Both the position numbers and the translations under genes were made by a program. The notes under the pieces were generated by a model. It was given only the letters and a program-made list of their open reading frames with translations. It had not been told where the DNA came from and searched no databases. From contig CAINJJ010000030.1 in assembly GCA_903849645.1 (NCBI GenBank), positions 124,001-188,000 on the forward strand: a stretch of DNA of 64,000 nucleotides. The letters are read 5' to 3'. Below, one piece after another: positions 1 to 64,000 of this stretch (positions are counted from its first letter, which is position 1; every line of letters begins with the position of its first letter). The DNA is from an uncultured Acidobacteriaceae bacterium. Its GTDB lineage: Bacteria > Acidobacteriota > Terriglobia > Terriglobales > Acidobacteriaceae.

Positions 1-254
1 GACCGGGATGGAAGATGGGGAAGGCGCGACCCTCATACTCACACTTTAAGCTGCTTTGATCGGCAGTTGCCGGCCGGGAACCATCGCCGTTACGCCGTTA
101 CTCACCATTGTGGGATATCGACTCATCCCCCAGGACGGCGGCCGGCGCCACTTCTCCGGTTTGGTCCACCCCGCTGCCGTCCTTTACACTCATCTTTTGC
201 GGGCCTCGCTTCTGCCGAGTCTTCTGGCCTGCGGAAATTTCGCAACCAACCTTC

Positions 255-881
255 ATGGCGACCATCCAACCTATTGCAGGTGAACTCGAGCCGCATCCCG
301 ACGTAGCCCTTGTTGAGAGGGTACGCGGCGGCGATGTGTCGGCCTACGACACCCTGGTGCGCAAGTACGAGCGCCAGGTCTTTCGTATCGCCCAGCACAT
401 CACGCAGAACCGGGAGGATGCTGAAGACGTCATGCAGGACGCATTCCTGAAGGCGTATGAAAAGCTCGAGCAATTTCAAGGGAATTCGAAGTTCTACACA
501 TGGCTGGTTCGGATTGCGGTCAACGAAAGCCTGATGCGCCTGCGCAAGCGGCGCACTGGAAAAATGGTCTCGATCGACGAAGATATCGAGACCGACGAGG
601 GCAGTGTTCCGCGCGACCTGGCCGACTGGGCGCCGGACCCCGAGCAGAACTACAGCCAGACGGAGCTGGCCGAGATTCTGGAGAAGACCATCAAGGGATT
701 GCCGCCGGGGTTCAAGGTTGTGTTCGAGTTGCGCGACGTGCAGGGGCTCTCGACCGAGGACACGGCAGAGGCGCTCGGGTTGAGCGTGCCGGCAGTCAAG
801 TCGCGGCTGCTTCGGGCGCGGTTGCAATTGCGCGAGCGGCTGAGCCGCTACTTCCGCAGGAAAAAAGGGGTTGAGAAATGA
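255..881 (+). CDS. ECF-type RNA polymerase sigma factor (RpoE-like)
   Basis: A 208-residue sigma-70 family factor that directs RNA polymerase to a stress- or envelope-type regulon. Region 2 lies at about residues 20-90 and includes the typical NREDAEDVMQDAFLKAY stretch. Region 4 lies at about 145-200, with the helix-turn-helix LSTEDTAEALGLSVPAVKSRL. There is no sigma 1.1 or region 3, as expected for the ECF group. The frame stays open upstream to 108, but the ATG at 255 (MATIQP) gives the usual N-terminus and the extra 49 residues look non-coding. The stop overlaps the next gene by 4 bp (ATGA), so the two are translationally coupled, the usual arrangement for a sigma factor and its anti-sigma. 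The specific regulon cannot be read from the sequence. Confidence 0.9.
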   Translation: MATIQPIAGELEPHPDVALVERVRGGDVSAYDTLVRKYERQVFRIAQHITQNREDAEDVMQDAFLKAYEKLEQFQGNSKFYTWLVRIAVNESLMRLRKRRTGKMVSIDEDIETDEGSVPRDLADWAPDPEQNYSQTELAEILEKTIKGLPPGFKVVFELRDVQGLSTEDTAEALGLSVPAVKSRLLRARLQLRERLSRYFRRKKGVEK

Positions 882-1114
882 CGTGCACCGAGTTTCTGGC
901 CCTTCTGGACGACCTGATCGACGACTCGGTAAGCACCGAGACGCGCGCGGAACTGCAGGAACACCTGCGCGGGTGCGACCACTGCGAAGTGACCCTCAAC
1001 ACGACGCGCAAGACCATTGAGATTTATCGCTCCCATGAGATCTATGACCTTCCCGCGGGCCTCCGCGAGCGGCTCCATGCCGCCATCATGGCGCGGTGCA
1101 AGAAGGGCTGCTGA
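878..1114 (+). CDS. zf-HC2 family anti-sigma factor
   Basis: A 78-residue protein with the anti-sigma zinc-finger pattern: Cys3, then His29-x3-Cys33-x2-Cys36 (motif HLRGCDHC). No membrane helix follows, so this would be a cytoplasmic ZAS-type regulator that binds and holds the sigma factor encoded just upstream. The ATGA overlap with that gene supports a stoichiometric pair. A redox- or metal-responsive release of the sigma factor is typical of soluble ZAS proteins, but this is inference here. The C-terminus ends in MARCKKGC, two further cysteines that may or may not take part in sensing. Confidence 0.85.
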   Translation: MTCTEFLALLDDLIDDSVSTETRAELQEHLRGCDHCEVTLNTTRKTIEIYRSHEIYDLPAGLRERLHAAIMARCKKGC

Positions 1115-1195
1115 TCCGTTCAGCCTTGGAGCGGTGGGTCCCTTCGCTTCCCTTCTGGCACTCACCCCGCGGCATCATTTACCCTTGGCGAAGGT

Positions 1196-1918
1196 ATGAA
1201 TCTCAAGCAGACACTTCTGTTTCCCGCATTTGCAGTGGCCTTTGCTGCCGCGGCATCGACCGTGGCATTTGCCCAGCAGGCCGCCAAGCCCGCCGACGAC
1301 CTGCCCGACGCGCCCCAGGCAACCGCCGCGGCGCTCATTGCGCCCAACGGGCCAACCGTCGTCATGGACACCTCCATGGGGCGCATCACCTGCCAGTTCT
1401 TTGAGAAGCAGGCGCCCAAGACGGTGGCCAACTTCATCGCTCTGGCGGAGGGCGCCAAGGACTGGATCGACCCCGCCACCTCCCGCAAGGTGCACAACAA
1501 GTCCCTTTACAACGGCACGGTCTTTCATCGCGTGATTCCGGAGTTCATGGTCCAGGGCGGCGACCCCACCGGAACCGGCATGGGCGACCCCGGCTACTCC
1601 TTTGAAGACGAACTCGACCCCGACCTGAACTTCAACGTGCCGGGACGGCTGGCGATGGCCAACTCCGGGCCCAACACCAACGGCAGCCAGTTCTTTATTG
1701 CCGAGGTGCCCGTGGAGCACCTCAACCAGCACCACACCATCTTTGGCCAGTGCGACGAGTCGAGCTTGCTGGTGGTCAAGACCATCGCCCGCGTGGAGCG
1801 CGACAGCCAGGATAAGCCACTTACGCCGGTGGTGCTGAAGAAGGTGACCATCGTCCGCGAAGGGCAGCCGATGCCGCCTGCCCCCGCAGCAGCACCAGCC
1901 GCCGCGCCGAAGTCGTAG
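1196..1918 (+). CDS. Exported peptidyl-prolyl cis-trans isomerase (cyclophilin)
   Basis: A 240-residue cyclophilin that interconverts cis and trans X-Pro bonds during folding of exported proteins. Residues 1-27 form a signal peptide (hydrophobic core, AFAQQ cleavage region), so it acts in the periplasm. The cyclophilin domain runs from about 53 to 228. The expected catalytic and binding residues are present: Arg112 in FHRVIPEF, Gln165-Phe166-Phe167 in GSQFFIAE, and the His pair 179-180 in NQHHTIFG. A proline/alanine-rich tail (PPAPAAAPAAAP) ends the protein. A second, signal-less cyclophilin gene follows 96 bp downstream, so the pair probably arose by duplication and serves two compartments. 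Confidence 0.92.
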   Translation: MNLKQTLLFPAFAVAFAAAASTVAFAQQAAKPADDLPDAPQATAAALIAPNGPTVVMDTSMGRITCQFFEKQAPKTVANFIALAEGAKDWIDPATSRKVHNKSLYNGTVFHRVIPEFMVQGGDPTGTGMGDPGYSFEDELDPDLNFNVPGRLAMANSGPNTNGSQFFIAEVPVEHLNQHHTIFGQCDESSLLVVKTIARVERDSQDKPLTPVVLKKVTIVREGQPMPPAPAAAPAAAPKS

Positions 1919-2014
1919 ATTAGGACGTTCAACCCAACAGGATTCAGGCGCCTCAGGTATTCACTTCCATGACCTGCGATGTCCTGGACCGCACGCTGAA
2001 TTGAGGAGTTATTC

Positions 2015-2545
2015 ATGTCACTCGCAGCAGGAACCTACGCCGTCTTCACCACCACCGAAGGCAAGATCACCGTTCGCCTCTTTGAGACCGACGCGCCCAT
2101 TACGGTCAAGAACTTCATCGAACTCGCCGAGGGCGGCAAGGAGTGGACTCACCCGACCACGAAGGTCAAGTCCACAGACAAGCTCTTTGACGGCACCATC
2201 TTCCATCGCGTCATTCCGGATTTCATGATTCAGGGCGGAGATCCCACCGGCACCGGCATGGGCGGACCCGGCTATCGCTTCCAGGACGAGACCAAGGGCT
2301 CGCCGCACAAGTTTGACAAGGCCGGCAAGCTGGCCATGGCCAACAGCGGCCCCGGAACCAACGGCTGCCAGTTCTTTATCACCGTGGCGGCCACGCCATG
2401 GCTGACGGGCAACCACACCATCTTTGGTGAAGTGGTGGAGGGCCAGGAGATCGTGGTCAACATCTCGAAGGTTCCCCGCGGCGGCCAGGACAAGCCCCAC
2501 AAGCCGGTGGTGCTGGAGTCGGTGATCATCGAGCGGGTCAGCTAA
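2015..2545 (+). CDS. Cytosolic peptidyl-prolyl cis-trans isomerase (cyclophilin, PpiB-like)
   Basis: A 176-residue cyclophilin without a signal peptide, so cytosolic. Arg65 in FHRVIPDF, Gln119-Phe120-Phe121 in GCQFFITV and His134 in GNHTIFGE match the active site. It is close in sequence to the exported paralogue immediately upstream, with the same GGDPTGTGMG block. An 11-bp perfect inverted repeat just after the stop codon probably ends the transcript. Length and domain content are normal for a PpiB-like enzyme. Confidence 0.92.
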   Translation: MSLAAGTYAVFTTTEGKITVRLFETDAPITVKNFIELAEGGKEWTHPTTKVKSTDKLFDGTIFHRVIPDFMIQGGDPTGTGMGGPGYRFQDETKGSPHKFDKAGKLAMANSGPGTNGCQFFITVAATPWLTGNHTIFGEVVEGQEIVVNISKVPRGGQDKPHKPVVLESVIIERVS

Positions 2546-2560
2546 CACCCCCACGAATCA

Positions 2561-2598
2561 AACGAGCGCGCTTCCTTTGTTTGGGAGGCGCGCTCGTT
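2561..2598 (+). terminator. Terminator hairpin after the cyclophilin genes
   Basis: The arms AACGAGCGCGC (2561-2571) and GCGCGCTCGTT (2588-2598) are perfectly complementary, and a few more pairs can form inside them. The tail is only moderately T-rich (CTATTTG). It starts 15 bp after the plus-strand stop and lies before the convergent recQ end, so it may work for both directions. Confidence 0.65.
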
Positions 2599-2675
2599 CT
2601 ATTTGAAGCGCCGGGAGAGGTGAAGCGGCCCGTGCGCGGCTCACTGACCGTCCTGAAATCCTTGCAAGTTCTCAG

Positions 2676-4763
2676 CTAGGCCCCGCCGCAGAGGCCCAGG
2701 ATTGCTTCGCCGAAGCGCTCCACCTTGGCCGGGCCCATGCCGCTCACACTGAGCAACTCCCGCGGGTTGGCCGGGCGGGCGTGGGCCAGAGCCGCGAGGG
2801 TGCGGTCGTTCAACACCATGTAGGCCGGGAGCCCGAGCCGTTTGGCCTCGGCGGCGCGCCACTCTTTCAGCCGGGCGGCCACTGCCTCGCCCTTCGCCGA
2901 AAGCTTGACCGGCTCCGGCGCGGACGCTTCCGCCCTTGCGCCGATGGATTTTTGAGACGCAGCCTTCTTGCGCGGGGCGGGCGGCGCGGGGCCCCGGCCT
3001 CCAAACTCCTCCACGATGCCGTCGCTGATGAGCAGGGCCACGGGCGTGGTGGGGCGCATCTCCAGACCCGAGTCCGTCAGCCGCACCTTGCGAAAGCGGA
3101 TCACCTCGCCATCCTTCTCAAACTCCGCCTCTTCCATCTCGATCAAGCCGGCGCGGACCATGGCATCGAGCAGGGCGTCGAACTCGTTGCGGCTCATGCG
3201 GCCCACCAGGTCGAGGTTGCGCTGCAGGGTGCCGGTCGCCTTGTAGTCCACGGCCCGCAGTTCGTCGGCAATGGCCTGAGCCAGTTCCCTTTCCACCGCC
3301 GTGCCCCGGCGGAACAGCCGCAGCACAGCCCCGCCTGGGTCGCAGACGTCGCAGATGCCGCACAACTTGCTGGCGTCCTCCACATCTCCGAAGTGGCGGA
3401 CCAGGGCAGCCATGCGGCACTCGCTGGAGGTTGTGAAGCGCAGCACTTTCTCAAACTGCTGGGAACGGTGCTGCGCCTGCACGGTGTAGGTCTTCTTCCA
3501 GCCGGGGCCGCCCGCTGTCACGTTGCCGCCAAAGTCCACCTTTGCCCCGCCGTGGATCTCGAGCTTTTCCAGAGCCTTGTCAAACTCCTCTTCACTCAGT
3601 TTTGACTCACTGCGCAGCTCCTCAAAGGCCCGCGGCGTCTCGTCCAGCGCATTGAATACCTGGGTCAGGTGGTCGGCCGGCGGATAGTCGCGGTTGAGAA
3701 AGAAGTCGTGGGTGCGCTGGTCGGCATAGCTGTGCATGAGGTAGGTGCGGCTGAGAGCGCCATCGCGCCCGGCGCGGCCAATCTCCTGGTAGTAGCCCTC
3801 GAGGGTGCCCGGCAGGCCGGCGTGGATGACGGTGCGGACATCCGCCTTGTCAATGCCCATGCCGAAGGCGATGGTGGCCACCACGGCCTCCAGTTCGCAG
3901 GACTGGAAGGCGCGCTGCACACGGTCGCGCGTCTCGGCGTCGAGCCCGGCGTGGTAGGCTGCCGCGGGAATGCGCCGGGAGAGCTCCTCGGCCAGCTTTT
4001 CCGCACCCTTGCGGGAGGTTGCGTAGACAATGGCGGGTCGGCGCGCGGGGTCGGCCAGGAGGCCGCAGATGGCCGCCGCCCGGTCCGGGACCGGCACCTC
4101 GACCACTTCGATGGCCAGGTTGTCACGCCGGAAGCCGTGGATGAACTTTGCCGGCTTGATGAGGCCCAGTTGGGCCAGAATGTCGGCCTGGACGGCGGGC
4201 GTGGCGGTGGCGGTGAGGGCCAGTACGGGCGCAGGGCGCAGCGCGGGCAGGTATTGGCCCAGCATCCGGTAGTCGGGCCGGAAGTCGTGGCCCCATTGCG
4301 AGATGCAGTGCGCCTCGTCGATGGCGATGAGGGCTGGCTTGCGCTTGGCGAGCATCTCGCCGAAGCCCGGCACCCGCAGCCGCTCCGGCGCAATGAACAG
4401 GAACTGCAGGCTGCCCTGCAGATAGTCGATGCAGGCCTGACGGGCGGCGGAGCGGTCCATGCCGGAGTGGACCCGGCCGACCCTCATGCCGAGCGCGGTG
4501 AGCTTGGCGGCCTGGTCTTCCATGAGGGCGATGAGCGGCGAGATGACGAGCGCCGTGCCGCCAAGGGCGATGGCGGGCAACTGGTAGCAGAGGCTCTTGC
4601 CAAAGCCGGTGGGCATGACCAGCAGCAGGTCGCGGCCATCGATGGCGGCGCGGCAGACCACTTCCTGGTTGGCGCGGAACTGCGCGAAGCCAAAAACGGA
4701 GGCGAGGAGCGCACGCAGGTCCTGCGAATTGGAGGAGGTAGTCACGAAGGGAAGATCAAGCAA
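2676..4763 (-). CDS. recQ: ATP-dependent DNA helicase RecQ
   Basis: A 695-residue superfamily 2 3'-5' helicase used in recombination and fork repair. The Walker A motif MPTGFGKS is at residues 50-57, the DEAH box at 149-152 in the RecQ-type context IDEAHCISQWGHDFRPDY, and motif VI QEIGRAGRDG at 326-335. The RecQ zinc site is complete (Cys449, 468, 471, 474), followed by a winged-helix region and a C-terminal HRDC domain at about 625-690. Residues between the winged helix and HRDC are basic and alanine-rich, a likely linker. The first possible start is a TTG at 4763; no strong ribosome site marks it, so the true start could be a few codons further in (GTG at 4745). The gene is convergent with the cyclophilins. 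Confidence 0.93.
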   Translation of the reverse strand: MLDLPFVTTSSNSQDLRALLASVFGFAQFRANQEVVCRAAIDGRDLLLVMPTGFGKSLCYQLPAIALGGTALVISPLIALMEDQAAKLTALGMRVGRVHSGMDRSAARQACIDYLQGSLQFLFIAPERLRVPGFGEMLAKRKPALIAIDEAHCISQWGHDFRPDYRMLGQYLPALRPAPVLALTATATPAVQADILAQLGLIKPAKFIHGFRRDNLAIEVVEVPVPDRAAAICGLLADPARRPAIVYATSRKGAEKLAEELSRRIPAAAYHAGLDAETRDRVQRAFQSCELEAVVATIAFGMGIDKADVRTVIHAGLPGTLEGYYQEIGRAGRDGALSRTYLMHSYADQRTHDFFLNRDYPPADHLTQVFNALDETPRAFEELRSESKLSEEEFDKALEKLEIHGGAKVDFGGNVTAGGPGWKKTYTVQAQHRSQQFEKVLRFTTSSECRMAALVRHFGDVEDASKLCGICDVCDPGGAVLRLFRRGTAVERELAQAIADELRAVDYKATGTLQRNLDLVGRMSRNEFDALLDAMVRAGLIEMEEAEFEKDGEVIRFRKVRLTDSGLEMRPTTPVALLISDGIVEEFGGRGPAPPAPRKKAASQKSIGARAEASAPEPVKLSAKGEAVAARLKEWRAAEAKRLGLPAYMVLNDRTLAALAHARPANPRELLSVSGMGPAKVERFGEAILGLCGGA

Positions 4764-4914
4764 AGCGGGATTCGCGCCGTGCAGGAGCGGTCCCTGAATC
4801 CAACTTTACAGGAGCGGCACCGCGTGGCTCGCCGGCTGGGGTACCATTTCCCTGTTTGCAAATCCTGTCGCGCATGGCGCTGACTGCGGCAAGGATGCGC
4901 CGGAGGCTCTGCCT

Positions 4915-5637
4915 TTGCATTGTTTGAATCGTTCGCGTTTCATGGTTCCATCTCTGTTGTCCGGCATTGGAATTTTGGCGGTTGCCGCTGTTCTCTGCGC
5001 CGCGCAATCCGGGTTTCTGAGCCGATACAGGGGCGCGCCGTTCCACGACAGCCGCACGCTGGGCGGGCCGCAGGTCATTCCGGGCAAGGTGCAGTGCGCC
5101 TACTACGACCTGGGCGGCGAGGGCGTTGCGTATCACGACACGGACGCCCGGAACCACGGCAGCGGCGAGTTGAACCCCGCCGACGGAAGCTATCTGAACG
5201 AGTTCCGGATGAGCGAGGGCGTGGACATCTCCTATACCAAGATGAAGCACGATCCGCCGATTGACGACAGCCCCTATGACAAGGTGCTGCCGCCGGCTGA
5301 CCTGCTCTATGTGGGCTGGACGGAGCCGGGCGAGTGGTTCAACATCACTGTGGAGACGGCCTACGCGGGCAAATACACGGCCGACCTGCTCTATACCTCA
5401 AACCGCGGAGGCTCGATCTCCATCGACGTGAACGGCGCGGCGGCGACTGGCCCCCTGGCTATTACGACGACCTACGACGCGGCGGACCCGGTGGCGTGGC
5501 GGCAGTGGCACCATTGGAAGCTGGCGCAGGGCATTGCGACCGTGCACCTGCCCGCGGGCAAGAGCGTGCTGACGGTCCACATTGTGACCGGAGGGCAGAT
5601 GAACCTGGCCACGCTGGAGTTCCGTCACGTTGGCTGA
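4915..5637 (+). CDS. Exported carbohydrate-binding module protein (CBM6-like)
   Basis: A 240-residue protein with one hydrophobic N-terminal segment (residues 10-31, after an RSR n-region) acting as signal peptide or anchor. The rest resembles a CBM6/CBM35 beta-sandwich: the YYDLGGEGVAYHDTD start, WTEPGEWFNITVE in the middle, and a closing strand LATLEFRHVG. Such modules bind polysaccharides and are usually attached to glycoside hydrolases; here no catalytic domain is present, which is unusual. I chose the TTG at 4915 because a GGAGG sits 8 nt upstream (4902-4906); an ATG at 4942 is the alternative. The gene stands alone, between recQ and smc. A free-standing binding protein or a remnant of a larger enzyme are both possible. 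Confidence 0.7.
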   Translation: MHCLNRSRFMVPSLLSGIGILAVAAVLCAAQSGFLSRYRGAPFHDSRTLGGPQVIPGKVQCAYYDLGGEGVAYHDTDARNHGSGELNPADGSYLNEFRMSEGVDISYTKMKHDPPIDDSPYDKVLPPADLLYVGWTEPGEWFNITVETAYAGKYTADLLYTSNRGGSISIDVNGAAATGPLAITTTYDAADPVAWRQWHHWKLAQGIATVHLPAGKSVLTVHIVTGGQMNLATLEFRHVG

Positions 5638-5969
5638 GGCAGCGGGTGGCGGTGATCACGAGCAAGCAGTCCAGCGGGGGTTGGGGCCGGGCAGGAGTCG
5701 TGCGATTGGCTGGCGGAGGCCTGTGGAAAAGTTGAGGGAAACCTCTTAAAAACGCCCAATTTTGCACTGTTTTCTTGGGATTTCCCAATTTGAGGAATTC
5801 CGACCTGCCTTATCCACAAAAACCCTTCCAGCGGCCGTTGACCCCACCCCCCTCACTCCGTAGAGTCTGTAATCGGAGGGCAGCAATTCCCCGCGCATCC
5901 TGGTGGGTGAAGGGTTGTCTCCGGGTTGCGAGCGAGACTCAGGCATCACATCATGAAGTTGGAGCGAAC
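5638..5969. other. AT-rich smc leader with two DnaA-box-like sites
   Basis: This 332-bp gap holds no convincing gene. It contains TGTGGAAAA at 5722-5730 (on the minus strand TTTTCCACA, one mismatch from the DnaA box) and TTATCCACA at 5810-5818, a perfect DnaA box. Between them is the 14-bp palindrome TTGGGATTTCCCAA (5775-5788). The section from about 5725 to 5825 is clearly richer in A and T than the surroundings. The smc ribosome site GGAG is at 5961. The promoter was not assigned with confidence. Confidence 0.5.
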
Positions 5970-8900
5970 ATGCTGAAACTGAAGAAGATCCACATTCTCG
6001 GCTTCAAGAGCTTTTGCGACCGCACGGAGTTGACCGTGCCGGGAACAGGCATTGCCGTGGTGGTGGGGCCGAATGGTTGCGGCAAGTCCAACATTCTGGA
6101 CGGGGTGAGCTGGGTTCTGGGCGAGCAGAGCGCCAAGACGCTGCGCGGCACGCACATGCAGGACGTGATTTTTGCCGGCACCAGGGACCGCAAGGCCCTG
6201 GGCATGGCGGAGGTGACGGTCACGATGGTGGACCCGGCGGCCTACGAAGGGCCGATTCCGGTGGAGCCTGAAGTGGCAGTGGAGCACGAGGGGCCAACAG
6301 ACTGGGACGAGGACGAGGTGCGCCGCCAGAGGGCCAGCGAGGCCGAAGAGATTATTGCGCAGGAGCAGCCGGGTCAGACGCTTGATGACGATGCGCCGGA
6401 GCTGCCGCAGACCATGACCACGGGCGAAGGGCCGCAGGCCGTGGTGCTGAAGATTCGCCGGCGCAAGTTCCACCGTACGCCGCAAAAGGGCGAGATCGTG
6501 ATCACCCGGCGACTGTTCCGGACGGGCGAGAGCGAATACCTGCTGAACGGCAAGCTGTGCCGGCTGCGCGACATTCAGGACATTTTCATGGGCACGGGCC
6601 TGGGGCCGGAGAGCTACGCCATCATCGGGCAGGAGCGCATCGGCCAACTGCTCAGCTCAAAACCGCACGACCGCCGGGCGATTATCGAAGAGGCCGCTGG
6701 GATTACCCGCTTCAAGAACAAAAAGCGGCTGGCGGAGCTGCGGCTGGAGAGCGCCAAGCAGAACCTGGCCCGCGTGGATGACATCTTTGAAGAGGTCACG
6801 CGGCAGATGAACAGCCTGAAGCGCCAGGCCTCGAAGGCGGAGCGGTTTGCGGCGGTGCGGGACGAGCTGCGCGGGCGGCTGAGGGTGGTGCTGGCCAGCC
6901 GGATGGCGATGATGGACGCAGGCCGGGCGCGCCTCGACGAGGAGATCACGGCGCTGACAGAGAGCATCAACGGCGGGGCTGTGTCGATTGAGCAGCAGGA
7001 GGCCAGCCAGCACACGTTGACCGAGCGCGGCTATGAGCTGGACCGCGAGGGCCAGGAGGCGCAGAACCGCGCCAGCGGCGCAGCCGTGGAGCTGGAACGG
7101 GCCGCTGCCCGGGAGCGCGCCAATGGCGAGCGGGTGAGCGAGCTGGAAGCGCGGATTGCTGCCTCAGCCATTGAGCTGGAACAGACGCGGGCGGAGCTGG
7201 CTGGCGTGGCGGAAGAGCGCAGCCAGCACCACTCGTTCATGGAGACGGCGGCGGGCGAGGCGCGGGAGTTCCGGCAGAAGGTGGAGGCGCGGCAGCAGGA
7301 GGCGCGCACGGCGGCGGAAGAGGTGTTTGCCGCGGAGCGGCATTTGGAGGCGAGCCGGCGGCATGTGATGCAACTTCTGACCCTGGCCGGGAACGCGCGC
7401 AACCAGACGGCGCAGGGCGAAGAGAGCCTGGCGGCGCTGGAGCGGGAGGCGGAACGGCTGGAAGCCGAGCTGGGGCAGGCGCGCAATGAGCAGGAGAACC
7501 TGGGGGCGCAGAGCGGGCAGGCGCGGGAGCGGTTTGAGTCCGCGGCCGAGGCGCTGAAGCGGCTGGAAGGCGAGATTGTAGCCCTGCGCGAGAGCCTGCA
7601 GGCACGCCGCGCCGAGGAGAATGCGCTGCGAGGGCGGGCCAACCAGTTGCGCTCCGAGCAGGCGACGGTGACCGGGCGGCGGGACTCGCTGGAGGCGCTG
7701 ATCAGGAACCACAGCTACTCGACGGACACGGTGAGACGGCTGCTGAAGCCGGGAGCGCTGGGCCAGGGAATGGCGCCGGTGGGGACGCTGGCGGACTTCC
7801 TGGAGGTGAGCGGCGCGGCCGAAGGCGTGGTGGACGAGTTCCTGCGCGAAGAGCTGAACTACGTGGTGGTGGAGAGCTGGGGAGCGGCCGAGGAAGGCGT
7901 GAAGCTGCTCAAGTCCGGCGTGGACGGCCGAGCGACCTTCCTGATTCATCCGGCCGGGCCGGGGGAGCCGTTCCGCGACACGGCAAAGCCCATCATGGGG
8001 GCGGGGATCACGGCGCTGAAGGACTCGATCCGGGTGCTGAACGGGTTTGGGCGGTCGCTGGAGTCGATTCTGCCCAAGCTAGGCCACGGCTACCTGGTGG
8101 ACAGCTCTGAAAACGCGCAACGGCTGGCGGCCGAGCACGCCCACGGCTATTTTCTGACGCCGGAGGGAGAGTGCTTCCACAACGCCACAGTCACAGGCGG
8201 CAAGCCGGCAAGCGAGGGGCCGCTGGCCCTGAAGCGCGAACTGCGCGAGGCAGACAGCCGGCTGGCCAAGGTACAGGCGGGCCTGGCGCAGGCGGAAGCC
8301 GACGCGGCTGCGCTGACGCTGGCGATTGAGGACCTGAGCGCGCAGCTTGAAGCGCGCGGCGAAGAGCGGCGTTTGGCCGAGCGGGATACGGCCAACCAGG
8401 GCGCTGCCCTGAAGCAGATGGAAGGCGAGGCGCAGCGGCTGGAGCGGCGGCTGCAGGAGTGGACGTCGCAGGCGGCACGGAACAGGGAGGCGCGCGACAC
8501 GCGCAAGGCCAGCATCGACCAGAAGCGGGCGGAGATGCTCCGGCTGGAGGTGGAGCACATCACCGCCGAAGCGGCGCTCGATGAGCAGCAGGCCGAGCTG
8601 GCGCTCCTCAGGCAGAAGCGCGAGGGTCTGCAACAGGAGGCCGCGCAGGTGACGGCGGAGCTGGCCGGGCTGGAAGAGCGCAGGCGTGGCGCCGAGGCAG
8701 CCTTCCAGCGCATCGACCGGGCCTATGCGGACCTCGAGCGGCGGGTGATCTCGATCACATCGCAGCGCGCCTCCGCAGAGAGCGAGCGCGAGCAGCGCAT
8801 CCGGGAAAGCGCGGAGCTGGCCGAGCGCGGGCAGCAGTTGGCCGGGGTGCGGACCGAGGCGCTGGCCCTGGCGCAGACCGTGGCCGCACAGGCGCAGCAG

Positions 8901-9782
8901 ATGCGGCAGCAGTTGGCGGCCCTGGAGACGCAACTCAAGACCGAGCGCGCCGCTCTGGACCAGTTGCGCGAAGATCGCGCTGCGCGTTCGAGCGCGGTGG
9001 CGAAGCTGCGGTCTGACCTGGAGCACCTGGAGGCAAGCTGCCTGGCGGAGGTCAATGCCGAGGCCTCGGAGCTGCGAGCCGACAGCACGATTGGGCATCT
9101 CGACGGCGAAGAGCTGAGCGCGGAGGAAGAGACCTGCCGCGGGCTGCGGCTGCGCATTGAGCAGATGGGCCCGGTGAACATGATGGCGCTGGACGAGTAC
9201 AAGGAGACGGCCGAACGGCACAGCTTTCTGGAGGTGCAGCGCAAGGACCTGATGGAGTCGATCGACAACACGCAGGACACGATCAAGGAGATCGACACCA
9301 TCTCGCGCACCAAGTTTGACGAGGCCTTTGCGCGGATCAACGAGAACTTCTCGCAGGTGTTCACGCGGCTGTTCCACGGCGGTCAGGCGTTCCTGCGGCT
9401 GACGGACTCAGAGAACCAGGCGGAGAGCGGGCTGGACATTGTGGCCTCGCCGCCGGGCAAGAAGCTGCAGAACGTGCTGCTGCTCTCGGGCGGCGAGAAG
9501 GCGCTGACGGCGCTGGCGCTGCTGGTGGGCATCTTCCAGTTCCAGCCGAGCCCGTTCTGCGTGCTGGACGAAGTGGACGCGGCGCTTGACGAGACGAACG
9601 TGGGGCGGCTTGCCGACCTGCTGCACTCGCTGAGCAAGGAGACGCAGTTCCTGCTGGTGACGCACTCGAAGCGGATGATGCAGTCAGCCGACATGATCTA
9701 TGGCGTGACGATGCAGGAGCCGGGCGTGTCCAAGGTGGTGAGCGTACGGCTGGGCCGGGAGCAGGAGCGGGCCACGGCCTGA
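5970..9782 (+). CDS. smc: Chromosome segregation ATPase SMC
   Basis: A 1,270-residue SMC protein, the ATPase core of the condensin complex that loops and resolves sister chromosomes with ScpA/ScpB. The Walker A motif GPNGCGKS is at 33-40. Two long coiled coils rich in Ala, Glu, Arg and Gln flank a hinge around 570-720. The C-terminal head holds the signature LLLSGGEKALTALAL and Walker B in CVLDEVDAALDE. The ATG at 5970 has GGAG eight bases before it and gives the standard start MLKLKKIHILGFKSF. An acidic, low-complexity stretch of roughly 75 residues (about 90-165) interrupts the N-terminal head between EVTVTM and IVITRR, which explains the extra length over typical SMCs of about 1,180. No scpA or scpB is seen here. 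Confidence 0.95.
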   Translation: MLKLKKIHILGFKSFCDRTELTVPGTGIAVVVGPNGCGKSNILDGVSWVLGEQSAKTLRGTHMQDVIFAGTRDRKALGMAEVTVTMVDPAAYEGPIPVEPEVAVEHEGPTDWDEDEVRRQRASEAEEIIAQEQPGQTLDDDAPELPQTMTTGEGPQAVVLKIRRRKFHRTPQKGEIVITRRLFRTGESEYLLNGKLCRLRDIQDIFMGTGLGPESYAIIGQERIGQLLSSKPHDRRAIIEEAAGITRFKNKKRLAELRLESAKQNLARVDDIFEEVTRQMNSLKRQASKAERFAAVRDELRGRLRVVLASRMAMMDAGRARLDEEITALTESINGGAVSIEQQEASQHTLTERGYELDREGQEAQNRASGAAVELERAAARERANGERVSELEARIAASAIELEQTRAELAGVAEERSQHHSFMETAAGEAREFRQKVEARQQEARTAAEEVFAAERHLEASRRHVMQLLTLAGNARNQTAQGEESLAALEREAERLEAELGQARNEQENLGAQSGQARERFESAAEALKRLEGEIVALRESLQARRAEENALRGRANQLRSEQATVTGRRDSLEALIRNHSYSTDTVRRLLKPGALGQGMAPVGTLADFLEVSGAAEGVVDEFLREELNYVVVESWGAAEEGVKLLKSGVDGRATFLIHPAGPGEPFRDTAKPIMGAGITALKDSIRVLNGFGRSLESILPKLGHGYLVDSSENAQRLAAEHAHGYFLTPEGECFHNATVTGGKPASEGPLALKRELREADSRLAKVQAGLAQAEADAAALTLAIEDLSAQLEARGEERRLAERDTANQGAALKQMEGEAQRLERRLQEWTSQAARNREARDTRKASIDQKRAEMLRLEVEHITAEAALDEQQAELALLRQKREGLQQEAAQVTAELAGLEERRRGAEAAFQRIDRAYADLERRVISITSQRASAESEREQRIRESAELAERGQQLAGVRTEALALAQTVAAQAQQMRQQLAALETQLKTERAALDQLREDRAARSSAVAKLRSDLEHLEASCLAEVNAEASELRADSTIGHLDGEELSAEEETCRGLRLRIEQMGPVNMMALDEYKETAERHSFLEVQRKDLMESIDNTQDTIKEIDTISRTKFDEAFARINENFSQVFTRLFHGGQAFLRLTDSENQAESGLDIVASPPGKKLQNVLLLSGGEKALTALALLVGIFQFQPSPFCVLDEVDAALDETNVGRLADLLHSLSKETQFLLVTHSKRMMQSADMIYGVTMQEPGVSKVVSVRLGREQERATA

Positions 9783-9796
9783 GGGGCGGAGTCCTT

Positions 9797-9936
9797 CAGG
9801 GGCTAAAGCCCGCTTGATTTGATTGGCTTCGGCGGCACGACTCAAGTCGTGCCCTGACACTTCGATGGCATTTATGAAGTTCTTCCGCAGCCTGTAAAAC
9901 CCGCTTGATCTTGCAGGCTTCCTGTACGGGCTAAAC
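9797..9936. repeat. REP-like extragenic repeat cluster
   Basis: Downstream of smc the sequence holds short repeated pieces: CCCGCTTGAT at 9810-9819 and again at 9900-9909, GGGCTAAAG at 9800-9808 and GGGCTAAAC at 9928-9936, and a perfect 8-bp hairpin GGCACGAC/GTCGTGCC (9834-9853) with loop TCAA. This make-up, with 'gggctaaagccc' and a 'gcacgac..gtcgtgc' hairpin, resembles the abundant extragenic palindromes of acidobacterial genomes, as I remember them. No gene is visible here. Confidence 0.5.
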
Positions 9937-10031
9937 AATCCTCTGCGCGAGATACGCTGTGCGTGTCTCTGGAGCTTGTCTTGATTGGCGGGACGTCTCG
10001 AATGACGTGTGGCGCTAGCTGTTTTCGGCGC

Positions 10032-10071
10032 AAAAAAATCGCCCCCGAAGGAACTCTTCGCTTCGGAGGCG
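10032..10071 (-). terminator. Rho-independent terminator of the possible small RNA
   Basis: Read on the minus strand: an 11-bp stem CGCCTCCGAAG/CTTCGGGGGCG with one G-U pair (arms 10061-10071 and 10040-10050), a 10-nt loop, then a run of seven T (complement of 10032-10038). This is a textbook intrinsic terminator. No minus-strand protein gene lies upstream, which is the main reason to suspect a small RNA. Confidence 0.7.
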
Positions 10072-10212
10072 CTTGCGTGACACAAGATAGTGGGAACCAG
10101 TAGCCGACGCTGGAGGTCGGTAGCGCGCGACTACTGGTGATCCCTGCACAAACGAAGCTAGCAGCGGCTTCCCCTTTCCACGGCTACTTCGTGTCGCCCG
10201 GCTCTAAGAGGG
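10032..10212 (-). ncRNA. Possible small structured RNA of unknown class
   Basis: This segment is strongly self-complementary. GGGAACCAGTAG (10091-10102) can pair with CTACTGGTGATCCC (10131-10144), and ACGAAGCTAGC pairs with GGCTACTTCGT around 10153-10190. A longer rod is also possible, joining GTGACACAAG (about 10077) to CTTCGTGTC (about 10188). The minus strand ends in a good terminator, so an RNA read in that direction fits best. A TTGTCA -35-like hexamer lies at 10240-10245 on the minus strand, with a weak -10. I could not match it to tmRNA, RNase P, SRP or 6S RNA, although a 6S-like rod is conceivable. No protein frame fits. Confidence 0.4.
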
Positions 10213-10384
10213 CGTTCTTAGCTACCCTCCGAACCATGTTGACAAATGAATTTTCTCCCATGCGGAAAGATCGTTCCGTGACGGTCATCACAAGGGTTTG
10301 AATGTCGAACAATTTCGTTTGGCGGCGCGGATTTAGAGGGATTTGTCCTATTCAGACCATCCTGCTGTTGGGCCCGCGGGCGCA

Positions 10385-10413
10385 TTGACAAACGGCGCAA
10401 CTCTGGCGAGAAT
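10385..10413 (+). promoter_or_regulatory. Candidate sigma-70 promoter of purC
   Basis: TTGACA at 10385-10390, a 17-bp spacer, then GAGAAT at 10408-10413 (four of six -10 positions). The predicted transcript would start near 10420, about 29 nt before the purC start codon. Confidence 0.5.
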
Positions 10414-10448
10414 CGTAGCTTCAACTTCCGCCGAGGTAAGACCTGCCC

Positions 10449-11342
10449 GTGACTGCACTCCTGACCACAAATCTGGGCGATACACCCCTGCTGGGCAGGG
10501 GCAAGGTGCGCGACCTCTACGCGGTGGGCGACAACCTGCTGCTGGTGGCCACGGACCGGATCTCGGCGTTTGACCATGTGCTGGGCACGGGAATTCCGGG
10601 CAAGGGAAAGATCCTTACCCAGATTTCGCTTTTCTGGTTTGACCTGCTGTCCTCGCTGGTTCCGAATCACCTGATTGCTTCGCAAGTGAGCGAGTATCCC
10701 GTCGCCCTCTATCCCTACGCGGACCAGCTTGAGGGCCGGTCGATGCTGGTGAAGCGGGCGTCGATGTTTCCCGTGGAGTGCGTGGCGCGAGGCTATCTGG
10801 CGGGGTCGGGCTGGAAGGAGTACCAGGCCGGGGGCGCCGTCTGTGGAGTTGCGTTGCCTGCTGGGCTGCTGGACGGTTCGCGGCTGCCGGAGCCCCTGTT
10901 TACGCCTGCAACCAAGAGCCAGGACGGGGCGCACGACGAGAACATCAGCTTTGAGACGACCGCTGCCCTGCTGGGCGCGGACGACGCCGCGGAGTTGCGG
11001 CGACTGACGCTGGCAATCTACGCCAAGGCCGCGGCACACGCCGAGTCGTGCGGGCTGATTTTGGCCGACACCAAATTCGAGTTTGGGCGCACTGCCGACG
11101 GGATTCTGCTGGCCGATGAGGCGCTGACGCCGGACTCGTCCCGGTTCTGGGAGGCTTCGCTGTGGAAGCCGGGGGGCGCGCAGCCCTCGTTTGACAAGCA
11201 GTTTGTGCGCGACTACCTGGAAGAGATCCGCTGGAACAAGCAGGCGCCCGCGCCTTCGCTGCCGGCCGAGGTGGTAGAGCGCACACTGGCCAAGTACCTG
11301 GAAGCATTTCACCGCCTTACGGGGCGGCAACTGAGTTTGTAA
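10449..11342 (+). CDS. purC: Phosphoribosylaminoimidazole-succinocarboxamide synthase
   Basis: A 297-residue SAICAR synthetase. It joins CAIR and L-aspartate with ATP hydrolysis in de novo purine synthesis, in the cytosol. The N-terminal GRGKVRDLYAVGDNLLLVATDRISAFD block and VECVARGYLAGSGWKEY are family hallmarks, as are the nucleotide-binding LADTKFEFG and LTPDSSRFW near the C-terminus. The start is a GTG at 10449. The long form (about 300 residues) is the type found in many Acidobacteriota and in yeast Ade1, compared with about 240 in E. coli. No other purine genes are next to it. Confidence 0.95.
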   Translation: MTALLTTNLGDTPLLGRGKVRDLYAVGDNLLLVATDRISAFDHVLGTGIPGKGKILTQISLFWFDLLSSLVPNHLIASQVSEYPVALYPYADQLEGRSMLVKRASMFPVECVARGYLAGSGWKEYQAGGAVCGVALPAGLLDGSRLPEPLFTPATKSQDGAHDENISFETTAALLGADDAAELRRLTLAIYAKAAAHAESCGLILADTKFEFGRTADGILLADEALTPDSSRFWEASLWKPGGAQPSFDKQFVRDYLEEIRWNKQAPAPSLPAEVVERTLAKYLEAFHRLTGRQLSL

Positions 11343-11361
11343 GACCGGAACGGAGCAGGGC

Positions 11362-11907
11362 GTGGCCTTTGTCGACTGGGTGATCGTGATTGTCCTTGCG
11401 GCTGCCGTGCTGGGCGGGTTCACCCAGGGGTTTTTCCGTTCGGTCTGCTCGCTGGGGGGGCTGGTGCTGGGCCTGCTCCTGGCGGCGTGGAACTACGGGC
11501 CGGCGGCGCGGCTGGTTTTGCCGATTGTGCGCATTGAGCCGGTGGCCAACGCCATCGGTTTCCTGTTGATCGCGCTGCTGGTGATGACAGTGGTGGGGCT
11601 GGTGGGGAATGTGCTGGCCAAGACACTCCACGCGATGGGTCTTGGCTGCCTGGACCGAATGGCGGGAGCGGCCTTTGGTCTGTTGCAGGGAGCTTTGCTG
11701 GTGACGCTGGTGATTCTGGTGGCGCTGGCTTTTTTTCCCAAGGCGCGCTGGCTGACGCAGGGCACGCTGCCGCGGCAGTTCTTTGGCGCCTGTCACCTGA
11801 GTACGCACATGAGCCCGGATGAGCTGGCGCGGAAGGTGCGCGAAGGGCTCAAATCCCTGGAAGAAGATTCGCCCCAGTGGTTGCATCCGGGAAGCGCCGG
11901 CCTGTAA
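11362..11907 (+). CDS. CvpA family membrane protein
   Basis: A 181-residue protein with four predicted membrane helices in its first 120 residues: VIVIVLAAAVLGGFTQG, LGGLVLGLLLAAW, a helix near 60-80, and LLQGALLVTLVILVALAFF. The start VDWVIVIVLA and the central GFLLIALLVM pattern fit the CvpA/colicin V production family, whose precise function is unsettled. The family is often encoded near purine genes (cvpA-purF in E. coli), and here it follows purC by 19 bp on the same strand. The GTG start has a GGAG-like site upstream. The C-terminal 50 residues are soluble. Confidence 0.8.
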   Translation: MAFVDWVIVIVLAAAVLGGFTQGFFRSVCSLGGLVLGLLLAAWNYGPAARLVLPIVRIEPVANAIGFLLIALLVMTVVGLVGNVLAKTLHAMGLGCLDRMAGAAFGLLQGALLVTLVILVALAFFPKARWLTQGTLPRQFFGACHLSTHMSPDELARKVREGLKSLEEDSPQWLHPGSAGL

Positions 11908-11964
11908 GCCAAGGTCAAGCAGCAAAGCCCAAAATCTGCAAATATAGAAGAGCAAGAGGTCAAC

Positions 11965-12243
11965 GTGAAACGAGAACTGGACAGCCTGGTGACGCAGATG
12001 CACTCCAGCGGCATTGGCTATGAAGAAGCCGTTCGGGAGTTCAAGAAGCAGTACCTGCGCGAGGTGTTGCTGGCGCACCGGGGCAACCAGTGCAAGGCGG
12101 CGGAAGAGCTTGGAATGCACCGCAACACTCTGAGCCGGACGATGGCTGAGCTGGACCTGAAGCTCGCTGAAGTGCGTGCAGGGCTCAAGCGTCCGCCGCG
12201 CAGCGAACGTCCTGTATATACCGTGGTGCGCCGTCAAGGCTGA
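11965..12243 (+). CDS. Small Fis-type (HTH_8) DNA-binding protein
   Basis: A 92-residue protein. Its residues 20-63 form a Fis-like helix-turn-helix: EAVREFKKQYLREVLLAHRGNQ followed by CKAAEELGMHRNTLSRTMAEL. This is the C-terminal DNA-binding unit of Fis and of NtrC-type regulators, here without an AAA+ domain. It may act as a nucleoid protein or local regulator. The start is GTG with GAGG upstream. The last 25 residues are basic (KRPPRSERPVYTVVRRQG). It sits between cvpA and the HAD hydrolase on the same strand. Confidence 0.8.
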   Translation: MKRELDSLVTQMHSSGIGYEEAVREFKKQYLREVLLAHRGNQCKAAEELGMHRNTLSRTMAELDLKLAEVRAGLKRPPRSERPVYTVVRRQG

Positions 12244-12259
12244 CCGCACCCAAATCGCC

Positions 12260-12997
12260 ATGCAGACGACTCCCCACAGCCCGCAAGCGTGCGTCGAGAT
12301 CGAGCCGGGCTTTGCCTGGGATGGGCAGCAGGCCTACCTTTTCGACATAGACGGCACGCTGTTGCGCAGCCGCGACCGCATCCATGTGGACTCGTTTGCT
12401 GACGGCGTGCGGCGGGTGATGGGCTTCGAGGTTTCGCTGGAAGGCGTGTCTCTGCAGGGCAGCACGGACACGAAGATTCTCCGCGACGCCTTCCACAAGG
12501 CAGGCATTGCGGTGGAAGACTTTGAGCCGCAGGTTGAAGCGATCCTGGATGCGATGCGCCAGACAGTGGCCGAGCAGCGCCATGCGTTGCAGCTCTACCT
12601 GATGCCGGGCGTGGAAGCGACGCTCGAGCACCTGGCCCGGCGGGGAGCGCTGCTGGGTCTCGCGACCGGAAACCTGGAAGCCATCGGCTGGATCAAGGTG
12701 GAGGAGGCCGGACTGCGCGAGTGGTTCCGGTTTGGCGGATTCAGCGACCATTTTCCCATTCGCTCCGAACTGATTGGCAATGCGGCAAGCAAGGCACGGG
12801 AGATGGCCGGCGCCGGGGCTACGGTTTGCGTGGTGGGCGACACGCCGCGCGACATTGAGGCCGCCCATGCCAACAGCCTGCCGGTGATTGCCGTGGCTAC
12901 CGGCCACTCCAGCTTTGAGCAGTTGCTTGAGCACCGCCCGGAGGTCTGCGCCAGTTCACTGGCCGACCTGCTGGCCAGCACGCGGAGCGCCGCTTGA
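12260..12997 (+). CDS. HAD family hydrolase (phosphatase-like)
   Basis: A 245-residue haloacid dehalogenase-superfamily phosphohydrolase. Motif I is FDIDGTLLRS, with nucleophile Asp29 and acid/base Asp31. A helical cap follows (about 40-100), motif II is the Thr in LGLATGNLE, and motif IV is VVGDTPRDIEAA. The layout matches the phosphoglycolate phosphatase/Gph-like group, but substrate specificity cannot be assigned. The ATG at 12260 was chosen because upstream codons overlap the previous gene. Its stop overlaps the TTG of the secretin gene (TTGA), so the two are likely co-translated. Confidence 0.85.
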   Translation: MQTTPHSPQACVEIEPGFAWDGQQAYLFDIDGTLLRSRDRIHVDSFADGVRRVMGFEVSLEGVSLQGSTDTKILRDAFHKAGIAVEDFEPQVEAILDAMRQTVAEQRHALQLYLMPGVEATLEHLARRGALLGLATGNLEAIGWIKVEEAGLREWFRFGGFSDHFPIRSELIGNAASKAREMAGAGATVCVVGDTPRDIEAAHANSLPVIAVATGHSSFEQLLEHRPEVCASSLADLLASTRSAA

Positions 12998-14964
12998 GCG
13001 TCCGCAAAGCGTCATCCATGGGTCAGGCTCGTTCCCTGGGGCGGTTTTTGCCGGGGCTGTGTGGGGTCGCCCTGCTATTGGCGCTCCTGCCCCCAGCCAT
13101 GGCCGCTCAGGAGCCTCTCCCTGCTCCCCAAAGCATGCCCACCGCGAAAGAGCCCACCGCAGCGCCGGCTGAGACAGCGCCGGCCGCGCCCGTTCGCCCT
13201 GCCGACCAGCGGCGCGCGGCAAAGCTGTTTCTTGAGGCCAGCAAGCTCTACGACCAGCAGAGGTTTGAAGAAGCGCTGGACCGGTTTGAACGCGCAGCGA
13301 CTCTCGACCCCGGAAACGCCAACTATCGGCTGGCTGGCGAACTGGCGCGCAGCCACACGGTGACTGCTTTTGTGCAGGCTGCCGCAAAGAGCCGGTTGCA
13401 AGGAGACCCGGCGGCCGCGCGCGCCTCGCTGGCCCGCGCCCTGGCTCTGGACCCTGGAAACGCGCTGGTGGGCCAGCACCTCAAGGAACTGGGCGGCGAT
13501 GCGCTGGTGGGCCAGCCCAAGCCGCTCTACGAAAAGACCGCCGCGAGCATCGGCGAGAGCCCCGTGCTGGCGCCGACGGCAGCGGTTCACAGCTTTCACC
13601 TGAAGACCGACCGCCGCCAGATTGTGCAGCAGGTCTTCAAGGAATATGGAATCGAGACCACTCTGGACGAGTCGATCCGCGCCATTCCCTCGCGGTTCGA
13701 CCTGGACAACGCAACTTTTGACCAGGCCGCGCGCGCCATCAACATGCTGGCCAGCGCCTTCTTTGTTCCGCTGGATGCGCACCGCGCCCTGGTGGCGCTG
13801 GATACGCGGGACAATCGGGAGGCCTTCCAGCGTCAGGAGATGGAGACGGTCTATCTGCCGGGGCTGAGTTCAACGGAGCTCACCGATGTGGGCACCATGG
13901 CGAAGAACGTGTTTGACGCGCAGCAATCGACGGTGGAGGCGGGTGCAGGCACCATCACGCTGCGCGCGCCTCCGCGGACCCTGGCCGCTTTTAACGCCAC
14001 GATGAGCCAATTGCTGGACGGACACAGCCAGGTGATGCTTGACATCCGACTCATCCAGATTGCCCATGTGGCGGGACGGAAGACCGGGGCGAAGCTGCCG
14101 CAATCAACGACTGCGTTCAGCGTCTACTCCGAGGAGCAGAAGATTCTGACCGACAACGCGGCCCTGGTGCAGCAGATCATCTCGTCGGGGCTGGCGGCGC
14201 CGGGCGACACGCTGGCCATTATCGGCATCCTGCTGGCCTCGGGCCAGGTGACGAGCCCTTTGTTCACAAATGGATTTGCGCTGTTTGGCGGCGGGCTCAC
14301 GCAGTCGGCGCTGGCTCCCGGCACGGCCACACTGAATCTGAATCTGAACTCGTCCGACTCACGGGAACTGGATGAGATGCAGTTGCACCTGGGCGACGGC
14401 GAGTCCGCAACCATGCGCAGCGGCAGCCGGTATCCGATCCAGACCTCGTCGTTCTCGAGCCTGGCGGGCAGCCTGCCCAACATTCCGGGGCTGACGGGCG
14501 CGGGCAGTTCGGGCGCGCTCAGTTCCCTGCTGGGTGGCTTCGGCGGCATCCCGACAGTACCGCAGGTGGAGTACCAGGATCTGGGTCTGACGCTGAAGGC
14601 GACGCCCAAGGTGATGCGCGACGGCCTGGTGGCCCTGACCATCGACATGAAGATCAACGCGCTGGCCGGCGGCTCGATCAACGGCAACCCCATCCTGAAC
14701 AATCGCTCCTACTCGGGGGTTGTGAGCCTGAAAGAGGGCGAGGCGGTGGTGGTGGCCAGCGAACTGGACAAGCAGGAGACGCGCGCGGTGAGCGGCCAGC
14801 CCGGCCTGAGCGAGATTCCCGGCCTGAACAACATCAGCACCAAGGATAACGAGAAGAACTATTCAACGCTGATGATCATCATCACGCCGCAGGTGATTCG
14901 CGGCACGCAGGCTGCTGGGCACTCGCCGATGCTGCGCATCGAGCGCGCACCGAACGCGCGCTGA
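12994..14964 (+). CDS. Secretin-like outer-membrane protein (GspD/PilQ family) with N-terminal repeat region
   Basis: A 656-residue exported protein. A signal peptide (about residues 17-38, LCGVALLLALLPPAMAA) is followed by a Pro/Ala stretch and a TPR-like helical region (about 65-165, KLFLEASKLYDQQRFEEALDRF). An STN/secretin-N domain (about 205-340) comes next. The C-terminal secretin core includes VPQVEYQDLGLTLKATPKV, the gate region, and SEIPGLNNI before LMIIITPQVIR. Secretins form the outer-membrane pore of type II, III or IV pilus machines, but no partner ATPase or inner-membrane gene lies nearby. The TTG at 12994 has GGAG six bases upstream and overlaps the HAD stop; the ATG at 13018 is the alternative. 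The transport role is inferred from family only. Confidence 0.82.
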   Translation: MSVRKASSMGQARSLGRFLPGLCGVALLLALLPPAMAAQEPLPAPQSMPTAKEPTAAPAETAPAAPVRPADQRRAAKLFLEASKLYDQQRFEEALDRFERAATLDPGNANYRLAGELARSHTVTAFVQAAAKSRLQGDPAAARASLARALALDPGNALVGQHLKELGGDALVGQPKPLYEKTAASIGESPVLAPTAAVHSFHLKTDRRQIVQQVFKEYGIETTLDESIRAIPSRFDLDNATFDQAARAINMLASAFFVPLDAHRALVALDTRDNREAFQRQEMETVYLPGLSSTELTDVGTMAKNVFDAQQSTVEAGAGTITLRAPPRTLAAFNATMSQLLDGHSQVMLDIRLIQIAHVAGRKTGAKLPQSTTAFSVYSEEQKILTDNAALVQQIISSGLAAPGDTLAIIGILLASGQVTSPLFTNGFALFGGGLTQSALAPGTATLNLNLNSSDSRELDEMQLHLGDGESATMRSGSRYPIQTSSFSSLAGSLPNIPGLTGAGSSGALSSLLGGFGGIPTVPQVEYQDLGLTLKATPKVMRDGLVALTIDMKINALAGGSINGNPILNNRSYSGVVSLKEGEAVVVASELDKQETRAVSGQPGLSEIPGLNNISTKDNEKNYSTLMIIITPQVIRGTQAAGHSPMLRIERAPNAR

Positions 14965-15101
14965 TGGCGGCGCTGTTGACTCCAGCACCTTCCAAAATTG
15001 CGCGGGTGCGAACTTTGCCGGCATCCCACACATTCCGCTGGAAAGCGCGGTATGGATGGGGCATTTGAGTCTGTAGTCAATCCGAAAGCGGTCCAGGAGA
15101 G

Positions 15102-15152
15102 AACCCCGCAGGATTCGTATCTGCTTTGCGCGGATACGAGAACTGCGGGGTT
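15102..15152. terminator. Bidirectional terminator between secretin and dsbA-like genes
   Basis: AACCCCGCA (15102-15110) pairs perfectly with TGCGGGGTT (15144-15152), and the inner TCGTATC/GATACGA extends the stem. It lies between two convergent genes, as expected for a shared terminator. The T-run is short (GGGGTTTGCTT). Confidence 0.6.
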
Positions 15153-15184
15153 TGCTTCGTTGAAATGCTCTGGTGCGGCGAAAG

Positions 15185-16183
15185 CTACTGCAGGGAGATG
15201 CCGTCGAGCTTTGCCTGGTAGAGGACAATCTGCTTGAGCGTCTCATAGGGCGCGTTGGCAGAGACCTGGCGGCCATTGACGACCAGAGTCGGTGTCTGAT
15301 TGATGTTGAGGTCCTCGGCCAGTTTGACGGAGGCTTCAACGGCTTCGCCGGTGGGGGCCGAGGAGGAGCAGGCGGCGATCTTGGCCGGGTCGAGTCCTGC
15401 CTTCGTGACGGCGCTGTTGAGGGTCAGGGTCGCGCCGTCGGTGCTGGCGAGCCCGTCCTGGCCTTCAAACACGGCCGAGGCGAAGGTGAAGAAAGCGTCG
15501 TTGCCGCCCTGCTTGGCAACGCAGATGCCATAGGCCGCCGCGGTGACAGCCGAGGCATGGATGCGGGCCAGCGGATAGTTCTGGAAGACGATGCGGGCCT
15601 TGGGGAACTCAGCCGCGAGCTTCTCCATGTTGGCCTGCGCGTCCTTGCAGTGGGGGCACTGGAAGTCAGCGAACTCGACCAGCTCAAGGTCCTTGTTGGG
15701 CGACCCGCGGAAGGCGCCGTCGGCGCGCTTCTGGATGGCGGCGCGATACTCCGCGTAGGGGTTGGGGCCAAAGGGAATGATTTCGTCGCCGGCAATGATG
15801 TGCTTTCCATCCTGGAGGACAAAGAAGCCCAGAGCGGACGGCTTCTGCTTGCCGGTCTTGTCGCCGACGAAGATGACCACCTTGCTGACGCCCTCGACGG
15901 GGGTCTTGAGGATGGCCTGAATCTGCCAGATGCGGGTGTCGTCATAGCCCCAGCTTGTCTGGAGGAAGCTGTTGATTACGTCCTTGGAGGGAGCGGGGGC
16001 AGTAAAGTTGGCGGGGTCCGGCTTGGGGAAGATGGGCGCCGCGGCAGGAGCGGGAGCGGAAGGGGCTGCCGCCGGCTGGTCAGGGGCGGCGGGAACCTGC
16101 TCCTGGGCAACTGCGTTGAGTACGGGCAGGGACAAGGCAACCAGGGCCACGGCACTGGCAAAACGGGCGGACAGACGGATCAA
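15185..16183 (-). CDS. DsbA-like thiol:disulfide oxidoreductase, exported
   Basis: A 332-residue periplasmic thioredoxin-fold protein. Residues 1-27 are a signal peptide, then a Pro/Ala linker, a smaller domain at about 60-150, and a DsbA/DsbG-type domain with the redox motif CPHC at 176-179 (EFADFQCPHCK). The cis-Pro loop is NQTPTLVVNG. It likely forms or isomerises disulfides in exported proteins. The start is a TTG at 16183: a clear AAGGAG lies seven bases upstream and the following residues MIRLSARFAS give a clean signal peptide, although the frame is open further upstream. A CPHC active site is the same as in E. coli DsbA. The partner DsbB-like enzyme is not in view. Confidence 0.88.
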   Translation of the reverse strand: MIRLSARFASAVALVALSLPVLNAVAQEQVPAAPDQPAAAPSAPAPAAAPIFPKPDPANFTAPAPSKDVINSFLQTSWGYDDTRIWQIQAILKTPVEGVSKVVIFVGDKTGKQKPSALGFFVLQDGKHIIAGDEIIPFGPNPYAEYRAAIQKRADGAFRGSPNKDLELVEFADFQCPHCKDAQANMEKLAAEFPKARIVFQNYPLARIHASAVTAAAYGICVAKQGGNDAFFTFASAVFEGQDGLASTDGATLTLNSAVTKAGLDPAKIAACSSSAPTGEAVEASVKLAEDLNINQTPTLVVNGRQVSANAPYETLKQIVLYQAKLDGISLQ

Positions 16184-16244
16184 GCTGTTTCTCCTTAAAT
16201 TGTTGGGAAAGCTCCCGATTGTGCGAAAAGTCTCGACTTCTAGC

Positions 16245-17888
16245 TTATACCTGAACCTTGACGGCAATGGGAAAACGGCGTCCCATGCCAAACGACTTTG
16301 AGGTCACTTTCAACACGGGCGCGGCCTGCTGGCGCTTGTATTCGGAGCGCTCCACCAGACGCACTACCTGTTGGACGAGGTCGAGGGCAAAACCGTTCGC
16401 CGCCGCGATCTGCTCGGGGGTTTCGTAGCGCTCGACATAGGCCTCGAGGATGGGATCGAGCACCTCGTAGGGGGGCAGCGAATCGGTGTCTTTCTGGTCG
16501 GGCCGGAGTTCGGCGGAGGGGGGCTTCTCCAGGATGGCCCAGGGAATGACCTCGGTCTCGCGGTTGAGCCAGCGGCAGACAGAGTAGACGCGCGTCTTCA
16601 CCAGATCGCCAATCACGGCGAGCGCACCCACCATGTCGCCGTAGAGGGTGCAGTAACCCACGGCCATCTCGGACTTGTTGCCCGTAGTCAGGACGAGAGC
16701 TGAAAATTTGTTGGAGAGGGCCATGAGCAGGTCCCCACGGATGCGGCTCTGGATGTTCTCTTCGGTGGTGTCGGGACGGGTACCGGCAAAGAGGGGCTCG
16801 AGGGCGTGGGTGAACTCGGCAAAGAGGCCGCTGATGCCGATGAGCTCGAAACGGATTCCCAGATTGGCGGCCAGCTTGCGGCTGTCGTCGATGGAGCCGG
16901 CAGAAGAGTAGGGGCTGGGCATTCCGATGCCGAGCACATTCTCAGCACCCAGCGCATCGCGGGCGATGGCCGCCACCAGCGCCGAGTCGATGCCTCCGCT
17001 TAGGCCCACGAGGGCCTTTTTGAAACCGCATTTCCGAACGTAGTCACGGGTGCCAAGCACCAGCGCCTGCCAGGCGGCCGCGTCGTCTTCTTCCGCGGCG
17101 GGGGCAACAGCCGGCTCGGCGAATGGATCAACGATCACGAGGTCCTCGGCAAAGGAGGCGCCCTGGGCGATGACGTCTCCGCGCGCGTTCAAGGCCAGCG
17201 AGGAGCCGTCGAAGATAAGGCTGTCGTTGCCGCCCACCTGGTTGCACATCAGCACGGGGATGCCGTCGCGGCGGGCGATGGAGGCCAGCATCTTGCGACG
17301 GGTTGCCCGCTTGGAGTGCCAGAAAGGCGAGGAAGAGAGGTTGATGTGCAGGGAGGGGCGCTGCTCCATCAGCTCTTCCATCGGGTCAATTCTGTAGAGG
17401 CGGCGGGGCCAGAAGTTCTTGTCGTTCCAGGCGTCCTCGCAGATGGTGATGGCGAGGCGCAGCCCATCGAGTTCGACGACCTGCTGGGACCTGGCCGCGG
17501 CAAAATAGCGCTGCTCGTCGAATACATCGTAGAAGGGCAGCAGGCGCTTGTGCTGTTCCAGCAGCACACGGCCCGCGTCGAGCAGCACGGCGGCGTTCAC
17601 GGCGGGCTTGCCGGTCTCTGATGGCGCGGGGAGGGCGACACCAGCCAGGACTGCGGTGGGCAGCGCGCGGGTGGCCTCTGCAAGTTCATCAACGGCCGCG
17701 CGGCAGCGGGCGAGAAAGCTGGGCTTCTCAAGGAAATCAGCGGGGGGATAGCCGCAGATTGCGAGTTCGGAAAAGACAATCAGCCGCGCACCCGATGCAG
17801 CGGCCCGGCGAGAGGAGGCAATGATTTTTTCCAGGTTTCCGGTGAAATCCCCGACGGTGGGATTGATCTGGGCCAGCGCTATCTTCAC
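16245..17888 (-). CDS. nadE: Glutamine-dependent NAD+ synthetase
   Basis: A 547-residue two-domain enzyme for the last step of NAD synthesis. The N-terminal nitrilase-type glutaminase has the triad Glu41 (VFSELAICGY), Lys114 (EQHKRLLPF) and Cys150 (ITICEDAWND). Ammonia is channelled to the C-terminal synthetase domain, whose P-loop is LSGGIDSALVAA at about residue 300. That domain also has the ATP/NaAD-binding GNKSEMAVGYCTLYGD. Size and order match bacterial glutamine-dependent NadE. Its start overlaps no neighbour, and it sits 61 bp upstream of the dsbA-like gene. Confidence 0.95.
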   Translation of the reverse strand: MKIALAQINPTVGDFTGNLEKIIASSRRAAASGARLIVFSELAICGYPPADFLEKPSFLARCRAAVDELAEATRALPTAVLAGVALPAPSETGKPAVNAAVLLDAGRVLLEQHKRLLPFYDVFDEQRYFAAARSQQVVELDGLRLAITICEDAWNDKNFWPRRLYRIDPMEELMEQRPSLHINLSSSPFWHSKRATRRKMLASIARRDGIPVLMCNQVGGNDSLIFDGSSLALNARGDVIAQGASFAEDLVIVDPFAEPAVAPAAEEDDAAAWQALVLGTRDYVRKCGFKKALVGLSGGIDSALVAAIARDALGAENVLGIGMPSPYSSAGSIDDSRKLAANLGIRFELIGISGLFAEFTHALEPLFAGTRPDTTEENIQSRIRGDLLMALSNKFSALVLTTGNKSEMAVGYCTLYGDMVGALAVIGDLVKTRVYSVCRWLNRETEVIPWAILEKPPSAELRPDQKDTDSLPPYEVLDPILEAYVERYETPEQIAAANGFALDLVQQVVRLVERSEYKRQQAAPVLKVTSKSFGMGRRFPIAVKVQV

Positions 17889-17916
17889 CCTCTCAGTTTA
17901 ATCCCCCTGACGCGGA

Positions 17917-17943
17917 AAGGCCGCCCGGCGGGAGGGCGGCCTT
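17917..17943 (-). terminator. Terminator downstream of the sugar transferase gene
   Basis: AAGGCCGCCC (17917-17926) and GGGCGGCCTT (17934-17943) form a perfect 10-bp stem with a 7-nt loop, in the 79-bp gap between the sugar transferase stop and nadE. The minus-strand tail is CCTTTCCGCG, so T-poor. Confidence 0.55.
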
Positions 17944-17967
17944 GTGGTTTGTGAGGCTGCGCCCGGT

Positions 17968-19491
17968 TCAGGAACCGGTGCCTGAAAACACCACGCCGAT
18001 GGTGCGGATGATGATCTTGATGTCGAGGAAGATGCTCCAGTTCTCGATGTAGGCGACGTCCTGGGAGATGTAGCTGTCAAACGAGGGGTCCTGGCGGGAC
18101 TGTACCTGCCAGAGGCCCGTGATGCCGGGGGTGACGTCGAGGCGGCGCAGATGGCTGAGCTTGTACTCCTTGACCTCGCTGGCCAGGGGTGGACGGGGTC
18201 CCACAACGCTCATGTCGCCGCGCAGCACGTTCAAAAACTGCGGGATCTCATCGATCGAGTACTTTCGCATCCATCGGCCCAGCCTGGTGATGCGCGGGTC
18301 GTTGCTGATCTTGAACAAGACGCCGTCGCGTTCGTTCATGTGCATCACGTCGCTCCGGCGCATCTCCGCATCGCGGACCATGGTGCGGAACTTGAAGCAG
18401 CGGAAGACGAGTCCCTTTTTGCCGATGCGATCCGAGGCATAGAAGATGGGCCCTGGGGAATCGAGCCTGACGGCGATGGCGATGACCAGCAGAACGGGGG
18501 AAAGGAGGAGGAGAACCAAGGAAGAAAACACCAGGTCGAGTCCCCGCTTCAACAGCATCCCGATCTCTGGGACGTGTCCGCGATGGAGCGGGATGGTGGG
18601 AAACAGGCCAATGTATTCGATGGGGCTGCTCCACGAGAGCCCGTTGTACATGTCCGGGACGAGGCGAAGGTCGACACCGTGCACGCGAGCCTGTTCGAGG
18701 GCATCTTGAACCACTCCCCGCTCGCATGGGGTGGTGAAGAAGATCTCATCCACGAAGTGCTGGCGGGCGTGCTCGAACATGGTCTCAAGCGTACCCACCA
18801 CGTCACCGGAGCTGCCCATGAACCTGGAACTGTGGCCGACGCCCGGAAAATCGATGAAGCCCCTGAAACGATATCCCAGGTGGCGAATGCTCTCCAGGTG
18901 GTGGCGCAAGGCATGGGCCTCAGGACCGGTGCCGACAATGAGCACATTCCTCATGCCCAGTCCTTTTTCAAACCGCTGATAGAGCAACAGGCGATAAAGA
19001 AGCCTGCGCAAACTGAGGCTGACCGTGACGATTACCAGGGTAATCAGGACAATGCTGCGGGGAATGTCCTCCGCATGTACCAAATAGAGGGTTCCGGTGA
19101 GCAGGAGCCCGGCCGTAAAGCAGGCCTGGACGCTCAACCGCTGCTCGTTCAGATAGGTGGTGAGCTTGGTCGGGGTATAGAGGTTGAGGCGGCGGCTGAT
19201 CACAATCAGGGTTACGATGAATCCGAAAAGCAGGGCCAGCAGGATGCCGCGCGAACGGCCATGGATGAGCGTGCCGTGCCAGAATCCCCGTGCTCCAGCC
19301 AGCGGACCTGTATGCATCTCATAGAGCGTGGCCAGAATCGCGGCTCCGAAGGTCGTGAACACATCCAGAATCATCCAGAGCTTGCCCGTGGGGGGCGTTC
19401 CGCGCATCGGATTGCCGGCTGGCCCCGCGGCCAATTCAGGCGACGAAGACACCGAAGCTGAAACTCTCTGCCAGAATTCCGATGTAGCCAT
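17968..19491 (-). CDS. Exopolysaccharide polyprenyl-phosphate sugar transferase (WcaJ/WbaP type)
   Basis: A 507-residue inner-membrane enzyme that transfers a sugar-1-phosphate to undecaprenyl phosphate, the first step of exopolysaccharide assembly. The N-terminal half has about four or five membrane helices (for example ILLALLFGFIVTLIVI and ACFTAGLLLTGTLYLVH) and a CoA-binding-like Rossmann section (NVLIVGTGPEAHAL). The C-terminal catalytic domain starts with KRGLDLVFSSLVLLLLSP, the re-entrant helix. It continues with PIFYASDRIGKKGLVFRCFKFRTM, a motif conserved in bacterial sugar transferases, and ends VGPRPPLASEV...PGITGLWQV. No glycosyltransferase cluster is attached, so it seems to work as a solitary initiator. 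A palindrome lies 22 bp upstream of its start. Confidence 0.9.
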   Translation of the reverse strand: MATSEFWQRVSASVSSSPELAAGPAGNPMRGTPPTGKLWMILDVFTTFGAAILATLYEMHTGPLAGARGFWHGTLIHGRSRGILLALLFGFIVTLIVISRRLNLYTPTKLTTYLNEQRLSVQACFTAGLLLTGTLYLVHAEDIPRSIVLITLVIVTVSLSLRRLLYRLLLYQRFEKGLGMRNVLIVGTGPEAHALRHHLESIRHLGYRFRGFIDFPGVGHSSRFMGSSGDVVGTLETMFEHARQHFVDEIFFTTPCERGVVQDALEQARVHGVDLRLVPDMYNGLSWSSPIEYIGLFPTIPLHRGHVPEIGMLLKRGLDLVFSSLVLLLLSPVLLVIAIAVRLDSPGPIFYASDRIGKKGLVFRCFKFRTMVRDAEMRRSDVMHMNERDGVLFKISNDPRITRLGRWMRKYSIDEIPQFLNVLRGDMSVVGPRPPLASEVKEYKLSHLRRLDVTPGITGLWQVQSRQDPSFDSYISQDVAYIENWSIFLDIKIIIRTIGVVFSGTGS

Positions 19492-20056
19492 AAGTCTTTG
19501 CGGACCTCAACGTTCCATTCAGAATGGAATGTTCAGCAAACGGGTTTCCACCAATGGTGCGGCGGGGAGCAAAACCACTTTGCGTCGAGCAAACTGGGGT
19601 TATGAACGGTTGGATGCCCGATGCATATCAACAGTTGCCGCATGATGCAAATATTCCTGCCCTTGCGAGTCTGCCTTCAGGACAGAGATCCGCCCTGACA
19701 CAACTCTCATGCCTGATAAACGGCCGCCGCGGTCTGACTCTGGAGTATGAGAACGGGAAGTCAACTGGCCCGAATAATTGTGTCTGACCGCAAACGACTG
19801 CAATTGAAATGGATTGCAGGCAACAAAAGCCTTCGGCGAAATCGCTTCCGGCTTGGATATTTTCAAGTGACTCGGTCTTGATTCTATCAAGCATTGTCAC
19901 CGGACAACACCCTTTCCCGCTCGATGCTGCCCATTCAAAAGGGGCTATTTCCTGGCGGATAAGACGTTGTCACTGACAGAATCACCCATTTGGGGCGTTC
20001 CCGCAAGGGCAAATTGATACAGACTTGGTTACCAAGGTTACTTTTGGGTATTTTCC
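19492..20056. other. 565-bp intergenic region upstream of the sugar transferase
   Basis: No convincing gene on either strand. It probably holds the promoter of the minus-strand sugar transferase, near its palindrome, and the 3' region of the ABC ATPase gene. A short perfect inverted repeat CTTGGTTACCAAG lies at 20024-20036, 21 bp past the ATPase stop, without a proper T-run. The region looks less GC-rich than neighbouring genes. Confidence 0.4.
19513..19529. promoter_or_regulatory. Operator-like palindrome upstream of sugar transferase
   Basis: TTCCATTC-A-GAATGGAA: perfect 8-bp arms around one base, extendable with a single mismatch to 19510-19532. It lies 22-38 bp before the start codon of the exopolysaccharide sugar transferase, where a repressor or activator would sit. 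The cognate protein is unknown. Confidence 0.45.
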
Positions 20057-20905
20057 TCAATCTGATGGGATGAGGTAGGCATCCAGCGTCAGGAACTGCT
20101 GAATATGGGGATCAGGGCTCATCAGAAAATCCCGCAGGGGTCCAAAAAACTGCGCTCGGCCCGCATGAAGAAACAGGACCTGGTCGGCGAGGCGCTCGGC
20201 AAAGCGCATGTCGTGGGTGACCACAATGCTGGTGAAACCCAGTTGGTGCTTCAGCCGCTGAATCAGGTCACCGAGCCGGCGGGCGATGATGGGATCGACC
20301 ATGGTGGTGGGCTCATCATAGAGGACCACCTCGGGTTGGGCCGCAAGGGCCCGAGCAATGGCCACGGCGCGCTTGCGCCCCGTGGAAAGGCTGGCCGGCA
20401 GCGACTCGACCACATCCTCGGCGCCCACAAGCCCCACCAGGCGGTCCACCAACTGCTGGATCTGGTCTTCATCCAGGCCGCCGCGCTCGCGCAGGGGAAA
20501 GGCCACATTCTCACGCACGGTAAGCGAGTCAAACAGGGCGCCGTTCTGAAAGACCATGGTGATGCGCTTGCGGATGGCCTGCATGCCGTCTTCGTCGAGG
20601 CCGGTGATCTCCTGGCCATCGACGCGGATGGAGCCGCTGTCGGGCTTGAGAAAGCCCATGAGCATGCGCAGGGCGACGGATTTGCCCACGCCGCTGCGGC
20701 CCAGGATGCACAGGGTCTGCCCGCGATTCACATGAAAGCTCACATCGTCCAGCACCACCCGGCCATTGAACGAGATGCCAATGTGCTCGAACTCGATCAT
20801 GGGGGCGGAGGTGGGCGTGGCGGCGGGGGCGATCCAGTCCTCTGCCGCTTCACCGGGTCCGGAGAGCGCCTCGGAGAGATCCGTATTGTCGGTTGGCTCA
20901 GGCAT
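20057..20905 (-). CDS. ABC transporter ATP-binding protein (MlaF-like)
   Basis: A 282-residue cytosolic ATPase subunit. Walker A is GRSGVGKS (about 72-79), the Q-loop is MVFQNGALFDSLTVREN, Walker B is EVVLYDEPTT and the H-loop is VVTHDM. The NGALFDSLTV segment and the DPIIARRLGDLIQRLK helix are typical of the MlaF/Ttg2A group that powers lipid traffic between the two membranes. The ABC signature reads LSTGR rather than the usual LSGGM. About 30 extra N-terminal residues precede the domain. No MlaE permease or MCE-domain protein is encoded next to it, so the partner must be elsewhere. It follows mobA by 10 bp, suggesting one transcript. Confidence 0.87.
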   Translation of the reverse strand: MPEPTDNTDLSEALSGPGEAAEDWIAPAATPTSAPMIEFEHIGISFNGRVVLDDVSFHVNRGQTLCILGRSGVGKSVALRMLMGFLKPDSGSIRVDGQEITGLDEDGMQAIRKRITMVFQNGALFDSLTVRENVAFPLRERGGLDEDQIQQLVDRLVGLVGAEDVVESLPASLSTGRKRAVAIARALAAQPEVVLYDEPTTMVDPIIARRLGDLIQRLKHQLGFTSIVVTHDMRFAERLADQVLFLHAGRAQFFGPLRDFLMSPDPHIQQFLTLDAYLIPSD

Positions 20906-20915
20906 CGTCCTGAAT

Positions 20916-21581
20916 TCAGCTTACGCGAAGCTCGCGGTCCAGAAGCTGACCTGCGCGGACAAGGTCCGCGGGCCGGTTGACGTTGAGGAGCCAGAAGGCG
21001 GCGGGAAGTCCGGCGGGATGGGTGACACTGCCGGTTTGCGCCAGCAACTCGACCGGGAGCACCTTCAGGAGGCGGCCTAACCGGGCCGCGGCAGTCTGAA
21101 AAGCCGCATAGCAGCCGCCGCGGCCCTCCGCGAGCTCCCGCTGGAGCCAGGGAAGCGACTCACGAGATACGACTGCCGGAAATGTCTGAGCAAAGCCGTT
21201 GACAGAGCAGAGGGTGACGGCCGCTTGAGTGATTTGCGCGTGATGGGCCAGGCAGGCCAACAGAGACGACGGCAACAAGGGCGTATCGACCGAGACAAAG
21301 AGGAATCGCGACGCCGGGGTGGAGGCCAGGGCTGCGCAGACGCCCCCAAGCGGGCCAGAGCCGGGATGCTTGTCTTCGATAACGGGGGCAAACTCGGAGA
21401 GCGGAGAGTGGGCGCCGGCAATTGCCGCAGTGAGCCCTGCCTGGCGCAAGGCTCCCAGCGCATGGTTGATCAGGGGCTGCCCTGCCAGCAGTTGCAGGGC
21501 TTTATCGGCGCCCATGCGGCTCGACTGGCCGCCGGCAAGGACAAATCCCGCCATGTGCGGCGGGACGAAGACCAGGCTCAA
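20916..21581 (-). CDS. mobA: Molybdenum cofactor guanylyltransferase
   Basis: A 221-residue MobA-type nucleotidyltransferase that joins GTP to molybdopterin to make the bis-MGD form of the cofactor. The N-terminal nucleotide loop LAGGQSSRMGADKA is diagnostic, and the metal-binding region FLFVSVDTPLL follows at about residue 95. The start is either a TTG at 21581, overlapping the upstream peptidase stop (TTGA), or an ATG at 21554 that gives MAGFVLAGG, the more usual N-terminus. The C-terminal half is less conserved. A molybdoenzyme partner is not in the window. Confidence 0.85.
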   Translation of the reverse strand: MSLVFVPPHMAGFVLAGGQSSRMGADKALQLLAGQPLINHALGALRQAGLTAAIAGAHSPLSEFAPVIEDKHPGSGPLGGVCAALASTPASRFLFVSVDTPLLPSSLLACLAHHAQITQAAVTLCSVNGFAQTFPAVVSRESLPWLQRELAEGRGGCYAAFQTAAARLGRLLKVLPVELLAQTGSVTHPAGLPAAFWLLNVNRPADLVRAGQLLDRELRVS

Positions 21582-22948
21582 CGCCCGGCCTCCTCCAGAA
21601 ACCGCACCACGGACTCGATGCCCAGCTCGAAGTTCCTGAGATGGAACTTTTCGTTGGGCGCGTGCAGGTTATCGTCGGGCAGCCCAAAGCCCATCATGAC
21701 GCTGGGAAGGCCGAGGTGCCGGTCAAAATCGCCGACGATGGGGATGGAACCGCCAGAGCGGATAAAGACAGTGTCCTTGCCCCAGACCTCGTGGAGGGCC
21801 CTGGTGGCGGCCTGGATGTAGGGGTTGTCAACCGGGATGAGGCAGGGGTCGCCGGAGTGGATGAGGCGCACCTCGATATCGACGCCGGCTGGGGCAATCT
21901 TCTCGACAAAGCCCTTGTACTGGGCAAAGGTTTTGGCGGGAGTCATGCCGGGAACGAGGCGCATGGAGACCTTGGCCAATGCCTTGGCGGGGATGACGGT
22001 CTTGGCGCCGGCTCCGATGAAGCCGCCGGGGATGCCGTGCACGTCAAGCGTGGGCCGGGCCCAGGTGCGCTCCAGGACGCTGTAGCCGGCCTCACCGACC
22101 AGTTGCCGCGAGCCCACCTCGGAGATGCGATAGTGTTCTTCGTCAAAGGGCAGGCTGCGCCAGGCGGCAAGTTCTTCCGGGCTGGGGGGAATGATGTCGT
22201 CGTAGAAGCCGGGGATGAGGATGTGGCCGTCCTCGTCCTTGAGGCGGGCCAGAATCTGGGCCAGCGACACAAAGGGATTGGGGGCGGCGCCGCCGTACAT
22301 GCCGGAGTGGAGGTCTGTCTTTGCGCCGCGGACCTCAAGCTCGGTATAGATCATGCCGCGCAGCCCGACGCAAAGTGTGGGCAGTCCAGGGGCGAAGAGC
22401 TCGGTATCAGAGACCAGGGCGAAATCGGCCTTCAGATCAGGCGGATTGGAGGCGACATAGGCAGCGATTCCCTCTCCGCCGACTTCTTCTTCGCCTTCCA
22501 TCAGCACGCGGACATTGATGGGCAGCTTGCCGGTGGCGGCCAGCAGGGACTCCAGCGCCTTGACCTGCGCCCAGACCTGTCCCTTGTCGTCGACCGCGCC
22601 GCGGGCGTAGAGGTTGCCATTGCGCTCGGTGGGTTCGAAAGGCGGGGAGAGCCACTCGTCGAGCGGGTCGGGGGGCTGGACGTCATAGTGGCCGTAACAG
22701 AGGACGGTTGGCTTGCCAGCTGCATGGAGCCAGTCGCCGTAGACGAGCGGGTGGCCGGCGGTCTCGATCAGGCGGACATTCTGAAGGCCAATGGCGGCCA
22801 GGTCCGCGGCCAGCACGGCGGCGGCCCGGCGGCAGTCGGACTTGTGCTCCGGGTCAGTGGAGACGGACGGAATGCGCAAAAAGGCCTTCAACTCATCAAG
22901 AAACCGGGGGTGGTTCTGGCGCGCGTAGTCCACAGCGGACGAAGACAT
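21578..22948 (-). CDS. M20 family metallodipeptidase
   Basis: A 456-residue zinc exopeptidase of the M20 (carboxypeptidase G2/dipeptidase) type. Zinc-binding residues can be seen in CYGHYDVQPPDP (His), ARGAVDDKGQ (bridging Asp) and EGEEEVGGEG (catalytic and metal Glu), with the final His in FIRSGGSIPIV...NEKFHLRNFE. A dimerisation domain sits in the middle. The ATG at 22948 is preceded by GGAG; open codons further upstream look non-coding. It releases amino acids from dipeptides or N-acyl substrates, but the exact substrate is not predictable. It overlaps the start of mobA. Confidence 0.9.
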   Translation of the reverse strand: MSSSAVDYARQNHPRFLDELKAFLRIPSVSTDPEHKSDCRRAAAVLAADLAAIGLQNVRLIETAGHPLVYGDWLHAAGKPTVLCYGHYDVQPPDPLDEWLSPPFEPTERNGNLYARGAVDDKGQVWAQVKALESLLAATGKLPINVRVLMEGEEEVGGEGIAAYVASNPPDLKADFALVSDTELFAPGLPTLCVGLRGMIYTELEVRGAKTDLHSGMYGGAAPNPFVSLAQILARLKDEDGHILIPGFYDDIIPPSPEELAAWRSLPFDEEHYRISEVGSRQLVGEAGYSVLERTWARPTLDVHGIPGGFIGAGAKTVIPAKALAKVSMRLVPGMTPAKTFAQYKGFVEKIAPAGVDIEVRLIHSGDPCLIPVDNPYIQAATRALHEVWGKDTVFIRSGGSIPIVGDFDRHLGLPSVMMGFGLPDDNLHAPNEKFHLRNFELGIESVVRFLEEAGR

Positions 22949-23041
22949 GGGCAGGGCTCCCTTCGATAGTGCGGCAAGAGTGAGTATAGCGTTTGAAGGG
23001 CAGGCCGGCCCACCGCGCAAATGGTTGAATCCGGGTGGACT

Positions 23042-23365
23042 TCAGTAGCGGGGGACGCGCGAATCGACCTCGGCCGACCAGGCGTTGATGCCGCCGCGCA
23101 CGGACTGAGCCTGCTCGAAACCCTCCTGGCGCAGCCAGGCGGCCACGCTGAGCGAGCGCATCCCGTGATGGCAAACCACCAGCAGATGCTCGTCGGGGTC
23201 GAGTTCCTGGTGGGCGCGGGCAGGCACCTCGCCCATGGGCATGGGCAGGCAGCCGGGGATGTGGGCCGTGGCGACCTCCCAAGGCTCGCGCACGTCGATG
23301 AGGCGTGCCTTTCTTGCCGCCAGCAGACCCGCTGCCTCGACGGCGGAGAGTTCGAGTTCAAGCAT
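23042..23365 (-). CDS. Rhodanese-like domain protein
   Basis: A 107-residue single rhodanese domain. The active-site loop CHHGMRS carries the catalytic Cys65, and the N-terminal DVREPWE and HIPGCLPMPMGEV motifs are conserved. The loop CHHGMRS is seen in GlpE-like and other stand-alone rhodaneses, which move sulfane sulfur between thiols. No signal peptide, so cytosolic. It lies 93 bp upstream of the M20 peptidase start on the same strand. Confidence 0.88.
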   Translation of the reverse strand: MLELELSAVEAAGLLAARKARLIDVREPWEVATAHIPGCLPMPMGEVPARAHQELDPDEHLLVVCHHGMRSLSVAAWLRQEGFEQAQSVRGGINAWSAEVDSRVPRY

Positions 23366-23427
23366 GGTTCAAGTGTAAGCTTTGGCCGGCCCGGCGGTCC
23401 GGGTTACCGCGCGGCGCAATGAGAAGG

Positions 23428-23456
23428 GCCGGTCCCGCCGCATCGGCGAAACCGGC
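23428..23456 (-). terminator. Terminator after the phosphoesterase gene
   Basis: Outer arms GCCGGT (23428-23433) and ACCGGC (23451-23456), inner arms CGCCG and CGGCG around CAT. It lies 22 bp past the minus-strand stop, followed on that strand by CCCTTCTC. A plausible intrinsic terminator with a weak T-tract. Confidence 0.5.
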
Positions 23457-23478
23457 TCCGTCGTTCGGATTACTTCGC

Positions 23479-24633
23479 TTACTTGGCTCCGAAGAGGTCG
23501 CTCATCAGATGGACCTTTTCGTCGGCCGCGTGATTGAGGTAGCGCAGGCCAAAGCCAGCTTCCAGGGTCTTGAGCAGCGAAAAGTGGTTGTACTTCACGG
23601 CGCTGGAGACGCCGGTGGGGGCGTAGCTGGTGTCGACGATGGTCACCACCTGGTTGGGCTCGGTGCCGTAGTCGTTCTCATCCCAGACCACAACGATCAC
23701 ATTGTTGCCCTGCTTCCAGACCTTGGAGCCCTTGATGGCCGCCACGAGGGTGCCGAGGGCGGCATCGCCCTGCGCAATGGCGTTCTGGTCCACGGAGCAG
23801 CCGGTGCCCACCTCGCTCGTACCGCGGCCGTGCTGGTCGTGGCACTGGTTGGGTGAGATGAACGAGTAGCTGGGTACGCTGCCGCTGGCCAGGTCGGCAT
23901 AGAGGCCGTCAAAGCCCACGATGTTCTTGAAGCTGTTCTTGGGATCCGAGCCTTCCTGCACGCTGGCGAAGTAGACAAACGGGTTGTGCTTGACGGCGTA
24001 GAGCTTGGGCATGCCGGGCTCGGCGGCGGTGAGGTTGGAGATGAGTCCGTCGCTGTTGTTGACGCCATCGGGGCCGTAGGGGGGCAGGTTCTCCTGGTAA
24101 GCCTTCCAGGTGAGCCCTTTCTCGACAAGCTGGTCGGCAATGGTCTTGCCGACGGTCCTGGCCGCGGCGATGGGGTCGTTGTAGACGGGAGAGTCCACTG
24201 AGCCTTCATTGGTGGTGTCGACGGCTGGGGTGGCCGCGTCGCGCCCGGTTCCGGCGATGGGGCAGATATTGGCCGTGGAAGCCTCGTTGGCGGGAGTTCC
24301 CAGCTCGATGTTCGAGACGCAGGTCGCATTGTGCCAGTCGGGCGAGAAGTCGTTGATGACGCCGAAGTTTGAGCCGCCCACAACCTCCAGGTAGTTGGTC
24401 AGGCTGGGATGGCCGACGCCAAAGTAGTTTTTGGCCAGGTTGGCAGAAGCGGCGTATTTGTTGATGAAGGGCGCATTGCTGTTGCCGATGATCTGGCTGT
24501 AAGCGTGGTTCTCCATCATGATCACGAAGGCGTGGTCGAGGGGCGGAACCGGGTTTTCGTGTTCCTGGGCCGGCAGGGAGCCGGCGGCGGATGCGGCGAG
24601 ACACAGCAAGAGCGCAGTCTGCTTGACGTTCAT
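23479..24633 (-). CDS. Exported phosphoesterase family protein (acid phosphatase/phospholipase C-like)
   Basis: A 384-residue secreted protein. The signal peptide covers residues 1-22 (LLCLAASAAGSLPAQ). The rest fits the PF04185 phosphoesterase family: HAFVIMMENHAYSQIIG at the N-terminus (metal-binding Glu-Asn), GHPSLTNYLEVVGG, and VIVVVWDENDYG near residue 320. These enzymes cleave phosphate mono- or diesters outside the cytoplasm, using an alkaline phosphatase-like fold. AGGAGG lies 7 bp upstream of the ATG, an unusually strong ribosome site. Substrate unknown. Confidence 0.87.
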   Translation of the reverse strand: MNVKQTALLLCLAASAAGSLPAQEHENPVPPLDHAFVIMMENHAYSQIIGNSNAPFINKYAASANLAKNYFGVGHPSLTNYLEVVGGSNFGVINDFSPDWHNATCVSNIELGTPANEASTANICPIAGTGRDAATPAVDTTNEGSVDSPVYNDPIAAARTVGKTIADQLVEKGLTWKAYQENLPPYGPDGVNNSDGLISNLTAAEPGMPKLYAVKHNPFVYFASVQEGSDPKNSFKNIVGFDGLYADLASGSVPSYSFISPNQCHDQHGRGTSEVGTGCSVDQNAIAQGDAALGTLVAAIKGSKVWKQGNNVIVVVWDENDYGTEPNQVVTIVDTSYAPTGVSSAVKYNHFSLLKTLEAGFGLRYLNHAADEKVHLMSDLFGAK

Positions 24634-24997
24634 GGTGCTTTCAACCTCCTGGGTGGAAAGTTCTGTCTGCGGGGAAGGGGCGCCGCGGGGAAGCGGGCAC
24701 GATAGGCGTGACGTGCGCTTGATAGCCCCTTGAGGTCAGGCTTGCGGCCCGGAAGGTCCTCTCAGGGGTCCCCAGGCCATAAAGGCGCCGGAGAAGCAGT
24801 GAAAGAGAAGGATTCAAGGTCCGTTGTGACTCTAGGGCGGGCAGATTACAGAGGGGTGAACGCTGGGAAGAAATCTGATGACAAGTTCGCAGGCACGGCA
24901 GAAATCCTGCCGGTCTCAAGACATGGAAGAACCGTGCGGGGTGGGCAGGGCTTGTTTTCAGGCGCCTGCCCAGAGGTTCCGCCGACTACCCGCTGCC
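24634..24997. other. 364-bp gap, no gene recognised
   Basis: It holds the ribosome site AGGAGG (complement at 24645-24650) of the phosphoesterase gene. I see no convincing promoter, riboswitch or reading frame; short open frames on both strands have the composition of random GC-rich DNA. Confidence 0.4.
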
Positions 24998-25501
24998 TTA
25001 CATTTCGTCTGCAGAGGGGCCATAGGTTCGGGGCAACTTCGCATCCAGCAGACGCAGATACACACCCAACTGCGCCCTGTGGTGGATCAGGTGGTCCAGC
25101 ACCCAGTAGCGAAACACATGGTACTTCGTGTCGTCGATCCACGCCTGCCCGCCGGCCACAAACTTCCAGTTTCCGTCCCAGCCCTCGGCGGGAAACTTCG
25201 CCAGTTCCACCTTGACCTCGGCCACCTGCTTGTCAAACTGCTCCAGAAGTGCGGCCGTCGATGCCGGAATATAGGATTCGAACTTGTGATCGGCCGGGAA
25301 CTCCAGCTTGTCCAGGGTCAGCGTATGCAGCGCCCAGGACCCGGAAGTCTCCGAGACGTGCCCGGCGAGGCGGCCGAGGGCCATTGATTTGGGGTGCGGC
25401 TTGTAGGTGAAGTCGGCGTCAGCGGGGATGGCCGCCAGAATCTTGCGGGTCGTGGCCGTCTCGCGGTCGTATTCAAGGATCAGTTCCTGTTGAATGTCCA
25501 T
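24998..25501 (-). CDS. DinB family protein
   Basis: A 167-residue four-helix bundle protein of the DinB/YfiT metal-binding superfamily. The typical His sites are present: one in LGRLAGHVSE (about residue 48) and a pair in LDHLIHHRAQLGVYLRLL (about 140). Some members are thiol S-transferases that use bacillithiol or mycothiol, and others have no known function; the reaction here is unassigned. The start ATG has AGGAGG 7 bp upstream. It is not part of an obvious operon. Confidence 0.85.
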   Translation of the reverse strand: MDIQQELILEYDRETATTRKILAAIPADADFTYKPHPKSMALGRLAGHVSETSGSWALHTLTLDKLEFPADHKFESYIPASTAALLEQFDKQVAEVKVELAKFPAEGWDGNWKFVAGGQAWIDDTKYHVFRYWVLDHLIHHRAQLGVYLRLLDAKLPRTYGPSADEM

Positions 25502-25613
25502 GGGGCAACCTCCTGAGTTGCGAACCCAGCATACCCCAAAAGGCGACGAAAAGGCGAAGAAAAAACGATAAAATCTGCGGCCCCGTCAACTCGCCTGGTT
25601 GTCGTCCAGCAAG

Positions 25614-27983
25614 CTATCGAGCAGGCAGAGAAAACGCCACATAGGCCCCGCCCGCAGGCCCCTTGGGATCTCGCGCACCGCTGGCGGCAATCACCACAAA
25701 CTGCCTCCCGTCAATCATGTAGGTGGAGGGAGTGGCCACCCCGGCAAAGGGCAGATCTCCCTGCCACAAGAGGCTGCCGGTCGCCGCGTCGAATGCCCGC
25801 AGCCGCCGGTCGTAGATGGTGGCGCCGATGAAGAGCACTCCCCCAGCCGTGACCACCGGGCCGCCGTAGTTCTCCGTGCCTGTGTTCCCCATCCCGTTCC
25901 TCGCCAGCTCCGGATACTCGCCGAGCGGCACATTCCATAGCCACTTGCCCGTCTTCAAGTCCAGGGCGCTCAACGTGCCCCACGGCGGCGCAATGGCCGG
26001 GTATCCCTCCGGATCAAGGAACTTGCGGTAGCCCGTGAACGTGTAAGGATCGGCCGCTTCCTCAGCTTCCACGGCCGGCGGCTTGGCGGCGTCCACGCCA
26101 AGGTAGCGCAGCAGAGCTTCCAACTCCGGCCCCTGCACATCGGGCATGGGCGGCATGGCGCCCTTGCCCTTCTGAATCGCCTCCGTGGTCTGCCCTATCG
26201 AGAGCCGGCTGCCGAGGCCAATCAGCATCGGCATATTGGGGGGAACCCCCTCCTGATGCTCGCCATGGCAGGCCGAGCACCTATCCCGGTAGGCGGCAGC
26301 CCCAGCGGCTTCTGCGGGCGCCTGCACAGCCTGTGCCGGAACCTGGCCGAGTTCCTTCCCTGCCCCCGGCGTGTCCCCGGTTCGGAGAAACTCCAGCAGC
26401 GCTCTCAGCCGCGTCTCGTCGATATTCGGAAACCCCGGCATGCGCCCGGTTCCCTGCTTGATTGCTTCCGTGATCTTTGCCTCAGTCAGCCGCTTGTCGA
26501 TCTCGACCAGCGAAGGAAACGCCGGCGGCGCGCCTGCCCGGCCCAGCCCATGGCAGACCGCGCATTGGCCCTGGTAGACCCGAGCCCCCGCTGAGCCGCC
26601 CTTCTCCGCGGGAACCAGCCCGCCCGTCCAGGCCATCTCGTTGGCGTTCACATAGAGGACGCCGGCCACCGGGTCCACCGCCGGGCCGCCCCACTCCGCA
26701 CCGCCGTCAAACCCTGGAAACACCACCGTCTGTCGGCCCACGCCCAGGGGCACAAACTGTCCGTCGCTCTTCAGTTCCCGGAACGCCTTGACTGCCCAGT
26801 CATGCGCCTCTGGCGTGCGGGTCGTCAGCATCTCCGCTGTCAGCCGCTGCCGCGCAAAGGGCTCCGGCGCATCCGGCGCGGGCTGCGTCAGTGAGGTCAC
26901 CTCGCCCGGCACCGTGCTCGCCGGGAATGCATGTTCACGAATCGGATTGAGCGGCTGCCCCGTCACCCGGTTAAATAGGTAGAGATACCCCTGCTTGGTG
27001 GTCTGCGCCAGCGCGTCCACCTTCTTGCCGTTCCGCACCAGGCTGAAGAGCGCCGGGGGCGAGGGAAAATCCCGGTCCCAGATGTCGTGATGCACGCCCT
27101 GAAAGTGCCACAGCCTCTTGCCCGTCGCCGCATCAAGCGCCAGCAGCGTGTTGGCGTAGAGGTTGTCCCCCGGCCGGTCGCCGCCATAGAAGTCAAAGAC
27201 CGCCGAGCCCGTCGGCACGTAGACAATGCCCCGCTCCGCGTCCAGCGTCATGCCCGCCCAGTTGTTCGCCGCCCCGGAGGTCTTCCAGGCCTCTTCCGGC
27301 CAGGTCTCATAGCCCTCTTCGCCCGGATGGGGAATGGTGTGGAAGCTCCACCGCAGGGTTCCCTTGCGCACGTCGTAGGCCCGCACGTCTCCCGGCGGGG
27401 CGGGATGCGTCTCCGGGTTCCGCCCGCCCACGATGATCAGGTCCTTGTAGATGATGCCCGGCGTGGTCAGGGCAATCGACTGCTGCTCAAAGTCACCCCG
27501 CAGTTGCTTGCGGAGGTCAACCCGCCCGGTCTCGCCAAAGGTCGTCACCAGCTTGCCCGTGTCGGCGTCCAGGCAGTACAGGAAGTTCATGACCCCGGCA
27601 AAGATGCGGCCGCTCTTGCCATCGGTCCAATAGGTGACCCCGCGCGCCGGCTGCGTGCCGTGAATCCCCGAGTCGAACTTCCACTTCAACTTGCCGGTGG
27701 CCGCGTCGAGGGCAATCACCTTCTGCGTTGGCGTGTAGGCATAGAGGGTGCGGCCGATGACGAGCGGGTTGGACTGCAGCCCGCCCTTCTCGCCGGTGTC
27801 ATAGGTCCACGCGGCCTTGAGCCGGTTCACATTGCTGCGATTGATCTGAGTCAGCCGGGAGTAGTGGTCCCCGTCCGGCCCGCCGTTATAGACGGGCCAA
27901 TCCGTTCTCGTCTGCGCGCCCAGCAGCAAGGCCATCCCGGCCGCCATTCCGACGGCTGCAATCATCACTCTCGTTCGTTTCAT
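25614..27983 (-). CDS. PQQ-dependent dehydrogenase with two internal cytochrome c domains
   Basis: A 789-residue exported quinoprotein. After a signal peptide (1-23) comes a PQQ-type beta-propeller (about 28-450, starting DWPVYNGGPDGDHYSRLTQI). Two cytochrome c domains follow: haem motif CAVCH at 474-478 with a likely Met515 ligand, and CSACH at 569-573 with a likely Met610 ligand. The chain then returns to the propeller (about 645-789, ending GGAYVAFSLPAR). It would oxidise an alcohol or sugar in the periplasm and pass electrons through its own haems to the respiratory chain. The cytochromes split the propeller instead of following it. The ATG at 27983 has GGGGGAG upstream. The substrate is not predictable. 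Confidence 0.9.
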   Translation of the reverse strand: MKRTRVMIAAVGMAAGMALLLGAQTRTDWPVYNGGPDGDHYSRLTQINRSNVNRLKAAWTYDTGEKGGLQSNPLVIGRTLYAYTPTQKVIALDAATGKLKWKFDSGIHGTQPARGVTYWTDGKSGRIFAGVMNFLYCLDADTGKLVTTFGETGRVDLRKQLRGDFEQQSIALTTPGIIYKDLIIVGGRNPETHPAPPGDVRAYDVRKGTLRWSFHTIPHPGEEGYETWPEEAWKTSGAANNWAGMTLDAERGIVYVPTGSAVFDFYGGDRPGDNLYANTLLALDAATGKRLWHFQGVHHDIWDRDFPSPPALFSLVRNGKKVDALAQTTKQGYLYLFNRVTGQPLNPIREHAFPASTVPGEVTSLTQPAPDAPEPFARQRLTAEMLTTRTPEAHDWAVKAFRELKSDGQFVPLGVGRQTVVFPGFDGGAEWGGPAVDPVAGVLYVNANEMAWTGGLVPAEKGGSAGARVYQGQCAVCHGLGRAGAPPAFPSLVEIDKRLTEAKITEAIKQGTGRMPGFPNIDETRLRALLEFLRTGDTPGAGKELGQVPAQAVQAPAEAAGAAAYRDRCSACHGEHQEGVPPNMPMLIGLGSRLSIGQTTEAIQKGKGAMPPMPDVQGPELEALLRYLGVDAAKPPAVEAEEAADPYTFTGYRKFLDPEGYPAIAPPWGTLSALDLKTGKWLWNVPLGEYPELARNGMGNTGTENYGGPVVTAGGVLFIGATIYDRRLRAFDAATGSLLWQGDLPFAGVATPSTYMIDGRQFVVIAASGARDPKGPAGGAYVAFSLPAR

Positions 27984-28089
27984 GCCGCGCTCCCCCGCCA
28001 ATCGCCCCAGGCGCCCAAATCGTCTCCCCATTCCAGCAGGTCGACCGCACAAACAACAAGGGCAGGATGCTGTCCCCGGAGACACCCGT

Positions 28090-28521
28090 TCAGATGACCG
28101 ACCTGTTTTCCGCAGCCAACGGGCATATCGCCCGAAATCCATGAGCGAAGGCGGGGAACGAATCGAATCCAAGTTCCCTCAAGGCCGACTCGACCCCCGC
28201 GGTCAAACGAGCACCAACCACCTCCAAAATAGTGCAGGGAGGGTCCGCGGAATAGAACCCGTGGTGCAGATCGATGGCGTCGAGGTTCTCGATGAGCATC
28301 TCTTCAGGGGAGTCACTTTCTGCGGCTTTGAAGAGAGTCACACCGTCCAGGTGGCTCTGTGTTGGTAGCTGAGCCCACAGGCCCTCCACAATCTTGCGGT
28401 TGACTGGCGAATCCACAATCCACACTGGTCCCAAAACCAACAACTCCGCAAGTCGTGCACCGAATTCTCGGTCGAGAACGACAGAGACTGAGGATGGAGC
28501 TGTTCTCATCGGATTGATCAT
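28090..28521 (-). CDS. Hypothetical protein
   Basis: A 143-residue soluble protein with balanced composition and a consistent reading frame (SVVLDREFGARLAELLVLGPVWIVDSPVNRKIVEGLW). I do not recognise a known family. It has no signal peptide, membrane segment or zinc motif. Two start sites are possible, ATG at 28521 and ATG at 28509; neither has a clear ribosome site. The sequence LVLGPVWIVDSP and the acidic central section suggest a small alpha/beta fold. It lies between the PQQ dehydrogenase and the ParDE pair, without close coupling to either. Confidence 0.6.
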   Translation of the reverse strand: MINPMRTAPSSVSVVLDREFGARLAELLVLGPVWIVDSPVNRKIVEGLWAQLPTQSHLDGVTLFKAAESDSPEEMLIENLDAIDLHHGFYSADPPCTILEVVGARLTAGVESALRELGFDSFPAFAHGFRAICPLAAENRSVI

Positions 28522-28762
28522 AGAGCAGGAACGCCGCAAGTGCCTGACCTTTCAAAGGCCATGTTGGCAAGCCCCAGCCCCAAACCGCCTGCCTCAGTTG
28601 CGTGAAAACCAGTATCGTACGCAGCCGAATGCCGCGATCTACATCTGTTCGCGCACGTCGGCGCCAGACGTGTCGATGCGGCCTTCACAGCCGCAATGAT
28701 GCGGGATACCTCACCGAGTTCACGTCTTATACAAGACCCCGCTTTCGGGACCCTGGAAAGGC

Positions 28763-29065
28763 TTAAGAGTCTTCGAACCATTGCCGTTCAGGCAGCATCC
28801 CCCGATGCAGTATCCGGCAGATGAAAACCCCATCCGCGTCTGCCCGGTAGATGACAACATGTTTCCCATGCTCGACGCGCCTGTATCCCGGCCGGATCTG
28901 GTCACAAGGCCGCCCCATTCTGGGCGATTCAACCAGCCGCCTGAAAGTTTCGTCAAGACCATTGAGGTAGCCCTCGGCCTGGTTCAGACCCCATCGGTCC
29001 ACGGTGTATTCGGCAATCTCGATCAGGTCGAGCCGGGCCAGCCTTGAAAACCTATAGCCTGGCAC
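28763..29065 (-). CDS. parE: ParE/RelE superfamily toxin
   Basis: A 100-residue toxin of the ParE/RelE fold: RLARLDLIEIAEYTVDRWGLNQAEGYLNGLDETF, then RRVEHGKHVVIYRADADGVFICRILHRGM. The central R(Y/H)xxxY and Arg-rich end fit ParE, whose relatives poison DNA gyrase. It starts with GTG, three bases after the antitoxin stop, so the two are translationally coupled. Some ParE-like toxins instead cleave mRNA; sequence alone does not separate the two. Confidence 0.85.
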   Translation of the reverse strand: MPGYRFSRLARLDLIEIAEYTVDRWGLNQAEGYLNGLDETFRRLVESPRMGRPCDQIRPGYRRVEHGKHVVIYRADADGVFICRILHRGMLPERQWFEDS

Positions 29066-29068
29066 CGG

Positions 29069-29335
29069 TTACGCCGCTCCCATCACCAGAGCCCGCCTGC
29101 GAATCCGCTCGCGCACTTCGCTCATCACATCGCCTTCAGCCACACCGCTCTCCTCGCCTGCCTGAACGGCGGCCCGCAGCGCCTCAAGCTTCGCCTGTTC
29201 CTCGCGCTCGCTCCCTTGCAGAGCACGCAGTCCGGCTCGCAGCACCTCGCTGGCATTGGCATATTGGCCGCTCTCAATCCGCTCAGCCACATACCGGTCC
29301 ATCTCCGGAGTCAGGTTGATGTTGCGCGTCGGCAT
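29069..29335 (-). CDS. parD: ParD-type antitoxin
   Basis: An 88-residue antitoxin. The N-terminal ribbon-helix-helix (NINLTPEMDRYVAERIESGQYANASEVLRAGLRAL) binds DNA. The acidic, helical C-terminus (about 55-88) would wrap the toxin. GGGAG six bases before the ATG at 29335 is the ribosome site; a longer frame upstream is not needed. It is the first gene of the pair, as usual for parDE. Confidence 0.87.
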   Translation of the reverse strand: MPTRNINLTPEMDRYVAERIESGQYANASEVLRAGLRALQGSEREEQAKLEALRAAVQAGEESGVAEGDVMSEVRERIRRRALVMGAA

Positions 29336-29354
29336 CGGAGTCTCCCTGCGGCTG

Positions 29355-29384
29355 ATTTTATGGTCGATTGGCAATAATTGGCAA
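29355..29384 (-). promoter_or_regulatory. parDE promoter with direct-repeat operator
   Basis: On the minus strand: TTGCCA (29379-29384), an 18-bp spacer, then TAAAAT (29355-29360), five of six at both hexamers. Two copies of ATTGGCAA on the plus strand (29367-29374 and 29377-29384), 10 bp apart, overlap the -35 region. The likely start point is near 29348, about 13 nt before the parD start. ParD binding to the repeats would give autoregulation, the usual pattern for such pairs. Confidence 0.6.
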
Positions 29385-29444
29385 GTTTCGAAATCTCAAC
29401 CGGAATGTAGACCAAGAAGCAAAAACCCGAAAAGCCTCATCCCC

Positions 29445-30809
<1,365 letters not shown>

Positions 30810-30915
30810 GCAAGACCCTTCAAAAACGGGTGCGCCGAGTCAGCCTGCGGCAGGATTCAGAGGCAGCCAAAATGCGATGCCCACTCCGCCGACCCGGCCG
30901 CTCCGCAACTTCCCC

Positions 30916-31419
30916 TTACGCCGTTCGAATCGTAAACAGCGCCTGCCCATACTCGATGGGCTGGCCGTTGGACACCAGGCACTTGACGATCTCGCCCGAG
31001 ACATCCGCCTCGATCTCGTTCATCAGCTTCATGGCTTCCACAATGCAGATGACCTGGCCCTTCTCCACGCGATCCCCGGCCGCGACAAAGGCCGCGGCGC
31101 CGGGCGAAGGCGAGCCGTAATAGGTGCCCACGATGGGAGACTTCACCACGTGCAGATTCTCCTCGGGCACCGCTGCCGGGGCAGCCGCTGCCGTCGCAAC
31201 CGGCGCGGCCGGGGCCGCGGAGTGGGCCGCTGTAGCCGCCGCCGCCGGAGCCGTGGCCAGGAGCCGCGCCAGATCCGATAACCCCGCTGCGGAAGCCTCG
31301 GGTTGGCTAAACTTCAGGCGAATCTTCAAATCCCCGCGGTCCAGGTCAAACTCGGCCACGCCGTACTGCTTCAGGAATTCAATCAGTTGCTTCAGATCAT
31401 CGATATCTTGTGGTTTCAT
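30916..31419 (-). CDS. accB: Acetyl-CoA carboxylase biotin carboxyl carrier protein
   Basis: A 167-residue carrier with an Ala/Pro-rich linker (about 55-85) and a C-terminal biotinyl domain. Lys131 in EAMKLMNEI is the biotinylation site. Its biotin shuttles CO2 from AccC to the carboxyltransferase. The ATG at 31419 is preceded by AAGGA; a longer frame exists upstream but has no ribosome site. The gene lies between pepP and accC. Confidence 0.95.
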
Positions 31420-31462
31420 TCGTTCCTTGAGACTCCCAAAATGGGGGTGGGACGGGTTCAAA

Positions 31463-32554
31463 TCACAGTTCAATCAGGGCCTTGGGCGCCGGGGTAAGCA
31501 CCTGACCTCCGCTTCGCGTTACTGCCACCATGTCCTCGATGCGTATGCCGAACTTTCCGGCCAGGTAGATTCCCGGCTCGATGGTGATCACCATGCCGGG
31601 AAGCAGCCTGGTTGTCTGTCCAGCTCCAACCCGCGGCGACTCATGTATCTCCAGTCCGACCCCATGGCCGGTGGAGTGGGAAAATGCCTCCGCCAATCCT
31701 GCCCTGCGTAAAACGCCGCGGGCCGCCTCATCGACCTCCCCGCAGCTTGCGCCGGAGCTGACCGCGGCCACCGCCGCCTCCTGCGCTTCCAGAACCGCCT
31801 CGTACGCGTTCCGTTCCTCTGCCCTGGGACGCCCCAGGTACACGGTTCGGGTCATATCCGAGCAATAACCTCCGAGGATTATACCGAAGTCCAGCGTTAC
31901 AAAGCCCCGCCGCGGCAGCCTGGCCGCCGTGGCCCGTCCATGGGGCAGCGCCGAGCGCACCCCGGAGGCCACAATGGTCTCAAACGACATGCCTTCGGCG
32001 CCCAGAAGCCGGGCCCGGTATTCCAGCTCCGCCGCCACCTCAAACTCCGCCAGTCCCGGCCGGATGAACCCCAGCATGTGCTCGAAAAGCCTGCACCCAG
32101 CAAGCGCGGCCTCGGCCATCAGAGCCAGCTCGTCTTCATCTTTGATTCGCCGCAGCGGCTCCACCAGCGGCGCCGCCAGCGGGGTCAAAAAGCTCCGCCG
32201 CAACCGTGAGGGCAGCTCCCCCCGCCAGCGCGCCAGCTCCGCCACCGAAGTCCTTACCGGGTCAAATCCCGCCGACTCCACGCCCGGCTGCGCGGCCAGC
32301 CACTGCGCCGCCGCCACCGCCGGGGCGCTGGGCACAATCTGCACCTGCGCCGCCGTCACCTCTTCGGCGGCCTGCGCCGTATAGCGCCCGTCGGTAAACA
32401 GCCTTGCCGCCCGCCGCGTAACCGCCAGGGCTGCGCTCGAACCGGTAAAACCGGAGAGATAGCGGAGGTCGGGAAGGTGCGTGACCAGCAGCCCGGAGAG
32501 CCCGGTCTTTGTCAGTCGGCGGCGCAATAGGCCCAAGCGGCGGAAGTGATCCAT
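31463..32554 (-). CDS. Xaa-Pro aminopeptidase (M24 family)
   Basis: A 363-residue metallopeptidase of the pita-bread fold, which removes an N-terminal residue in front of proline. The metal ligands are visible: Asp in [20 protein letters not shown], His in [15 protein letters not shown], Glu in [10 protein letters not shown] and Glu in [10 protein letters not shown] smaller creatinase N-terminal domain covers about 1-130. It is encoded just before accB-accC on the same strand, an order also found in Firmicutes (with efp). No efp gene is seen here. Confidence 0.92.
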
Positions 32555-32731
32555 CCCATCGAGGATAAATCACGACGGGAAGAAGGAGTGGCCCTGGGAA
32601 CCTCTGTCCGCGTCCCTACCCCAGGGCCGGGCCAGCCGTTCGGCATCATCGACGCGAGGTTGAAGGAGAATGGCTGGGCGACAGTTGGCCGCAGCGATTG
32701 GGATACACTGCAAGCCGTGGGGGGGATTCAG

Positions 32732-34717
32732 TTGCCGCGAGTGCCTGGGTTGTTTTCGGGTAAATTGATGTGCACTCTTCTTCTGGCGGGCTCTAGCTGG
32801 GCGCAATCCGCGCCCAACTTGCCGGCATCCCCACAGACACAACAGAGCGGCGAGAACGTGGCGGCGGCCCGGCAGGAATCAACCGCGCGGCAAGGGATGG
32901 CGACAGGGCGAGCGCAACGTGCCCAGTTTGACGCCCAACACCGGCCCGTGACCTCCGGGGGCACCGTGAAGACCGGCCCTGTGGTCTTTGAGAACGTGGC
33001 TGAACAGGCGGGGCTGACAAGCTGGCACAACACCACCGGGACCGCGGAGAAGCGCGTCATCATTGAGGCAAAGGGGTCTGGCGTGTGCCTGCTGGACTAT
33101 GATCGCGACGGCTGGCTGGATATTTACATGGTGAACGGCTCGACCTTCGAAGCGCTCGCCGGCAAGGCCGCGCCGCCCCGCGCCGCGCTCTTCCACAACA
33201 ATCACGACGGCACGTTTACCGACGTGACCCAAAAGGCCGGGGTGGGCAATGACCGCTGGGGCCTGGGCTGCGCGGTGGGCGACTATGACAACGACGGCTG
33301 GCCGGACTTCTATGTGACCAACCTCGGCAAGAACCGCCTGTACCACAACAACCACGACGGCACATTTACCGATGTGGCGGAGCAAGCGGGCGTGGCGCTC
33401 GACGAAGGGTCGGGCAGTGTCGTGGTGGACCACACCGGGGCAACCTTCGGCGACTATGACGGCGACGGCCGGTTGGACCTTTTTGTGGGTGGATACATCC
33501 GGTACGATTTCCAGAACCCGCCGCTGGCAGGCACCAAAGCCGTCAATTATTCCTCCTGCCAATACCGCGGTCAGAACATCATGTGCGGCCCGCGCGGGCT
33601 TCAGGGCGCAGGAGACCACCTGTTCCACAACAACGGAGACGGCACCTTCACGGATGTGAGCAGGCAGGCGGGGGTCAGCGATCCCAATGGCTACTACGCC
33701 CTGGGCGCGGTTTTTGTGGACGTGAATGGGGATGGCAGGCCCGACCTCGCGGTGGCCAACGACTCCACGCCGAACTATCTCTATATCAACAAGGGTGACG
33801 GCTCCTTTGACAACCAGAGCTATATGAGCGGCTACGCGCTCAACGGGGAAGGCCGCGAAGTCTCCAACATGGGCATCGCCGCCGGAGACTATGAGAACAA
33901 CGGCCACCTTGACCTGGTGAACACCGCCTTCTCTGATGACTCCAGCGTGGTGTTTCGCAACGATGGGAGCGGGGCGTTCGACGATGCAAGCGCGAGCACT
34001 GGCCTGGGCGGGCCGTCCGGCCCTTTTGTCGGGTTTGGGGATGGGTTTCTGGACTACGACAACGACGGATGGAAGGACCTGCTGGTGGTCAACGGGCACG
34101 TCTATCCACAGGTGGATCAGCATCCAGACTGGGGCATGAGCTACGCGCAACGTCCCCTGCTGTTCCGCAACCGGAGCAACGGGACCTTTGAACCAATCGC
34201 CGCCGTTGAAGGTTCGGGTTTGGCCGCTGTCTGCGTGGGCCGCGGAGCCGCCTTCGGGGATCTGTTCAATAACGGCAAGATCGATGTGGTGATCAACAAC
34301 CTCGATGGCGCTCCGCTGCTGCTGCGCAACGTGAACCCCGACCATCACCATTGGGTGAGCCTGCGCCTGATAGGTGGCCCCAGGAGCCCGCGCGATGCGG
34401 TGGGAGCCACGGTCTATCTGGCCGGCGGCGGAGTCCGGCAGCGCGGCGACGTTCTAAGTGGTGGCAGCTATCTCTCTTCGAACGACTTCCGGGTTCACTT
34501 TGGACTGGGCGGGACGGATCAAGCTGGAACCGCGGAGATTCACTGGCCCTCCGGGGCAAAGGAAACTGTGAAGCTTGGGGCGGCGGATCGCATCTACGTC
34601 GTCACCGAGGGCCAGGGGATTACCGGTGCATTGTGCGGCGGCAAGCCGTGTGCGGCAGGGGCAACGGCCCCGGCAAAAACGGCGGTGAAGCCCTTGCATT
34701 CCGGCCGTTCCCGGTAG
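32732..34717 (+). CDS. Exported CRTAC1/ASPIC-UnbV family protein, copy 1
   Basis: A 661-residue secreted protein. After a short signal peptide (LMCTLLLAGSSWAQ) and a Gln/Ala-rich stretch come FG-GAP/VCBS propeller repeats with DxDxDG calcium loops, for example DYDRDGWLDIY, DYDNDGWPDFY, DYDGDGRLDLF and DVNGDGRPDLA. Its end carries the ASPIC/UnbV domain (GATVYLAGGGVRQRGDV, then VHFGLGG, then IHWPSGAKETV). A final CGGKPC pair and a basic tail follow. Such proteins are envelope or surface binding proteins of unknown ligand. The TTG at 32732 was chosen because its MPRVPG start, with a G-rich ribosome site, parallels the TTG start of copy 2. Divergent from pepP. Confidence 0.85.
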   Translation: MPRVPGLFSGKLMCTLLLAGSSWAQSAPNLPASPQTQQSGENVAAARQESTARQGMATGRAQRAQFDAQHRPVTSGGTVKTGPVVFENVAEQAGLTSWHNTTGTAEKRVIIEAKGSGVCLLDYDRDGWLDIYMVNGSTFEALAGKAAPPRAALFHNNHDGTFTDVTQKAGVGNDRWGLGCAVGDYDNDGWPDFYVTNLGKNRLYHNNHDGTFTDVAEQAGVALDEGSGSVVVDHTGATFGDYDGDGRLDLFVGGYIRYDFQNPPLAGTKAVNYSSCQYRGQNIMCGPRGLQGAGDHLFHNNGDGTFTDVSRQAGVSDPNGYYALGAVFVDVNGDGRPDLAVANDSTPNYLYINKGDGSFDNQSYMSGYALNGEGREVSNMGIAAGDYENNGHLDLVNTAFSDDSSVVFRNDGSGAFDDASASTGLGGPSGPFVGFGDGFLDYDNDGWKDLLVVNGHVYPQVDQHPDWGMSYAQRPLLFRNRSNGTFEPIAAVEGSGLAAVCVGRGAAFGDLFNNGKIDVVINNLDGAPLLLRNVNPDHHHWVSLRLIGGPRSPRDAVGATVYLAGGGVRQRGDVLSGGSYLSSNDFRVHFGLGGTDQAGTAEIHWPSGAKETVKLGAADRIYVVTEGQGITGALCGGKPCAAGATAPAKTAVKPLHSGRSR

Positions 34718-34855
34718 AGAAGCCGCGCGCCGGATTGATAACAGTTTCAATCGCGGCCGCGGGAACTGGTGCGCCGCGCCACGGACCGGACGCTTCCATG
34801 AGGTGAGGCCGGCTTGCAGCTCTCTGGGTTAGACTCAAGCGGTGGAGGAGCCCTG

Positions 34856-36757
34856 TTGCCGCAAGTTCACCGTCTGTTTGCCTGCGCGCTGATGGCGATA
34901 CTATCTGCCCAGCCGGCGCAGGTCGCGTCCCTCCCAGGGCCGGAAGAACTCCAGGCCCAAGGCGGCATGGGAAGCAATCCTGGCGGTTCAAAGCCTGTTT
35001 ATGACTCATTGAAGCGGCCGATCACAGCCGGCGGCTTTGTGGATTCCGGGCCAGTGGTCTTTGAGGATGGGACCAGGGCGGCGGGGCTCTCGGGCTGGAA
35101 CCATGTGATGGGCGCGGCGGACAAGAAGCTGATTATTGATACCAACGGGTCTGGCTTGGGGCTTATCGACTACGACAACGATGGCTGGCTGGACATCTAT
35201 CTGCTCAACGGTTCCACGTTCAACGCGCTGGACGGCAAGGAAGCGTCGCCCCATTCAGCCCTGTTCCACAACAACCACGACGGGACATTTACCGACGTGG
35301 CTGCCCAGGCGGGGGTGACCAACGACCGCTGGGGCTTTGGCGTGGCGATCGCCGACTATGACAACGACGGCTGGCCCGACATTTTCGTGTCCAATTACGG
35401 AAAGAACCGGCTCTACCGCAATAACCGCGATGGCACGTTTACCGACGTGGCCGAGAAGGCCGGCGTTACCCTCGGCAACTGGAGTGCGGGCGCCACCTGG
35501 GGCGACTATGACGGGGACGGGCGCCTGGACCTGTTTGTGACCGGCTATGTGCACTTTGACCGAGACAACCTGCCGTATGCCAGGACCAGGGCGGCGAGCA
35601 ACAATCTCTGCGAGTTTCGCGGGGTGCCCGTGATGTGCGGACCGCGCGGCCTGGAAAGCGAGCCCGATCACCTGTTCCACAACAATGGGGACGGAACATT
35701 TACCGACACCAGCGTGAAAGCGGGGGTAGCGGACCGCGTGAATCACTACTACGGCCTGACCCCTGTCTTTGTGGATGCGAACAACGATGGCAAGGTGGAC
35801 CTGGCGGTGGCCAACGACTCCACTCTGAGCTACCTGTTTCTCAATCGCGGGGATGGCACGTTTGAAGACGCCAGCCTGACCTCGGGTTTTGCGCTGAATG
35901 AAGACGGCCGGGAGGTGGCCGCGATGGGCATTGCCGTGGGCGACTACCTGAATAACGGCCTGCTGGACTTTGCCATCAGCGACTTCTCCGATGAGGCCAA
36001 GCTGCTGTTTCACAATGAGGGAGCAGCCGGTTTCAGCGAGGTCTCAATGCGTGCGGGCGTCGGCAAAAAATCAATCCCGTTCCTGAGTTGGGGGACCGGC
36101 TTTCTGGACTACGACAACGACAGTTGGCTGGATCTGATGTTTGTCAACGGGCACATCTACCCGGCGGCCGACAAGGAGGATTGGGGAACCTCGTATGCGC
36201 AGCGGACCCTGCTGTTCCGCAACACCCGCGACGGCAAGTTCGAGGAGGTTCCTCCGGTGAAAGGGTCGGGGATGGCCACGCTCATTTCGGGGCGCGGGGC
36301 GGCTTTTGGCGACCTGTTCAACAACGGCAAGATCGACGTGGTGATCAGTCCGGTCGACGGGCCTGCCTTGCTCCTGAAAAACGTAAACCCCGATCACCAT
36401 CATTGGGTGGAATTGAAGCTGGTGGGCGGACTCAAAAGCCCGCGCGACGCCGTGGGGGCGACGGTCTACCTGACGGCCAACGGGGTGCGCCAACGCCAGG
36501 ATGTGGTCAGCGGCGGCAGCTACGCCTCGACGAACGATCCGCGGCCTCACTTTGGCCTGGGCGACGCAACGGACGGCGGCACCGTTGAGATTCACTGGCC
36601 ATCCGGCGCCAGAGAGACGGTCAAGCTGCCGGCCGTTGACCGCATCTTCACCATAAGCGAAGGGAAAGGGATCACGGGGGCCCTGTGCGGCGGGCAGCCC
36701 TGCCCGGCCGCGATCCCGGCGGCCGCTGCGCCATCGACCCCAGGAGCCAGGCCATGA
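34856..36757 (+). CDS. Exported CRTAC1/ASPIC-UnbV family protein, copy 2
   Basis: A 633-residue paralogue of the preceding gene with the same order: signal peptide (LFACALMAILSAQPAQ), DYDNDGWLDIY-type calcium loops along a propeller, and a C-terminal ASPIC/UnbV domain (GATVYLTANGVRQRQDV, IHWPSGARETV). It ends with CGGQPC, like copy 1. The start is a TTG at 34856 with GGAGGAG five bases upstream. The spacing from copy 1 is 138 bp. Its stop overlaps the ATG of copy 3 by 4 bp (ATGA), so copies 2 and 3 are translated together. Confidence 0.88.
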   Translation: MPQVHRLFACALMAILSAQPAQVASLPGPEELQAQGGMGSNPGGSKPVYDSLKRPITAGGFVDSGPVVFEDGTRAAGLSGWNHVMGAADKKLIIDTNGSGLGLIDYDNDGWLDIYLLNGSTFNALDGKEASPHSALFHNNHDGTFTDVAAQAGVTNDRWGFGVAIADYDNDGWPDIFVSNYGKNRLYRNNRDGTFTDVAEKAGVTLGNWSAGATWGDYDGDGRLDLFVTGYVHFDRDNLPYARTRAASNNLCEFRGVPVMCGPRGLESEPDHLFHNNGDGTFTDTSVKAGVADRVNHYYGLTPVFVDANNDGKVDLAVANDSTLSYLFLNRGDGTFEDASLTSGFALNEDGREVAAMGIAVGDYLNNGLLDFAISDFSDEAKLLFHNEGAAGFSEVSMRAGVGKKSIPFLSWGTGFLDYDNDSWLDLMFVNGHIYPAADKEDWGTSYAQRTLLFRNTRDGKFEEVPPVKGSGMATLISGRGAAFGDLFNNGKIDVVISPVDGPALLLKNVNPDHHHWVELKLVGGLKSPRDAVGATVYLTANGVRQRQDVVSGGSYASTNDPRPHFGLGDATDGGTVEIHWPSGARETVKLPAVDRIFTISEGKGITGALCGGQPCPAAIPAAAAPSTPGARP

Positions 36758-38535
36758 GACCATCGCTCCCCGGCTCCATGAATCGGCTCCTGGCAATATT
36801 CCGCGTGGCCATTGCTTCGATGGCGGTCATCATGCCGGCGCAGTCTCCCCAACCCAGCCCGCAGGTCAGCAGCCAGGGCGCGGCCCAACCATCTGTGCCC
36901 GCCAGGTTTGTGGATGTGACCAGTAAGGCCGGTGTGCGCTTTGTCCACTATGCGCCCCACACCACGCGCAAATACCTGCTTGAGACGATGGGTTCCGGCG
37001 TGGCCCTGTTTGACTGCGACAACGACGGGCGGCTTGACCTCTACCTGGTCAACGGCGCGGGATATACAGACCCCACCCCGAAAGGGCATATCCCGGAGAA
37101 ATCCGGACCGGAGCACTGGAACCGCATGTACCGGCAGAAGGCCGATGGAAGCTTTGAGGACATGACCGAGAAGTCGGGGCTCAAGGGAGTCGGCTATGGC
37201 ATGGGCGTGGCGGTGGCCGACTATGACAACGACGGCTTTGAGGATGTTTTTGTAACCGCGTACGGGGGCAACCGCCTCTACCACAACAACGGCGACTGCA
37301 CCTTCTCTGACGTGACGGAAAAGGCCGGAGTTGGCGGCGGCGGCTGGTCGAGCTCTGCGGCGTGGGTGGACCTGGACAACGATGGCCTGCTCGACCTGGT
37401 GGTGACGCGCTATGTGACCTGGGACTGGGAGGACGTGTGGTGCGGCGAGCGGCGCGAGGGCTACCGCGGCATCTGTCATCCCGATGTCTTCCCGCCGATC
37501 GCCATGCTCGTGTACCACAATGACGGCAACGGCCATTTCACCGAAATGGCACGCAAGTTGGGCCTCGACAAGCCGGCCAAGGCGCTTGGGATCGCCACGG
37601 CGGACTACGACCGCGATGGGCGCATGGACCTGTTTATCGCCAACGACTCCATGCCGGAGTTTCTCTTTCACCAGAAGGCCGAGGGGAGTTTTGAAGAAGT
37701 AGGCCTGGAGTCGGAAGTGGCCGTCAACTCCGAAGGCCAGACGTATGCGGGCATGGGCGTCGACTTTGCGGATTATGACAACGACGGCTGGCCGGATATT
37801 GTCGTGACCGACCTTGCCAATCAGCGCTATGCCCTCTACCAGAACAACCGCGACGGAACCTTCAACTACGCCTCCCTGTCGAGCGGTCTAGGCTCCGCAT
37901 CGCAGAGTCACTCGGGCTGGGGCATGCGCTTCATGGACTACGACAACGATGGATGGAAGGACCTGCTGATTGCGCAGGGACACGATATGGATAACATCCA
38001 GGTGGTTTCTCCCATGCTTCGCTATCGCGAACCGATGATGCTGCTGCGCAATACCGGGAAGAAGTTCGTTGATGTCTCCTCGATCTCAGGCGACACCTTC
38101 CAGGAGACCTGGGTGGGCCGAGGCATGGCCATCGGCGATATTGACAACGACGGCCGCATCGACGCGGTGGTCAGCACCAACGGCGGCCCCGCGCATATTC
38201 TGCTCAACAGGACTGACACCGCGAACCACTGGATCACCTTGCGCCTGACCGGGCACACGAGCAACCGAGACGGCATCGGCGCTCAAGTCAGGGTGACGAC
38301 CGCTCAAGGGTCGCAGTGGGTTACGGCGACCACAGCGAGCAGCTATCTTTCCTCGAGCGATCCACGGGTTCATTTTGGTTTGGGCGCCAGTGCCCAGGTC
38401 CAAAGCATCGAGATCCGGTGGCCAAGCGGAATCGTGCAGACCCTCAGCGATTTGAAGGGCGACCGTCAGATTCAGGTGGATGAGCCGGAGCCAGCCAGCA
38501 TGGCGCACCCTGTGGGAAAGGCAACCCGGCCGTAA
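36754..38535 (+). CDS. Exported CRTAC1/ASPIC-UnbV family protein, copy 3
   Basis: A 593-residue paralogue with a signal peptide (about 10-30, LLAIFRVAIASMAVIMPAQ) and FG-GAP repeats (FDCDNDGRLDLY, DYDNDGFEDVF, DYDNDGWPDIV, DYDNDGWKDLL). The ASPIC/UnbV end is GAQVRVTTAQGSQWV and IRWPSGIVQTL. It is more divergent than copies 1 and 2 and lacks their final CGGxPC pair. The ATG at 36754 overlaps the preceding stop, with AGGAG eight bases upstream. The coupling shows that the three proteins are meant to be made together. A polysaccharide- or glycan-binding role is an inference. Confidence 0.87.
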   Translation: MRPSLPGSMNRLLAIFRVAIASMAVIMPAQSPQPSPQVSSQGAAQPSVPARFVDVTSKAGVRFVHYAPHTTRKYLLETMGSGVALFDCDNDGRLDLYLVNGAGYTDPTPKGHIPEKSGPEHWNRMYRQKADGSFEDMTEKSGLKGVGYGMGVAVADYDNDGFEDVFVTAYGGNRLYHNNGDCTFSDVTEKAGVGGGGWSSSAAWVDLDNDGLLDLVVTRYVTWDWEDVWCGERREGYRGICHPDVFPPIAMLVYHNDGNGHFTEMARKLGLDKPAKALGIATADYDRDGRMDLFIANDSMPEFLFHQKAEGSFEEVGLESEVAVNSEGQTYAGMGVDFADYDNDGWPDIVVTDLANQRYALYQNNRDGTFNYASLSSGLGSASQSHSGWGMRFMDYDNDGWKDLLIAQGHDMDNIQVVSPMLRYREPMMLLRNTGKKFVDVSSISGDTFQETWVGRGMAIGDIDNDGRIDAVVSTNGGPAHILLNRTDTANHWITLRLTGHTSNRDGIGAQVRVTTAQGSQWVTATTASSYLSSSDPRVHFGLGASAQVQSIEIRWPSGIVQTLSDLKGDRQIQVDEPEPASMAHPVGKATRP

Positions 38536-38772
38536 GGCGCGGGAGAGTTGCATGAGCCCGCCGGCATAGCTTTCCGCGGGATGCCTGTTGCCGTCCGCCA
38601 TGGGTGGCGCAGCCGGAGCAATTTTCCGCAACTACCATTTTTGTCAATGGCATGCAGTGTTCCGTCTGAACAGGCTTTAGGAGTCTGGACCGGCTTCATG
38701 AGGAAGAGAAACCTCCCGCGGGGATAGTTTTCGAATGCCGGGGTAACTGGAGAGCACTGCCCAATAATTCTC

Positions 38773-38802
38773 TTGACATTCGAGTGATTGCGAAGCTAGA
38801 GT
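38773..38802 (+). promoter_or_regulatory. Sigma-70-type promoter of the TonB receptor gene
   Basis: A perfect TTGACA (38773-38778), an 18-bp spacer, and TAGAGT (38797-38802, four of six). Transcription would start at about 38808-38810, immediately before the first LacI-type operator. Confidence 0.6.
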
Positions 38803-38810
38803 CCACACTA

Positions 38811-38824
38811 CGGAAACGGTTCCA
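38811..38824 (+). promoter_or_regulatory. LacI-family operator 1
   Basis: CGGAAACGGTTCCA, an imperfect palindrome centred on CG between 38817 and 38818. It fits the general LacI/GalR consensus TGNAANCGNTTNCA at all but one defined position. It lies at about +2 to +15 of the predicted transcript, where a bound repressor would block initiation or early elongation. Confidence 0.65.
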
Positions 38825-38832
38825 CTGCGAGA

Positions 38833-38846
38833 TGGTATCGATTCCA
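38833..38846 (+). promoter_or_regulatory. LacI-family operator 2
   Basis: TGGTATCGATTCCA, a palindrome with one mismatched pair centred on CG between 38839 and 38840. It differs from the consensus at one defined position (T for A). Its centre is 22 bp from the centre of operator 1, two turns of the helix, so dimers bound at both would lie on the same face. Confidence 0.65.
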
Positions 38847-38938
38847 TTTGCCACACACAGGCCGGTCAACATTCCCCTTGTTGCCCCAATCCGAAATAGC
38901 AATTTCCATCAGAATGGCCAACCATTTAAGGAGAACCA

Positions 38939-41900
38939 GTGAGACAGACACCCCCCTATCAGGAGCGCTCTCAGTTGTCTCGACCCATCCCATCGATTGC
39001 TTTCGCGCTTGCGCTTGCAATCATGGTGCTGGTGTCGTTGACACCCAGGGCCGCATTCGCGCAGGCCAGCGCCGGCATCACGGGCACAATCACCGACACA
39101 AGCGGCGCCGTCATCTCCTCTGCCCGCCTAACCATCACAAACGAAGGAACTTCGGTCGTTGACCATACGGTGACCAGCAGTTCGGGAACGTACTCCTTCA
39201 AGGGCGTATTGCCGGGAAGATATACCGTCTCGGTTGAAGCCCAGGGGTTCAAGAAGGGAATTCAGAAGGGCGTGACGGTCGAGGTCAGCACCACGGCCAC
39301 AATCGACTTCAACCTTACGCCCGGCGCGGCAAACGAAACCGTCCAGGTGACCGCCGACCAGATCGCGTTGAACACAACTCAGCCGGAACTGGGCAGCACG
39401 CTCGAGCCTGAAGTGGTGGCGGCATTGCCTGAAGAAGTATCGGGCCGCGGCCGCCAGATTGATCAACTGCAGTTCCTGGCCCCCGGAACGACGGGCAGCA
39501 CCTTCTCCCATCGCATCAGCGGCGGCGTCGACTTCGAGCAGGAGATCATCTACAACGGCATCCCGGCTCCGCAGCCTGAGACCGAAGGGTACACGACCAA
39601 CTTCAATCCGCCCTTCGACCTGGTGCAGGAGTATCGCGTCGAGCGTTCCACGTTTTCCGCGCAGTACGGCCTTGGGCAGGGCGCGCTGACCTATCAGATG
39701 AAGTCGGGTACAAACAGCTACCATGGCAATGCGTTTGAAATCAACCGCAACAGTTTCTTTGACTCGGTGGGCTTCTTCAACGGCCCGGCGTGGAATTCGG
39801 CCAATACCAGAAACAAGCCGCCGGTAGATCACGAAAACAACTACGGATTCAGCATTGGCGGGCCCATCCGCATCCCCCACATCTACGACGGGCGCAACAA
39901 GACATTTGGCCACTACAGCCAGGAATGGTACAAGCAGAACAACGAAAACACGAATCAAGGCACGGTGCCGACCAAGCTGGAAAAGGGGCTTGGCTCCACA
40001 GGCGACTTCGATTTCAGTGACTTCCAGGGGATCGACCCTGTTACGCAGAAAGTGGTAGTGATCCCCATCTATGACCCGCTCACTGGACAGCAGTTCCAAT
40101 GCAATGGCGTTCTCAACGTGATCTGCAAGAATCGCGTGAGTCCCCTTGCCCAGAGCTTGCTTCAGTTCATTCCAGATCCCGACAATTCCGGCTCCGGTGT
40201 CGGAGGGTTGGACAGCAACAAGAACTTCGTGCCCTTTATCAACCCCACCATCCAACACAACTGGGGCTTTACCCTCGACCAGACGCTGACGCCGACCCAG
40301 AGCCTGCACTATGCCCAGTGGCGCAACACCCTCCACAACGACGGGTTTGACCAGGCGCCGATTGTGCCCTACACAAATCCGCTCGGAAGCCTGAGGTCTT
40401 ACCCGTACATTGGCAGCGTGTTCCTGCTCAACTACACCAACGCCATCAATCCCCACCTGGTCATGACGGCTGGGTTTGGATGGATTGGCGAAATCAACAA
40501 CCAGTTCAACCTCAACAAGTTCGCTCCCAAGCCCTCTTACGTGGGAGTGCTCAACGAGGACATCTTCCCCTCCATCACCTTTGACGGCAACCACACGCCC
40601 ACCAGTTGGGGCACCGGCGGCTCAAACTCAGGCTCGGTCAACCGCAAACTGGGCGTCGCCATCGTGAACAACTGGCTATGGACGAAAGGCCGCAACACCT
40701 TCAACATCGGGTGGGAGTTCCGCCGCTCCTTGCAGGACGACAACGAAGAGCAGACCGAGGGCGGTCACTTTGCCTTCAGCCATAAGCAAACATCGATCCA
40801 CAACCCCAACGATCCCGCCTTTGGCGGGTACGGCAGTGCATTCGCCAGCTTCCTTCTGGGCCTTCCGGATTCGGAAGACCGCAGCAACTCCCAGGAACTG
40901 CGCCTGCGCAACTACGATCTGTCGCCCTATGTCCAGGACGACATCAAGCTATCGCCGAAGCTGACACTGAACGTCGGCCTTCGTTGGGACATTCAGGCGC
41001 CATTCACTGAAGCAAAAGACCTGATCGTCTTCTTTGATCCCTCGAGGACAGATCCGGCGGCCATCGGCCCCAACGGTCCTATTGCCGGAGGCGCCAACAA
41101 GTTTGGCAACTGCACCGGATGCGCGGGATACACCCACGCCGATACCCATTACGGCCATGTCGGACCTCGCCTGGGCTTTGCCTACAAACTGAACAACAAG
41201 ACAGTGGTGCAGGGCGGTTTGGATATCGCCTTCCTGAATGGCGGAGCGTATGAGTACGGCACCAGCAAGGTCGCCGTCAACTACAGCAACCTGCTGACTG
41301 GCCAGTTCCATCGCGCCAGTTCCAACACCTACACCTCCGCACCGGGCAACTGGGACGCCAACCCCATCCCTGCCACCAACCCCACGCCGTTCACCGCGGG
41401 CCTCGGCGGAGGCAACCAGATCAACGCCTTCGACAAGAAGAAGGACGGCTACGCTCCCTATAGCGAGCAGTGGAACCTCAACCTGCAGCGCGAGCTGCCC
41501 TACAGCATGTTCATCACGGCTGCCTTTGTGGGCAACCGCGTCATTCACCTGCCCAGCCAGAACAACCGCATCGACCAGATGGATCCGAAGTTCGATGCGC
41601 AGTACGGAAACGTGCAGAGCCCTTGCCAGGCCCCTGGCACCTCGGTGCTGGCCGATACATTCGGACCGGGCGGGTGCGCTGAACAGGATGGCTTCACTCT
41701 GCCCTATGCCAGCTATGTGCAGGACTTCGGCGGATCAGCGACGGTTGCCCAGGCGCTGGTGCCCTATCCACAGTACAACTACATCTTCAACAACTTTGAA
41801 GGCTACGGCACGACCTACTACCAGTCAGCCCAGATTGAAGTGGAAAAGCGCTTCTCCAGCGGTCTTTCCTTCCTGGCCGGCTACACCCTGTCGCGCCTGA

Positions 41901-42580
41901 TGGACAACACCAGCAGCGGTTTCTCCAGCTTTACCTCTGGCGGAATCAACAAGTACAACCAGAAGCCCGAGTGGGCGGTCTCCAACTCCGATGAGCCGCA
42001 GACTCTCAAAGTCAGCGGAACCTACGAACTGCCCATCGGCCCCGGCAAGAAGTACCTGAACAATCACATAGCAGGCAACGTTGCCGGAGGATGGCAGGTT
42101 GGCTGGATTCTGGACTATGAGTCAGGAACGGCATTCGGCGTGGGCGAAAGCGGGTCACCCTTCCCCAACGGCTTCAATCGTCCCAACCGCAACAGTTCGG
42201 TCGGTCTCAGTACCGCTTCCTACAGCAAGGTGCGCGACTACTTCACCAAGAACAATGGGCAGGGACCTGGCGCGCAGATGTTCAATGCTGGAGCCTTCAC
42301 CACCACAACAACGCAATACGTGATCGGCAACGCCATCCGGAACTACTCGGAACTCAGAAGCCCGCCGCTCCTGATGGAAAGCCTGAATGCCAGGAAGCAC
42401 TTCTACCTCGGAGAGCACCTCCAGGGCATTCTCACGCTGGACTACTTCAACGCATTCAATCGAACGCAGTTCAACGGCCCGGATACCAACGCAAGCGATG
42501 GCTCGTTCGGACAGGCCAGTTCCAAGGGCTCGAACATCAGCAACCGCCAGGGCCAGGTGAAATTCCAACTGGAGTTCTAA
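38939..42580 (+). CDS. Oar-like TonB-dependent receptor with carboxypeptidase-regulatory domain
   Basis: A 1,213-residue outer-membrane receptor. A signal peptide (about 18-42, FALALAIMVLVSLTPRAAFAQ) is followed by an Ig-like carboxypeptidase-regulatory domain (about 45-130, TGTITDTSGAVISSARLTITN). A plug domain and a beta-barrel come next, ending in Phe (KFQLEF), as expected for Omp insertion. The group is known as Oar-like or CarbopepD_reg TBDR and is much enlarged in Acidobacteriota. The GTG start has AAGGAG five bases upstream. Tandem LacI-type operators control its promoter, so expression is probably induced by its ligand or a breakdown product. No TonB box was pinned down by eye. Confidence 0.92.
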   Translation: MRQTPPYQERSQLSRPIPSIAFALALAIMVLVSLTPRAAFAQASAGITGTITDTSGAVISSARLTITNEGTSVVDHTVTSSSGTYSFKGVLPGRYTVSVEAQGFKKGIQKGVTVEVSTTATIDFNLTPGAANETVQVTADQIALNTTQPELGSTLEPEVVAALPEEVSGRGRQIDQLQFLAPGTTGSTFSHRISGGVDFEQEIIYNGIPAPQPETEGYTTNFNPPFDLVQEYRVERSTFSAQYGLGQGALTYQMKSGTNSYHGNAFEINRNSFFDSVGFFNGPAWNSANTRNKPPVDHENNYGFSIGGPIRIPHIYDGRNKTFGHYSQEWYKQNNENTNQGTVPTKLEKGLGSTGDFDFSDFQGIDPVTQKVVVIPIYDPLTGQQFQCNGVLNVICKNRVSPLAQSLLQFIPDPDNSGSGVGGLDSNKNFVPFINPTIQHNWGFTLDQTLTPTQSLHYAQWRNTLHNDGFDQAPIVPYTNPLGSLRSYPYIGSVFLLNYTNAINPHLVMTAGFGWIGEINNQFNLNKFAPKPSYVGVLNEDIFPSITFDGNHTPTSWGTGGSNSGSVNRKLGVAIVNNWLWTKGRNTFNIGWEFRRSLQDDNEEQTEGGHFAFSHKQTSIHNPNDPAFGGYGSAFASFLLGLPDSEDRSNSQELRLRNYDLSPYVQDDIKLSPKLTLNVGLRWDIQAPFTEAKDLIVFFDPSRTDPAAIGPNGPIAGGANKFGNCTGCAGYTHADTHYGHVGPRLGFAYKLNNKTVVQGGLDIAFLNGGAYEYGTSKVAVNYSNLLTGQFHRASSNTYTSAPGNWDANPIPATNPTPFTAGLGGGNQINAFDKKKDGYAPYSEQWNLNLQRELPYSMFITAAFVGNRVIHLPSQNNRIDQMDPKFDAQYGNVQSPCQAPGTSVLADTFGPGGCAEQDGFTLPYASYVQDFGGSATVAQALVPYPQYNYIFNNFEGYGTTYYQSAQIEVEKRFSSGLSFLAGYTLSRLMDNTSSGFSSFTSGGINKYNQKPEWAVSNSDEPQTLKVSGTYELPIGPGKKYLNNHIAGNVAGGWQVGWILDYESGTAFGVGESGSPFPNGFNRPNRNSSVGLSTASYSKVRDYFTKNNGQGPGAQMFNAGAFTTTTTQYVIGNAIRNYSELRSPPLLMESLNARKHFYLGEHLQGILTLDYFNAFNRTQFNGPDTNASDGSFGQASSKGSNISNRQGQVKFQLEF

Positions 42581-42636
42581 CGCATCCGGGGAAAACCCGG
42601 ATCATGCATTGCACAATTGCAGGTCAATCCCCTTCG

Positions 42637-42666
42637 CCGGGCTGCCCAATCGCAGCCCGGCTTTTT
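42637..42666 (+). terminator. Rho-independent terminator of the TonB receptor gene
   Basis: Perfect 9-bp stem CCGGGCTGC/GCAGCCCGG (42637-42645 and 42652-42660), 6-nt loop, then CTTTTT. Placed 56 bp after the receptor stop. It separates the receptor transcript from the TPR genes. Confidence 0.85.
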
Positions 42667-42770
42667 CAGGTTCATGGCGTCACACTTGCCTTTGAATTGA
42701 GGCCATGCCTGCCGTGCCCTTCCAGTCCCTGATCTCTGCGCTGCTCCGTTTTGTGCAGATGAGATTCAGC

Positions 42771-42776
42771 TATAAT
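42771..42776 (+). promoter_or_regulatory. Perfect -10 hexamer directly before the first TPR gene
   Basis: TATAAT at 42771-42776; a -35 match upstream is weak (TTTTGT around 42749). The start point would be near 42783, only 2 nt before the ATG at 42785, so the transcript would be leaderless or nearly so. No ribosome site is seen before the ATG. Confidence 0.5.
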
Positions 42777-42784
42777 CACACATC

Positions 42785-43975
42785 ATGACCAAGGGCCGAT
42801 CTACTTCGTTATTCCACTGGACCCTGCATTTCCTTGCTGCCTGGATGCTATTCTTCGCGGCAACCGGACCGCTCGCGAGCCAGGAGAGCGATGAGGTTAC
42901 GCCCGAGGTGCAGCAGTTGTATGCGCAGGCCAAAGCGGCCCAGAAGCAGGGCGACGAAGCGGCGGCCATCCAGAAGTATCGCGCCATGATCAAGCTTGCG
43001 CCGCATCTGGCGGCGGCCTATAACAACCTGGGCATGCTCTACTTCAACAGGCATGAGTATGAACGCGCCGCCGAGGTGCTCAAGCGTGGCCTGGAACTTC
43101 ATCCCGATATGCCCACCGCTTCCGCGATGCTCGGGATGAGTTACTTTCAACTTGGCGCGAATGAGAAGGCCGAGCCTCTTCTGCGGGAGGCGCTGCGCGC
43201 CAATCCGGCGGATGACAATGTGCAGATGATCCTGGCGCACATCCTGATCAATCTGAAGAAGTACGCAGAGGCTGCATCGCAACTGCGTAACTTTCTGGAG
43301 CGGAACCCGAAGAATCAGGAAGCATGGTATCTGCTAGGCAAGAGCTATCTTCAACTCTCAGAAGACGCGCTCAAGAAGATCAACGAGATTGATCCGGGTT
43401 CAGTGGTAGCGCATGAGATTGCCGGAGAGATCGATGAGAGCATGCACAACTACGATGTTGCTCTCGTGGAATACAAGAAGGCGGTCGATATGGCGCCGCA
43501 ACAGCCTGGAACTCATTTGCACATGGCAAACGCCTACTGGCTAACCGGCAAATGGGAGTCAGCGCAGGCGGAGTTCATGGCCGAGCTGGCCAACGATCCA
43601 AACAATTGCACCGCGCACTGGAAGCTCGCCAACGCGATGCTTGAGGCCAACGACTCCAGCGAGGAAGCGCTGACGGAGTTGAACCTTTCAATTGAGCACT
43701 GCCCTGCGTTGATGCAGGCCCGCGTGGACCGCGCCCGCGCGCTCATACGGCTGGGGAAGCAGACGGACGCATTGCCCGACCTGCTGATGGCCGTCAAGGA
43801 TAGCCCGGCCGAGCCGACGATTCACTTTCTCCTGGCCGCCGTTTACAGAGTGCAAGGCAACACGGCAGGGGTGCAGCAGGAGATGCAGACCTATAGCCGG
43901 CTGCAGAGAGAGGCAAGTGAAGCGGTGGCGGGACAAGCAAATGATGCCAATACGATCAAGAACGCTGCTCACTAG
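42785..43975 (+). CDS. Exported TPR-repeat protein 1
   Basis: A 396-residue protein with a signal peptide (about 10-32, WTLHFLAAWMLFFAATGPLAS) followed by a chain of tetratricopeptide repeats, for example AAAYNNLGMLYFNRHEYERAAEVLKRGLELHP and AWYLLGKSYLQLSEDALKKI. Such helical solenoids bind partner proteins, probably in the periplasm. No enzyme domain is present. It follows the receptor terminator and has its own TATAAT box, and its last 35 bases overlap TPR gene 2. By context it may bind the receptor or CRTAC1 proteins; this is not shown by the sequence. Confidence 0.85.
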   Translation: MTKGRSTSLFHWTLHFLAAWMLFFAATGPLASQESDEVTPEVQQLYAQAKAAQKQGDEAAAIQKYRAMIKLAPHLAAAYNNLGMLYFNRHEYERAAEVLKRGLELHPDMPTASAMLGMSYFQLGANEKAEPLLREALRANPADDNVQMILAHILINLKKYAEAASQLRNFLERNPKNQEAWYLLGKSYLQLSEDALKKINEIDPGSVVAHEIAGEIDESMHNYDVALVEYKKAVDMAPQQPGTHLHMANAYWLTGKWESAQAEFMAELANDPNNCTAHWKLANAMLEANDSSEEALTELNLSIEHCPALMQARVDRARALIRLGKQTDALPDLLMAVKDSPAEPTIHFLLAAVYRVQGNTAGVQQEMQTYSRLQREASEAVAGQANDANTIKNAAH

Positions 43976-44927
43976 CGGAAGGTCGAGAAGTTGCAGTTGG
44001 GCGCTCGCGCCGGTGCTGGCGTGCGCCTTCGCTGCGTGGTGCCAACCGGCTCCGGATGCGCTGGCAACGCCTCGTCTGCTGATAACTGAGGGCAAGCTGC
44101 CGCAGGCCGAGGCCGCGCTTGATCAGTTTTTGAAGGAACATGCTGCCTCCGCGGATGCGCATTTTCTGCTGGGCTATGTCCTGTTTCGCGAACAGAAGCC
44201 GGTCGACTCGCTCGCCGAGTTTACCGCCGGTGCGCGTACAAGGCGGCCAAAGGCCGATGAGTTGATGACGGTAGCCTCTGACTATGTTTTACTGCATGAC
44301 TTTGCCGATGCCGACAAATGGTTTACCGAAGTCACCGTGGAAGAGCCCAGCAACGCCGATGCATGGTATGCGCTGGGCCGGACCAAGTACAACGAAAACG
44401 GATTTAGCGAGGCAGTTACGAGCTTTGAACGCGCCTTGGCGCTGCGGCCAAGGTACGTTGAGGCGGAGAACAATCTTGGATTGTGCTGGCGCGAGTTGAA
44501 CAGCATGGAGAAGGCCAGGGCCGCATTTGAGACCGCAATCGACTGGCAGGGCGCTGCTCCCACGGATGCGCAGCCATTTCTGAATCTCGGTGCGCTGCTC
44601 GCGGATCAGGGCGATCTCGAAAAATCGATTCCCTATCTGGAGAAGGCAGTTTCCCTGTCTCCGGACAACCCCAGGATTCATGAAGAGTTGGGACAGGTGT
44701 ACGAGGCGCAGAAGAATCTTCCCAAGGCCCAGGCCGAGTTGGAGCGGGCCGTGGCGCTTGCGCCGAACACCTCGGCGTTGCACTTCAAACTGGGTCAGAT
44801 CTATCGCCGGGAAGGGTTGCGCGGCCAGGCGCAGCAGGAGTTTGACCTCTGCGAAAAGCTGAACAGCACACATTCCTCCACCGGTACACCCAACCCCATC
44901 AAGCAGGATGTGCAAGAGCCGCGTTAA
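43941..44927 (+). CDS. Exported TPR-repeat protein 2
   Basis: A 328-residue protein. Its N-terminus (LTSGRSRSCSWALAPVLACAFAAWCQPAP) is a signal peptide with a Cys that could be lipidated (VLAC). TPR units follow: LPQAEAALDQFLKEHAASADAHFLLGYVLF, PSNADAWYALGRTKYNENGFSEAVTSFERAL, and more to about 310. The chosen ATG at 43941 lies inside the 3' end of TPR gene 1, so the two are translated together. Role as for protein 1: a periplasmic protein-binding scaffold. Confidence 0.85.
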   Translation: MMPIRSRTLLTSGRSRSCSWALAPVLACAFAAWCQPAPDALATPRLLITEGKLPQAEAALDQFLKEHAASADAHFLLGYVLFREQKPVDSLAEFTAGARTRRPKADELMTVASDYVLLHDFADADKWFTEVTVEEPSNADAWYALGRTKYNENGFSEAVTSFERALALRPRYVEAENNLGLCWRELNSMEKARAAFETAIDWQGAAPTDAQPFLNLGALLADQGDLEKSIPYLEKAVSLSPDNPRIHEELGQVYEAQKNLPKAQAELERAVALAPNTSALHFKLGQIYRREGLRGQAQQEFDLCEKLNSTHSSTGTPNPIKQDVQEPR

Positions 44928-44975
44928 GTGGCGGATGGCCTGGCGGCGGAATCAACTAAAAATGCCGGCGCCCTC

Positions 44976-46028
44976 TCATTTTGATTCGTTCGCTGGAGTG
45001 CAGCCGCAGGAACTGCGCTGGATGAGACAGGTCGTCATCTTGATTTGTTGGGGCTGTTTGGCGGAAGCCGGCGAACTGGCGCTGCTTCCGCCGGATAGTT
45101 GTTCGAAGAGGATCTCGGCCGCACGTCGCCCGATCTCTTCGACCGGTTGCTGAATCACGCTGATGGATGGGCGCACGGTCGAGGCGAGGTCGAAGTCGTC
45201 GAAGCCCAGCAGCGCAATGGATTGGGGCACGGCAACGCCCAACTTCTGCAGCGCCTCGAACGCAAAGATCGTTGTGCTGTTTTTGAGTGCAAAGATTGCG
45301 TCCGGCGGATGCGGCCCGTCCAACAGATTCTTGATAGCGCGTTCAGCGCACGCGTAGTCCTTGACCGATGTGTCGAAGATCGGGGTCAAATGCGCGGCCT
45401 TGATCGCCTTGAGATAACCGTTCATCCGCTCCTGGATGGTATACAAGGTCTCTTCCCCGGTTAGTGCAACGATCCTCTTGCAACCGTGCCCGATGAGATG
45501 CTGCGTGGCAGTCATGGCGCCCAGCAGGTTGTCGGCGACCACGGACGCAATCGAAGGATTGCCGATGGGGCGATCAATGGCGACAACCGGCATGGCGGCC
45601 CGCTGCAGCAGGTCGAGCAGGGCGTGACTGTTCGAATCGGCGGGGACAATCAGAAGACCATCGACGCGATGGCGAATGAGCACATTCAGAATCTCGAGCT
45701 CATTGCACGGTTCGTTGGCCGTTACGGTCACGATCAGCAGCGAGTCATTGGCGCGCGCAACAGCCTGCGCGGCTTCAGCGCAACTGGCAAAAAAGGGGTC
45801 CGTGATGCTGGGAACGACAAGGCCGATGGTCTTTGTGCGATGCCCCTTCAGCGAGCGGGCAGCAGGATTCGGGATATACCCGAGTGTTTCAATTACGCGG
45901 CGCACATGGGCCAGAGTTTTTGGACTGACGCGATCACCGCCGTTGATGACCCGCGAGACCGTCGTCGTGCCCACGCCCGCCTTGCGAGCAACCTGGCTCA
46001 GAGTCGGATGCGGACTATTGATCGACAT
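44976..46028 (-). CDS. LacI-family transcriptional regulator
   Basis: A 350-residue repressor. The N-terminal helix-turn-helix (TLSQVARKAGVGTTTVSRVINGG) is followed by a hinge helix (NPAARSLKG) whose Leu would enter the central CG of an operator. The periplasmic-binding-protein-like sensor domain (TIGLVVPSITDPFFASCAEA to about residue 330) follows and binds a sugar or similar small molecule. The ATG at 46028 was chosen because the HTH begins soon after it; codons upstream to 46172 are open but do not look like family sequence. It is convergent with TPR gene 2. The two operators at the receptor promoter are its likely targets. The effector is unknown. Confidence 0.9.
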   Translation of the reverse strand: MSINSPHPTLSQVARKAGVGTTTVSRVINGGDRVSPKTLAHVRRVIETLGYIPNPAARSLKGHRTKTIGLVVPSITDPFFASCAEAAQAVARANDSLLIVTVTANEPCNELEILNVLIRHRVDGLLIVPADSNSHALLDLLQRAAMPVVAIDRPIGNPSIASVVADNLLGAMTATQHLIGHGCKRIVALTGEETLYTIQERMNGYLKAIKAAHLTPIFDTSVKDYACAERAIKNLLDGPHPPDAIFALKNSTTIFAFEALQKLGVAVPQSIALLGFDDFDLASTVRPSISVIQQPVEEIGRRAAEILFEQLSGGSSASSPASAKQPQQIKMTTCLIQRSSCGCTPANESK

Positions 46029-46062
46029 TGGAGCGCGGCTCAAATCGGTATCTCTCCAGGGT

Positions 46063-46072
46063 TCCAATTGGA
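46063..46072. promoter_or_regulatory. Perfect 10-bp palindrome upstream of lacI-type gene
   Basis: TCCAATTGGA, 35 bp before the start codon of the LacI-family gene, with partly symmetric flanks (GGTTCCA on one side). Its half-sites resemble those of the receptor operators but point outward. Autoregulation is possible but weakly supported. Confidence 0.3.
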
Positions 46073-46211
46073 GGCTGTCCGGGCCCACAAATCGAGATTG
46101 ATTCCGGAAAGCAAGAGTGCCGGAGGATGTTGACGGAGTCGAGCCGATAGCTCTCCGCATTGCTTCGATCAACCTACGCTTCAGGATCGGGGAGCATGAG
46201 GTACAGCAGAA

Positions 46212-47714
46212 TCACTGTCCCCCTCCCGCGAGGAGGGACTTGACGGCCGGTTCGATGGTGTCCAGCAGAATCCTCGGGTAGATCCCTACGGCGAGGCTTG
46301 AAAGCCCCAGCAGCGCAACACCTGCATACTCGGGCCAGGTAATCGGGGCCAGTTCATGCCCGTGTTCGTGGAGGTGCGGGCTGGGCGCCACATCGCTGAA
46401 GAAGGCCTTCTGCAGAGCGCGCCACGTGTAGGCCACACCCACAACGATGCCGATGCCCGCCGCCGCCGTCCACCAGGGATTGGCTACCCAGGAGCCGACC
46501 AGCACCTGCAACTCGGCCACAAATCCGGAGAAGCCGGGCAGGCCCATGGAAGCCATGCCTGCAATCACAAAGGCCCACGCAGCGAAGGGCAGGCGCTTGG
46601 ACAGGTGCATGGTCTCCAGTTCGGCCAACTGGCGGGTGTGGGTGCGCTCATAGACGATGCGCCCCACGATGGCGAAGAGCAGCCCGGCGATGACGCCGTG
46701 GGAGAACATCTGCAGCACCGCGCCGGTCACGCCAATCTGGTTGAGCGTGACGAGGCCCAGCAGCACAAAGCCCATGTGGCTCACGCTGGAGTAGCCAATG
46801 ACGAACTTGAAGTCGGTCTGCGCCAGCGCGACCAGTGCGCCGTAGACGATGCCGATGACGGCCAGCACGGCGAAGACATCGCGCCAGGAGCCGATACCGA
46901 GCAGCGAGAAGCCCCAGGGGTCAAGACCGTGGGGAAAGAGCGCCATGCCCACGCGGAGGCAGCCGTAGGCGCCGAGCTTCATGACTACGCCGGCCAGCAG
47001 CATGGAAGCGGCAGTGGGCGCGGCGACGTGGCCGGTCGGCGCCCATGTGTGGAAGGGCCACATGCCGGCCAGAATTGCGAAACCCGTGAAGACCAGCGGA
47101 AAGCACCACATCTGGAAGCTCACGGGGAACCCCGCAGCCCCAAGCGCAACGAGGCCTGTGGAGTGGCCCCCCGCGGTGGCGTACGCGGCCAGCAGGCCAA
47201 TGAGCACCATGGCCGAGCCGGCGAAGGAGTAGAGGGCCAGCTTCATGGCCGCATACTCCCGCCGTGTGGAACCCCAGATGGCGATCAGGAAATACTTCGG
47301 AACGATGGCGATTTCGTAAAAGACGAAGAGCAGGAAGAGGTCAAAGCTCAGAAAGACGCCGAAGACCCCGCCGATCAAAGCCAGGAAGAAGGCAAAAAAC
47401 TGGTTGGTACGCAGCTCGATATTCCAACTGAACAGGACCCCGGCCACGGCCGCCAGGCCGGTCAGCAGAACAAGGACGCGGCTGATGCCGTCGGCCGCCA
47501 GCAGGTAATGAATCCCCATGGAAGGAACCCAGGGCAGGTCGACAAGCACCGTGCGGCCTTGTCCCATGCCCGCCACAAAGCCCGAGGCGGCAACAACCAG
47601 CGCGGCCACGGCCACCGCCAGCGCGAACCAGCGCGCGAGAGCGGGCTTGCCCTTGGGCAGCAGCGTCTCGATCAGCGCCCCGGCAAACGAGAGATAGATC
47701 GTCCAGGCAAGCAT
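46212..47714 (-). CDS. nuoM2: Complex I proton-pumping subunit NuoM, second copy
   Basis: A 500-residue antiporter-like membrane subunit of NADH:quinone oxidoreductase. It is NuoM and not NuoN: FLLFVFYEIAIVPKYFLIAIWGSTRREYAAMKLALYSFAGS matches the NuoM type, with the conserved Glu in FYEIAIVP. The proton-path Lys is in MLLAGVVMKLGAYG. About 14 membrane helices. It starts directly after the nuoM1 stop with no gap and is the last nuo gene in the window. The region downstream contains no nuoN. Two NuoM copies in one operon point to an enlarged membrane arm. Confidence 0.9.
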   Translation of the reverse strand: MLAWTIYLSFAGALIETLLPKGKPALARWFALAVAVAALVVAASGFVAGMGQGRTVLVDLPWVPSMGIHYLLAADGISRVLVLLTGLAAVAGVLFSWNIELRTNQFFAFFLALIGGVFGVFLSFDLFLLFVFYEIAIVPKYFLIAIWGSTRREYAAMKLALYSFAGSAMVLIGLLAAYATAGGHSTGLVALGAAGFPVSFQMWCFPLVFTGFAILAGMWPFHTWAPTGHVAAPTAASMLLAGVVMKLGAYGCLRVGMALFPHGLDPWGFSLLGIGSWRDVFAVLAVIGIVYGALVALAQTDFKFVIGYSSVSHMGFVLLGLVTLNQIGVTGAVLQMFSHGVIAGLLFAIVGRIVYERTHTRQLAELETMHLSKRLPFAAWAFVIAGMASMGLPGFSGFVAELQVLVGSWVANPWWTAAAGIGIVVGVAYTWRALQKAFFSDVAPSPHLHEHGHELAPITWPEYAGVALLGLSSLAVGIYPRILLDTIEPAVKSLLAGGGQ

Positions 47715-49232
47715 CTAAAATCTCCAGTGAGCCAAAAGGTTGACGACCGTTGGGTTCACGCTGTCCACAATCAGCTGGGGCAACAGGCCGACCAGCAGCA
47801 TGAGGCCGATGACGGGGGCCATGGCAAGCCGCTCCCCGCCGTGCAGGTCAGGAAAGGCAGCCCACTGTTCCGGCACCGGCCCTGTAAATACCTTTTGAAT
47901 CACGGTCAGAATCACGGCCGCCGTCACCAGCAGGCCCAGCACGGAAACCGTAGCCGCTACCCATACCAGCGAAAAGACGCCGCGGAAGATCAGGAACTCG
48001 CCCACAAAGCCGTTGAGCCCCGGAAGTCCCAGCGACGAGAACAGGGCAATGCCCATCAGTCCAGCCAACACCGGCGCCGGCTTGCGCAGTCCGCCAAAGT
48101 GGTCGATGTTGCGCTCGCCGCCGCTGCGCTCCTGGATCATGGCGATAAACCAGAAGAGCGCCGCCGCCGTGATGCCGTGGTTGAACATCTGCAGGATGAC
48201 GCCGTTGAGAGCCGCCGCCTGGCTGGCCTGCGCCCCGGCGCTCACCGCCGGAACCGCCAGCGCGAAGATGCCCAGCAGGCAGTAGCCCAGGTGGTTGACC
48301 GAGGAGTAGGCAAAGACGCGCTTCAGATCCTTCTGCGCCGCCGCCGCCCACGCCCCCATCACCACCGTCACCACGGCCAGCACCAGCAGAGGAGTCCGCA
48401 TCTGGGCAATCTGGGGACCGAAGAGAGGCAGCGCGATCCGCAGCAGGCCATAGACGCCCATCTTGGACATGGCGCCGGTCAGCAGCATCGTTACGGGTGA
48501 AGGGGCCTCGGCATAGGCTGCCGGGAGCCAGGTATGAAACGGCGCAATCGGCACCTTCACCGCAAACCCGGCCAGCACGCCAACCGCCAGCCACAGGGTT
48601 ACCGGTCCCAGGTGGGCCGTGACCATCTGCTCCAGTTCGCCGGTGGAGGCGAGGAGCGTGAGATGCGGGAAGTCCATGCTGCCGGTGGAAAGGAAGACCG
48701 CCAGAAAGGCCAGCAGCAAAGCCACGGATCCGGCCATGGTGTAAACGAAGAACTGTGTCGCCGCCGGTCCCCGCTTCGCGCCGCCCCACAGCTTGATAAG
48801 GAAGAATGCCGGAATCAGGCTCAGCTCCCAGAAGAGAAACCAATGGAAGAAGTTGAGAGCCGTGAACGAGCCGAAGAGTCCCGCCTCCAGCAGCAGCACC
48901 AGGCCAAAGTAGAGTCCCGGCTGCCGATGCACGCGGTGCGCGGCGTCCACCGACATGAGCGTAACAATGGCGGACAACACCAGCATCAAGCCGCCAAGCC
49001 CGTCCACGCCGAGGTGGTATTCAATGCCCAGGGAAGGCGCCCATGCCGCCCGCTCCACCAGCCCCATGGCTCCATTCGCCGGCAACTGCAACCAGACATA
49101 CAAGGCAAGTGCCACCGAGGCCAGGGTCGTCGCCAGCGCCACGGCGCGCGCATGCCTGCCGGCCAGCAGGGCAAGCGCTGCCCCCACTACGGGCAGCACG
49201 GTCAACACCGTCAATACAGGAATTCCGTTCAT
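47715..49232 (-). CDS. nuoM1: Complex I proton-pumping subunit NuoM, first copy
   Basis: A 505-residue antiporter-like subunit with about 14 membrane helices. FFHWFLFWELSLIPAFFLIKLWGG carries the conserved Glu, and LLTGAMSKMGVYGLLR the proton-path Lys. VPIAPFHTWLPAAYAEAPSPV is the usual NuoM loop. Its start overlaps the nuoL stop (ATGA). It is clearly different in sequence from nuoM2, so this is an old duplication and not a recent tandem copy. Confidence 0.92.
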   Translation of the reverse strand: MNGIPVLTVLTVLPVVGAALALLAGRHARAVALATTLASVALALYVWLQLPANGAMGLVERAAWAPSLGIEYHLGVDGLGGLMLVLSAIVTLMSVDAAHRVHRQPGLYFGLVLLLEAGLFGSFTALNFFHWFLFWELSLIPAFFLIKLWGGAKRGPAATQFFVYTMAGSVALLLAFLAVFLSTGSMDFPHLTLLASTGELEQMVTAHLGPVTLWLAVGVLAGFAVKVPIAPFHTWLPAAYAEAPSPVTMLLTGAMSKMGVYGLLRIALPLFGPQIAQMRTPLLVLAVVTVVMGAWAAAAQKDLKRVFAYSSVNHLGYCLLGIFALAVPAVSAGAQASQAAALNGVILQMFNHGITAAALFWFIAMIQERSGGERNIDHFGGLRKPAPVLAGLMGIALFSSLGLPGLNGFVGEFLIFRGVFSLVWVAATVSVLGLLVTAAVILTVIQKVFTGPVPEQWAAFPDLHGGERLAMAPVIGLMLLVGLLPQLIVDSVNPTVVNLLAHWRF

Positions 49233-51301
49233 GCCCGGCTGCTCCAGATCAGTATTGCGGCCAGCGCCACAATCGCCAGCGCCAGAATTCTCAGGTAGGT
49301 CTGCACACGGCCGCTTTGCACTCGCGCCAGCAACCCGCCGCCCGCTGCCAGTTCCTCACAGCCCTTGTCGAAGCTGCCATCCACCACGTTGGTGTCAAGG
49401 AAACGATTGACGCGCGCCCACAGCCCGAAGGCCCCGGCCACCGCGGCCACCACTCCGCCCCAGACGCGGCGGTCCAGCCAGTCGGCAACCCGCGCCCACC
49501 AGCCATAGAAAGCAATTACCGTGACGCCATAGAGCTCATCCACATAGAGCCTGTCGCGCAGCCATCCCCAGACCACGGGCACGGAGCGCTCCAGCGGGTC
49601 CGGATCTTCCGGAGCGGGCGACTTGGCGCCGTAGATCGTCCAGCCCAGGCCGAGGCCGAGGAAGACCACGACCGTCGAAATGCCCATCAGGGGCAGCAGT
49701 CCCGGCTCGCCAAAGGCTTGCAGGTCGAAGTTCGCTGCCCGGCCTTCGAGAAATGCGCGGAACCAGGGCCAGACTGGGGTTCCGATCAGACCAAGCGCCA
49801 TGGCGAAGAATGCCAGGATCACCAGGGGCAGGGTCATCACGGAAGGGCTCTCATGCGCCGACTTCCTGCCGCGCCAGTAGCCGAAGAACACATAGGAGAC
49901 CTGGCGCGTCATGTAGAAGGCCGTCAGCAGGGCGCCAAACACAAGCATGTAAAACGGCCCTTTGGCCACGCCCCAGTGCTGGGCCGCTTCCAGAATGCCG
50001 TCCTTGCTCCAGAAGCCGGAGAAGAGCAGCGGGAACCCGCAAAGCGCCAACATGCCGATGGTGTAGGTGACAAAGGTGAGGGGCATATCGGCCTTGAGGC
50101 CGCCCATCTTGCGGATATCCTGCTCCTCGTGGCAGCCGTGAATGACCGAGCCCGCGCCCATGAACAGCAGGGCCTTGAAAAAGGCGTGGGTGATGAGATG
50201 GAACATGCCCACCGCCACGCCGCCCATGCCCAACCCGGCCATCATGTAACCCAGTTGCGAGACCGTGGAGTAGGCCAGGATGCGCTTGATGTCGTTCTGC
50301 GCGACGGCAATCAGAGCGGCAAAAATGGCTGTGGAAGCGCCGACCCATGTAACGACGGTGAGGGATGCTGTGCTTCCGCCGGTCAGCGACCCCGCCTGCA
50401 TCAGCGGGTAGACACGGGCGATGAGATATACACCCGCCGCCACCATGGTGGCTGCGTGAATCAACGCGGAGACCGGCGTGGGGCCTTCCATGGCATCCGG
50501 GAGCCAAACGTGGAGCGGAAGCTGACCGCTCTTGCCGGCCGCCCCGCCAAAGATCAGCAGGCCGATGGCTCCAGCGGCCGTGAGCCCGAAGCAGGCAGGC
50601 TGCGTGAGCAGCACCGCCAGCGCGCCCGGCTCCATGGAGCCCGTGCCGTGGTTATAGAAGAGCAGCGTGCCCGTCTGCGCAAAGAGCCACACGATGCCGA
50701 GGAGAAAAAAGACGTCGCCCACGCGCGTGGTCAGGAAGGCTTTCTTGGCTGCCGCGGCGGCGGAGGGCTTCTGGTACCAGAACCCGATCAGCAGGTAGGA
50801 GGTGAGACCTACCAGTTCCCAGCACATGAAGAGAAGCAGGAGTGAATTGGCGATGACCACGCCCAGCATGGCTCCGGCAAACAGGGAGAGAAAGCAGAAG
50901 AAGCGGGTGAAGTTCTCGTCGTGGGCCATGTAGCCGACGGAGTAGATGAAGATGAGCAGGCCCACAAAGCTGACCATCACCAGCATGGCCGCGGAGAGCG
51001 GGTCAAGCACCCAGCCGAGATCGACGTTGGTTGAGCCGAACTGAAGCCAGGTAAAGTTGACCACCTCGCGGGCTGCCTGGCCGTTGAGCCACAGACCGAC
51101 CACATGCGCGAAGGCCGCCAGGGAAACCAGCAGCGAAAAGCTCATGGCCCCGATGGCCAGTGTGGCCGAGGCCTTGCGGCGGCTCTGCTTGAGCAGCGCG
51201 GCCACGCCTGCCGCAACCACCGGCACCGCGGGAATGAGCCACAGAAGCTCCGCAACCGGAGAGGCTGCCAACTGCGGAGTGAATGAAATCGACTCTTGCA
51301 T
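49229..51301 (-). CDS. nuoL: Complex I subunit NuoL
   Basis: A 690-residue distal pump subunit of complex I. The core LPLHVWLPDAMEGPTPVSALIHAATMVAAGVYLIAR includes the conserved channel residues, and KRILAYSTVSQLGYMMAG follows. The C-terminal part holds the long lateral helix and the last membrane segment. It is longer than the 613 residues of E. coli NuoL, which fits a lateral helix that spans an extra NuoM. The ATG at 51301 was chosen; a TTG at 51304 lies directly before it. Starts 7 bp after nuoK. Confidence 0.94.
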   Translation of the reverse strand: MQESISFTPQLAASPVAELLWLIPAVPVVAAGVAALLKQSRRKASATLAIGAMSFSLLVSLAAFAHVVGLWLNGQAAREVVNFTWLQFGSTNVDLGWVLDPLSAAMLVMVSFVGLLIFIYSVGYMAHDENFTRFFCFLSLFAGAMLGVVIANSLLLLFMCWELVGLTSYLLIGFWYQKPSAAAAAKKAFLTTRVGDVFFLLGIVWLFAQTGTLLFYNHGTGSMEPGALAVLLTQPACFGLTAAGAIGLLIFGGAAGKSGQLPLHVWLPDAMEGPTPVSALIHAATMVAAGVYLIARVYPLMQAGSLTGGSTASLTVVTWVGASTAIFAALIAVAQNDIKRILAYSTVSQLGYMMAGLGMGGVAVGMFHLITHAFFKALLFMGAGSVIHGCHEEQDIRKMGGLKADMPLTFVTYTIGMLALCGFPLLFSGFWSKDGILEAAQHWGVAKGPFYMLVFGALLTAFYMTRQVSYVFFGYWRGRKSAHESPSVMTLPLVILAFFAMALGLIGTPVWPWFRAFLEGRAANFDLQAFGEPGLLPLMGISTVVVFLGLGLGWTIYGAKSPAPEDPDPLERSVPVVWGWLRDRLYVDELYGVTVIAFYGWWARVADWLDRRVWGGVVAAVAGAFGLWARVNRFLDTNVVDGSFDKGCEELAAGGGLLARVQSGRVQTYLRILALAIVALAAILIWSSRA

Positions 51302-51308
51302 CAACCCC

Positions 51309-51620
51309 TCACCCCTTCATCCTGTTCATCAGGTCAATGTCCGTGGTGTGCGCGTGGCGATGAACCGCAATCACCAGGCCCAGTCCAACCGCGGCCTCGG
51401 CAGCCGCCACGGCGATGGAAAAGATGGCAAACATCATGCCCGTCAGCGCCTCCGGATGCGGACCGTAGCGCCAGAAGGCAATCAGGTTCAGGTTGGCCGC
51501 GTTGAGCATGAGCTCAATGCCAATCAGCACCAGGATGGCGTTGCGCCGCGTGAGCGCCCCGGCCAGGCCGATGGAGAACAGCAGCGCTGCCACCAGAAGA
51601 AACCCCGCAAGCGGCGTCAT
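51309..51620 (-). CDS. nuoK: Complex I subunit NuoK
   Basis: A 103-residue subunit with three membrane helices and two buried acidic residues in the usual places: IGIELMLNAANLNLIAF (Glu) and VAAAEAAVGLGLVIAVHR (Glu). It connects NuoJ and NuoN in the proton path. Its start overlaps the nuoJ stop (ATGA). Confidence 0.95.
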   Translation of the reverse strand: MTPLAGFLLVAALLFSIGLAGALTRRNAILVLIGIELMLNAANLNLIAFWRYGPHPEALTGMMFAIFSIAVAAAEAAVGLGLVIAVHRHAHTTDIDLMNRMKG

Positions 51621-52120
51621 TGCTTCTCCTCTTTCTCATGCATGGCCACCATGACGGCGCCAATCAGCGCGGCCGTCAACAGCACGGCCACAATCTCCAG
51701 CGGCAGCACATAGCGGCTCATCAGCGCATTGCCTATCTGCAGCACCGTCACATGGGGCGCGGGGCTGGAGTGCGGGAGCATGGGCGCGGTTCCCAGAACC
51801 GCCCACCCGAGCACGGCAAACACCGCCGCCGCGACCGCAAGTCCCGCAAGCCATGTGCGGCTGAAGATTTCGCCGTCCTTGGGCGTCTCCGAGCCGCGCG
51901 TGAGCAGAATCGCAAACACCACCAGGATGGCTACCGCGCCGATATAGACCAGGATCTGCGCAAAGCCGGCGAACTGCGCGTCAAGATTGAGAAACAGCAG
52001 CGCCAGCCCGGCAAAGGCGATCGTCAAGGCCAGCGCGCAATGCACCAGATTCTTGAGCAGCACCGCTGCCAGCGCGCCCGCCACCGTCAAGGCCGAAATC
52101 AGATAAAAGGCAAAGCTCAT
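51617..52120 (-). CDS. nuoJ: Complex I subunit NuoJ
   Basis: A 167-residue membrane subunit with five helices. The N-terminal LKNLVHCALALTIAFAGLALLFLNLDAQFAGFAQILVYIGAVAILVVFAI block is characteristic, with the conserved Tyr in LVYIGAVAIL. Slightly shorter than the E. coli protein (184). Its stop overlaps nuoK. Confidence 0.94.
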   Translation of the reverse strand: MSFAFYLISALTVAGALAAVLLKNLVHCALALTIAFAGLALLFLNLDAQFAGFAQILVYIGAVAILVVFAILLTRGSETPKDGEIFSRTWLAGLAVAAAVFAVLGWAVLGTAPMLPHSSPAPHVTVLQIGNALMSRYVLPLEIVAVLLTAALIGAVMVAMHEKEEKQ

Positions 52121-52162
52121 CGGCCGCCGTTCCTTTCCGCAACCGCAAACGCAAGCCGGGGT

Positions 52163-53338
52163 TCACTCCGCATAGCGGTATCTCCTCGGCCCAAAGTGCT
52201 CCCGGTACATGCCCACGCGGCCCATGAGGATGTACGCCACAATCAGAATGGCCGAACAGACCACCCAGCGCTCCCAGCCGTCGCCCAGGAAGCGCCACAG
52301 GCCGGCCACAAAGAGATTCAGCAGGGTCATGGGCAACACAAACTTCCAGGCGAAGTTCATCAGCTGATCCTGGCGGAGACGGGGCAGCGTGCCGCGCATC
52401 CAGATAAAGACCGCGATCGAAAGCAGCAACTTGGAGAAGAACCAGATCCACGAGGGAACCCAATTCAGAGCCTCGAGCGGCGAAGACCAGCCGCCCAGGA
52501 AGAGTGTCGATCCGAGTCCGGAGATGGACAACATGCCCACATACTCACCCAGGAAGAAGAGCGCGAACTTGAAGCCCGAGTACTCAGTAAAGTAGCCGGC
52601 CACAAGCTCCGACTCGCCTTCGGGAAGATCAAAGGGCGAGCGGTTGGTCTCCGCCGTGGCTGCGATGGCAAACATGAGAAAGCCCGCGAATCCCCAGGGC
52701 GTAAAGATGTACCAGTGCGGAAGGCCCCAGGTGTAGTGGTTCTGCGCCTCCACAATTTTTGACAGCGAGAGCGACCCGGTAATCATGACCACCGCCACGC
52801 TCGAAAGGAGCAGCGGCACTTCGTAGCTGATCATCTGCGCCACGGCGCGCATGGCGCCCAGCAGCGAATACTTGTTACGGCTGGACCAGCCTGCCATGAA
52901 GACCGCCAACTCGGTGGATGCGCCGATGGCGAAGTAGAACAGCAGACCGGCATCCAAATCCACCAGGACCATGTTGCGGCCCATGGGCAGCACGGCAAAG
53001 CCCATGAAAACCACCACCACCAAAACCACCGGCGCCATGAAATGCACGAGTGCGTCGGCACTCAGCGGGACGAGGTCTTCCTTGGTCAGCGATTTCACGC
53101 CGTCGGCGATGGGCTGAAATATGCCGAAGGGACCCACGCGGTTGGGGCCCAGGCGGTTTTGCATGCGGCCCAACCCCTTGCGCTCCAGCAGCACGCAGAT
53201 AGCGAAGAGCGCAGGAAAGAGGCAGATGATGGTCAGAACGCACAGAAGAATCCCGGCCACCGGCTGCCATGTCGCGGGAAGAAAACTCACCAGCCAGTGC
53301 TTGAGGAGGACGAAAACCTGATCGAGCCATTCGAACAT
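52163..53338 (-). CDS. nuoH: Complex I subunit NuoH
   Basis: A 391-residue membrane subunit that forms the quinone entry site with NuoB and NuoD. Clear hallmarks are ERKGLGRMQNRLGPNRVGPFG, YSLLGAMRAVAQMISYEVPL and ETNRSPFDLPEGESELVAGYFTEYSGF, which carry the acidic E-channel residues. About eight membrane helices. In this operon nuoI comes before nuoH, the reverse of the common order. Confidence 0.96.
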   Translation of the reverse strand: MFEWLDQVFVLLKHWLVSFLPATWQPVAGILLCVLTIICLFPALFAICVLLERKGLGRMQNRLGPNRVGPFGIFQPIADGVKSLTKEDLVPLSADALVHFMAPVVLVVVVFMGFAVLPMGRNMVLVDLDAGLLFYFAIGASTELAVFMAGWSSRNKYSLLGAMRAVAQMISYEVPLLLSSVAVVMITGSLSLSKIVEAQNHYTWGLPHWYIFTPWGFAGFLMFAIAATAETNRSPFDLPEGESELVAGYFTEYSGFKFALFFLGEYVGMLSISGLGSTLFLGGWSSPLEALNWVPSWIWFFSKLLLSIAVFIWMRGTLPRLRQDQLMNFAWKFVLPMTLLNLFVAGLWRFLGDGWERWVVCSAILIVAYILMGRVGMYREHFGPRRYRYAE

Positions 53339-53341
53339 TGC

Positions 53342-53962
53342 TTACTCTCCCCCTCCGGCCGGCTTGGCCGCGGCGGCAGCCTTGGCGGCGGCATCGGCCG
53401 CTGCCCTGGCCTTGGCGTCCGCCTTGGCCTTCTCTTCTGCCAGGCGCGCATCCACCTCGGCCGCTTCCGTGGGATGAATCTTGTGGTAGTACTCGTTCGA
53501 CTTGGCCAGTTGCCTGCGGTCGTGCAGCAGCCCGCCGAAGCGGTCGGTCGTGCTCAGCTCAAACTCGTTGTCCATCTTGATGGCTTCAAAGGGACACACT
53601 TCGACGCATATCTGGCAGCTCATGCAAACCGAAACGTCGATGTCAAACCGCGTGGGATAGAACTGTTGCTTGCCCAGGGCATCCGGCTTCTTGTCCTTTG
53701 ACTTGTCGATGAAGATGCACTTGGGCGGGCACTCTTTCTCGCAGATCTGGCAGGCCACGCAGCGCAGGCCGGCCTCCCAGTCGTTTTCGTCTCCGGGGTT
53801 CCTGGCGTCATACACAAGGAAGGGAAACACGCGCGCCGCCTCAAAGGTGGGAATCCGGTCTTCCGGATACTCGACCGTCGTCAGCCGCTCCTTTGAGACA
53901 AAGCTCCCGGCAAAGTTCTTCGCCGTCTCGGCCAGCCCCTTCAGTATTCCCTCACCCAGCAA
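53342..53962 (-). CDS. nuoI: Complex I subunit NuoI (2 x [4Fe-4S])
   Basis: A 206-residue ferredoxin-type subunit that passes electrons to NuoB through two [4Fe-4S] clusters. The two motifs are CVACQICEKECP (first) and CMSCQICVEVCP (second). The C-terminus has an unusual Ala/Lys-rich tail (about 175-206). The start is a TTG at 53962 with GGAGGAA upstream. Three bases separate it from nuoH. Confidence 0.94.
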   Translation of the reverse strand: MLGEGILKGLAETAKNFAGSFVSKERLTTVEYPEDRIPTFEAARVFPFLVYDARNPGDENDWEAGLRCVACQICEKECPPKCIFIDKSKDKKPDALGKQQFYPTRFDIDVSVCMSCQICVEVCPFEAIKMDNEFELSTTDRFGGLLHDRRQLAKSNEYYHKIHPTEAAEVDARLAEEKAKADAKARAAADAAAKAAAAAKPAGGGE

Positions 53963-53977
53963 TGCTTCCTCCCCCGG

Positions 53978-54001
53978 TCCCTAATCCCTGGTCCCTGGTC
54001 C
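53978..54001 (-). repeat. G-rich 7-nt repeat after nuoD
   Basis: On the coding (minus) strand three units of GGGANNA-type sequence (plus-strand TCCCTAA, TCCCTGG, TCCCTGG at 53978-53998), and a degenerate fourth unit reaches into the nuoD stop codon. Same family as the repeats after nuoA and nuoB. Confidence 0.7.
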
Positions 54002-55198
54002 TTAACGATCCACTTCTCCCAGCACAATATCCACCGAGCCAAAGATGAGCACAACATCGGCCATGTTGGCGCCAAGCGCCATGTCCTCAAGCACCGTCAG
54101 ATTGATCAGGCTTGGCGGCCTCACCCGGTAGCGGTAGGGGTTCGGTCCCCCGTCGCTGATCAGATAAAAGCCCAGCTCGCCCTTGGGAGCCTCAATGCGC
54201 CCGTAGGCTTCGCCCGGCTTGGGCCGGAAGCCGCGGATCTTCGCCTTGGGGTCCATGACCGGGCCGCCGGGAATGTCCTTGAGCGCCTGCTCCAGAATCT
54301 TGATGGACTCCCGCATCTCCAGCAGGCGGATCATGTAGCGGTCATACACATCCCAGTGGTCGCCCAGCGGCACCTTGAAGCTGAAGCGGTTGTAGATGCT
54401 GTAGCCATCCACCTTGCGAATGTCGTAGTTCACGCCCGAGGCGCGCAGCATGGGTCCGGTGACGCCGGCGTTGACCGCAAGCTCGGGCCTCAGAATGCCC
54501 ACGCCCTGAGTGCGGGCCATGAGAATCTCATTGCCGGAGAGCAGCCGGTCCACCTCTTCGGTAAATCCATAGAGCCCGGCCACCACCTTGCGCGTCTTGT
54601 CGAGCCAGGCCGCGGTTGGATCAACCCGGCAGCCGCCGAAGCGCATGTAGTTGCACATCATGCGGGCCCCGGTCAGCTCTTCAAAGAGGTCAAGAATCTT
54701 TTCCCGCTCGCGGAAGGCGTACATCAGAGGGGTGCCGCTGGCGCCCATCTCCTGAATCAGGAATCCTATGGAGGAGGCGTGGTTTTGGAAGCGGGTCAAC
54801 TCGCCCAGAATCACGCGCAGATACTCGGCACGCTCCGGAACTTCCTGGCCCGTGAGCTTCTCCACCGCCAGCGCATAGGCCCAGTTGTTGGTGAGCGGAC
54901 AGATGTAGTCCAGCCGGTCGGTATAGGGCATGGAGGCGAGATAGCTGATGCCTTCCGCGATCTTCTCGTGGTTGCGGTGCAGGTAGCCGAAGACGGGCTT
55001 GAGGCGGATGACGCGCTCCCCGTCCAGCGCCACGTCCATGCGGAAGACGCCGTGGGTGGAGGGATGGTGCGGCCCCATGGCCACTTCAAGCAGCTCGCCC
55101 TCGCCGTCCGGCTCAATGAGGGGCGGGCGGTTCCAGCCGTCGGGCCGGCCGGTCACGGTGAGGGGGTCGATTGCCTCGTCAACGGGAAGATTGCTCAT
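54002..55198 (-). CDS. nuoD: Complex I subunit NuoD (49-kDa)
   Basis: A 398-residue hydrophilic subunit of the quinone-reducing module, related to [NiFe]-hydrogenase large subunits but lacking the metal-site cysteines. Typical blocks are GPHHPSTHGVFRMDVALDGE (quinone-site His) and HRNHEKIAEGISYLASMPYTDRLDY. Its start overlaps the nuoC stop (ATGA). Confidence 0.96.
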   Translation of the reverse strand: MSNLPVDEAIDPLTVTGRPDGWNRPPLIEPDGEGELLEVAMGPHHPSTHGVFRMDVALDGERVIRLKPVFGYLHRNHEKIAEGISYLASMPYTDRLDYICPLTNNWAYALAVEKLTGQEVPERAEYLRVILGELTRFQNHASSIGFLIQEMGASGTPLMYAFREREKILDLFEELTGARMMCNYMRFGGCRVDPTAAWLDKTRKVVAGLYGFTEEVDRLLSGNEILMARTQGVGILRPELAVNAGVTGPMLRASGVNYDIRKVDGYSIYNRFSFKVPLGDHWDVYDRYMIRLLEMRESIKILEQALKDIPGGPVMDPKAKIRGFRPKPGEAYGRIEAPKGELGFYLISDGGPNPYRYRVRPPSLINLTVLEDMALGANMADVVLIFGSVDIVLGEVDR

Positions 55199-55869
55199 TG
55201 ACCGGCCTCCGTTCCCTGCCCTGCCGCGTCCTTGTGCGCCTGCGCGCGCGCCAGCACCTCGTCGTGCGCCGTCGGTTCGTAATCAAAGTCGTCCGGCTCC
55301 ACATAATCGCGGCGCATGGGGTGGTCAGTGAATGCGTCCCACATCAATAGCCGCCGCAGGTCCGGATGGCCCTCGAAGACGATGCCAAACAGGTCGAATA
55401 CTTCGCGTTCCTGGAACTCGGCAGACCGCCATACCGGGGTCAGCGATGGAAGGCTCACCTGGCCCGTGCGGTTCACCGTCCGCATCCTCAGGACCACAGG
55501 ACCATGCTTCCTGGTGACGGAATAGAGGTGGTAGACGGCTTCCAGGCATCCCGGCTCCACACGCTTGCGGGTCTCGTCCACCGTCTCTTCCACGCTTTGC
55601 TCAACGCCGTCCACGGTCTTTGTCACCGTGCGGGTCACTTTCACCTTTTCGGCGATTTCCTTGTCCGGCCAGTCCACTCCGGTCACATTGGACAGGAAAT
55701 CGAGGGCCAGCTCCGTGTCGTCATGGAGGAACTTGCCCACAGCCCGGGCGGTTGCCGGGTCGAGCCGGAGCGAGTGCTGCCCGCTGACGCTGGGATTGGG
55801 CACAATCTCCACTCCCGCGCCGGGGACCGCCGCCTCAATCGCCGCCTTGATTTCTTCTACCGTCTTCAA
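55195..55869 (-). CDS. nuoC: Complex I subunit NuoC (30-kDa)
   Basis: A 224-residue subunit of the connecting arm. The conserved core is EREVFDLFGIVFEGHPDLRRLLMWDAFTDHPMRRDY near the C-terminus. A charged insertion (VTRTVTKTVDGVEQSVEETVDETRKRV) interrupts the N-terminal half. I chose the TTG at 55869 (MKTVEEIKA) because AGAGG lies seven bases upstream; other TTG codons at 55875 and 55884 are possible. Confidence 0.92.
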   Translation of the reverse strand: MKTVEEIKAAIEAAVPGAGVEIVPNPSVSGQHSLRLDPATARAVGKFLHDDTELALDFLSNVTGVDWPDKEIAEKVKVTRTVTKTVDGVEQSVEETVDETRKRVEPGCLEAVYHLYSVTRKHGPVVLRMRTVNRTGQVSLPSLTPVWRSAEFQEREVFDLFGIVFEGHPDLRRLLMWDAFTDHPMRRDYVEPDDFDYEPTAHDEVLARAQAHKDAAGQGTEAGQ

Positions 55870-55913
55870 TCCCAAACCTCTCAAAAACCTCTGCCAAGCT
55901 CTTCCGCCCCTGG

Positions 55914-55976
55914 TCCCTATTCCCTAGTCCCTAATCCCTAATCCCTAGTCCCTAATCCCTAGTCCCTGATCCCTCC
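55914..55976 (-). repeat. G-rich 7-nt tandem repeat after nuoB
   Basis: Nine units of TCCCTNN on the plus strand (55914-55976), mostly TCCCTAA and TCCCTAG. On the coding strand this reads GGGATTA and GGGACTA, close to a telomere-like sequence. The array begins 1 nt after the nuoB stop codon. The GGG runs separated by four bases could form a G-quadruplex in the mRNA. Confidence 0.8.
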
Positions 55977-55977
55977 C

Positions 55978-56592
55978 CTAGCGAATCACCACCGGCACCG
56001 TCCAGACGCCCGGATTCGAGGCAGGCTCCAGATCATGCTCGCCCTGCACCGGCACGGGAAACTCTCCCTGCGCCTCGGCGTCGAGATGCCGCGGACGGCC
56101 CTCCCCGGTCAGGTGCTGGCCGTCAATCTTCTTCTGCAGGGTGATAAAGGCATCGAGCAGCGCCTCTGGGCGGGGCGGACAGCCGGGAATGTGCACATCC
56201 ACCGGGATGTAACGGTCAATCCCTTTGAGCACGTTGTAGCCCTGCTTGAACGGCCCGCCGGAGATGGCGCAGGCGCCCATGGCAATCACGTACTTGGGCT
56301 CGGCCATCTGGTTATAGAGCCGCACCACCTGCGGGGCCATCTTCTTGGTCACCGTGCCGGAGATGATCATCATGTCTGCCTGGCGGGGCGAGGGACGAAA
56401 CACCTCGGCGCCGAAGCGGGCCAGGTCGTAGCGCGCCATGGTGGTGGCGATCATCTCAATGGCGCAGCAGGCCAGGCCGAACTGCATGGGCCAGATGGAG
56501 TTGCGCCGGCCCCAGTTGTAGAGCTCCTGGAGGGACGTAACCAGGACGCCCTGCTTGCCCAGCTCGATCTTCAATCCCTCATCCACTGCCAT
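55978..56592 (-). CDS. nuoB: Complex I subunit NuoB
   Basis: A 204-residue subunit carrying the terminal cluster N2. Cluster ligands are in [10 protein letters not shown] (adjacent Cys pair), [10 protein letters not shown] and [11 protein letters not shown]. The ATG at 56592 has GGAG eight bases upstream. The C-terminal 40 residues are a variable extension. A 9-unit repeat lies just after its stop. Confidence 0.95.
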
Positions 56593-56636
56593 CGTTTCGC
56601 TCCACTCCAATTCAGTTGTCGGCCTGCCGCATCCAG

Positions 56637-56673
56637 TCCCTTAGTCCCTATTCCCTGGTCCCTCAGTCCCTGT
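56637..56673 (-). repeat. G-rich 7-8-nt repeat after nuoA
   Basis: Five units on the plus strand (TCCCTTAG, TCCCTAT, TCCCTGG, TCCCTCAG, TCCCTGT), beginning 5 nt after the nuoA stop. Some units are 8 nt, so the array is less regular than the one after nuoB. Confidence 0.7.
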
Positions 56674-56678
56674 TCTTC

Positions 56679-57050
56679 TCACGCCCAGGTGAGCACGCCC
56701 TTGGCCCAGGCCCAGGCCAGCCCTTCCACCAGCAGCAGAACAAACACCAGCATGGCCAGGCACGCCGCCAGCCCCAGGCCGGTAAACGCCACGGCAAAAG
56801 GCAGCAAAAACACCGCCTCGACGTCGAAGATGAGGAAGATGATGGCGTAGAGATAATAGGCCGAGCGGAACTGCACCCAGGCGTCGCCCTTGGACTCCAG
56901 CCCGCACTCATAGATGGCGTTCTTGATGGCATTTGGCTTGGCCGGCGAATAGACCTGCGCCCAAAGCCACGCCAGCGCCAGGGGGGTCAGCCCAAAGCAC
57001 AACGCTGCCACGAACAGAACCGCAAGAGAAAAATAAGGGCTTGAGGCCAT
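56679..57050 (-). CDS. nuoA: Complex I subunit NuoA
   Basis: A 123-residue membrane subunit with three helices. KNAIYECGLESKGDAWVQFRSAYYLYAIIFLIFDVEAVFLLP is the defining block, with the conserved Cys-Gly loop and the Asp-Val-Glu. It is the first gene of the operon, which then continues B, C, D, I, H, J, K, L, M, M. Confidence 0.95.
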   Translation of the reverse strand: MASSPYFSLAVLFVAALCFGLTPLALAWLWAQVYSPAKPNAIKNAIYECGLESKGDAWVQFRSAYYLYAIIFLIFDVEAVFLLPFAVAFTGLGLAACLAMLVFVLLLVEGLAWAWAKGVLTWA

Positions 57051-57219
57051 AATTGAATGAAATCCTTCTGAAACACGGTACCAGTTCCAACCCTGTTTTG
57101 GCTAAGGGGAAACACCCCCTCTTCCGCTGCCGTTAGCGTTTTCTTCCCGCCCATCCCACCCTGTGAACTTAAAGTGGTGAATGCTTCTCCACCTTTCGGT
57201 GGTAGACACGCCTCCCCTC

Positions 57220-57261
57220 GCCCCGCTACCTTTCAACTGTTGCCGGGGCTTCCCCTTTTTT
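57220..57261 (+). terminator. Hairpin with T-run in the leader of the multihaem cytochrome gene
   Basis: GCCCCG (57220-57225) pairs with CGGGGC (57244-57249), an 18-nt loop lies between, and six T follow at 57256-57261. A second small hairpin CCACC-TTTC-GGTGG lies just upstream at 57189-57202. It sits before the plus-strand start codon, so it may attenuate that gene, or it may stop transcripts from elsewhere. Confidence 0.4.
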
Positions 57262-57307
57262 ATGCGCGCCCGGCCACATGAGCGCTTCCCTGGGAGATCG
57301 CCGGTCG

Positions 57308-59650
57308 ATGTCAAACAAAGCGTTGAGTTCTGCGCCGCGCTGCTGGGTTTCGGCCAGCGTTTCGTGCCTGCTGGTCCTCCTTTTCTGCTGCTCTGTCCGC
57401 GCCTCCGGCCCCGCCTCCGCGGCGCCCGGAACCGCCTCCAACCCGCCGGCCGCCCCGGCCTACGCTCCACCCACAGGCGTCATCGGACCCACCACGGCCT
57501 TCCACGACTCCGTGGCCGCCAAGTACAACTACGCCTTCGACAAGGACAGGCCGTTCCTGCCCTCCAACGCCACCAGCGCCAACGGCCAGTTCCTGAGCCC
57601 CAAGAGCTTCCCTACGGCCCAATACTGCGGCCACTGCCACAAGGAGGCCTATGCCCAGTGGAGGCAGTCCGCTCACTCCAACAGCTTTCGCGCGCCCTGG
57701 TACCTCAAGAACGTCAATATGCTTATCGACGAAAAGGGCGTGCAGTTCTCCCGCCACTGCGAGGGCTGCCACAACCCGGTCGCCTTGCTCTCCGGCGACC
57801 TGACCCAGGGAATGCCCAAGAAGCGGCCGTTCGAGGACGAGGGCGTCTCCTGCTCCGTCTGTCACTCCATCCAGTCGGTCGATACCACCGGGCTGGGCAG
57901 CTACATCATGGCCGTCCCCGCCGTGCTGGTGGACGAAGCGGGCGCGCCCATCACCGGGCCGGTCTCTGACGCCGAGATCCTGGCCCACCTCGACCGCCAC
58001 TCCAAGGCGGTGATGCGCGACGTCTACCGCACCTCCGAGTACTGCTCGGCCTGCCACAAGGCCGCCATCCCCAGGGTGCTGGACGACTACAAGTGGCTTC
58101 GCGCCTTCACCGTCTATGACGAGTGGCAGGCCGCCAGCTTTACCAAGCAGTCGCCGCTTCCCTTCTATCGCAAGGACTCGGTCTCCACCTGCCAGACCTG
58201 CCACATGATGCGCGAGCCGCTCGGCGAGGGCGCCGTGGACCCCGGCGCCAAGGAAGGCAAGTTTGTCTCCCACCGCTGGCTCGGCGCCAACTCCCTCATG
58301 CCTCAGTACTTCAAGTACGACGAACAGGCAAAGAAGATCGCCGCTTTCCTCAAGAACGGGGCCCAGGGCACCGGCGTGCTCAACGTGGACATCTTCGCCC
58401 TGGAGAAGGAGAGCGCCGCAGCCACTCCAGCGGACCAGGTTGTGGTGGCGCCGCTTGGGCTCACCAGCTTCTCGCTCGCCGCCGGAGAGACCCTGGTCGC
58501 CGACGTCGTCATCCAGAACAAGGGCATCGCCCACTCGCTGGTTCCGGAGTTGCGCGACTTTTACGAGGCGTGGGTCGACTTTACCGTCAAGGACAGCGCC
58601 GGCAAGTTGCTGATGGAGAGCGGATTCCTGAAGCCGGATGGGGAGATTGACCCCGGCGCCCACTCCTTCACCAGCCGCCTGGTCAACACCAAAGGCGAAC
58701 TCAACGACCTGCACCAGATCTGGCACAACCGCGTGCTGGCCTATAACAACGCGCTCCAGTCCGGCCGCTCGCAACTGGTGCGCTATCGGTTCCGGCTTCC
58801 CAAGGACATCAAGGGCGAGGTGTCGCTCACCGCCAGCGTCAAGTACCGCCGCTTCAATCAGCACTTCATCGACTACGCCATGGCCGACAAGCACTACCTG
58901 GAGCCGGTGGTCGAGATGGCCGCGCAGACCCGCACCTTCCAGATTGGCGAAAACACGCCTGTCCCGCCGGCAGCCGACGAGAACAAGGAGTGGATGCGCT
59001 GGAACAACTACGGCATCGCGCTGCTGGACGCGCTGCAATACCAGGCCTCGGTGCAGGCCTTTGAACGCGTGGCCGCGCTGCGCCCCGACTACGCCGACGC
59101 CTACACCAACATGGCCGTCGTGGAGACCGCCTGGGAGCGCTACGACGACGCCCGGCCCAATCTGGTGAAGGCGCTCGCCCTGCTGCCCGGCGACCCGCGC
59201 GCCCTCTACTATCGCGCCCTGGTGGAGCGCAACGCCGGACAGGTCAAGGAAGCCATCGCCGACCTGCAGGCTGTCCTGGTGCCCTATCCCCGCTCCAAGG
59301 ACGCGCTGCGCGAACTGGGCTTCTCCTACTACCAGCAGCACGACTACCCCGCCGCGCGCTCGGCCTATGAGCGGCTCCAGGCCATCGACCCGGACGACCT
59401 GGCGGCGCACTACCAGTTGGCCATTCTTTACCGTAGGCTTGGAGAGAAACAGAAGGCCGCCGCGGAGTCAGCCAAATTTGCCGACCAGAAGGACGACCCC
59501 ACCGCATCTACGTATGCTTTGGAGTTCCTGGGCAAGCATCCTGAGGTGGCCAGCGAGAGCGTGGTCTGGCACACCCACGACCTGACCGGCGACCCGGTCA
59601 AGCAGCCAGCAAAGATCGAGTATCACTACATCCCCGGCGCGGGCCGGTAG
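57308..59650 (+). CDS. Exported five-haem cytochrome c / TPR fusion protein
   Basis: A 780-residue periplasmic protein. Signal peptide about 12-32 (VSASVSCLLVLLFCCSV). Five haem motifs lie in the N-terminal third: CGHCH 107-111, CEGCH 151-155, CSVCH 182-186, CSACH 246-250 and CQTCH 295-299, in the layout of cytochrome c554-like proteins. A beta-rich middle follows (about 370-560), then TPR repeats (about 575-750, ADAYTNMAVVETAWERYDDARPNLVKAL). It probably carries electrons, with the TPR part docking a partner. The ATG at 57308 was chosen because GGGAG precedes it; an ATG at 57278 is also open. It is divergent from the complex I operon. Confidence 0.87.
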   Translation: MSNKALSSAPRCWVSASVSCLLVLLFCCSVRASGPASAAPGTASNPPAAPAYAPPTGVIGPTTAFHDSVAAKYNYAFDKDRPFLPSNATSANGQFLSPKSFPTAQYCGHCHKEAYAQWRQSAHSNSFRAPWYLKNVNMLIDEKGVQFSRHCEGCHNPVALLSGDLTQGMPKKRPFEDEGVSCSVCHSIQSVDTTGLGSYIMAVPAVLVDEAGAPITGPVSDAEILAHLDRHSKAVMRDVYRTSEYCSACHKAAIPRVLDDYKWLRAFTVYDEWQAASFTKQSPLPFYRKDSVSTCQTCHMMREPLGEGAVDPGAKEGKFVSHRWLGANSLMPQYFKYDEQAKKIAAFLKNGAQGTGVLNVDIFALEKESAAATPADQVVVAPLGLTSFSLAAGETLVADVVIQNKGIAHSLVPELRDFYEAWVDFTVKDSAGKLLMESGFLKPDGEIDPGAHSFTSRLVNTKGELNDLHQIWHNRVLAYNNALQSGRSQLVRYRFRLPKDIKGEVSLTASVKYRRFNQHFIDYAMADKHYLEPVVEMAAQTRTFQIGENTPVPPAADENKEWMRWNNYGIALLDALQYQASVQAFERVAALRPDYADAYTNMAVVETAWERYDDARPNLVKALALLPGDPRALYYRALVERNAGQVKEAIADLQAVLVPYPRSKDALRELGFSYYQQHDYPAARSAYERLQAIDPDDLAAHYQLAILYRRLGEKQKAAAESAKFADQKDDPTASTYALEFLGKHPEVASESVVWHTHDLTGDPVKQPAKIEYHYIPGAGR

Positions 59651-59678
59651 CAAGGGCAGGGCGCTGCCAAATTTCCGC

Positions 59679-60701
59679 CTATTCCGACTCCACAGTCTCT
59701 TCCGGCGCGGAGGAGATCGTTCCCGGCGCGACGATGCCGTATTTCACGTCGAGAAATGCCTGCAAATCCTCTGAAGCCATCGCGGCGAGTTCCTGCCACG
59801 TGAACACCATGCAGCGCGTACGCAACTCCGCGGACCGCACCGACGCCATCACCTGAAACCAGGCCTCGCGCAGGTCTGGCCGCCGGGCATCGTGGATCAT
59901 GCAGAATCTCGCTCCCACCGCGTGCGCCGCCAGCACGTTGCGAATGAGTTGATAGCCCGCGTAGCCTGCCTCGCCGCCGGCTTCCGCCTCGGCGCGCGCC
60001 ACCATCTCCGCCTGGAAGGCACGCGCCCCCGCGCCTTCATCGTCGGCCGGCGCCTCCCACTCCTGTGTAAACTCCTCGGCAAACTCGATTGCGGTGCGAC
60101 GCCGCGCCGTGCGCAGCAAGACCCGCGGCAGCATCTCACGATCGAACACAGCGTCAAAGTCCCGGTAGCCTTCCACTATGGCCGCGGCACGGGTCTGAAA
60201 ATCCCCTTCGGTGAGCTTGGCCTCCACCAGAAGCGATCCCCAGCGCATATCGACTTCCGTCCGGTCAAACCTGCCTGAGGCCAGCGGCACGCGGGCCTTC
60301 CAACCAAACTCCGGCAGCCCATCCTCATCGACCGCAAGAGTCTGCCGCATCGCATGGGCCTCCGGAGCGCAAAACACGTTCATCAGCAGCGCATCGGAGC
60401 TCATCGACGAATCCAGTTCCCGCCACCGCCGCCCCGACTCCGCCCTGGGCAGCGCCCGCGCCTGCGCATGCATCTTGTCAAAGCGCCGCATCCACTCGGG
60501 TCGCGCCACAATGGCCGCGTAAGAGCGGTCGAAGAAATTTCCGTGCCGCTCGCTGCCGCCGGTGCTGCACTCCGGCGCATACACCACCACTGGATCACTT
60601 CCGAAGCTCTCTACGTGCGTCTGCCCCTGCGCGCACGCACGGTTGCGGGCTGAAATCTCCCGCCGCAGTGAACTCGCGAAACCTCTCGCCCCTATCTCCA
60701 T
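59679..60701 (-). CDS. Hypothetical protein with PD-(D/E)XK nuclease-like motif
   Basis: A 340-residue soluble protein. Residues 149-165 (EVDMRWGSLLVEAKLTE) match the core of PD-(D/E)XK nucleases: Asp151, then Glu160-x-Lys162 on neighbouring strands. The rest has alpha/beta composition with no signal peptide. A weak resemblance to PGN_0703-type putative restriction endonucleases is possible, but no methylase or specificity gene lies next to it. It may act alone in DNA repair or defence. Function unknown. Confidence 0.7.
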   Translation of the reverse strand: MEIGARGFASSLRREISARNRACAQGQTHVESFGSDPVVVYAPECSTGGSERHGNFFDRSYAAIVARPEWMRRFDKMHAQARALPRAESGRRWRELDSSMSSDALLMNVFCAPEAHAMRQTLAVDEDGLPEFGWKARVPLASGRFDRTEVDMRWGSLLVEAKLTEGDFQTRAAAIVEGYRDFDAVFDREMLPRVLLRTARRRTAIEFAEEFTQEWEAPADDEGAGARAFQAEMVARAEAEAGGEAGYAGYQLIRNVLAAHAVGARFCMIHDARRPDLREAWFQVMASVRSAELRTRCMVFTWQELAAMASEDLQAFLDVKYGIVAPGTISSAPEETVESE

Positions 60702-60848
60702 TCATTCAGCCTATCGTGCCGGTCACTCGAAACTCAGCACAGCAAAGGAAATGGCCCTCCGGCATGCCCGCCTCCTCAAGGGAAGCGCGCCAGCCGAAGG
60801 GCCTGCTTCAGGACCGGGCGATACCACTCATTCGCCGGGTCCACGGAC

Positions 60849-63425
60849 TTACTTCTCGCGATGCACCAGGCCCAACTGGAAGGTGACCATCACGCTGCGG
60901 CCAGAGAGAAGCTGCAACTGATCCTGGCTGTTGGGAGTAAAGGGCACGGCGGTGGTTCCACCCGCCCCAGGCGAAAGGGAGACAACATCGTGGAAGTCGA
61001 AGAGGTTGTTCATGCTGAGCTTGATCTTCGATCCATCGAGGAACGAGTTCCTGCGCATGGTGTAGTTGAGGAAGATGTTGTTCATCCAGAACGAATCGAG
61101 CTGCGTGGCCTCATGGATGGAACCGTTGTCCATCCAGCGGGGTCCGATCTGCTTGTTGAAGAAGCCCAGGTCGAAGCTCTTGTCCTGATAAGTCAGTCCC
61201 GCGCCAACGGTGTAGTTCGGCGTAGCGGCCACCCACTTGGTCGGGGCAGCCGCAACGACCGTGCCATTGGCCAGAGTCTGTGCCGCGGCGGACTCATACT
61301 TTGCCTGGCCTGCGGTGCCGTTGAAGTTGATGCTCAAGCCATGGGCCACAAAGACGTTGCCTTCCGCTTCAACACCCATGGTGTTGGAGGCGGGGGTGGC
61401 GTAGTAGTAGGAGTCGCCGTAATCGGGCTTGGTGGTATCCGTGACCTTGTAGCTGCCGTAAGCGTTCTGGAAGTGAATGTGGTAAATGTCCGCGTCAAAA
61501 CTCACGCGGTTGAGCTTGACCACGGTGCCGCCCTGGAAGGTGGTGGCGACGGTGGGCTTGGGCGTGACCGCAACCTGCGCGCCTGTCACGTCAAAGACCG
61601 AGCTGGGAGGAATCTCGCTGCCGCGGCCATACTGACCGTAGACCGAGAAGTTGCTGGCGACGCGATAGTTGGCCTCAAACGAAGGCAGGATGTTGTTGTA
61701 GAAGGCGCTGTGCTTCACAGAGATGCCCGCGCATCCGGCAATCGTGGTGGATTTGCATCCCAGGTTGCCCACGACCTTGCCGTCGGCAAGCTGAGTCAGG
61801 TCCATGGTGTAGAGCGCGCTCTTTACGCCCGCGGTGAGGGTCAGCTTGGGAATCGAGACCAACTGGTACTCAATGTATGGCTGCGCGGAGTTGGTCTTGA
61901 AATACTCGTGAAAGCGCAGGTTCTTCAGCAGGGGCGAATCCACCCAGGTGCGGGGATCGCTGTTCTGCTGGTAGCGGTGCGTGGTGGTGTACTCATACCA
62001 AGCGCCCACACGGAACACGCCGAAGCGAGACGCCTCGCTCAACGTGGTGATTTCGCCGCCGCGATTGTACTGGTTCAGCTTGTCCACGGCGCTGTGGTCG
62101 CTGACAGCCACTTCGTGCAGCGAGTCCTGGCTCTGGTCCTTCTGCAGGTGCTGGTGGTTGGAGTAGGAGTAGCTGTAGGGCTTGGTCTCCAGCCTCCACC
62201 CGTGGCCGAACTCCGTTCCAAACGTGATGACGTCGAAGTTGGTGGGAACGTGGTAGGTAAAGTTCCGGTAGTACATCGAGTTGTACGTCCCGTCGGCATT
62301 GAGCTTGTGGCCGTCCATGACGTAGTTGAGGCCGTGGTCGGCGATCTGCTGGCGCGTGGGGTCGCTGTCGGGCGTGTTGCTGTCCACCAGCACGATGGTG
62401 CTGATCAGGGTCAGGAAGGTCTTGTCGGAGAACTTGTAGTTGAACTTCGCGGTGCCGGCGGTGCGCTGCTGGTCGTTGAAGGTCTGGTAGCCGTCCGAGC
62501 TGTTGTGGTGGCCCTCAAACCAGAAGTTTGCCTTGGGGTTCTTGCCGCCGAAGAGGCCGGAGTTGAACTCGCCCAGAATCTGGTTGGTGTTGAAGGATCC
62601 ATACGACTCGGAGACCTTGAAGCCCATGGCCGGACCCATCTTGGGGGAGAACATGTGGATGGAGCCCGCGAAGTTGGTCGGCCCAACATCGGAAGCCGTA
62701 CCGGGACTGCGGTCGAAGTCCACATAGCTGATGGCGGGAGCCGGGACATACGCCCATGAGTGATGCGTGGGGTCGTTCGAGTCCTGGAAGGGCACGCCGT
62801 CCCAGGTCATGGTGAAAGCGCCATCGGCAAAGCCGCGGAACCAGGTCTTCGACTGGCCGTTGCCAATGCCGTTGGTGGCGTAGCTGACTGTGCCCGGAGC
62901 GGCCTGCGTGATGTCTGCGAAATCGGTCACAGGAGACGTGTACTGGCGAATGTACTGGCTGGTGATCTCGCTGCGCGGAGAGGCCATGTCGAGCAGGGCC
63001 TTCACGGGGGACAATTCAGCGGCAATCGATGTGTCCGCCTCCGCTTCCACCGTCACCTCTTCTGATACGGAAGCGACAGCCAGCGAAACCGCGACGTTCA
63101 CCGCCTGGCCCGCTGTCAGCACCACGTTCTGGCGAATGTCCCTGCCAAATCCGGTTGCCGAGGTCGCCACAGTGTAGGTGCCGGCGGCGAGGCCTGAAAC
63201 CGTGAACTTGCCATCAGTTCCGCTCACCGCGGTGCCCACCACCGCCGTGGAGTTTGCCACCGCCACCGCCGCACCCGGCACAGCCTTGCCGCCGGGGTCG
63301 ACCACCGTTCCATGGATGGAACCTGCGCCAGCTTCCTGCGCTCGAAGCGTCAAACCCAAGGCCAATGCCAACAGACACACGAACAGTGAAGTGGCTTTTT
63401 GCCACTGAATCAAATATTTCTGCAT
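60849..63425 (-). CDS. TonB-dependent receptor with carboxypeptidase-regulatory domain
   Basis: An 858-residue outer-membrane receptor. Signal peptide (about 11-29, TSLFVCLLALALGLTLRAQ), an Ig-like domain (about 35-120, GSIHGTVVDPGGKAVPGAAVAV), a plug (ITQAAPGTVSYATNGIGNGQSKTWFRGF) and a barrel. The C-terminus is HREK, so no terminal aromatic residue. It resembles siderophore- or metal-type TBDRs more than the large Oar-like receptor of this window. The ATG at 63425 has GAGGAG upstream. Ligand unknown. It is divergent from a cytochrome c gene. Confidence 0.9.
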   Translation of the reverse strand: MQKYLIQWQKATSLFVCLLALALGLTLRAQEAGAGSIHGTVVDPGGKAVPGAAVAVANSTAVVGTAVSGTDGKFTVSGLAAGTYTVATSATGFGRDIRQNVVLTAGQAVNVAVSLAVASVSEEVTVEAEADTSIAAELSPVKALLDMASPRSEITSQYIRQYTSPVTDFADITQAAPGTVSYATNGIGNGQSKTWFRGFADGAFTMTWDGVPFQDSNDPTHHSWAYVPAPAISYVDFDRSPGTASDVGPTNFAGSIHMFSPKMGPAMGFKVSESYGSFNTNQILGEFNSGLFGGKNPKANFWFEGHHNSSDGYQTFNDQQRTAGTAKFNYKFSDKTFLTLISTIVLVDSNTPDSDPTRQQIADHGLNYVMDGHKLNADGTYNSMYYRNFTYHVPTNFDVITFGTEFGHGWRLETKPYSYSYSNHQHLQKDQSQDSLHEVAVSDHSAVDKLNQYNRGGEITTLSEASRFGVFRVGAWYEYTTTHRYQQNSDPRTWVDSPLLKNLRFHEYFKTNSAQPYIEYQLVSIPKLTLTAGVKSALYTMDLTQLADGKVVGNLGCKSTTIAGCAGISVKHSAFYNNILPSFEANYRVASNFSVYGQYGRGSEIPPSSVFDVTGAQVAVTPKPTVATTFQGGTVVKLNRVSFDADIYHIHFQNAYGSYKVTDTTKPDYGDSYYYATPASNTMGVEAEGNVFVAHGLSINFNGTAGQAKYESAAAQTLANGTVVAAAPTKWVAATPNYTVGAGLTYQDKSFDLGFFNKQIGPRWMDNGSIHEATQLDSFWMNNIFLNYTMRRNSFLDGSKIKLSMNNLFDFHDVVSLSPGAGGTTAVPFTPNSQDQLQLLSGRSVMVTFQLGLVHREK

Positions 63426-63640
63426 GAATTCTGGTCTCCTCGAAATAGCAGGGCACAACGAGTGGGAATGCCCTCCCTGCCTCTTGCGAGAATATGAATA
63501 GTTTGCGACAGCCTGTTCACAGCCCTGTTAATATCCGTTGACAATCCGCCAATCGCCCCAACGTCGCTGTCCCTTGAGGATCATCTCCATCGTCCAAAAG
63601 GACGAAGCCCGTTGTGCGACTGCATGAGAAAATTGTCCTT

Positions 63641-64000
63641 GTGACTTCTTCGATCAAACTTCCCTGCTGTGCACTTCTCCTCGGCCTTGCCTGCCTCGCC
63701 CCGACCCCCGCCCATGCGCTCTTCGGCAACAAGAACAAGGCCGCCGAACAGGCCGGCGCCCTTCTTTTTCGAGACAAGGACTGCGCTCATTGTCACGGGG
63801 AGGCCGGCGAGGGCACCAAGAAGGGGCCATCGCTGGTTGACCTGCGCAAAAAGAAGGAATGGACCCCGGAGAAGATCACCGGCCAGATCATGAACGGCGG
63901 CAAGAAGATGCCTCCATTCTCAGACGCGCTGACCGACCCGGAGATTGCGCAACTGGTGGCCTATCTGCGCGCCAAGCATCGCCCGACGGCTCCGCCCAGG
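63641..64000 (+). CDS. Exported cytochrome c, 3' end cut by window
   Basis: 120 residues of a partial gene, open to the end of the window. GTG start at 63641, then a signal peptide (about 4-27, IKLPCCALLLGLACLAPTPAHA). The haem motif CAHCH is followed by GEAGEGTKKGPSL, and the Met ligand lies in GGKKMPPFSD. This is a single-domain class I cytochrome c. It would carry electrons in the periplasm. No stop codon is seen, so total length is unknown. Confidence 0.8.
   Translation, partial: MTSSIKLPCCALLLGLACLAPTPAHALFGNKNKAAEQAGALLFRDKDCAHCHGEAGEGTKKGPSLVDLRKKKEWTPEKITGQIMNGGKKMPPFSDALTDPEIAQLVAYLRAKHRPTAPPR

Follow-up and report, generated by a model that had tools for sequence, protein, structure and literature searches.

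Known enlarged complexes I and the nearest related systems

Papers that cite Chadwick et al. 2018 credit that work with the description of complexes I with a second NuoM subunit (2M complex I; PMC6606698, PMC12342949). They were proposed to pump more protons per cycle (PMC6606698) and are reported in Nitrospira (PMC6606698), in Chloroflexi and in Acidobacterium capsulatum (PMC11636273). The features given for the Nitrospira 2M type, namely a second NuoM, a lengthened NuoL, separate NuoC and NuoD, an operon without nuoE and nuoF, and a canonical complex I coded in the same genome (PMC6606698, PMC12342949), are all shared by the acidobacterial system described here. Nitrospira clade 3 is described as having no nuoH and an enlarged nuoG (PMC6606698), whereas the present operon has nuoH (52163-53338), lacks nuoG, and its nuoN is displaced. 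No nuoG match was found in the best 80 of 237 related loci, which hardly cover the region upstream of nuoA. A further parallel is A. capsulatum, also a member of the Acidobacteriota, in which a duplicated-nuoM complex I is reported beside the canonical one with citation of Chadwick (PMC11636273).

More than three antiporter-like subunits are also described for the rhizobial green complex I and for the Complex_I_3 of Manganitrophaceae, but there MrpD-like proteins replace NuoL (PMC9040806), while the operon studied here codes a true NuoL. The Manganitrophaceae MrpD2 carries a helix insertion of 26 residues (PMC9040806). The rhizobial organization, with two MrpD-like subunits in the place of NuoL, was not matched by HMM scores or by phylogeny.

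Two systems with a single NuoM resemble the operon in sequence: those of genome G335, from another acidobacterial family, and of the Phocaeicola massiliensis record OY725991. Their NuoM are the nearest to NuoM2 of the operon (support 100/98), the G335 NuoL adjoins the 2M NuoL in the tree (89/88), and no E, F or G match was found in the ~19 kb stretches compared. Unlike the 2M operon, both have one NuoM, a short NuoL lateral-helix span (49-50 residues) and no lysine in TM5 of NuoM.

The enlarged 2M complex I is already known as a type and this operon is a further example. New features, as far as the literature was searched, are the displacement of nuoN, the pattern of lysines in TM7 and TM5 and the presence in Acidobacteriota of one-NuoM complexes with a long helix. 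Neither lysine loss in NuoM nor a displaced nuoN is reported among the literature matches listed, and prior publication is possible.

Organization and distribution of the operon

The window, the whole stretch of DNA that was analysed (64,000 nucleotides), belongs to a 4.5 Mb assembly given as 100% complete in the assembly table. The source genome is that of a soil bacterium carrying enlarged complex I genes alongside those of an ordinary respiratory complex I; the latter are on contig C37, in a canonical cluster that includes EFG as well as L, M and N. The enlarged complex is coded by an eleven-gene operon, nuoABCDIHJKLM1M2, read on the minus strand from 57050 to 46212, whose genes are tightly packed and in some cases overlap:

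56679..57050, minus strand: nuoA, 123 aa (Pfam PF00507, E 1.3e-30)
55978..56610, minus strand: nuoB, 210 aa (NCBIfam NF011394, above cut-off)
55195..55884, minus strand: nuoC, 229 aa, not fused to nuoD (NCBIfam TIGR01961, E 2.6e-30, under its cut-off)
54002..55198, minus strand: nuoD, 398 aa (NCBIfam NF004739, above cut-off)
53342..53962, minus strand: nuoI, 206 aa, in which the CxxCxxCxxxC motif occurs twice, at residues 68 and 113 (NCBIfam NuoI models, under cut-off)
52163..53338, minus strand: nuoH, 391 aa (NCBIfam NF004741, above cut-off)
51617..52120, minus strand: nuoJ, 167 aa (NCBIfam NF005168, E 1.6e-33, under cut-off)
51309..51620, minus strand: nuoK, 103 aa (NCBIfam NF004320, above cut-off)
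49229..51304, minus strand: nuoL, 691 aa, TTG start (NCBIfam NF005141, 633.8 bits against a cut-off of 556)
47715..49232, minus strand: nuoM1, 505 aa, putative neighbour of NuoL (TIGR01972, 438.2 bits; tree)
46212..47714, minus strand: nuoM2, 500 aa, putative neighbour of NuoN (TIGR01972, 423.6 bits; tree)
44976..46172, minus strand: LacI-type regulator, outside the complex, at the place of nuoN in relatives (Pfam PF00356 and PF00532)

The E. coli positions compared are conserved in NuoH (all five acidic positions), in NuoK (E36 and E72, present as E36 and E75) and in NuoL (10/10).

A scan with NuoM2 as query gave 305 stretches that fit the pattern, of which 237 encode a relative and the best 80 were retained. 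These best 80 of 237 loci are mostly from Acidobacteriaceae, with some Verrucomicrobiota; 36 of them extend to nuoA, and in 34/36 the genes are arranged as A B C D I H J K L M1 M2 N. Only one frame in these loci had the lacI query as its top match, in L061 (30% identity). Terracidiphilus gabretensis, of the same genus as the source genome, carries the operon (locus L042, at the same place as genome G070, which is listed in that genus). NuoM2 is coded in 42/42 good-quality genomes of the genus and in 44/150 genomes sampled in the order. At a threshold of 1e-100, matches were obtained in 9/297 genomes of a phylum sample, two of the nine (G335 and G343) being one-NuoM clusters, not 2M.

Identity of the two NuoM proteins

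The original prediction of two adjacent and clearly distinct NuoM genes is borne out by the frames 46212-47714 and 47715-49232, whose products share 32% identity. Both exceed the cut-off of the NCBIfam NuoM model TIGR01972 (263.8 bits), by 160 bits for NuoM2 and 174 bits for NuoM1. The NuoN model TIGR01770 reaches only 163.7 bits on NuoM1 and is absent among the 25 families listed for NuoM2. In a tree of 78 rows of NuoL, NuoM, NuoN and MrpD-like sequences the two proteins lie inside the NuoM clade (100/100), with the NuoL, NuoN and MrpD-like rows outside. Note that the Mrp side of this tree is made of two rhizobial MrpD-like rows only, both on long branches, and that the long branches flagged by the tree program are mainly of NuoN and MrpD-like sequences, among them the NuoN of E. 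coli, L148 and L121 and the two MrpD-like rows. HMM scores and tree rule out that the second "nuoM" is the nuoN of the usual L-M-N order, and a canonical complex I with one NuoM is likewise not matched. The position in the NuoM clade is also at variance with an Mrp antiporter identity for either protein.

Among solved structures, the best sequence matches of NuoM2 are NuoM/ND4-type chains, and its structure model (pLDDT 92.5) has as best PDB match the NuoM chain 8e9g_M (Z 54.9, rmsd 1.6, 483 residues). The TM12 glutamate that is a hallmark of NuoM is found in 67/67 NuoM1 and 78/78 NuoM2 aligned, the position being occupied by lysine in 67/67 NuoN (all from the best 80 of 237 loci). Since NuoM2 groups with the NuoM of the two single-NuoM relatives, NuoM1 is probably the added unit, adjoining NuoL. 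Tree and TM7 leucine (see below) suggest that NuoM2 derives from the original NuoM of a complex lacking EFG, to which NuoM1 was added beside NuoL.

The lateral helix of NuoL

NuoL is long, as had been claimed, with 691 codons counted from its TTG start (49229-51304). It contains the following feature:

49319..49543, minus strand: lateral helix (HL) of NuoL, a span covering residues 588-662 that carries an insertion of 24-26 residues (anchored span comparison)

The span has 75 residues, against 51 in the canonical NuoL of the same genome, 46 in E. coli and 49 in the nearest single-NuoM relative, G335. It is of 75 residues in 53/54 relatives and of 57 in the remaining one. The NuoL structure model displays a single helix at 588-653; as confidence in this model is low (mean pLDDT 67.9), the helix length rests on sequence. 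With the insertion present, and neither NuoM falling with NuoN or with Mrp proteins, the enlarged complex I that had been predicted is supported.

The long helix is not diagnostic alone because clusters with one NuoM carry the same insertion: their NuoL span is of 75-76 residues in 9/23 cases and of 49-51 in 14/23. These 23 NuoL, coded in clusters where a single NuoM gene separates L from N, are 22 acidobacterial proteins and one from Phocaeicola; anchoring failed in this count for L134, L146 and L150, and also for 14 2M NuoL, whose spans were taken from a separate alignment. The nine long-helix genomes each have two L-M-N clusters with one NuoM per cluster, and no further NuoM above cut-off was found in them. 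The other NuoL of these genomes is short (49-51) in the eight where it was measured. The insertion itself was therefore correctly anticipated, but its value as proof of an extra NuoM is weakened by its occurrence with a single NuoM. The same decoupling of the long helix from a second NuoM is described for Candidatus Manganitrophaceae (PMC9040806).

Proposed complex

The observed gene content, orthology, phylogeny, helix length and residues make it quite probable that the genome codes a 2M-type complex I, presumably acting from ferredoxin to quinone. It would be built from the eleven operon subunits, without EFG, and from a twelfth, the NuoN coded on contig C53, with an N-M2-M1-L membrane arm. 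The electron source would be a carrier of low potential, most likely reduced ferredoxin that docks at NuoI/NuoB, and the electrons would pass through iron-sulphur clusters to quinone. The energy would be transmitted outward via NuoH/A/J/K and then N, M2, M1 and L, which the lengthened lateral helix of NuoL would clamp together. This membrane order is the one predicted by gene order and tree. The assembled complex could translocate up to five protons per two electrons, if NuoM2 acts like an ordinary NuoM.

Points that run against a 2M-type complex I are the unlinked nuoN, the absence of the TM7 lysine from NuoM2, the occurrence of the helix insertion with a single NuoM, and a canonical NuoEFG (C37) that could be shared.

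The electron donor

Genes nuoE, F and G are missing from the operon. EFG homologues were also absent at E 1e-10 from the best 80 of 237 loci, in 36 of which the positive control nuoA was found; upstream of nuoA the loci cover no more than 1,072 bases, and EFG genes further upstream would escape detection. Given this short upstream view, the EFG argument rests on the search of the source genome itself, where none of three NuoF-family matches is on the contig of the window. Four POR_N matches in the source genome represent genes of the 2-oxoacid:ferredoxin oxidoreductase type, so that reduced ferredoxin could be made. Because the operon is without EFG, the NuoF matches are off its contig and no EFG homologue was found in the stretches covered by the loci of relatives, a low-potential soluble donor, ferredoxin, appears likelier than NADH.

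The enzyme might still be an NADH dehydrogenase, a rather doubtful alternative in which NuoEFG would be borrowed from the canonical complex (C37) or from a HoxEFU-like module (C1). Both sets of genes are present in the genome, and in Nitrospira moscoviensis, whose 2M operon lacks nuoE and nuoF, a separate nuoF is proposed as partner (PMC6606698). Loan of such a module is disfavoured by the lack of EFG homologues in the best 80 of 237 loci, though little is seen there upstream of nuoA, and by the position of the Hox-type module, which adjoins its own NiFe hydrogenase genes.

Charged residues of NuoM2

Two positions of NuoM2 stand out:

47070..47072, minus strand: Leu215 of NuoM2, where E. coli NuoM has its TM7 lysine, K234; Leu in 78/78 NuoM2 from the best 80 of 237 loci
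47295..47297, minus strand: NuoM2 Lys140, in TM5 (E. coli NuoM M150), six residues past Glu134; Lys in 78/78 NuoM2 from the best 80 of 237 loci

The TM5 position is alanine in 67/67 NuoM1 and leucine in 67/67 NuoN. The remaining axis residues of NuoM2 (E134, K246 and E401) are kept in 78/78 proteins, while NuoM1 conserves the equivalents of E144, K234, K265 and E407 in 67/67. All these counts are from the best 80 of 237 loci, with no frame long enough in 2/80 loci for NuoM2, 13/80 for NuoM1 and 13/80 for NuoN. The TM7 leucine is also found in the NuoM2 of five further genomes. The NuoM of one-NuoM clusters has lysine in TM7 in 27/29 sequences and leucine in 2/29 (G335 and Phocaeicola), in a sample biased by the drawing of 23/29 from the NuoM1 search. 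The G335 and Phocaeicola proteins combine the TM7 leucine with absence of the TM5 lysine. Loss of the TM7 lysine as a mark of the duplication is ruled out, being common to these two single-NuoM relatives, and the TM5 lysine is specific to NuoM2 among the sequences compared.

The ion pair K234-E144 of NuoM is presented as a step in the wave model of proton pumping (PMC13324432, PMC9271201). Extra pumping is not to be assumed here because NuoM2 is devoid of the TM7 lysine of the Glu-Lys pair and has a TM5 lysine instead. A tentative proposal drawn from the alignments is that NuoM2 might be a naturally rewired antiporter module beside NuoN, whose TM5 lysine took over from the lost TM7 switch lysine.

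A fairly unlikely alternative is that NuoM2 does not pump. In that case the arm would have the shape given by four antiporter-like subunits, with NuoM2 as a charge relay or spacer, and about four protons would be moved per two electrons. Such a role would fit the TM7 leucine of 78/78 NuoM2 (from the best 80 of 237 loci), of five further genomes and of two single-NuoM relatives, and the part of the K234-E144 pair in the wave model (PMC13324432, PMC9271201). It is countered by the retention of E134, K246 and E401 in the same 78/78 proteins, by the TM5 lysine that might replace the lost one, and by the two single-NuoM complexes that have the leucine without a TM5 lysine. Furthermore, the E. coli NuoN variant K217A, mutated in the equivalent lysine, is described as pumping normally in liposomes with electron transfer lowered to about half (PMC13073174).

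The displaced nuoN gene

Searches of the 64-kb window by tblastn with both NuoN of the source genome retrieved only NuoL, NuoM1 and NuoM2. The orthologue of the 2M nuoN is a lone gene on contig C53, with a full open frame of 526 aa and all four key residues kept. With 310.8 bits, its product falls short of the curated NuoN cut-off of 332.6 bits but is placed within the clade of the relatives' operon NuoN in the 78-row tree. The latter have a mean identity of 68% to C53 NuoN versus 34% to the canonical NuoN of the source genome. The operon and the C53 gene together would provide four antiporter-like subunits.

In relatives nuoN follows nuoM2 in 75/80 loci (best 80 of 237). Of the five loci without nuoN, four are cut off no more than 72 bases from nuoM2; in L061 the gene is missing over a stretch of 10 kb. 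Among 80 genomes of the genus, 76 code NuoM2 and 67 both NuoM2 and NuoN, with nuoN at most 60 bp from nuoM2 in 61/67; no NuoN above threshold was found in 9/76 genomes with NuoM2. The two genes are unlinked, on different contigs, in the source genome and in G157 (the genome that holds L061), whose nuoM2 is intact. They are 4.0 kb apart in G169 and 574 bp apart in G171, where NuoM2 is partial. As NuoM2 is also partial in G195 and G200, a contig break likely accounts for the lost linkage there. The surroundings of the displaced nuoN in the source genome and in G157 (~19 kb each) share no frames at E 1e-20 that would mark a common insertion site, except nuoN and frames overlapping it. In a tree of 43 rows, in which the fork of the window with L028 is weak (0.39), the two species are not each other's closest neighbours. 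The two nuoN moves were possibly independent.

The loss of nuoN linkage in two species could also be read as decay of an operon that no longer makes a working complex. This is very improbable, considering that all twelve genes have open frames, that L, K, H and N retain the residues that were checked, and that NuoM2 is coded in 42/42 good-quality genus genomes. Least probable is a three-antiporter complex with NuoM2 in the place of NuoN and the C53 protein irrelevant: the operon of the source genome is indeed without nuoN, and in G157 the gene and an intact nuoM2 are on different contigs, but NuoM2 is a NuoM by phylogeny with glutamate and not lysine in TM12, M2 and N are coded side by side in relatives, and C53 NuoN has a full frame, the four key residues and a position in the 2M NuoN clade.

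Significance

The long lateral helix, taken to indicate an extra module, is also found where there is none. The lineage offers a NuoM that is devoid of a residue held central to gating, in 42/42 good-quality genomes of the genus. If the rewiring of NuoM2 is true, the Glu-Lys gate of current models would be rebuildable within one helix, or dispensable, and the extra module may be a relay and not a fifth pump. The enlarged complex I is a natural test of how proton pumping relates to the number of modules.

NuoL and NuoM features in single-NuoM complexes

Nine acidobacterial genomes each carry two complex I clusters with one NuoM, and in one of the two the NuoL lateral helix spans 75–76 residues, the length found in complexes with two NuoM subunits. 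The long-helix NuoL reading frames of these one-NuoM clusters are located as follows:

L120, 8561–11257
L130–L132
L137–L139
L144
L147

Leucine replaces the TM7 lysine (the position of E. coli NuoM K234) in the NuoM of the single-NuoM complex I of genome G335 (L117/L119) and of Phocaeicola massiliensis (OY725991; L121). The TM5 lysine, which is Lys140 in NuoM2, is absent from both.

NuoM2 distribution and gene neighborhood

NuoM2 is also encoded on two contigs with proteobacterial labels, one assigned to Rhodoferax sp. (L074; 85% identity to the NuoM2 of the window) and the other to Proteobacteria (L093; 67%), which may reflect either mis-binning or transfer. In the same-genus genome G169, nuoM2 and nuoN are separated by ~4 kb (L109, 7467–11488) holding at least two long open frames.

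Other genes of the window include:

32546–38535, plus strand: three successive FG-GAP / ASPIC-UnbV repeat proteins
38939–42580: beta-barrel protein with a CarboxypepD_reg domain, following these three
59679–60701, upstream of the complex I operon: protein with a match at E 3.7e-37 to Pfam PF22558 (restriction endonuclease associating with ARP)

Other NuoE/F/G-like genes of the genome

On contig C15 of the genome that holds the window, the gene for a NuoF/RnfC-like protein has a neighbor whose product contains two stretches of bacterial microcompartment shell (BMC) domain (L105, 8289–10224). Genes for NuoE-, NuoF- and short NuoG-like proteins on contig C1 (L106, 5308–10222) adjoin those coding a NiFe-hydrogenase large subunit and an Oxidored_q6 protein; judged from its domain make-up, this gene set is a Hox-type NAD-linked hydrogenase.
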